A stretch of 29,215 nt of DNA, taken from positions 1 to 29,215 of IMG/VR virus record IMGVR_UViG_3300010885_026897; one strand, written 5' to 3'. Under the pieces are notes generated by a model that searched no databases, was not told where the DNA came from, and saw only the letters and a list, made by a program, of their open reading frames with translations. This document shows positions 1 to 29,215 of the stretch, in pieces. The stretch comes from a virus. Position 1 is the stretch's first letter. Each line of letters begins with the position of its first letter. A program made the position numbers and the translations under genes.

Positions 1-384
1 GCTGTATTGGCAAATGCAACTCTTGTACTGGCAGTATTGGTTATGTCAACTGCTTGTTGTACCAATGTACTTGTATTGAAACTTTGTGCATATGTGGCTG
101 TATTGGCAAATGCAACTCTTGTACTGGCAGTATTGGTTATGTCAACTGCTTGTTGTACCAATGTACTTGTATTGAAACTTTGTGCATATGTAGCTGTATC
201 GGCAAATGCAACTCTTGTACTGGCAGTATTGGTTATGTCAACTGCTTGTTGTACTAATGTACTTGTATTGAAACTTTGTGCATATGTAGCTGTATTGGCA
301 AATGCAACTCTTGTACTGGCAGTATTGGTTATGTCAACTGCTTGTTGTACCAATGTACTTGTATTGAAACTTTGTGCATATGTA
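1..384 (-). repeat. Four tandem 96-bp repeats inside the fibre gene
   Basis: The unit length is exactly 96 bp (32 codons), with copies starting at 1, 97, 193 and 289; further copies may lie left of the window. Copies 2 and 4 are identical. Copy 1 differs from them at one base (96, silent). Copy 3 differs at two bases: one silent, and one changing Asn to Asp in the FANTATY segment. A shortened relative of the unit (NTSTLVSLAVTATYAQS) sits just upstream in the protein, at about 370-425. Near-identity at DNA level points to recent duplication or to homogenisation by recombination. Confidence 0.95.
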
Positions 385-743
385 GCTGTAACTGCTAATG
401 ATACTAGTGTACTTGTGTTTAATGTAATAGAACCATTTGAAGATATGCTGATACTATTATTACCAATACGTACTCCTCCTAAAATTATAGAAGTTGCAGT
501 AACTAAAACATATCCAGGTTGTTGTGGGCCGGCAGGCCCCTGTCCACCAGTTGGACCAGCAGGGCCTTGATCGCCTTGATTACCTTGTGGTCCTTGTGGT
601 CCTTGAGATCCAGTATCACCTTTTAAGCCTGATGCTTTTAACGCATTCAATGTTAATTTTCTTGTTTGGCCGCCATCAAATATAATAAACACTCCAGTGT
701 TTGTTATAGTTGTTGCTACAGGTAATTGCGTAATTTTAGTCAT
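1..743 (-). CDS. Collagen-like tail fibre protein with 32-residue repeats (3' end outside window)
   Basis: Partial gene: 247 codons from an ATG at 743 to the left edge, still open. The start follows the stop of the giant structural gene by one base and has an AGAAGG ribosome site inside that gene's last codons. Residues 1-40 form a short head (MTKITQLPVA start). A collagen-like Gly-X-Y run follows (roughly residues 40-75, with GPQGPQGNQGDQG and GPAGPTGGQGPAG). After a short linker containing GGVRIGNNSISI comes a Thr/Ala/Ser-rich region made of a 32-residue unit (FANTATYAQSFNTSTLVQQ and onward) that repeats at least four times. Collagen-like stretches and short regular repeats are typical of trimeric phage fibre shafts, and the position after the baseplate genes fits a fibre or fibre-attachment protein. 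Receptor-binding parts would lie beyond the edge, so specificity cannot be judged. Confidence 0.82.
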   Translation of the reverse strand, partial: MTKITQLPVATTITNTGVFIIFDGGQTRKLTLNALKASGLKGDTGSQGPQGPQGNQGDQGPAGPTGGQGPAGPQQPGYVLVTATSIILGGVRIGNNSISISSNGSITLNTSTLVSLAVTATYAQSFNTSTLVQQAVDITNTASTRVAFANTATYAQSFNTSTLVQQAVDITNTASTRVAFADTATYAQSFNTSTLVQQAVDITNTASTRVAFANTATYAQSFNTSTLVQQAVDITNTASTRVAFANT

Positions 744-744
744 T

Positions 745-3700
745 TTACATTCCTTCTAATGGGTCATCTTCTTCTGTTGTTAATTTCTGATCCGTCTCTA
801 AGAAAATCAAGAAATCTTCAGGTTCATTAAATGTTGCTAAAGATTCATACGATTGCAACGATAATCCGGATGGTTCAGCTAATAAAAACTTAGCCTGAAT
901 ACTATCATTTAAAACTAGAGACTCACCATATCTTGTATACCAACTGCTAGATTTATCACTAATGACTAATAATTTAGCATTTTGTGATATTTTTGGTATA
1001 TCTTCTCTTAATGATAGGATATACGATGAAGTTGTTGCTGTTGTTAATATTGTATATTCTGGATCATATACATAGTCAGTATCTACATCTGAATCATAAC
1101 TTGCAATATTATTATGAACTATTGTTTCATTTTTATTTAAAAGTCTTCCGCCATAATATACACGTACTTGATTTTGTGTAGAAGTAGAATCATTAAATGT
1201 TAATCCGGATAATACGAATGTGGTATTTGTACTATAATTTGTAGTTGTAGACCAAGTTTGAGAAATTTCATTAAATGGTATAGTTTGGCTTCGACCTTGA
1301 TCAACTACAGCAGTTCCTGTAGGATATACCAATGCTCCTCCGGTTCCTAATGTGCTACGTTTAATATTCTTTAGAGTATTTCCGTCTTTTGTTAGATATT
1401 CAATACGTTCACCACTAACTAAAATTACTCCAGGATATTTTGGAGTTGGATTTTGTAATAGATCGGCATTAACTACTGAGATTTCTGTATCAGTGATTTT
1501 TAATTCTTGATTTAAGAAAGTGACTCGTTTTTCACTAAATCGTTTGTAATGTGTTCTACCTAACATATCTTTGAACATTCTATAACCAACAAATAATGAA
1601 GCAGTAATATCGCTAAAACTCATTATGGTTATAATATCTGAAGAATTAAATTCATAATCTTTATCAATTCTAATGGTATTACTATCCGCTAAAGTATAAT
1701 CAATTTTGTTAATTAACGGTTTTTTGTTTATAGATACCCATACATATGAAATATCCATAATAGGTCTACTCATTACATACAATCCCGAACTGTGAGCTTT
1801 ATATGTTTCTGTTCTTATAAAACTACTATCATGATTAGTATATGTTGTAATTTTTAATGTACTGCTAAGAGCTGGTGCTTTTGCAAGAACAAGTTTATCA
1901 TTTTTAACTTCGTATTCGTGGCCAATTAATGTTGTAATGGCCATTGCATCACCATTTTTAAGGAATCCTGAATTAAAAATCACAGTATTATTTGGTTGAT
2001 CTAAAACAAAATCTATACCGTTTCGTATACGTTTACCATTAACATGTATTTCTAATAAGCTAAGGGTAAATCTACCAAGTATATAAATTCCCTCAGGATC
2101 AATATTAAATACCGTTTGGTCGTTTGTTATAGAATAATAAATTGTGTCCGGAGGGACTAATCGTAAGCCGTCAACTTCAACAATTACCTGAGCATGATAA
2201 GGGCCAACAGTACCAGGAGGTTGTATTAAATTATAAGATTTAGTAACACCATCTCCAATAATTATTTGTTCTTTAACTTCACTATAGCCTTTGTATGCTC
2301 CTTTAAAAAACCAAGTTTGAACAATGTTTGATCCTGTAGACATATTATTAACAGTAATTCGACCTCTCTTATTTCTGTTACTAATTTTTGTTAATGTATA
2401 ATTTGGGCTTGTTATTGTTGATGTAGTAATAGCTATTCCATTAACTGTTACATAAACGCTCTTTATATCTTCAATCAATGCTGTAGAATCAATAACAACG
2501 GTCGATGTTCCGTATGTTTGAATAGATTTTGATCCAAGGAATTGATTACCGCCCACTCCTAATATTGTTATTCCAAGGGTTCCTAATTGTTGTTGTGCAG
2601 GAAATAAAAGCTGAGAATGAACAATATCTAATGTATAATCAGTTCCTTGACTTAACATCTTACCATTAAAATTAACCATGATTGATGCGGTATTGCCAGG
2701 CTGATAATTTAATGGAACAATAATAGTTGTTCCTGTATTTTCTATCGGATATTGCTGACTTACAATAATTGGAGATCCTTGTTGGGCACGAGTAAACACG
2801 TTGATACCTACACTTTCTTGTATTTGTCCAGGCACTACTTCTTCCGGAGCATAACTTGTGTCGGGTGTTACAAACTTATCCCCATCTAATATAATATCTG
2901 CGGCACCAAATCCTAATGCGTTGCTATAATTTAAATTTCCGCCATCTATTGATGTATCTACATCTGGATCTATTGTTATAAAATTATACGCACTGGCCAT
3001 AAATCCTGGCTTGATTTCATCTAAGGAAGGAGCATTAAAATAAATTATCGGACTTAATGCTGTTCCTGTTACTGCATAGGATACAATTTTTCCTGTAGTT
3101 CCTGTAGTAAGAACCGTAATTGTTAAATCATTTGTTCCTCTAATTCCACCTAATTGATTACCATATACTGTTAATCTAGTGCCTGCCTGTACTGTTGAGT
3201 TATATCCTGTTCCAGAATTTATCATAGTGGTAGAATATGCTCCGTTATTTCTAACAACTTCAAATATAGATCCAGAACCGGCTGTTGCGGTTCCGACAGT
3301 ATTAAAAGATATTACCTCACCGGAGGTGTTAACTGACGTAACTGAGATTACCAAATTATTATTTTTTGTACCGCCTAGTTGTGAACCTGGAATAGAAAAC
3401 ACAGTGTCTGTTGTGTAATTAGACCCGGTATTTAAAATATCAGTCAAATATGTACCTTCTGTTCTATTAATTCTAAATATAGCAGGCGAGCTTATTAAAG
3501 AAACCCCAGTACTAGTAAATGAGTTTACATTAAAATTTGTACCAGTACCTGTCACTCTAACTATTATATTGTTATCTCCGTCAACTCCGCCAAGAACATT
3601 ACCATGAATGGTCATAGTTGTAGAAAGTAGATAACCTGTTCCAGAATTAACAATAGCTACTGAGTAAAGACCGGCATTTCTAATAACATCAAATTCTGCA

Positions 3701-6700
3701 CCTGTACCAACCCTACTTGTAGCTGTAACAGCATAATATGTGGTTACTCCAATAACTGAAATATCATATGTTTGAGTTGTAATAGGAACAATATTAGTGT
3801 ATGTTGCTGTGGATAAATTTACCGAATCAACTAATACTGATCTAGGTAATGTATCACGAATTGTAATAGTCTGGCCTCTTAAAATTCCAGTCACAGATGC
3901 AACTGAAACAGATTCTGATCCTGTGCCAGCATAACTTGTCACTGTTGTGGCGTTATATGTTGTTACTACATTAGAATCCCATCCATTTTCAGAAAATCCT
4001 GTATCTATTGCATCCCAACCGGATGTATCTCTAAATGGAACAGTGTCAACCCGAACCCCTGGATATTCTGCTCCGTACATTAATTGGGCTAGATCTTTTC
4101 CTGGCATACCGTATCCAGGATTGTAAAAATCTTCAATTCGTTCCCCAGCAGTAAACAAATGCATATTTTTTGCATAGGTTACAGTTAGCACCTGTTCTTT
4201 TGTAGGAACAAAATTTAAAGAAATTTTACTTTTTAATTTATGGTATCCGCCATCTAATTCTTTGTATAAAATAATATTGTAATCAGTAAACAATACCAAT
4301 ATATCATCAAGTCGAACTTCGATATCTTTTTTATCTAATGTGCTTGCCCACGGAAGTTGATATATGTAACTTGATCCGTTAGTTGTTGTACTAAACGAAT
4401 AAGCAGTAGGACCTATTTTTCGTTTTGTACTAATTCTATCAAATTTTAATTTATTACTCAATGATCGAACTGTGTTGTAACTTTTAGAAATATCCGTTGA
4501 ATAAAATAAATTCTTTAAAATAGGATAAGCAATTGCGTGAGTAATTGTAGAATTACCTCCACCGGATATTATCACTGTAGGTTGCATGGTATAACCTGAT
4601 CCAGGATTAATAATTTCTATTTCGGTTATTTTTCCAAGGGCAATATAGGCCTTGGCTGTTGCTCCTGACCCGGTGTCTCCTTGAGCAGAAATAATTTCAA
4701 CGTTAGGAGGAGTACGATATCCCAATCCACCCGATGCTAATGTTACAGCTACTACACTATAAGTGTGGTTATCTAACCAACTTTTAAAAGGATACTGAGA
4801 AATTTGATTGCTAGTTTTATCTAACGTAATAAATCTTTTAATCGACCTATTATAAATTACAGGGAGGTCAAAATCAGTGCTAAATGTGTTTGTTGGTTCA
4901 AACGCATCGGTGCCTTTTCCAATTTCATAATTAACTTGATAATTTCTTATCTTTGTATGATAGGGTTTAATTTCTTTTAGATAATCTTCATACCAATTAG
5001 AATTTTGGAATTTATAAACCGTTCGTTGATCTAATATTCCTGCCATATTTTTAACATTGATAAACGATGTTTTAAAAGTCCAATCAAGAAACTTTTGCTC
5101 AGACATTGCATATTTTACAGCCTTAAAGAAAAATTTATTCCAATATATCCTTCTAGGGCCTGTAAAAATATCTTGTTTAATTGCAGTTAAAATATTCAAT
5201 AATTCAACTTCGGCAGTCTCATCAAATGAAATTTGATCAAATGTAGTTTCTTGGTCAAATCCTATTTGTCCAGCCGATGTATTCCATACGCTATCTAAAA
5301 ATTGTATTGTTCCGTTTTCACTATAAACAATATCATACTCTTTATTAAATGTTCCATTAGCAGTTGCTGATGTTTTCATTAATATAATATATCGGTTGTC
5401 TCCAGGATTGTTAACTTTAACATATTCCCCTTCTATTAAATCTAAAGTATCTAATCCGTATATTTCGTCAACAGTAGCCGATAACGGTTTAAACTTATTG
5501 TATGCGTCACTTTTCCAATCTAAATATTTCCAATATTTTGTAGTATCAAATTTTTGTATTTGTATACGTTCCCAACTAGGTGCTAACCAAACATATTTGC
5601 TCCATTTAGTTGGATAGTCTGGATCAATTTGTGTAATGACCACATACGGTCTAACTCGAAGAACAGGAGGACTTATAAATCCGTATCCAGGATTAATAAT
5701 TTCTACATTTATAATTCGACCGTCCTCGTCTATAATTGTTTTTAATTTTGCTCCGGACAAATCGTTTAATATAGTAACTGATGGCGGATTTACATATCCG
5801 TATCCTGTATTTTCAATATTGAAAGAAATAATTTTTCCATTTTCAATTTGGCAAGATAATTCAGCTGTTTTTAACTGTCTAGTAGATATAATATTAAGAG
5901 CTTCTATATCTTCAATAATTTGATCATATTCTCCATCTAATATATCTGGTATAGGATCTTTAAAATTTAAAATTGAAAAATCAACTACTCCTGTAATTAA
6001 AGTTTTTTGTAAAACAGAATTAGTATATTCAAATAAATTTCTCAATGCTTCACGCTTATTAACAAACATACTTTGTCTTGGGCGTATTTCAATTCCATAT
6101 TTTAATCTAGTAGGTAATTTGGGATCCGGAACTATATTACCAAGTTTATCTTTTCCTAATAAACTGTCAATTAACTTAGTTTCTAAGAATTCATTGGGTG
6201 TAGTATCTTCAGAATTTTCCTGTATTAATAACCACTCTGTATGTTTGTTAATATTAGTTAAAATATTATCATAAGAAATATTAAGATGTACTCTATCCCC
6301 AATCAAAGAAGATTTAAAATTTGTTAACATCAACGAATTTTTAGAAATAGGAGCCATGTATCTAAGACCGTATGATTTAGGATCTTCGATAATCTGAGCA
6401 ACTTCATATGCACTAATTCGTCTATCAGGTACATTAGGTGTTATTGTTTTAGATTTTACCCAGAAATAATAATATGTTGTAGACAAGTTAGTATTTCTAT
6501 CATATAAGATTTTTGAACTATATACAGTATCATTACTAAATTTTGGCTGGCCTGAAATTCCTAAAGTAAGCCCTTCGTTAGTATCAGCCATAGATGCCCA
6601 TTGGCTAGGAGTATAAATTGACTCTACCCATTCGTATACATCAATACTTGATCCAGGAAATATCTGTCCCCAGGTATTTTTTCTATATGACGGTTCACCT

Positions 6701-9700
6701 TGTTCATACCAAACATATTTTACTGTGCTGATATCCCACCACAACTCTCCTACTTGATTTGTAGTCCATTTAGAATCTATATTAATAGCAACATCAACAG
6801 TTCCTATAGAATATATAGCAGGGTCAAACCTTGTTTTATATCTAATTTCCTGATCAGCTAATCCAGGAATTCTACCCTTGACCGGATCATATAGGTCTAT
6901 ATAATCAACTACTGATTGGTCAAGTAAATTAACTGTGGTAATTTGATTAAATTTAGATATGTCAACAATATCGGTTTGTTCTCTATGAATATCCCATGTA
7001 TCAGAATTTCTATCAATTTCATTCCATATATAAATTGACCCGTAATCTATTCCGTTTCTAATAGATCCGGGAGATCCGACAAGTATTTCATTATTGGTAA
7101 CTGCTACATTTTGACCGTAATAACTACCTTCGTCAACTGAACTATCAAATAATTCTTGAGCTAATATAAATTTATGGTAGTGTCTATTGTAAACATAAAC
7201 AGTACCGGATTGATTTGTTATTTCACCAAATCCGCAAGCTGCCGAATCAAATGTTGTGTTACCTGCATCAAAGGTTATATTAGTATACAAATTGTCGCCA
7301 CGTGATGTAATTGCAAGAACTGTGCCAGTTGAATTTACACTAATAGAATGTCCAAAACTAATGCCAGGTTCTCTAGATGGATTATCTAATATTTGTACAA
7401 AATCAAAAATTGATGTTGTAGTATTCCACGCATATACTCCAACTTTTCCAAGTCTAGTTCTACCGTCATTGGCTGTTACAGAAGATATAAACAAATAGTC
7501 ACCAGTTTCACTCATAGTGATTTCAGCGCCTAATCTATCTCCATCTTTTAATTTTTTATCCCAATTAGTATCATTTCCTAGAATAGAATGTTTAAAAGTA
7601 TATACATCAGAATTTAGATCATATGTATAAACTGCAATTGCGCCTCTTTCAAATCTCCAACCAGGTGCACCAACAGCAACTATGCTTGCATCTTTATTTC
7701 CTGCAATCTTATATCCAAATTCAGAAGTTTTGGCCATTGTAATAGAAATACTACCAGATCCCAATGTTCCATGAGGAAAACTTACACTCGGAGTTGTTAA
7801 GTAACCTGATCCAGGATTATTAATTTCAATTTTTCTCAAATTGCCAGAAACTGCATATACTTGACCAGTTGCACGTACACCCCATGAAAGATCCGGAGCA
7901 CTGAATACGGCATCATCGCCTGTAATAAACCCGGAACTATTTCCAGGAGTTACAGAAATTTCTCCAACCCATTCACCTAGATTATCTACATTTAATGTTC
8001 CCTGTGATGAGGTAGTTACATCAAATGTTTGAATTGCCGATGTTCCCGACGAAACAAAAGAGGCAATGTTTCCGGTTGTGCCAATTGATGCTACACGAAT
8101 AATTAAATTATTTCTAGGAATAGCCCCACCAATTTGATTTCCATAAATTGTTACTATACTTTGTGTACTAGTAGCAGTAGTATAATTAGTTCCGGAAGAT
8201 ACCATAGTTACTGAATATTTTTCATTTTCTTTTGTAACTGTAAATGTTGCACCGCTTCCTACACCTTGAGTATTGTAACTAGTTAAGTTACTATAAGTTT
8301 TTGTACTACTTGTAATATTAATAGTATATCGATAAACTACACCACTATTTGAATCTTGACCGGGAGCCCCTACTAGTAGTTTTTTAGTTGCTGTGGATCT
8401 TTCTGCAAAAATACCAGCACCGTATTTTGCTTTACTTTGTGGCTCTGGGTTAACTAATACTATATGTGGAATTTCAGAGAACGGTCTAATTCTATCAAGG
8501 GTTGATATTTTAACCAATCCCATTTCAATATAAGAAGCTTCTGGGTAAATTCCTTTTGCTACCCTAAAACTGTTTGTAGAAGGACTCATTCTAACATAGC
8601 TGGCATTAGGAGCTGTAGCATATATAAGATCGTCTGTTTCATCATATAGAGAGGTAACTCCATACGGAGCAATATCATATACAGATCTATATTCGTTTAA
8701 ATATTCATTTAATGTACAATTAACTAACGGAACAAGACTATTATCTTTTTTAGTGTAAACATATATTTTTCCGTAACCAATAGTTACATCTTTATAATCC
8801 GGGGCTGAAATAAGAACAGTGTCGTTACCTTCTTGTTTTGAAATGTAATAACCATAATCTTGTCCGGCATTATCACGTGGACTTGAATATTCAGTTAATG
8901 CAAAATTTAATTGTTTTTTATAAACTGCCCACTGATCTGTTATTGTTTTATCTATCCAGAAAATTTCTCCGGGCTGGATATCTGCCAAATATCTATAAGA
9001 AGCAAGATCATCAAATGTTTTATATCTTGCACTAATAAATTTAAATACAACTCCTATAGTAATAGAAGAAGGTATTGTAGTAATGTCTGATTCAACTTCA
9101 AAAGAATTAGGAGAAATAACTGAAGTAACTCTATAAATTTTATTCAATGCAATATCAAGACGTGTTACAGATATAATATCTCCTTCAAATACTTCGTGAT
9201 ATCTATTTGTAATAAATTTAACAGTATTTGGAACAGAACCAAAGTCAACCCCTGTTATATTAACAAGTTGTCTAGTATATCTATATACATTCCAGTCGTC
9301 GTCAGAGGTAAATCCTATCCAGAATTTTTCTCCTTCTTTAATAGATTGATTATCCCCAATAGATAATAGTGCCGATAAATCTTTAATTACATAGTCAACA
9401 TCGTCGGCCCTAGCATATCCAGCAGTAGATAAAACCATTCCTGGATCATCAAATGTGCTAGGAATTACTTTAAAGAACGATTCAGGATCATAATTAGACG
9501 GCGTAATTGTTAAATCTAAAGGTGTTATATAAGATATTAAACTATTTGGAGCATCTGGCAATGTTTTGACAAATTCAACAACTTGATTATTTTCAACAAA
9601 TTCATTTTCTTTTAACGGCAATTCTAATTGTTTAAAACTGCTATAAGAACCAAAGGATCCAATTCTAAATGCCCATTCTTCATTAACTTCTAATTTTCCT

Positions 9701-12700
9701 TGAAGATTTTGTAAGCTGGCTTTTTCTAATTTAGAAAGAGCGTTTATTGTTCCTTTTTCTTTTATAAATCCTTGATAGAATTTATATTGACTAATGGCAT
9801 TAGGAAAAATATTATATAGGTATGGTCTAGGAGTATATCCAATTAAATGTTGAGACATTTTTTGTTGTCCCAAATCAAAGTTATCAATATCTAAACTATA
9901 AAAATCTTCAAATTGATTAATTTTATAATCAAAATTAGGAAGCAGTTGAGGTTCTGGACGATTATTTAAAAGTGTCCAATTTGAGAAAATAAATTCGTCA
10001 GTGCCGATAATTTTAAAATTTGCAGAATAATATTTTTCTAAATATCTTACAATATCCCCTGCTCGATAATCTATATATTTTTGCCAATCAGTTACAGTAG
10101 CATTATCATATATAAATCCTGGACTTATAAAATCTCCGTGCCAATCTGCTGTTCTAAATCCTTTTAATTTAATTCGACGTTGTCTATATCCAGATTCAAT
10201 ATCATAAATTATATCACTAAAAATTGTAGTGTTATTAAAAATAAGAGCATGTTCTTTTTGTACCAGATAAAACTTTGCAAAGAAAAATCCTTCTACTGTG
10301 TTATTTGTTATTAAAGTAAATACTCCATTTACTCTAGATAATGAAAAATTATTAATAGAGAATGATTTACCATCGGCTCTTAATAAATTATATCCATAGA
10401 AGTTTTTTAATATATCATCAACAACACAATCAGCATATGATAGTTGTATCGAGTCAGCAAATGGACTTAATGTTATTACGCTGTTATCGGCCCAATTTTG
10501 TGTAGACCAATACAAGAATTCTTTTCCAGTAAAATCCCAATTTATAATTTCTTTAAAGTCTTCATTGTACTGATTGAAAATAAATCCCTGAGATTCTAGC
10601 CAATTTCCATATCCTAAAAAGAAATCATAAACTTCTTGAAGTGTGGACATTGGTGTTTCGTAAGGAACTATTGTTTCTTTATCTTCAAATTTAGTAGATT
10701 TAATTACCGACAATCCGCCAAAACTAGGTAAAGAAGACAATAGCTGATAATATTTGTTATTGAATTCTTCTAAAGAATTATGCGTTGTAATAACTCTATA
10801 ATAGTTACTTTCGTAAAAAACTACCTGACCTCTTTGATAATAGTTTGATGGCCTCCAACTTACATAGTCTTCTGTTTTATTGTTAATGCTAAGTGTATTA
10901 TCAGTGACCTGTCTGATTATTTTATTAATTTTAAAAAATAAATTTTGTTTGTCATATCCTCTGATAATAAATTGGCCATTTAATTTTTCTATTATAATAC
11001 CTGATATAGAAAGAATTTTAACAGGATTACTAGTATTAAAATGGACTGAATAATCTTCAGGTGGCAGGAACGGATTGGGATTATATGACCCCACTTGTGT
11101 TGAATCAATGATTATTGATAATTTATCTTTGCTTACAAATCCGCCAACTTTTGATATCAAATTAAAAGTTCCGTTAGATAATTCAGATTTTAAAATATCA
11201 ACATAATTAGAGTTAGTTTGTTTATTAGTTTCGATCAAATAGACGCTATAACCAGATGCTCGAACTGTATTATTAAGATCAGAATGTAGTAATAGATTTG
11301 AAGGACTTAAAAATATATGGTCATCACCATAGGTATATTGTCCTGCTATATTTTTTTGCATTCTGCTAGTATCAAAAAGTGTTGAAGCATATGTACTAGG
11401 ATCACATACGGCTAAAATTATTTGTACAGCAAACGGCCAATTACTACTTCTACGCCAAGTATTTTCTGCTGGACCTATATCTCCAAACATCCAATTTTGA
11501 TCGGTGTCAAATATTGCATCATTTTGACCAATACTTGCCCAATTCCTGGGATCAACTATATTTCCGCTATCATCAACCGGAATAATATTAGATAACCCAG
11601 GACGAGCATATAGTGAATTTATTCCAGGAGTATCTCCGCCTGCAATTCGCCCAAGCTCTAAATCTTCCCATAACAATAAATTTCCAGAGGTATAGGGAGC
11701 AGGACCGTATTTGTCATCCCACCAAGCCGGTTTAATAGTCATCCCTAACATTTCCCAAGGATGTGTGTTAGGCCTGTCTGTGTTAAAATAATATTTGTAA
11801 ATTGCTCTCCAGCTGCCTGGCATAGTTTTACCAAATATATAATCTATGGCAGATTTGTAATTATAAGTTTTATGGTTATCAATATTATAAAATCTATTTG
11901 TTTCATAATTTACACCGTAAAATCCTACCCATTTTAAAAATAATCCCTGAACTATATTATAAACTTCAGTATACGAATAAGCTTCATCTCTAAATACATT
12001 AGGAAGAATTTTATTAATATCTAGCAACTCGGGATTGTATGTAGTTTTTATATTGTTAAAAATTCTTTTTTCGTATTCAATTAATATTAAATCTCTATAA
12101 TCATTAAAAGCCACAGTAATACTACCATCATGCCCTTGTATTACGTTTTTGGCTTCATTTGCAAATGAATTATCAAGATATATCATCGGTTCAAACTTAG
12201 GATATAATCCTAATTTTGTCGGAGTAGGTGTAATATAGCAACCGTCGGTGTCATTATATTCATAAATTTCTATAATATCATCTTTTGTTAATTCTTTTAT
12301 AAATGTAATAGAACTTTCATACTTGCTAAATTGATAATCTATATCAATAAGTAATTGTTCGCTGTTTAGATAAACAATAACTGCTTTATTTGAAATAGCT
12401 GTTGGATTATGTATTTCCGAGATAGAGTAATCAACATTTCTACGATCTGTTACTACATATGTTCTTATTTTCTTATTTGTTCCATACGGAACCATATCAG
12501 TTATTAGATACGGGAATGTAATATTTTTATTTTCATTGATTTTAGTTAGTGCAATATCTAACGCATCAATTGGAGATAGATCTCCTTCTAAATTTGTTAT
12601 TACTTTAATTAAATTTAGTTTGAATTGATTATATTGTTCTCCTGCAATTTCTATTGCACGGATTAAACTATTAGATTGATTTGTAATAAAATAATGTGCA

Positions 12701-15114
12701 AACGAAATTGGATTTTTATTACTAATTAATCGAGTTCCCCACTTTGCGGTTAACGGCAACTCACTAAGATTATTTGGACCAGATATAGTACCAACAAACT
12801 CTGGATCCCTGTTAATCATTGTTTCCACATGGTCAGTTAATTCACTAAGTGTAAATTGCCCAACAGGTCCGTTAAGAGGATTGTTTGTTAATCCTATAGG
12901 GGTTTCATATGTTCCATTATTGTTTGCGGGAAAAGAAGATACAACTTTAAATAATACTCTATCATTAATATTCAATATATCTGCAAAAATTACAAATAAA
13001 GATGTTCCGCTAATCTCTAAAGAAAAGTTTTTTATTTTCTTATCGTTAACAAAAATATCTATTGTTAAATTATTATTATAAGCATTAATTGGATTATCAA
13101 TACAATTAACTTCTATGTTGTTAGTTGTTTCTTTTATAACTTGAAATTGTAAAATGGGAATGTTATACTCAACAGCATCAGTCCAAACATTAAAATAGGT
13201 AGGGTTATTAGGATCTTGATTAGATTTTATATATGTAATAGACGAACTAATTGTTTTATTTTGGTCAGGATAAACAAACGATATAGATCCTGTAGAAAAA
13301 TAATTTGAAAATAGGTACGAACTTTCAGTGCCTATACTTAGGTATTTTAAAGGAAATCCTAAAATTAAATCGTTTGGTCCACTACCGATACTATATCCAA
13401 AAATCTTATTTCCAGAAAAAGAACTAGTATATAACTCGCCGCCATAACTATTTCCTTCATTATCGAATAGGTCATATAGGGGTGCTTGATTTTTAGAAAG
13501 TTTTTGTTGCCCAGATGTCCATACTGCTTTATAAAACCACCAAGTACTTCCTTTAAATGCAGTACCCCGTGTGATAACAACATTAGCACCTTCAAATGGA
13601 ATATTATCTTCAGTTTCTACTAAATTTATAACTCGTTCAACTGTAGGAATTCTAGAAGGACCACGTACTTTTTCTATTTCTACAAATGTAACTTCATATA
13701 TTCTACCCTTAACCAATGGATCAGTGTCAGCATTAAAAATTACCCTAAATCCTTCTTCTAGTACTATTCCGTCTACAACATATCCTGTTGATTTTTCAAC
13801 ATTTGAAAATACATCAGTAGTGGAATTATCTAAAAGATCTACATTCTTAATACCAGTATGCCCATGATTCCATAGTTGCATATCTGGTTTAAATTCTATA
13901 ATAGGGCGTTTAGCTCGAGAGTCGATCGGTAGAATAAACTCTTCATTATTATATTTTGCTGTGATTTCAAGTACATCACTATGAAACCATCTATTAAATC
14001 TAGACCAAGCATTTAAATCTTTGCTGGATCTGTTGATAACAATATATTCTGGTTGTATTGGAATATTTTTAAAATTATCAAATGGAAAGTTATCAAAATT
14101 TTCAGCATCAAAATTTACATCATATTCTGTTGCTATACTTTCTGGTGTTTCTAATAAACTAAACTCGACTAATTTTATTTTATCTCCAACTCCTTCAACA
14201 ATAAATTCTTTATCGTTATAAAATGAATTTAATATTTTTCCGCCAAATCTAATTTTTAATCCGTTTATTAAATCAATACCGTTACCTGATCTAAATTTTC
14301 TTTTACCAATTATTTCTTTCTCAACATCAATTGCACTATTTTCTTGTATTGTTTTAATAACAATTTGACCACCAATAATACTTTCATTATTAGAATTATA
14401 ATATAGTACGTCAGGTGTTTCATTATCAACGGAGAAAATAATTTGTCCAGCTTTTGTTCCGTTACCTAAAACATTTTTATCAAAAACATTATCTAATCCC
14501 GTAGCAGGAGTAGTCTTTAAATAAAATTTATAAGAACTATTAACGTTAAAGACATACGTAACACCTCTAAATAAAGTTAATTGAGGATCAGGTGTTAATC
14601 CATCCGGCGTAAACAAAAAGAAATTTTTATCTTCAGTATTTGTAACTGAATAAGTGCTAACTGTTTCTCTCTGAGGCCCTGTTATTAGAACAGTTCCTGG
14701 GCCAGTTGGCAACCAATAATATTGTCTAAAATTAACTAGTTTGTCCCACTCAACTTTTGGATCATAACTATAAAAATCACTTCTAAATACTCTATCTAAA
14801 TTATTAACATAACCGTTATGAAAAGAAATTTGGTTTATTAAATCATCATAGCCGTATATTTTAGAAATTTCTCTAGACAACGTTTTAATTACTAATCCTG
14901 GTTCTAATTGGTAATCATTTCGCAGTTTCTGTGATTGAGAAAGATAATTGTCAGTCTCTGGATTATAATTTTTACTTAATTTGCTTCCAATAAATCCGTC
15001 AATCCTATCTAATTTAGGAGTTTGAATTAATTGGTCAATAGTACCAGATAAAAATTTCTGATTTTTGTCTGTTCTATAATAAGCAGGTAATAGGTTAATT
15101 GAATTGCGATCCAT
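745..15114 (-). CDS. Giant multidomain virion structural protein, baseplate/tail associated (4789 residues)
   Basis: One uninterrupted frame. The ATG at 15114 lies 4 bases after the gp6-like stop, with an AGGGAG ribosome site 8 bases upstream. I recognise the N-terminus (LLPAYYRTDKNQKFL, then IDGFIGSKL) as the kind that opens the large structural protein next to gp6 in marine T4-like phages. Visible parts: cupredoxin-like domain about 155-255; Trp/Tyr-rich conserved blocks about 360-620 and 1030-1170 (HPWEMLGMTIKPAWWDDKYG near 1120); seven FG-GAP-like propeller blades about 2095-2705; Gly-Tyr beta motifs (NPGSGY) at about 2433, 3100, 3140, 3460 and 3500; a conserved block at about 3160-3400 ending EIKPYHTKIRNY; three tandem 73-residue repeats at about 3792-4020; a string of beta modules with V-NGK...DY at about 4140-4480. 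T4 has gp7, gp8, gp10 and gp11 after gp6, so this may take over wedge or peripheral baseplate roles (inference). No catalytic motif seen. Confidence 0.9.
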   Translation of the reverse strand: MDRNSINLLPAYYRTDKNQKFLSGTIDQLIQTPKLDRIDGFIGSKLSKNYNPETDNYLSQSQKLRNDYQLEPGLVIKTLSREISKIYGYDDLINQISFHNGYVNNLDRVFRSDFYSYDPKVEWDKLVNFRQYYWLPTGPGTVLITGPQRETVSTYSVTNTEDKNFFLFTPDGLTPDPQLTLFRGVTYVFNVNSSYKFYLKTTPATGLDNVFDKNVLGNGTKAGQIIFSVDNETPDVLYYNSNNESIIGGQIVIKTIQENSAIDVEKEIIGKRKFRSGNGIDLINGLKIRFGGKILNSFYNDKEFIVEGVGDKIKLVEFSLLETPESIATEYDVNFDAENFDNFPFDNFKNIPIQPEYIVINRSSKDLNAWSRFNRWFHSDVLEITAKYNNEEFILPIDSRAKRPIIEFKPDMQLWNHGHTGIKNVDLLDNSTTDVFSNVEKSTGYVVDGIVLEEGFRVIFNADTDPLVKGRIYEVTFVEIEKVRGPSRIPTVERVINLVETEDNIPFEGANVVITRGTAFKGSTWWFYKAVWTSGQQKLSKNQAPLYDLFDNEGNSYGGELYTSSFSGNKIFGYSIGSGPNDLILGFPLKYLSIGTESSYLFSNYFSTGSISFVYPDQNKTISSSITYIKSNQDPNNPTYFNVWTDAVEYNIPILQFQVIKETTNNIEVNCIDNPINAYNNNLTIDIFVNDKKIKNFSLEISGTSLFVIFADILNINDRVLFKVVSSFPANNNGTYETPIGLTNNPLNGPVGQFTLSELTDHVETMINRDPEFVGTISGPNNLSELPLTAKWGTRLISNKNPISFAHYFITNQSNSLIRAIEIAGEQYNQFKLNLIKVITNLEGDLSPIDALDIALTKINENKNITFPYLITDMVPYGTNKKIRTYVVTDRRNVDYSISEIHNPTAISNKAVIVYLNSEQLLIDIDYQFSKYESSITFIKELTKDDIIEIYEYNDTDGCYITPTPTKLGLYPKFEPMIYLDNSFANEAKNVIQGHDGSITVAFNDYRDLILIEYEKRIFNNIKTTYNPELLDINKILPNVFRDEAYSYTEVYNIVQGLFLKWVGFYGVNYETNRFYNIDNHKTYNYKSAIDYIFGKTMPGSWRAIYKYYFNTDRPNTHPWEMLGMTIKPAWWDDKYGPAPYTSGNLLLWEDLELGRIAGGDTPGINSLYARPGLSNIIPVDDSGNIVDPRNWASIGQNDAIFDTDQNWMFGDIGPAENTWRRSSNWPFAVQIILAVCDPSTYASTLFDTSRMQKNIAGQYTYGDDHIFLSPSNLLLHSDLNNTVRASGYSVYLIETNKQTNSNYVDILKSELSNGTFNLISKVGGFVSKDKLSIIIDSTQVGSYNPNPFLPPEDYSVHFNTSNPVKILSISGIIIEKLNGQFIIRGYDKQNLFFKINKIIRQVTDNTLSINNKTEDYVSWRPSNYYQRGQVVFYESNYYRVITTHNSLEEFNNKYYQLLSSLPSFGGLSVIKSTKFEDKETIVPYETPMSTLQEVYDFFLGYGNWLESQGFIFNQYNEDFKEIINWDFTGKEFLYWSTQNWADNSVITLSPFADSIQLSYADCVVDDILKNFYGYNLLRADGKSFSINNFSLSRVNGVFTLITNNTVEGFFFAKFYLVQKEHALIFNNTTIFSDIIYDIESGYRQRRIKLKGFRTADWHGDFISPGFIYDNATVTDWQKYIDYRAGDIVRYLEKYYSANFKIIGTDEFIFSNWTLLNNRPEPQLLPNFDYKINQFEDFYSLDIDNFDLGQQKMSQHLIGYTPRPYLYNIFPNAISQYKFYQGFIKEKGTINALSKLEKASLQNLQGKLEVNEEWAFRIGSFGSYSSFKQLELPLKENEFVENNQVVEFVKTLPDAPNSLISYITPLDLTITPSNYDPESFFKVIPSTFDDPGMVLSTAGYARADDVDYVIKDLSALLSIGDNQSIKEGEKFWIGFTSDDDWNVYRYTRQLVNITGVDFGSVPNTVKFITNRYHEVFEGDIISVTRLDIALNKIYRVTSVISPNSFEVESDITTIPSSITIGVVFKFISARYKTFDDLASYRYLADIQPGEIFWIDKTITDQWAVYKKQLNFALTEYSSPRDNAGQDYGYYISKQEGNDTVLISAPDYKDVTIGYGKIYVYTKKDNSLVPLVNCTLNEYLNEYRSVYDIAPYGVTSLYDETDDLIYATAPNASYVRMSPSTNSFRVAKGIYPEASYIEMGLVKISTLDRIRPFSEIPHIVLVNPEPQSKAKYGAGIFAERSTATKKLLVGAPGQDSNSGVVYRYTINITSSTKTYSNLTSYNTQGVGSGATFTVTKENEKYSVTMVSSGTNYTTATSTQSIVTIYGNQIGGAIPRNNLIIRVASIGTTGNIASFVSSGTSAIQTFDVTTSSQGTLNVDNLGEWVGEISVTPGNSSGFITGDDAVFSAPDLSWGVRATGQVYAVSGNLRKIEINNPGSGYLTTPSVSFPHGTLGSGSISITMAKTSEFGYKIAGNKDASIVAVGAPGWRFERGAIAVYTYDLNSDVYTFKHSILGNDTNWDKKLKDGDRLGAEITMSETGDYLFISSVTANDGRTRLGKVGVYAWNTTTSIFDFVQILDNPSREPGISFGHSISVNSTGTVLAITSRGDNLYTNITFDAGNTTFDSAACGFGEITNQSGTVYVYNRHYHKFILAQELFDSSVDEGSYYGQNVAVTNNEILVGSPGSIRNGIDYGSIYIWNEIDRNSDTWDIHREQTDIVDISKFNQITTVNLLDQSVVDYIDLYDPVKGRIPGLADQEIRYKTRFDPAIYSIGTVDVAINIDSKWTTNQVGELWWDISTVKYVWYEQGEPSYRKNTWGQIFPGSSIDVYEWVESIYTPSQWASMADTNEGLTLGISGQPKFSNDTVYSSKILYDRNTNLSTTYYYFWVKSKTITPNVPDRRISAYEVAQIIEDPKSYGLRYMAPISKNSLMLTNFKSSLIGDRVHLNISYDNILTNINKHTEWLLIQENSEDTTPNEFLETKLIDSLLGKDKLGNIVPDPKLPTRLKYGIEIRPRQSMFVNKREALRNLFEYTNSVLQKTLITGVVDFSILNFKDPIPDILDGEYDQIIEDIEALNIISTRQLKTAELSCQIENGKIISFNIENTGYGYVNPPSVTILNDLSGAKLKTIIDEDGRIINVEIINPGYGFISPPVLRVRPYVVITQIDPDYPTKWSKYVWLAPSWERIQIQKFDTTKYWKYLDWKSDAYNKFKPLSATVDEIYGLDTLDLIEGEYVKVNNPGDNRYIILMKTSATANGTFNKEYDIVYSENGTIQFLDSVWNTSAGQIGFDQETTFDQISFDETAEVELLNILTAIKQDIFTGPRRIYWNKFFFKAVKYAMSEQKFLDWTFKTSFINVKNMAGILDQRTVYKFQNSNWYEDYLKEIKPYHTKIRNYQVNYEIGKGTDAFEPTNTFSTDFDLPVIYNRSIKRFITLDKTSNQISQYPFKSWLDNHTYSVVAVTLASGGLGYRTPPNVEIISAQGDTGSGATAKAYIALGKITEIEIINPGSGYTMQPTVIISGGGNSTITHAIAYPILKNLFYSTDISKSYNTVRSLSNKLKFDRISTKRKIGPTAYSFSTTTNGSSYIYQLPWASTLDKKDIEVRLDDILVLFTDYNIILYKELDGGYHKLKSKISLNFVPTKEQVLTVTYAKNMHLFTAGERIEDFYNPGYGMPGKDLAQLMYGAEYPGVRVDTVPFRDTSGWDAIDTGFSENGWDSNVVTTYNATTVTSYAGTGSESVSVASVTGILRGQTITIRDTLPRSVLVDSVNLSTATYTNIVPITTQTYDISVIGVTTYYAVTATSRVGTGAEFDVIRNAGLYSVAIVNSGTGYLLSTTMTIHGNVLGGVDGDNNIIVRVTGTGTNFNVNSFTSTGVSLISSPAIFRINRTEGTYLTDILNTGSNYTTDTVFSIPGSQLGGTKNNNLVISVTSVNTSGEVISFNTVGTATAGSGSIFEVVRNNGAYSTTMINSGTGYNSTVQAGTRLTVYGNQLGGIRGTNDLTITVLTTGTTGKIVSYAVTGTALSPIIYFNAPSLDEIKPGFMASAYNFITIDPDVDTSIDGGNLNYSNALGFGAADIILDGDKFVTPDTSYAPEEVVPGQIQESVGINVFTRAQQGSPIIVSQQYPIENTGTTIIVPLNYQPGNTASIMVNFNGKMLSQGTDYTLDIVHSQLLFPAQQQLGTLGITILGVGGNQFLGSKSIQTYGTSTVVIDSTALIEDIKSVYVTVNGIAITTSTITSPNYTLTKISNRNKRGRITVNNMSTGSNIVQTWFFKGAYKGYSEVKEQIIIGDGVTKSYNLIQPPGTVGPYHAQVIVEVDGLRLVPPDTIYYSITNDQTVFNIDPEGIYILGRFTLSLLEIHVNGKRIRNGIDFVLDQPNNTVIFNSGFLKNGDAMAITTLIGHEYEVKNDKLVLAKAPALSSTLKITTYTNHDSSFIRTETYKAHSSGLYVMSRPIMDISYVWVSINKKPLINKIDYTLADSNTIRIDKDYEFNSSDIITIMSFSDITASLFVGYRMFKDMLGRTHYKRFSEKRVTFLNQELKITDTEISVVNADLLQNPTPKYPGVILVSGERIEYLTKDGNTLKNIKRSTLGTGGALVYPTGTAVVDQGRSQTIPFNEISQTWSTTTNYSTNTTFVLSGLTFNDSTSTQNQVRVYYGGRLLNKNETIVHNNIASYDSDVDTDYVYDPEYTILTTATTSSYILSLREDIPKISQNAKLLVISDKSSSWYTRYGESLVLNDSIQAKFLLAEPSGLSLQSYESLATFNEPEDFLIFLETDQKLTTEEDDPLEGM
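3055..3741 (-). repeat. Three tandem ~73-residue beta repeats in the giant protein (fourth copy at about 8041-8310)
   Basis: The protein repeat has the pattern Y-S-V/T-x-I/M-V/I-N-S-G-T-G-Y, then a hydrophobic strand, G-N/S-x-L-G-G, N-N/D-L/I-x-I-x-V and S-F/Y-x-x-x-G-T. GNVLGG, GSQLGG and GNQLGG sit at about 3597, 3379 and 3155, a spacing near 73-75 codons. A fourth member with GNQIGG lies about 1500 residues away, inside the propeller region. The DNA copies have diverged clearly, so this is an old protein repeat and not a recent duplication. Confidence 0.8.
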
Positions 15115-15118
15115 CTAA

Positions 15119-18100
15119 TTAACTCCCTGCCATGATTGATGTAGTAGCTTTTAACTCGGATGCAGTTAGAGCTGAGATAATTTCAATATCATCAACAGTT
15201 GCGCCATTAATAAAAATTTCATTACTTTGCGATGTTATTTCATATAGTGTGCCAAAACTCTTATTAATTTTAGGAACAATGACAAAATTAGTAATGTCCG
15301 GTGTTAATTTATTCATAACATATGTACTAAGCTCACTAAAATTAAATGTTTGACCAAATTCCCAATTCTCTACTGAGAAAAATTCATTAATAGATAAAAG
15401 GATCCTAGTTTTGAGATCGTTATCGCTAGTAGTCCTAGATGAATTTCTAACTGCTTTAAATGTTGCCTGTAACTCAGTTACTGCAACATTTCCAAATAAC
15501 ACTTTATATTTTGTAGGTTGAAATATTATTTCATCACTAATACTTTTAATAGGTGATAGTCCCGGCATAAAACTTTCTTCTAGTAATTGACTTGTTGGAG
15601 GTAATGGCTCTTCACCAGTTCTTGTAGATAACCATTTTCTAAATTCAGTATCGTAAGATTTTGTTAAGATATAAATTTCAATAATATTTGTTTTGCTTGG
15701 ATCTATTCGGCGTTCTTGTCCACTATTATGTAAGTAATGAAACTTAATATTTTTTCTGCCATATCTAGCAATGTAATCAGGTTCTAATACAAAATCTTGT
15801 TCAGCCGTTGACCAACTTTTAATTACATCGATGTTTTTATTATAAAAATAAAATAATTGACCGTTGGTAGGAATAATATTAACTTCAAGAGGAGAAGGAT
15901 ATGCAGAAATAAGATTGTCTGGTGCTAACGAATATTCTTGTCCGTCAGATGTTAATTTAAAATATAAAAATTTATCATTATATCCTGTTTGGTCACTTAG
16001 TGCATCTGGAGATGCTACTATAGTAAATGAGTCTGGGTCATCAATTTGACCGTCATCATCTGCATCAAAAAAACTAACTTTAACTTTTTTAGGATTAATA
16101 TATCCATCTGTTTCTATAATCGCACTATCAATTTGCCACTGAATATCTTTTCCTAATGTAATAAATTGATCAACAGATGATTCATAAAATTTGTATTCTT
16201 TATCAACTAATGCTGGAATATTTGACAATACAAAAGTAACAATACTATTTGTAGTAATTGTAGAAAACACTCCCGGAGTTATTGTAATTGAATTGCTATT
16301 AGTTGAAATGTTAGTTACTAATCCTACTCCATTTACAATAGAAGGATGTACGGCCATAGAATTATTTCTTACAATACCGCTCAAAGATGATAAAACTAAT
16401 GTAGTCCCAGTTGATACTTGAGTTTTTAATGTTTTTGTTAGCATTGCATTTGCCACTGTTGCTGTTGATGTAGCAACTAGTACTGTGGGATGAGCTTCTA
16501 CAACAGGGTTAACTGAAAGAACATCTATTCTATCTTTAATTAATAAATTATTAACAAAATCAAAATTCTTTTTATTTTTATCTACAAAAAACGATGTTTG
16601 TTCTTCACTTTCAAATATATATTCTAAAACTCTATATCTAACTTTATAATTTCGGCCAGTCCATTCAAAGGCAACTAACCAACTATTATCTTTACCAATA
16701 TTAGTTACATCCTTTTGATACGACAAACTAAAAGAATTTTTAAGATCAAGATTACTATCAGTTATAATATACCAAGATCTAGTTAAAGAATCAAATGCAA
16801 TACCTAAGTTTCTTTTACTTAAACAAATATTAGTAATTTCTGATTCTAAACCCTTACTAATAACATTAGCAAATCTAGGAATTACCTCAACAGGTACAGC
16901 TCGAGATGGTAAGTTTCCTGTTATAGTGATAGGGCCTTGGCCATCTTCTAATAGTCCTAATCCAGTATTAGATCCATCGCCTACAATTTTAACAACTTTA
17001 GTCCATTTGTAGGTCCGTGTAGTTGCATCCAACTGAGTTGTTAGTGTACCGTTTGGTAAGAAATAATATCCGTCCGGCGGTGTAAATTTTATTAATGCTC
17101 CCGGACTAAGATACTTTAATGTATTTCCAGAAAACTCTCCCACACTTGATGGGCCTGAAAAATTTGAAAAATAACCTTTAGATTCGTTTGGAAGTTTTTG
17201 TGCCTGTGTCCATTTGAAATATTCTGACAATGTTTCAATCCGAGGATATTTGGAAAAATAAAAGTTCCGCATATCTTCAGAATCAATAATACTACCAAGT
17301 TGATTTCGTATGGTTCCTAAAATATCATTAGCGTTAATAAAATTAAATTCAAAGTTATATTCTTTTTCTTGTCTGTACAATAATCCATCATCAGCAAAAA
17401 TATTTGTACTACTATATTTTCCACTAGCATCAGATAGATCATAAAATTTACTAATGCCGCTTGAGATTCTATTTAAACTTTTAATTTTTAAAATGTCACT
17501 GCTAACTGCTAACGGTGCAATATTATAGTCCTCAGCAGTCACCATTCTATTTTGAACATAGAAATTCTGTGGAGCATTTTGTTTAATACTATCATTAGTT
17601 TCAGTGGTCAAAGAATTGCTTGATGTTACTTGTAAACTTACAGTCAATGATAATGTATGTGTTTGTCCTTGTTTATTTTTGTAAGGAATGTTAATGCCAA
17701 TATTTGACAATTGCTCTGGTTTAATAATATAACTTAATCCGTTACTTTGTCTATAGTATAATTTAAACTGCCCTTTAGGAAAATCTCCAAAGCTGCCGTC
17801 GGCAAAACTTAAATCAATTTGATCGTTTTCTCTAGTTAAAACAGAATAAATTTTTCTAATTTTATTGTTTAAACTATTATATATAATATTATTTCCAACA
17901 AGATCAGACACTTTTGTCCAAAGTGAGTCGTGTTTTCCGGCGGTATTAAGTTGCCATAACCAAACGTCAGTATCATTTATATCGGGTGCATTAATGCCGA
18001 TTAACATATTTGCAGATGGGTTATCAATGTTAAATGTTGTGGCTGCAATTGAGCCTTGTCTAAAATGTACAAAAAATCCAGTATTACTTGAACTGTTACC

Positions 18101-18832
18101 TTGATTATCGTTTTTATATAAAAAACTAAATTGATTTTCTGGAAGAGGAGCCTCTTCATATATAACGCCAGATGAATCAAATGCAGACGATACAATTTCA
18201 AAATTCATAGAAATGCCGCCAACGTTTCCAGTAAATCCATATATCGGCACATCTGTATTATTACTTGCAATTCTATATTGTTGAGTTTCTACTCCGCTAA
18301 TTATAGATTTATTATAAGGTTTGCCAAACACAAACTCTCCGGGCATTGAACTGCTTAAAATATTTAAAAATTGCTGATACCAGTTATTATTAGTAGGATC
18401 ATTCCACGAAACTGTACCGTTTGCAAGATTTATTCCATTATCGTCAAACACATTATCTGTAGTAGATACTGAAAGAATTTTTAAAAAGCCTCTCGATGGA
18501 ACTGTACGTTTAGAATTATAATTGATCAATCGAGCTAATCGTAATACACTTTCTCTTCGTTCTGCTGTTTCTAAAAAGTTTTCACGGGCATTTAAATCAA
18601 TACGGAAACTTAGATTTTGCCCAAGATATGCTATAAGATCAATTAACGCAATATATTCACTACTATCAATAAAATCGTTGAAATCTTCAGGATAATTTTC
18701 CTGAAGATAAGCAATCATTGTACGACGAAGTGTTTCAAAATCATAACTTTTAAAGTCAGCATTACGAAAACTTTGATATAGTTTCTTCCAATCTTCTGCG
18801 ACTAATAATTTGTTTGTTGTGGATGGGATCAT
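15119..18832 (-). CDS. 6: Baseplate wedge protein gp6-like (baseplate J family), enlarged
   Basis: 1237 residues; T4 gp6 is about 660. In T4, gp6 dimers form the ring that joins the six wedges around the hub. The N-terminus (residues 1-120, with FNDFIDSSEYIALIDLIAYLGQ and RRESVLRLARLINY) and the C-terminus (about 1064-1237, with the segment around LLSINEFFSVENWEFGQ and SNEIFINGATVDDIEII) match the gp6 pattern well. A baseplate-J-like middle is visible at about 334-435 (LSFADGSFGDFPKG, NRMVTAEDYNIAP). Between about 490 and 1060 there is additional beta-rich sequence with no T4 counterpart I recognise. The ATG at 18832 lacks a clear ribosome site but lies 24 bases below a TAAATA box. The gene stops 4 bases before the giant structural gene. 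Confidence 0.9.
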   Translation of the reverse strand: MIPSTTNKLLVAEDWKKLYQSFRNADFKSYDFETLRRTMIAYLQENYPEDFNDFIDSSEYIALIDLIAYLGQNLSFRIDLNARENFLETAERRESVLRLARLINYNSKRTVPSRGFLKILSVSTTDNVFDDNGINLANGTVSWNDPTNNNWYQQFLNILSSSMPGEFVFGKPYNKSIISGVETQQYRIASNNTDVPIYGFTGNVGGISMNFEIVSSAFDSSGVIYEEAPLPENQFSFLYKNDNQGNSSSNTGFFVHFRQGSIAATTFNIDNPSANMLIGINAPDINDTDVWLWQLNTAGKHDSLWTKVSDLVGNNIIYNSLNNKIRKIYSVLTRENDQIDLSFADGSFGDFPKGQFKLYYRQSNGLSYIIKPEQLSNIGINIPYKNKQGQTHTLSLTVSLQVTSSNSLTTETNDSIKQNAPQNFYVQNRMVTAEDYNIAPLAVSSDILKIKSLNRISSGISKFYDLSDASGKYSSTNIFADDGLLYRQEKEYNFEFNFINANDILGTIRNQLGSIIDSEDMRNFYFSKYPRIETLSEYFKWTQAQKLPNESKGYFSNFSGPSSVGEFSGNTLKYLSPGALIKFTPPDGYYFLPNGTLTTQLDATTRTYKWTKVVKIVGDGSNTGLGLLEDGQGPITITGNLPSRAVPVEVIPRFANVISKGLESEITNICLSKRNLGIAFDSLTRSWYIITDSNLDLKNSFSLSYQKDVTNIGKDNSWLVAFEWTGRNYKVRYRVLEYIFESEEQTSFFVDKNKKNFDFVNNLLIKDRIDVLSVNPVVEAHPTVLVATSTATVANAMLTKTLKTQVSTGTTLVLSSLSGIVRNNSMAVHPSIVNGVGLVTNISTNSNSITITPGVFSTITTNSIVTFVLSNIPALVDKEYKFYESSVDQFITLGKDIQWQIDSAIIETDGYINPKKVKVSFFDADDDGQIDDPDSFTIVASPDALSDQTGYNDKFLYFKLTSDGQEYSLAPDNLISAYPSPLEVNIIPTNGQLFYFYNKNIDVIKSWSTAEQDFVLEPDYIARYGRKNIKFHYLHNSGQERRIDPSKTNIIEIYILTKSYDTEFRKWLSTRTGEEPLPPTSQLLEESFMPGLSPIKSISDEIIFQPTKYKVLFGNVAVTELQATFKAVRNSSRTTSDNDLKTRILLSINEFFSVENWEFGQTFNFSELSTYVMNKLTPDITNFVIVPKINKSFGTLYEITSQSNEIFINGATVDDIEIISALTASELKATTSIMAGS

Positions 18833-18856
18833 AGTTATAGGGCCATTTTGATAACG

Positions 18857-18864
18857 TATTTATT
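18857..18864 (-). promoter_or_regulatory. Candidate T4-type late promoter box before gp6
   Basis: On the minus strand this reads AATAAATA, 7 of 8 bases of the T4 late consensus TATAAATA. It lies in the only longer gap (52 bases) of the baseplate operon, between the gp25 stop and the gp6 start. It would put transcription start about 15-18 bases before the ATG. In AT-rich DNA such a match can be chance, so confidence rests mainly on position. Confidence 0.42.
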
Positions 18865-18884
18865 TAAAAAATTAAGTGGCCATA

Positions 18885-19322
18885 TTATACCGAGGCGATC
18901 CCCACGGCTTTATCAAACGATATTTTTATATTGCCAGATTGATCTGTTCCTACATATTCTAAGGTGATCTCTAGTAACATTCCATATTCTTGTTCAATAA
19001 TATTAATTAAGGTAGCATTAACTCTTGGATCTTTTGATATAATTTTAACAACATCTTGTCCGATCTGTGATTTTGTTTCATCTGTGAAAGGTTCATAGAG
19101 TAAATCCCAAATTGAAGTTCCGAACGAAGGATTCATTACCCTTTCGTTTTTTCTAACAGAAAAATTATTAATTATATCTTGTTTAATCAACTCAAAGTCG
19201 TAGATCTTTGAAGTGTTTAATGTGTTACTAACAGTACTAAAACCTTTATAAAACTGACTACGTTTTATAGTATGTTCTTGTTTATATTTTGTTGGATTAA
19301 TTTCTAAATTCTTGTAAGCCAT
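18885..19322 (-). CDS. 25: Baseplate wedge subunit gp25-like
   Basis: 145 residues, close to T4 gp25 (132). Gp25 sits at the inner wedge next to gp6 and gp53 and nucleates sheath assembly. The core signature is clear at about residues 55-80: N-F-S-V-R-K-N-E-R-V-M-N-P-S-F-G-T-S-I-W-D-L-L-Y-E-P-F (the gp25/GPW ER...P.FG motif), followed by the helix that usually leads to a 'DPRV' segment (here KDPRVN, near 98) and a C-terminal beta part. The gene begins 8 bases after the gp5-like stop and is followed by a 52-base gap before gp6. Confidence 0.9.
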   Translation of the reverse strand: MAYKNLEINPTKYKQEHTIKRSQFYKGFSTVSNTLNTSKIYDFELIKQDIINNFSVRKNERVMNPSFGTSIWDLLYEPFTDETKSQIGQDVVKIISKDPRVNATLINIIEQEYGMLLEITLEYVGTDQSGNIKISFDKAVGIASV

Positions 19323-19330
19323 GGTAGTAT

Positions 19331-21310
19331 TTACTCTTTAACATCGGTGTTACGTTGACCCTTTAAATTAATATGTACAGGATCTTTAATTGGTACAGGT
19401 CTAAATAAATTATGTGCTTCTAATATTCCTAATTTTTCCATCTCAGAGGCATTTGGAGTATCAACTGCAATTCCTCTAAAGTGGCTGGGATTTCCTCCCG
19501 GAGCATCTGGATTCACTGGTATGAATATTCCGGCGGCTTTTGGATTAGTAACAGGATCACCGCCTGCTGCCTTCCAACGTTGATATAGAGCACGTTGTTC
19601 CTCTATACTTCTAAACGAGCTAGATATAATAATTGGGCGACCAGTTTTTTGTTTATATTCAACTGCGGCGGCACGAACTGCTTTTTGCATATCATCTGTT
19701 AGTTTGGCAAAATGTGTTGCATCTCCTGTGCCAGAAGTAAACACAATAGAATCAGTTGCTGTTGGATCTGTATCAGTTAATGAAGGATTTGAAGTTGGTT
19801 GATTTGCGCCTGCAACAGTAGATTCATTATCTGTATATTCAGGAGAAAATCCGGTAGTGCTTAAATTCTCATGCTGTGTCCAAGGTTCGTGTATAGGTAC
19901 ACGTTGCATTATTGAAGAAAGAGTACCTGCGGCAAAATAGCTATTTCCTTCCCATCCAACCGATGATTGATTAAACGGAACTGCAAACAAACGTAACGGC
20001 GAAGCTAGTGCTGGTTTTGATTGTTTTGCAGATTTTGCTTGATCGTTTTTTTCATTATTTTTAATTTTAGGAGCACTAAGTTTAATTGCTCCACCAGATG
20101 CAATACCAACTTCAGAAGAGCCTGTTATGTTAACAGACCCTCCTGATAATAAATTAAGATTAGTACCTGCTGTAAAATATAAATCGGTGGTAGAAAAATC
20201 AATTCTTTCTTGCGTTGAAACAGATAAGCCTTTGAGAGATGTCAAATTTAATGCTGTTGAAGAAAATAATCCAATTGTTTCTGAATCAACGTTTACTTTT
20301 TTAAATCCTTTTATATTAACATTATTGCCTGCTTCAATATTAAAATTTCTGCCTGCTCTTAAATTAAAATCTTGTTCACTATGTATACTGACACTGTCTT
20401 GAGCAAAAATATCAATCTTGCCATTTTTTGTTAATTCTATCCAAGCTGTTCCGTCACCATTAGCAATATAAATTAATCCTGCGGTATCATGTAATAATAC
20501 TTGATGTCCGGTGCGAGTTCGAATTCTAACTAACTCATTATTACCGTATTCGTCGCCGTCATCCATTACAAACGTGCTACCGCCTAATCTACTAACTTTA
20601 ATGGTTCTCTTTTTTCCACCGTATTCAATATTAGCTTCTTTACCTGTATCTGTTTTATCAATTGGGCCAGGGGTTGATATACCAAAAACAGCACTAGGGA
20701 CTTCACGACGTGCAGAGCTTGAAGTTACTCCACGTGTTCTATCTTTTAATAATCCCTGTGAGGCTAATCTATCAGCAAAAGGATGAATAGGTCTTCGAGG
20801 ATATTGCCTTGGTGGATTATATTTTTTATCTTTTAAAAATTCGCCGACAGGAAGATATGTTGTTCCGCTACCATATTTTGTTATTTGTTCTGAACTTAGA
20901 TCAGTTGATGGTATTTCGGAAGCGGCAATTCCGGGTACTGATTGATTCTGTAATCTATCTTGTACACATCCTATCCAGAAACCAGAATTAGGATCTCCAT
21001 TAACAAATATAACTAAAACTTGTGTTCCGATATCAGGCGGTACAAACCACATGCCGTAGGCTTTTTGTACATCATTATAGTCAACAGGGTTTTGTCCTTG
21101 AAATTCTACAGAAGTAACTCCGTAAAAAGGACTTAGATATCTTACAGGAATTGCTTCTTGTTCAAATCTCGCCGCATCTCCTACATAGCCTTTTAAAATA
21201 GAAACTTCTAATCCGCCCATTTGACTAGAGTCTAAATGGTTCCTAACTATTGCAAGATACGGGCCGGGACCTTTTACTTTAAACGGAACTCTAGAATTTG
21301 TTGTTGTCAT
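19331..21310 (-). CDS. 5: gp5-like baseplate central spike with C-terminal M15 peptidase domain
   Basis: 659 residues. Residues about 10-140 look like the gp5/VgrG OB-fold domain (PFYGVTSVEFQGQNP, then the IGTQVLVIFVNGDPNSGFWIG segment). About 255-415 carries short alternating repeats of the spike beta-helix type (DFNLRAGRNFNIEAGNNVNI). The C-terminal part, about 528-650, is an M15-type (VanY / L-Ala-D-Glu endopeptidase-like) zinc peptidase: SSSFRSIEEQRALY, then S609-H610-x-x-G-x-A-x-D617 and D643-x-x-H646. The predicted zinc ligands are H610, D617 and H646; D643 stands where M15C enzymes have their catalytic Asp. In T4 gp5 the peptidoglycan hydrolase is a lysozyme between the OB fold and the helix; here no lysozyme is seen and the peptidase follows the helix. 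The likely role is piercing and local wall digestion during infection. The ATG overlaps the previous stop (ATGA). Confidence 0.85.
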   Translation of the reverse strand: MTTTNSRVPFKVKGPGPYLAIVRNHLDSSQMGGLEVSILKGYVGDAARFEQEAIPVRYLSPFYGVTSVEFQGQNPVDYNDVQKAYGMWFVPPDIGTQVLVIFVNGDPNSGFWIGCVQDRLQNQSVPGIAASEIPSTDLSSEQITKYGSGTTYLPVGEFLKDKKYNPPRQYPRRPIHPFADRLASQGLLKDRTRGVTSSSARREVPSAVFGISTPGPIDKTDTGKEANIEYGGKKRTIKVSRLGGSTFVMDDGDEYGNNELVRIRTRTGHQVLLHDTAGLIYIANGDGTAWIELTKNGKIDIFAQDSVSIHSEQDFNLRAGRNFNIEAGNNVNIKGFKKVNVDSETIGLFSSTALNLTSLKGLSVSTQERIDFSTTDLYFTAGTNLNLLSGGSVNITGSSEVGIASGGAIKLSAPKIKNNEKNDQAKSAKQSKPALASPLRLFAVPFNQSSVGWEGNSYFAAGTLSSIMQRVPIHEPWTQHENLSTTGFSPEYTDNESTVAGANQPTSNPSLTDTDPTATDSIVFTSGTGDATHFAKLTDDMQKAVRAAAVEYKQKTGRPIIISSSFRSIEEQRALYQRWKAAGGDPVTNPKAAGIFIPVNPDAPGGNPSHFRGIAVDTPNASEMEKLGILEAHNLFRPVPIKDPVHINLKGQRNTDVKE

Positions 21311-23295
21311 GCTATGTTATCACCATATACTATTTTATCGATTAGGCCAACGCTAATTACCGGAGTTGCATCATCATCCGGTTGTGCAGGCAATCTTAAT
21401 AGTTTAAGTTTTTGTTTAAACTGCCCGTCTGAAAACCTACTTACTACTTCTTTAACACGATAAAACCCACTCCACTCTAAGTCTTTCGGTGGTGGTTTTA
21501 ATAATCCAGTTGTTGCATCATAGTCTACAGGATTCTTAAAAGATAATCTTATCATTATATCACCTTCTAAATGATCGGCTGCTCCTGTGGTTGTAATCCC
21601 CGGAAGACTGCTAGTTTGTACCTGCATATTTCCTAATCCTCCCTGAACTAGAAAAAACGGATCTCCTAATATTTCTATATCTGCTTGCATCATCCCGCTA
21701 TTATCTAATAATGCTTGATGAAAATTTCTAACTAATTCGTAGGCCGCTCCAGAAAATCCTCTAGTAGATCCGCCGCCTGCTTGTCTATTTTCATTCAATG
21801 CTTGATTAACGTACACAGGAGCAGGCCCTAATCCATAGCCAGCTTGTAATTGTGCTTCTTGAGTTTCAGGTGTAAGAAACGGTCCTCGATTGTCTTGATC
21901 CGAATCTCCAATAGTAGCTGTTTGTTTTGTAAAGAAATTCGCACCTTTTCCTAGGTCAGCATTTGGAACAGACTGATAATATAGATAATTAAAATTCAAA
22001 TTAAATGTAATAAGATCTTTATTTTTTCCTGTATAGATCCAATTATATCTTCTGCGAATTCTTTTTAATAAAGGTTTTGAATCTATTTTTTTACTTTGAA
22101 AAAGTGGAATACGTGTGTAATGTAGTTTAAAAGGATAGATATTATATATGTATTTGTAACAATATCGATTTTTTGTTGTATTCCATTCAGAAAGATATTC
22201 AGTTTCTATTCCTATAAAAAAATAATCAACCATACCGTCACTGTCTGGAGGGGTACGTATAGCATTTATTCCGTAACTGCTATCCCGTACAATAGCAGTT
22301 ATAACATCATGTATATTACTACCATTTGAAAACATTATGACAGGAGTACTTGAATCTAGATTTTGTTTACTTCCTATATATGTATTTTTTTTCTTAGTTG
22401 TAGTATCTGTTTTACTGATATTATCATCTGCAGGATTTGAAAACTTTACCTGCATATCATCTTGAAACTTGATATCAACAGACGACATTGCAATTTCAGC
22501 ATCTTCGCTATCTTCAAATCCTGTTCCGGTATTATTTCTTTTCTTAAAGTTAATTTCGTAAATATCATTAAATTTATCTGCTTGGGCTCCTTCAGTTTCT
22601 GAAGAATTAGAGTTAGTTAGATATTTTGCTAGATCAGTTAAAATATTCTTAACTATTCCTCCCTCAATGCTAATACTATTAGTTAACTTATTAGTTTCGC
22701 CAAATGCTAATTCATTAAAAGGTAAACATTTACAAATATAGCGTGTTCCTGTTTCATCTGTTTTAACTTCAATATTTCTAAATATAAAAGGAAAATACCT
22801 AGAAGCAGGTTCTATCATAATAGGACTTAATTCTTGTCCAGTAGCACTATTAGCATCTAGATAACCTACAAATTCTACTTTTAATAAAAACACCGCTGAT
22901 CTAAAATCAGCATATTTTGCTTTAACAGCAGTTTCTTGTAGAGCTCTTAAAAAGCCAGTTAGTCCGAACGGTTCAAATATATCAAAATCTAATGAGGAAG
23001 CCATTGACATTCCGGTCTGTCCGTCAAAACCAATTCTATTTAAAAATTCTATATTATTAAAATAAAAATTATATCTATTAGAGCTACCAAGAATATTATC
23101 TTGTACATCGGCATTAGATTTTCCATAACTCCTTGCTATGACATTTATATTTTCAAGTCCTTTATAATCTGCTTTAGATTTAATTTTTCCCCTAGGAATA
23201 CAGGATAATGTAAAGATAGCATTATAACTTCTAAAATTATGAAGTATATTTTCCGACAGCGCCTGGCTAGAAAAATCTTTAATTGGTGAGGGCAT
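21307..23295 (-). CDS. Baseplate hub protein candidate (gp27 / late-control-D-like)
   Basis: 662 residues; T4 gp27 is 391. Identification is mostly from features shared with hub proteins and from position directly before the spike gene. Around 316-344 there is NGSNIHDVITAIVRDSSYG, a pattern seen in hub domains. At about 541 GDPFFLVQGGLGNMQVQ resembles the 'GDPxxxxxG' strand of gp27/GpD proteins. The C-terminal segment (about 579-637) ends with a Y-R-V-K-E-V-V-S-R-F-S-D-G-Q-F-K-Q-K-L-K-L-L-R pattern, common where the hub barrel closes. In T4 a gp27 trimer binds the gp5 spike and adapts it to the tail tube. The start lies 1 base after the gp53-like stop and the end overlaps the spike gene by 4 bases, suggesting coupled translation and matched amounts. 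No enzymatic motif seen. Confidence 0.55.
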   Translation of the reverse strand: MPSPIKDFSSQALSENILHNFRSYNAIFTLSCIPRGKIKSKADYKGLENINVIARSYGKSNADVQDNILGSSNRYNFYFNNIEFLNRIGFDGQTGMSMASSLDFDIFEPFGLTGFLRALQETAVKAKYADFRSAVFLLKVEFVGYLDANSATGQELSPIMIEPASRYFPFIFRNIEVKTDETGTRYICKCLPFNELAFGETNKLTNSISIEGGIVKNILTDLAKYLTNSNSSETEGAQADKFNDIYEINFKKRNNTGTGFEDSEDAEIAMSSVDIKFQDDMQVKFSNPADDNISKTDTTTKKKNTYIGSKQNLDSSTPVIMFSNGSNIHDVITAIVRDSSYGINAIRTPPDSDGMVDYFFIGIETEYLSEWNTTKNRYCYKYIYNIYPFKLHYTRIPLFQSKKIDSKPLLKRIRRRYNWIYTGKNKDLITFNLNFNYLYYQSVPNADLGKGANFFTKQTATIGDSDQDNRGPFLTPETQEAQLQAGYGLGPAPVYVNQALNENRQAGGGSTRGFSGAAYELVRNFHQALLDNSGMMQADIEILGDPFFLVQGGLGNMQVQTSSLPGITTTGAADHLEGDIMIRLSFKNPVDYDATTGLLKPPPKDLEWSGFYRVKEVVSRFSDGQFKQKLKLLRLPAQPDDDATPVISVGLIDKIVYGDNIA

Positions 23296-23296
23296 A

Positions 23297-23596
23297 TTAA
23301 CTACTCAAACTATTTGTAATAGTTGCTAATGAAGGCAAAAATATAGTAGTTCCCGGTACCATGTCAAATACAGGATCTCTAATTATGTCTTTATTTCTAA
23401 CAGAAAATACCCACCAATATCCGACATCCCCATACATATCATAGGCTAACAAGTCAGGACGATTTTCATATTTTGGATCTATGTCATATTCTATATCATC
23501 TTTTTCCGCTGGAATGTTTCTAAAATTTATTACATCAAGGTATCCGCTAGTAAATGATGTTTTATAATACGGACTATTAGAAGTATATGTTGTCAT
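23297..23596 (-). CDS. 53: Baseplate wedge protein gp53-like, short (99 residues)
   Basis: T4 gp53 is 196 residues and, with gp6 and gp25, forms the inner wedge; this one is about half as long. The central part (ENRPDLLAYDMYGDVGYWW, about residues 45-64) and the end (R-D-P-V-F-D-M-V-P-G-T-T-I-F-L-P-S) have the gp53 pattern, which also resembles a LysM fold ('gD..yWw.i...N...dP...v.G..l.iP'). The start codon overlaps the gp48-like stop as TAATG. A strong AGGAGG ribosome site lies at 23606-23611, inside the preceding gene. The context between gp48/54-like and hub genes supports the call. Confidence 0.72.
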   Translation of the reverse strand: MTTYTSNSPYYKTSFTSGYLDVINFRNIPAEKDDIEYDIDPKYENRPDLLAYDMYGDVGYWWVFSVRNKDIIRDPVFDMVPGTTIFLPSLATITNSLSS

Positions 23597-24366
23597 TAAA
23601 TATAACCTCCTGAATTCCTATACTTGCCGTTGAGCCAGTCAGGAACATTATACTTGAATAATTCGGCTCTACTATACATTGGTAAAAATGACATTGAAAA
23701 TGTCGATAATATCGGTACTAGATTTTTTCCAAAATTAGAAGAATATTCATTTTCTGAAGGAGTGACTAAGGCAGTTGTGCTTTGATAATAGTCAACAGAA
23801 TCAGGAAGATCCACTTTAAAACTTGTAAGTACGACAGGAATATTGTTTAAAATATCATCCCCAAAAGCATACAATTTACATACAGGAGGCGGCGCTCCGG
23901 CATTGGGATCATCACCTACTCTCATTTTTGTCAAAGATTTTAATGCGTGAACTACAGCAAGATATAATTCAGCATCTTGATTATTTTGTACCGACCATTT
24001 TGCACTCATTGAAATATTTCCAACGGAACTCGATTTATATGTGTTGATTGGATAATTGGAATGCATTACATTTTGAGTAGTATACGAAGCAGAATTATCG
24101 TAACTAATTGCCGGAGTATAAGGGAACACAATGGCTCCTGATTCAATTCCATTTCCAACAAACTCATACTGACCACCTTGTGTAAACTGTGTAGTATATT
24201 CAATTGGAATGAGTAATCGAGCTTTATAATTTAACAGCGATTTACCATTAAACACTACAGCGGCAGTATTATCAGTTTTTTTGAAAAACTTTGAAACTAA
24301 TGCCCTTCCCTGATTCGAAGCTAGAAAGGCTCCACCCGCAATAGCCGCAATACCTAATTTATTCAT
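23596..24366 (-). CDS. Tail tube cap / tube initiator protein, gp48/gp54 type
   Basis: 256 residues from the ATG at 24366. A TTG three bases upstream would add one residue, but the AAGGGG ribosome site spaces correctly to the ATG. Conserved marks: F-P-Y-T-P (about 81-85), H-S-N-Y-P (about 102-106), Q-N-N-Q-D-A-E-L-Y-L-A-V-V-H followed by TKM, G-A-P-P-P-V (about 157-162), and N-I-P-V-V-L-T-S-F followed by LPDSVDYY (about 187-194). This set is typical of the gp48/gp54 proteins that sit on the hub and start tail-tube polymerisation. T4 gp48 is 364 and gp54 320 residues, so this one is short. Which of the two it replaces is not decidable here; only one such gene lies in the window. The N-terminus has a small hydrophobic, Gly/Ala-rich stretch (residues 4-16). 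Confidence 0.75.
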   Translation of the reverse strand: MNKLGIAAIAGGAFLASNQGRALVSKFFKKTDNTAAVVFNGKSLLNYKARLLIPIEYTTQFTQGGQYEFVGNGIESGAIVFPYTPAISYDNSASYTTQNVMHSNYPINTYKSSSVGNISMSAKWSVQNNQDAELYLAVVHALKSLTKMRVGDDPNAGAPPPVCKLYAFGDDILNNIPVVLTSFKVDLPDSVDYYQSTTALVTPSENEYSSNFGKNLVPILSTFSMSFLPMYSRAELFKYNVPDWLNGKYRNSGGYI

Positions 24367-24373
24367 CAACTTT

Positions 24374-24379
24374 CCCCTT
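24374..24379 (-). promoter_or_regulatory. Ribosome binding site that decides the gp48/54-like start
   Basis: The minus strand reads AAGGGG, 7 bases before the ATG at 24366 but only 4 before the alternative TTG at 24369. The ATG is therefore the better start. Confidence 0.65.
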
Positions 24380-24385
24380 ATGCCA

Positions 24386-24391
24386 TATTTA
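24386..24391 (-). promoter_or_regulatory. Candidate late promoter box for the baseplate operon
   Basis: The minus strand reads GGTTAAATATGG here. The TAAATA core matches the 3' six bases of the T4 late box. It is 19 bases before the gp48/54-like ATG, similar to the 24-base spacing before gp6, and would give a leader just long enough for the AAGGGG site. The match is partial (first two consensus bases differ), so this is tentative. Confidence 0.3.
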
Positions 24392-24394
24392 ACC

Positions 24395-24402
24395 TATAAA
24401 TA
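24395..24402 (+). promoter_or_regulatory. T4 late-promoter consensus octamer facing the sigma factor gene
   Basis: Perfect TATAAATA on the plus strand, about 80 bases before the ATG of the gp55-like gene. If used, late sigma factor would help transcribe its own gene. In DNA this AT-rich one perfect octamer in a 116-base gap is only mildly unexpected. Confidence 0.38.
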
Positions 24403-24427
24403 AAGTGCATATATAATTATCAATTGG

Positions 24428-24455
24428 TTGACATACAGAATATATATGTTATACT
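24428..24455 (+). promoter_or_regulatory. sigma70-type promoter for the gp55-like gene
   Basis: TTGACA at 24428-24433, a 16-base spacer, and TATACT at 24450-24455, close to the bacterial housekeeping consensus. Transcription would begin near 24462, giving a leader of about 20 bases with AAAGGA before the ATG at 24483. It lies in the divergent gap between the structural and replication/transcription genes and fits early or middle expression by unmodified host polymerase. Confidence 0.65.
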
Positions 24456-24482
24456 CTAGTATATAAAGGAAGTCACAACAAG

Positions 24483-25397
24483 ATGACATTGAACAATACC
24501 ATATCAAATAGAAAAGTAAAATATCTCAATAACAGAGATTTATTATCAGAAATACACAAAAGTAAATGTAGTTTTAGCACTTTTACTAAACCAGAATATA
24601 GTCAATATGATCTTATTTTAAACAATTTAGATAAGATAAACATACGAACTATAGCAGAAGCAAAAAGAAATCGAGCAAAGAGATTAGGACTACAAGCATT
24701 TGTTATAGCTAGAAATACAGGCGATAAAAAAGTAAAACTAGCAGAATTAATTCCAGATTATAAAAAAATTCCAAAAGCAGATGTTATTATACGAATAATG
24801 ACATTTGAACATATTCCGTTGGCTCCCGGAAGAAAGAAAACTACTAAGACCACAGCAGATAGCCACGATAAAGTAAATTTTCCACCGTTTCAACATTTTA
24901 AATTTGATGAAGAAGATCCGGAAAAGTTAGTATGTGTAGGTAAAAGCCACTGGAAAGGTACTGTAGATGTTGGTAATTTTTCTAAAGATCACGGTAGAAT
25001 AACTGAAGAACTAGGAAAAATGTATATTAAACTTTCAGAACGTTATGCCCAACGTAGCAATTGGCGTGGCTATACTTATGTTGAAGAAATGAAAGGTCAA
25101 GCAATTTTACAACTAAGTCAAATCGGACTACAATTTGACGAATCAAAATCAGAAAATCCGTTTGCTTATTATACCGCCGCAGTTACAAATTCATTTACTC
25201 GTGTACTAAATTTAGAAAAGAAAAATCAAAATATTAGAGACGATTTGTTAGAAGAAGCCGGATTAACACCTAGTATGACTAGACAAAACAGTCAAGAATT
25301 TGCTGAAGAAATCGCTCGCCAAGCCGAAATTTATAAAAACTTTCGCATGCCAAAAAGTGAAGAAACTCCCGTTGGTGATGAAGAAGAAGATGCTTGA
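24483..25397 (+). CDS. 55: gp55-like late sigma factor with N-terminal extra domain
   Basis: 304 residues; T4 gp55 is 185. The C-terminal half matches the gp55 pattern, a reduced sigma70 region 2: I-T-E-E-L-G-K-M-Y-I-K-L-S-E-R (172-187), N-W-R-G-Y-T-Y-V-E-E-M (193-203), FDESKSENPFAYYTAAVTNS (218-237), then T-R-V-L-N-L-E-K-K. In T4, gp55 lets host RNA polymerase recognise the TATAAATA late promoter with gp33 and the gp45 clamp. Residues 1-155 are a separate-looking domain with conserved-looking blocks (YLNNRDLLSEIHKSK; MTFEHIPLAPGRKK at 106-119; KVNFPPFQHFKF); I do not know its function. The C-terminus is very acidic (EETPVGDEEEDA), with no obvious hydrophobic clamp-binding tail. A ribosome site AAGGA is 12 bases upstream. 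The frame is continuous across the joint, so this is a true fusion if the sequence is correct. Confidence 0.83.
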   Translation: MTLNNTISNRKVKYLNNRDLLSEIHKSKCSFSTFTKPEYSQYDLILNNLDKINIRTIAEAKRNRAKRLGLQAFVIARNTGDKKVKLAELIPDYKKIPKADVIIRIMTFEHIPLAPGRKKTTKTTADSHDKVNFPPFQHFKFDEEDPEKLVCVGKSHWKGTVDVGNFSKDHGRITEELGKMYIKLSERYAQRSNWRGYTYVEEMKGQAILQLSQIGLQFDESKSENPFAYYTAAVTNSFTRVLNLEKKNQNIRDDLLEEAGLTPSMTRQNSQEFAEEIARQAEIYKNFRMPKSEETPVGDEEEDA

Positions 25398-25423
25398 CTT
25401 TTTTAGGAAAGTTGTGCTATAGT
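25394..25423 (+). promoter_or_regulatory. sigma70-type promoter for gp47-gp46
   Basis: TTGACT at 25394-25399, an 18-base spacer, and TATAGT at 25418-25423. The -35 element overlaps the last codon of the sigma factor gene. Transcription would start near 25430, just before or at the GGAG (25431-25434) that lies 11 bases from the ATG, so the leader would be very short. Confidence 0.5.
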
Positions 25424-25445
25424 TGTACTAGGAGAATAACATCTG

Positions 25446-26459
25446 ATGGCCCTTTTTAAGAAAGTAGCGTGTTTTACGGATATACATTTTGGACTAAAAT
25501 CAAATAGTCAAACCCATAATCAGGACTGCGAAGAATTTGTAGATTGGTTTATTGAACAGGCAAAATTGCAAAACTGCGAAACCTGCATATTCCTAGGTGA
25601 TTGGCATCACAACCGCAATAGCATTAACTTAATTACTCTAGATACTAGTATACGATGTTTGGAAAAATTAGGGGCGGCCTTTGAGCAGTTCTTTTGGTTT
25701 CCAGGCAATCACGATCTATTCTATAAAGACAAGCGTGACATTCATTCCAGTGCCTTTGGTCGGCACATTCCAGGAGTTACCGTTGTAGACGGTCTTACAA
25801 CTCTTGATGATGTCACCCTGGTCCCTTGGCTAGTAGGAGAGGAGTGGAAAAAGATGAAGACCCTTACCAGTAGATATGTGTTTGGTCATTTTGAACTTCC
25901 TAGTTTTTATATGAATGCTATGGTGCAAATGCCGGATCACGGAGAACTACAACGTAGTGACTTATCTAAACCAGAATATGTATTTTCAGGCCACTTCCAT
26001 AAAAGACAACATAGAGGAAATGTAGTTTATATAGGTAATGCATTTCCACACAATTTTGCAGATACATGGGATGATGAGCGGGGAATGATGTTTATGGAGT
26101 GGGGTGGGACTCCAGAATACTTAACATGGGATAATGCTCCTAAATTCCGTACCATTAAACTTAGTAAACTAATCGACGAAAAAGATACGGTTATGAAAAG
26201 TAAAATGTATTTGAAGGTTAATTTAGATATTGATATCAGTTACGAAGAAGCAAATTTCATTAAAGAAAGTTTTATTAAAGAACACGACATAAGAGAAATT
26301 AGTCTAATTCAAGAAAAAATTAGTTTAGATAATAGCACAGATGATGCCCCAGATACTGCCTTTGAATCAGTTGATCAAATTGTTACAGAACAACTAGTAA
26401 ACATCGAAAGCGACACCATAGATAAAAACAAACTATTAGAAATATATCACAGTTTATAA
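25446..26459 (+). CDS. 47: Recombination endonuclease subunit gp47 (SbcD/Mre11 nuclease)
   Basis: 337 residues; T4 gp47 is 339. All calcineurin-like phosphoesterase motifs are present in order: D12-I-H14, G-D52-W-H54, G-N88-H89-D90, G-H148-F-E and G-H183-F-H185-K-R. These bind the two metal ions of the nuclease. In T4, gp47 works with the gp46 ATPase to resect double-strand ends, providing 3' single strands for UvsX-driven recombination and recombination-dependent replication, and it contributes to host DNA breakdown. The C-terminal part (from about 250) would carry the gp46 contact. The stop overlaps the gp46 start as TAATG, so the two subunits are probably made together. Confidence 0.97.
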   Translation: MALFKKVACFTDIHFGLKSNSQTHNQDCEEFVDWFIEQAKLQNCETCIFLGDWHHNRNSINLITLDTSIRCLEKLGAAFEQFFWFPGNHDLFYKDKRDIHSSAFGRHIPGVTVVDGLTTLDDVTLVPWLVGEEWKKMKTLTSRYVFGHFELPSFYMNAMVQMPDHGELQRSDLSKPEYVFSGHFHKRQHRGNVVYIGNAFPHNFADTWDDERGMMFMEWGGTPEYLTWDNAPKFRTIKLSKLIDEKDTVMKSKMYLKVNLDIDISYEEANFIKESFIKEHDIREISLIQEKISLDNSTDDAPDTAFESVDQIVTEQLVNIESDTIDKNKLLEIYHSL

Positions 26460-28237
26460 TGTTTAAAATAAAAAATATCACAGTTAAAAATTTCCTAAGT
26501 GTTGGAAATCAAACACAGGCCGTAGATTTTGACAAACAACAACTAACCTTAGTATTAGGTGCAAACTTAGATCTAGGTGGGGACGATAGCGGATCACGTA
26601 ACGGTACGGGCAAGACTACAATCATCAATGCGTTAAGTTATGCGTTGTATGGCCAAGCATTGACTAATATTCGAAAAGAAAATTTAATCAACGCTACTAA
26701 CGGCAAAAATATGATAGTAACTGTAGAATTTGCCAAAGACGGTATTGATTTTAAAATAGAGCGTGGGCGTAAACCTAATATTTTAAAGTTTTTTGTTAAT
26801 AACGAAGAACAGATACAAAAAGACGACGACTCACAGGGCGACAGTAGAGAAACACAAAAATCCATTGAGCAACTGCTTGGTATGAGCCATACTATGTTTA
26901 AGCATTTAGTGGCATTAAACACTTATACTGAACCGTTTTTATCCATGAAAGCGGCTGATCAACGTGAAGTTATTGAACAATTATTAGGTATTACCCTATT
27001 ATCAGAAAAAGCAGAAGCACTGAAGATAGTAGTTAAAGAAACTAAAGATCAGGTACAGGCAGAAACATTTAAAATAGATGCAATTAAAGCCGCTAATGAA
27101 AATATACAAAAAAGTATTAACAGTTTAGAAATTAAAAGTTCTGCTTGGGAAAGCAAAAAAGAATCAGATATAACCAAGTTACTTAATGCTATTATAGAAT
27201 TAGGCACAGTTGATATCAATGACGAATTAAAATTACATGCTGATCTACGAGCATGGGAAGAAGATAATAAACGGATTCAAACTCTTAACAAACAACGAGC
27301 TACTTTAGAAACTGCTGTTAATCATGCCGAGCGAACTGTTAAAAAATATCAGAAAGAATTAGAAAGCCTAGCAAACAAAACATGTCATGCTTGCGAACAA
27401 GAACTACATGATCATAAACATGAAGAAATGACTGCTACAGCTACCACACATCTAACCGAATCACAAACATATTTTGATAAAGTTAGTGGTGATTACAATA
27501 AGATTGTAGAGGAATTAGGCAACGATGATCAAGCGGCTCGTCCTACTGAACCTTACTATGAAACCGAGGCGGAGGCATTAGGTCATCAAAACAATATGTC
27601 TAATTTAGAACAAAGTCTTGCTGATAAGGATGCTGAAAAAAATCCCTACGAGGAACAAATTCAAGAACTTAAAAACTCTGCTATACAGGAAATTAATTGG
27701 GATACGGTTAATGAACTAGTTAAGTTAAAAGACCATCAAGAATTTTTACTCAAGTTATTAACCAATAAAGATAGTTTTATCCGTAAAAAAATCATTGATC
27801 AAAATTTAAGTTTTTTAAACAAACGATTAGGATACTATATTGACAAATTAGGATTACCACACACGGTTGTATTTCAAAATGACTTAACAGTATTGATTAC
27901 ACAATTAGGACAGGATCTTGATTTTGATAATTTAAGTCGCGGTGAACGAAATAGATTAATTTTAAGTTTGAGTTTTGCGTTCCGTGATGTATGGGAAAAC
28001 TTATATCAACACATTAATATATTGTTTATTGATGAATTAATTGATGCCGGTATGGATTCTGCAGGAGTAGAAGCAGGATTAGCGGTCCTAAAAAAGATGG
28101 GTAGGGAACGAAATAAGAATATATATTTGATTAGTCACAAAGATGAATTAATTGGTAGAGTTAATACTGTATTAAGAGTAATTAAAGAAAATGGTTTTAC
28201 CAGTTATTCAAATGATGTCGACTATGTTGAAGCGTGA
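26459..28237 (+). CDS. 46: Recombination endonuclease subunit gp46 (SbcC/Rad50 ATPase)
   Basis: 592 residues; T4 gp46 is 560. ABC-type SMC-like ATPase. Walker A G-S-R-N-G-T-G-K52-T-T lies at 45-54, a Q-loop is likely near 'ALNTYTEPF' (152-160), the signature LSRGE is at 492-496, Walker B ILFIDEL at 521-527 (D525, E526) and the switch His in LISH at 560. Between the two ATPase halves is a coiled-coil region with a zinc-hook CxxC (C309-H-A-C312) near its middle, flanked by charged heptad-like sequence. It pairs with gp47; ATP binding and hydrolysis drive opening and processing of DNA ends. It starts by TAATG overlap with gp47, and a small gene follows after 6 bases. Confidence 0.97.
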   Translation: MFKIKNITVKNFLSVGNQTQAVDFDKQQLTLVLGANLDLGGDDSGSRNGTGKTTIINALSYALYGQALTNIRKENLINATNGKNMIVTVEFAKDGIDFKIERGRKPNILKFFVNNEEQIQKDDDSQGDSRETQKSIEQLLGMSHTMFKHLVALNTYTEPFLSMKAADQREVIEQLLGITLLSEKAEALKIVVKETKDQVQAETFKIDAIKAANENIQKSINSLEIKSSAWESKKESDITKLLNAIIELGTVDINDELKLHADLRAWEEDNKRIQTLNKQRATLETAVNHAERTVKKYQKELESLANKTCHACEQELHDHKHEEMTATATTHLTESQTYFDKVSGDYNKIVEELGNDDQAARPTEPYYETEAEALGHQNNMSNLEQSLADKDAEKNPYEEQIQELKNSAIQEINWDTVNELVKLKDHQEFLLKLLTNKDSFIRKKIIDQNLSFLNKRLGYYIDKLGLPHTVVFQNDLTVLITQLGQDLDFDNLSRGERNRLILSLSFAFRDVWENLYQHINILFIDELIDAGMDSAGVEAGLAVLKKMGRERNKNIYLISHKDELIGRVNTVLRVIKENGFTSYSNDVDYVEA

Positions 28238-28243
28238 AGATAA

Positions 28244-28513
28244 ATGTTAACTGATGAATATGAGAAACTGCATGAAAAATATCTACAAACTTTTGTAGCA
28301 TATCATAATGCTTATCTCAAATATATTAAAGGAAGACAGGCTAGGATATATAGAGCTCCGTTAAGAGCGGCAATTATAGCTCTAAGAGAAATTAACACAC
28401 AGATGCTAAAAGAACTAACAGTTCTACGTAAAGCCAAATTTGAAGCCGATAAGGACAAATATCATTGGCAAAGACAACAAGGAAAAAATAAAAATGTCAA
28501 CAACACAGATTAA
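28244..28513 (+). CDS. Small helical protein of unknown function (89 residues)
   Basis: I do not recognise this gene. The protein is basic and predicted by eye to be almost entirely helical (YEKLHEKYLQTFVAYHNAY, then the stretch from RAPLRAAIIALREINTQ to the end), without membrane segment, signal peptide or cysteines. The ATG lies 6 bases after the gp46 stop with a weak GTGAAG site formed by gp46's last codons, so it is probably translated from the same transcript. Its last 20 bases overlap the start of the Hc1-like gene. The tight fit supports a real gene; a role in DNA processing is only guilt by association. Confidence 0.68.
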   Translation: MLTDEYEKLHEKYLQTFVAYHNAYLKYIKGRQARIYRAPLRAAIIALREINTQMLKELTVLRKAKFEADKDKYHWQRQQGKNKNVNNTD

Positions 28514-28685
28514 AGAACAATTCGAAGCGTTTTTAAAAGAAGACGAAAAATTTACTAGTGGCAATTCTGCCGCGGGTACACGAGCACGTAAGGCATTAGC
28601 TGAAATGTCTAAAGCTATTAAAGCTCGTCGTAATGAGATTACTGCCGAAAAGAATGCTCGCAAGGAAGCTAAGGCAACAAAGTAA
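28494..28685 (+). CDS. Hc1/histone H1-like small basic protein (63 residues)
   Basis: Start at the ATG at 28494 (MSTTQIKEQF...) chosen over an upstream ATG at 28440, because the protein family begins here and AAGG at 28479-28482 precedes it. The sequence has an acidic N-terminal helix (QFEAFLKEDEKF) followed by G-N-S-A-A-G-T-R-A-R-K-A-L-A-E-M-S-K, then a Lys/Arg/Ala-rich tail (ARRNEITAEKNARKEAKATK). The G-x-x-A-A-G-x-R-A-R-K core resembles bacterial Hc1/histone H1-like proteins and small conserved proteins of marine T4-like phages. DNA binding or nucleoid-like packing is a guess from composition. It overlaps the preceding gene by 20 bases and precedes the nuclease-like gene by 3. Confidence 0.72.
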   Translation: MSTTQIKEQFEAFLKEDEKFTSGNSAAGTRARKALAEMSKAIKARRNEITAEKNARKEAKATK

Positions 28686-28688
28686 ACT

Positions 28689-29117
28689 ATGACTTGGTAC
28701 TATCAAGGTGCCATAGTTACTGAGTTGCCCGAGGATTGTGTGGGATTTGTTTATCTCATCTCATGTAATACCTCCGGCAGGATGTATATAGGCAAAAAGT
28801 TAGCCAAGTTTTCTAAAACAACTTATAAAACAGTAAAATTAAAAAACGGCAACAAGAAGAAAAAGAAGATCCGAAGTAAAATTGAATCGGATTGGCAAGA
28901 TTATTATGGCTCAAATATAGAACTTAACAAAGATGTTGAACTATTTGGTAAAGAAAATTTTACTAGAGAAATACTACATTATTGTAAAAGCAAATCAGAA
29001 ACATCGTACATTGAGGCCCGCGAACAATTCGACCGCAAAGTATTAGAATCAAATGAATATTATAACGGACAGATATCTGTTCGTGTCCATGGCTCACACA
29101 TTATAAAAAAATCTTAA
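28689..29117 (+). CDS. GIY-YIG-like endonuclease domain protein (142 residues)
   Basis: The N-terminal part reads G-F-V-Y-L-I (19-24) and R-M-Y-I-G-K-K (31-37), in the places of the GIY and YIG strands. A very basic loop follows (NGNKKKKKIRSK, 53-64), then ESDWQDYYGS (66-75) and later Y-I-E110-A-R-E-Q-F with the Glu expected to bind metal, and Y-Y-N126-G-Q-I. This is the layout of small single-domain GIY-YIG proteins of phages. It could be a free-standing homing endonuclease (Seg-like) or a repair-type nuclease; there is no separate DNA-binding domain visible beyond the basic loop. The start is 3 bases after the Hc1-like stop, with only a weak upstream AAGG. Activity is not shown by sequence alone: the first motif is VYLI and not GIY. 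Confidence 0.7.
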   Translation: MTWYYQGAIVTELPEDCVGFVYLISCNTSGRMYIGKKLAKFSKTTYKTVKLKNGNKKKKKIRSKIESDWQDYYGSNIELNKDVELFGKENFTREILHYCKSKSETSYIEAREQFDRKVLESNEYYNGQISVRVHGSHIIKKS

Positions 29118-29215
29118 GGCTCAACAATACGGTTAAAGCTCGCACCTGCTAATTTCTGGTGCCCTAGACCTGGATCTCGGATCACAGGGATGGAAATCTC
29201 TCGCCGTTAAGAGTA
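29118..29215. other. GC-rich, hairpin-rich segment at the right edge, no supported gene
   Basis: Forty-nine of 98 bases are G or C (50%), in a visibly AT-rich genome. Stem-loops: GCACC/GGTGC (29142-29146 with 29158-29162); CCTG-GATC with GATC-A-CAGG around a TCG loop (29169-29188, eight pairs and one bulged A); CTCT/AGAG (29198-29201 with 29210-29213). On the minus strand a further imperfect stem GCTTTAAC/GTTGAGC lies at about 29119-29139. It could be the start of a structured RNA, a regulatory leader, or the 3' end of a minus-strand gene (that strand is open from the edge to a TAA at 29133-29135). tRNA landmarks were looked for and not found. Confidence 0.35.

Follow-up and report, generated by a model that had tools for sequence, protein, structure and literature searches.

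A predicted seven-bladed integrin-type (FG-GAP) propeller within the giant baseplate protein of an uncultured jumbo-phage lineage

The window, here the whole stretch of 29,215 nucleotides analysed, encodes a giant protein in which residues ~2069-2710 are predicted, with very high confidence from profile matching and structural modelling, to adopt the closed seven-bladed propeller fold of integrin alpha chains (FG-GAP). The explanation favoured as a whole, to which we give a probability of about 60%, is that this closed propeller was gained or lost once, occupies a fixed site in a protein at the T4 gp7 position, and would make contact with the host. A relative of the integrin alpha head, verifiable from sequence, is placed within a core protein of the baseplate in an abundant, uncultured lineage of jumbo phages, which extends the viral FG-GAP domains to contractile phages.

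The giant protein and its gene neighbourhood

The genes and segments referred to below are as follows (window coordinates, all on the minus strand).

3..743, minus: tail-fibre-like protein, truncated at the contig end (phrog_366, 2e-12)
745..15114, minus: giant virion structural (baseplate) protein, 4789 aa (phrog_10938 family)
15119..18832, minus: gp6-like baseplate wedge protein (phrog_10646, 1.4e-276; phrog_219)
18885..19322, minus: gp25-like baseplate wedge protein (phrog_261, phrog_43)
19331..21310, minus: baseplate hub/tail lysozyme-like protein (phrog_13211, 3e-47)
9565..10017, minus: conserved core segment upstream of the propeller, residues 1700-1850 (mean identity 0.72 over 1701-1800)
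6145..6984, minus: conserved core segment downstream of the propeller, residues 2711-2990 (conservation among relatives)
3058..3720, minus: repeats of the C-terminal arm, residues ~3799-4019, related to the propeller insert (sequence similarity)

In the window, the giant open reading frame comes directly after the gp6-like, gp25-like and hub/lysozyme genes. The order gp25-gp6-giant ORF recurs in the jumbo phages Atu_ph07, Phosso, PA5oct, GAP32, PBECO4 and Vibrio 2.275, and in the window and its relatives it matches the order gp25-gp6-gp7 of T4. No gp7 chain was found among the matches of the profile searches against the PDB, and the giant protein is therefore assigned to the gp7 gene position by synteny alone. 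The annotation of the PA5oct homologue records its detection by ESI-MS/MS; together with the synteny with gp25- and gp6-like genes, this supports the label of baseplate protein that the sequence-only reading had given to the giant protein. A weak match to a CBM5/12-like module was observed in the core of the protein (window 10768-10857, residues ~1420-1449, E 0.13), and the family profile over this region matched chitinase A1 at 0.021; judged on these matches, the core may also hold a carbohydrate-binding-like module.

Seven FG-GAP units and their predicted fold

The propeller and its parts were delimited as follows.

6985..8910, minus: seven-bladed FG-GAP propeller, predicted, residues ~2069-2710 (integrin profile match, AF2, Z 34-37)
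8884..8904, minus: N-terminal strand, residues 2071-2077 (DSSP E36-42), expected to close blade 7
8680..8862, minus: blade 1 (FG 2087, SAP 2103; motifs, blade models, AF2)
8440..8670, minus: blade 2 (FG 2151, TAP 2167; motifs, blade models, AF2)
8281..8439, minus: blade 3 (FG 2231, GAP 2249; motifs, blade models, AF2)
7732..8280, minus: insert between blades 3 and 4, ~180 aa, residues ~2279-2461, non-propeller
7570..7731, minus: blade 4 (FG 2466, GAP 2482; motifs, blade models, AF2)
7375..7539, minus: blade 5 (LG 2528, ISS; motifs, blade models, AF2)
7150..7365, minus: blade 6 (FG 2587, ITS, GTVYVY 2637; motifs, blade models, AF2)
6985..7149, minus: blade 7 (YG 2666, GSP 2680; FG-GAP_2 Pfam match, AF2)

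The blade motifs quoted in the sequence-only reading were all found, in the same order and 0-2 residues from the positions given there. Its interval of 7000-8832 had to be widened to 6985-8910, since it leaves out the closing strand at the N-terminal side and the last part of blade 7. Residues 2279-2461 within the interval are mostly insert rather than propeller. The pattern FG-(10-17)-GAP matched six times in the whole protein, in every case within residues 2087-2685, while 5000 shuffles of the matched segment gave a mean of 0.19 matches and a maximum not above 4. In the seventh unit, blade 5 (LGAEITMSETGDYLFISSV), the strict motif is lost in the window and relatives retain FG...FVSAP; alignment showed that the seven FG starts are conserved across 83 sequences. 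Blade models, which were constructed without the window sequence and then run on the window domain, related the units to one another; the blade-1 model, for instance, matched window blade 4 with an E-value of 1e-8, and reached ~1e-4 on blades 5 and 7.

The Pfam family FG-GAP_2 scored above its cut-off with the window domain alone (24.1 bits against 23) and was present in 72 of the 83 family members (best 1.2e-14), and PF01839 had no match in the window. Searched against the PDB, the 83-sequence profile retrieved integrin alpha-4 at E=1.1e-18, with integrin alpha chains topping the list (about 50 beyond integrin alpha-4). A single propeller segment found no match in phage records by tblastn, nor in the PDB by phmmer, and the integrin relation was thus detected only by the deep profile. 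Using the 83-sequence alignment, AF2 returned a model with a pLDDT of 84.6 and a pTM of 0.82, in which most blade blocks exceeded 90 and the strand pattern fits seven blades. The model aligned with integrin alpha heads at Z 34-37 and an rmsd of 2.8-3.2 Å over 362-384 residues, the alignment covering model residues 34-675. Profile and model, the two checks that the sequence-only reading had proposed, agree in bearing out its claim of a seven-bladed FG-GAP propeller of integrin type.

Blade 7 of integrins is completed by the strand at the N-terminus. In the model, strand 2071-2077 would fit the place of this closing strand, and closure of the ring by it is suggested by the seven FG starts and by the pairing of integrin residue 1 with model residue 34. 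An eighth blade formed by the N-terminal strands 2051-2067 was considered and rejected, as the same pairing leaves these strands outside the matched ring. That the repeats arose by chance, or form an open, non-propeller beta-repeat solenoid, has a negligible probability: blades 2 and 6 do diverge from the others and AF2 given two sequences only reached an uninformative pLDDT of 38, but the observed FG-GAP count was never reached in shuffles and the confident model matches across the whole integrin ring, so that this alternative is refuted at the level of prediction.

Inserts in the propeller

The insert at residues ~2279-2461 follows the third strand of blade 3 and precedes the FG of blade 4. 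For most of its length it is occupied in about 10% of the aligned relatives; its pLDDT is ~80 at first and then ~50. Its first half resembles repeats 3799-3874 (E 2e-12) and 3926-4019 (4e-9) of the same protein and, by this similarity, is a copy of the repeat of the C-terminal arm. The arm repeats themselves measure ~65-95 residues each and have no Pfam match. The insert may itself contain the fourth strand of blade 3, at about residues 2365-2374. Parts of the insert are common to few relatives only (e.g. L001, L009, L011, L015); at the same site some other relatives carry unrelated inserts and most carry none. Further inserts were found among relatives in blades 1, 2, 4, 5, 6 and 7, one of which, in L109, is a CBM5/12 module scoring above cut-off within the blade-2 hairpin. 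The idea that inserts are confined to positions after the GAP was dropped on account of this carbohydrate-binding module.

Distribution and divergence among relatives

Scans with the propeller pattern retrieved one relative, and the conserved downstream core retrieved hundreds. Two scans of IMG/VR with this core segment gave 272 and 261 matches, of which 80 each were kept, on contigs that in some cases exceeded 320 kb; the 180 relatives tested include near-duplicates, and the first set comprised 83 sequences at 90% redundancy. The propeller was present in all 124 segments with both flanks (123 relatives and the window; weakest E 2.7e-84) and in 57 of 57 more divergent relatives from the scan begun with PA5oct, that is, in 180 of 180 environmental relatives plus the window (181 sequences). 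Its site is constant, with a conserved core segment on either side.

The propeller was absent from the homologues in seven isolates (Atu_ph07, Phosso, PA5oct, SCTP-2, Vibrio 2.275, PBECO4 and GAP32) and, by the propeller profile, from a marine branch of three sequences (L156-L158). PA5oct, GAP32, PBECO4 and Atu_ph07 share with the window the homologous core on both sides of the site and the gene order after gp25/gp6. Propeller-less phages of the phrog_10938 family have about 200-1530 other residues at the site, and the large inserts there in Atu_ph07 and Phosso matched no propeller family. The marine branch has ~633 residues at this place that the propeller profile did not recognise. Among the bacterial genome contigs searched there was a single match, a marine MAG contig belonging to this propeller-less branch and binned in a Gammaproteobacteria MAG (MED685). 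In a midpoint-rooted tree of the flanking core, from which SCTP-2 dropped out, one branch, with supports of 82 and 100 on the two sides of the root, separated 43 propeller-bearing tips from 8 others. The simplest reading of this tree is a single gain or a single loss of the propeller in the protein family.

Among ten full-length relatives, the mean identity was 0.25-0.38 over residues 1901-2700, compared with 0.72 for residues 1701-1800 and 0.52-0.57 for residues 2701-3000; on these alignments, the propeller is evolving faster than its flanks. Variation as high as that of the propeller was seen in regions 3701-4000 and 4101-4400 of the giant protein, and W2053, W2062 and the YQF.KID exit are conserved beside the core.

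Comparison with integrins

The phage domain shares with the integrin alpha-chain propeller (PF01839/PF14312) the seven FG-GAP blades arranged in a ring, the N-terminal start, the homology detected by profile, the structural match at Z 34-37, and the ability to carry an inserted domain between blades. In alpha-I integrins the inserted domain lies between blades 2 and 3, whereas the insert of the phage protein, unrelated in sequence, separates blades 3 and 4. The calcium-type loops DxDxDG, found in several integrin blades but not required of FG-GAP_2-type repeats, are nearly absent (9 matches in about 580 FG-GAP hairpins of the 83 sequences, none in the window), which makes an integrin-like metal-dependent mechanism unlikely. 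The FG-to-GAP hairpins of the phage domain are short (median 15-20 residues), and it has no known thigh domain or beta subunit. Compared with the integrin receptor, a membrane-anchored alpha/beta heterodimer with thigh and calf, the phage virion protein has only the head in common.

Proposed function of the propeller

The propeller would sit on the baseplate as a rigid disc facing the solvent. At an early stage of adsorption, its inserted domains and fast-evolving loops could make contact with the host envelope, probably with the glycans there; this contact might help to hold the baseplate on the cell ahead of sheath contraction. We consider such a role in host contact, which the sequence-only reading had also raised as a possibility, somewhat better than an even chance. 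Rapid divergence and domain insertions suggest an exposed, interacting surface, the sugar-binding CBM5/12 insert points to envelope glycans, and the presence of FG-GAP proteins as separate genes in Atu_ph07 and Phosso was counted on the same side. Counted against it were the equal variability of regions 3701-4000 and 4101-4400, the fact that related phages without the propeller still infect, and the separate tail-fibre-like gene of the window phage; against the explanation as a whole stands also the missing sequence match to T4 gp7.

Unbroken retention of the propeller in the lineage would be expected of an obligatory structural part at least as much as of a receptor-binding head that can be exchanged. 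The propeller may be a spacer of an enlarged baseplate, or a platform for wedge-to-wedge or fibre docking, that makes no host contact and whose drift reflects relaxed constraint on loops. Its occurrence without exception in the 181 environmental sequences, the change of state on a single tree branch, the location fixed between conserved core segments, and the conserved residues adjoining the core all speak for this less probable but serious competitor. Divergence above that of the flanks and repeated unrelated inserts, one of them a carbohydrate-binding module, suggest exposed surfaces instead, and in related phages FG-GAP proteins are encoded by genes of their own, apart from the giant protein. 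Enzymatic activity, for example glycan degradation or a lyase activity as in many beta-propellers, seems very improbable; phiKZ gp131C has been proposed to bind a receptor or degrade the cell surface (PMC4901313), but the nearest matches here are integrin adhesion heads rather than enzymes, and the profile has few near-invariant polar residues. Host contact might also extend to ligand sensing as in an integrin head, with the exposed face and inserted domains reading the host surface and relaying binding to the gp6 wedge by way of the flanking core. This is a speculative and rather unlikely proposal; if true, receptor sensing and the contraction trigger would be united in one polypeptide. The propeller is also a variable site, tolerant of insertions, that lends itself to tests of host recognition.

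Relation to other viral propellers

FG-GAP propellers and propellers of phage baseplates are both already known. The FG-GAP domain of the prasinovirus MntV1, described in 2024, was suggested by its authors to be maybe the first confirmed in viruses (PMC11467894). Our literature search found no paper joining phage, FG-GAP and baseplate, and an FG-GAP domain built into a giant baseplate protein and fixed throughout a lineage appears to be undescribed. PhiKZ gp131C (PDB 4GBF) is a seven-bladed propeller at the periphery of a jumbo-phage baseplate with suspected receptor binding, and the receptor-binding protein Gp45 of phi11 uses a five-bladed propeller to recognise the host and has a cavity into which GlcNAc could fit (PMC4901313). 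Both are precedents for phage adhesion propellers. The phiKZ domain has the same blade number and a similar setting but is a peripheral, separate protein, whereas the window propeller is a central domain of the giant protein at the gp7 position; gp131C had no sequence match to the propeller profile at E<=1, and 4GBF was not among the 50 structural matches listed. Gp45 differs in its five blades and homotrimeric state, and no sequence match to the window propeller was found.

Structure matches indicated that FG-GAP-type propellers are widespread in large eukaryotic viruses and present in a few phages. By sequence or predicted structure, MntV1, mimivirus-like viruses, Atu_ph07, Phosso and S-TIM5 have them too, as separate proteins rather than as a domain fixed within a baseplate protein. 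Two adjacent giant proteins of Phosso (PV764938.1:48338-57826 and 57900-68978), annotated as hypothetical and each exceeding 3000 aa, contain dozens of FG-GAP_2 repeats, implying, from the repeat counts, several tandem propellers. In Atu_ph07, a gene annotated as 'Hemagglutinin protein' (MF403008.1:243018-244199) encodes a stand-alone FG-GAP protein and adjoins mazG. Phosso has two smaller FG-GAP genes at 92124-94532, and the arrangement of an FG-GAP gene next to mazG is common to both phages.
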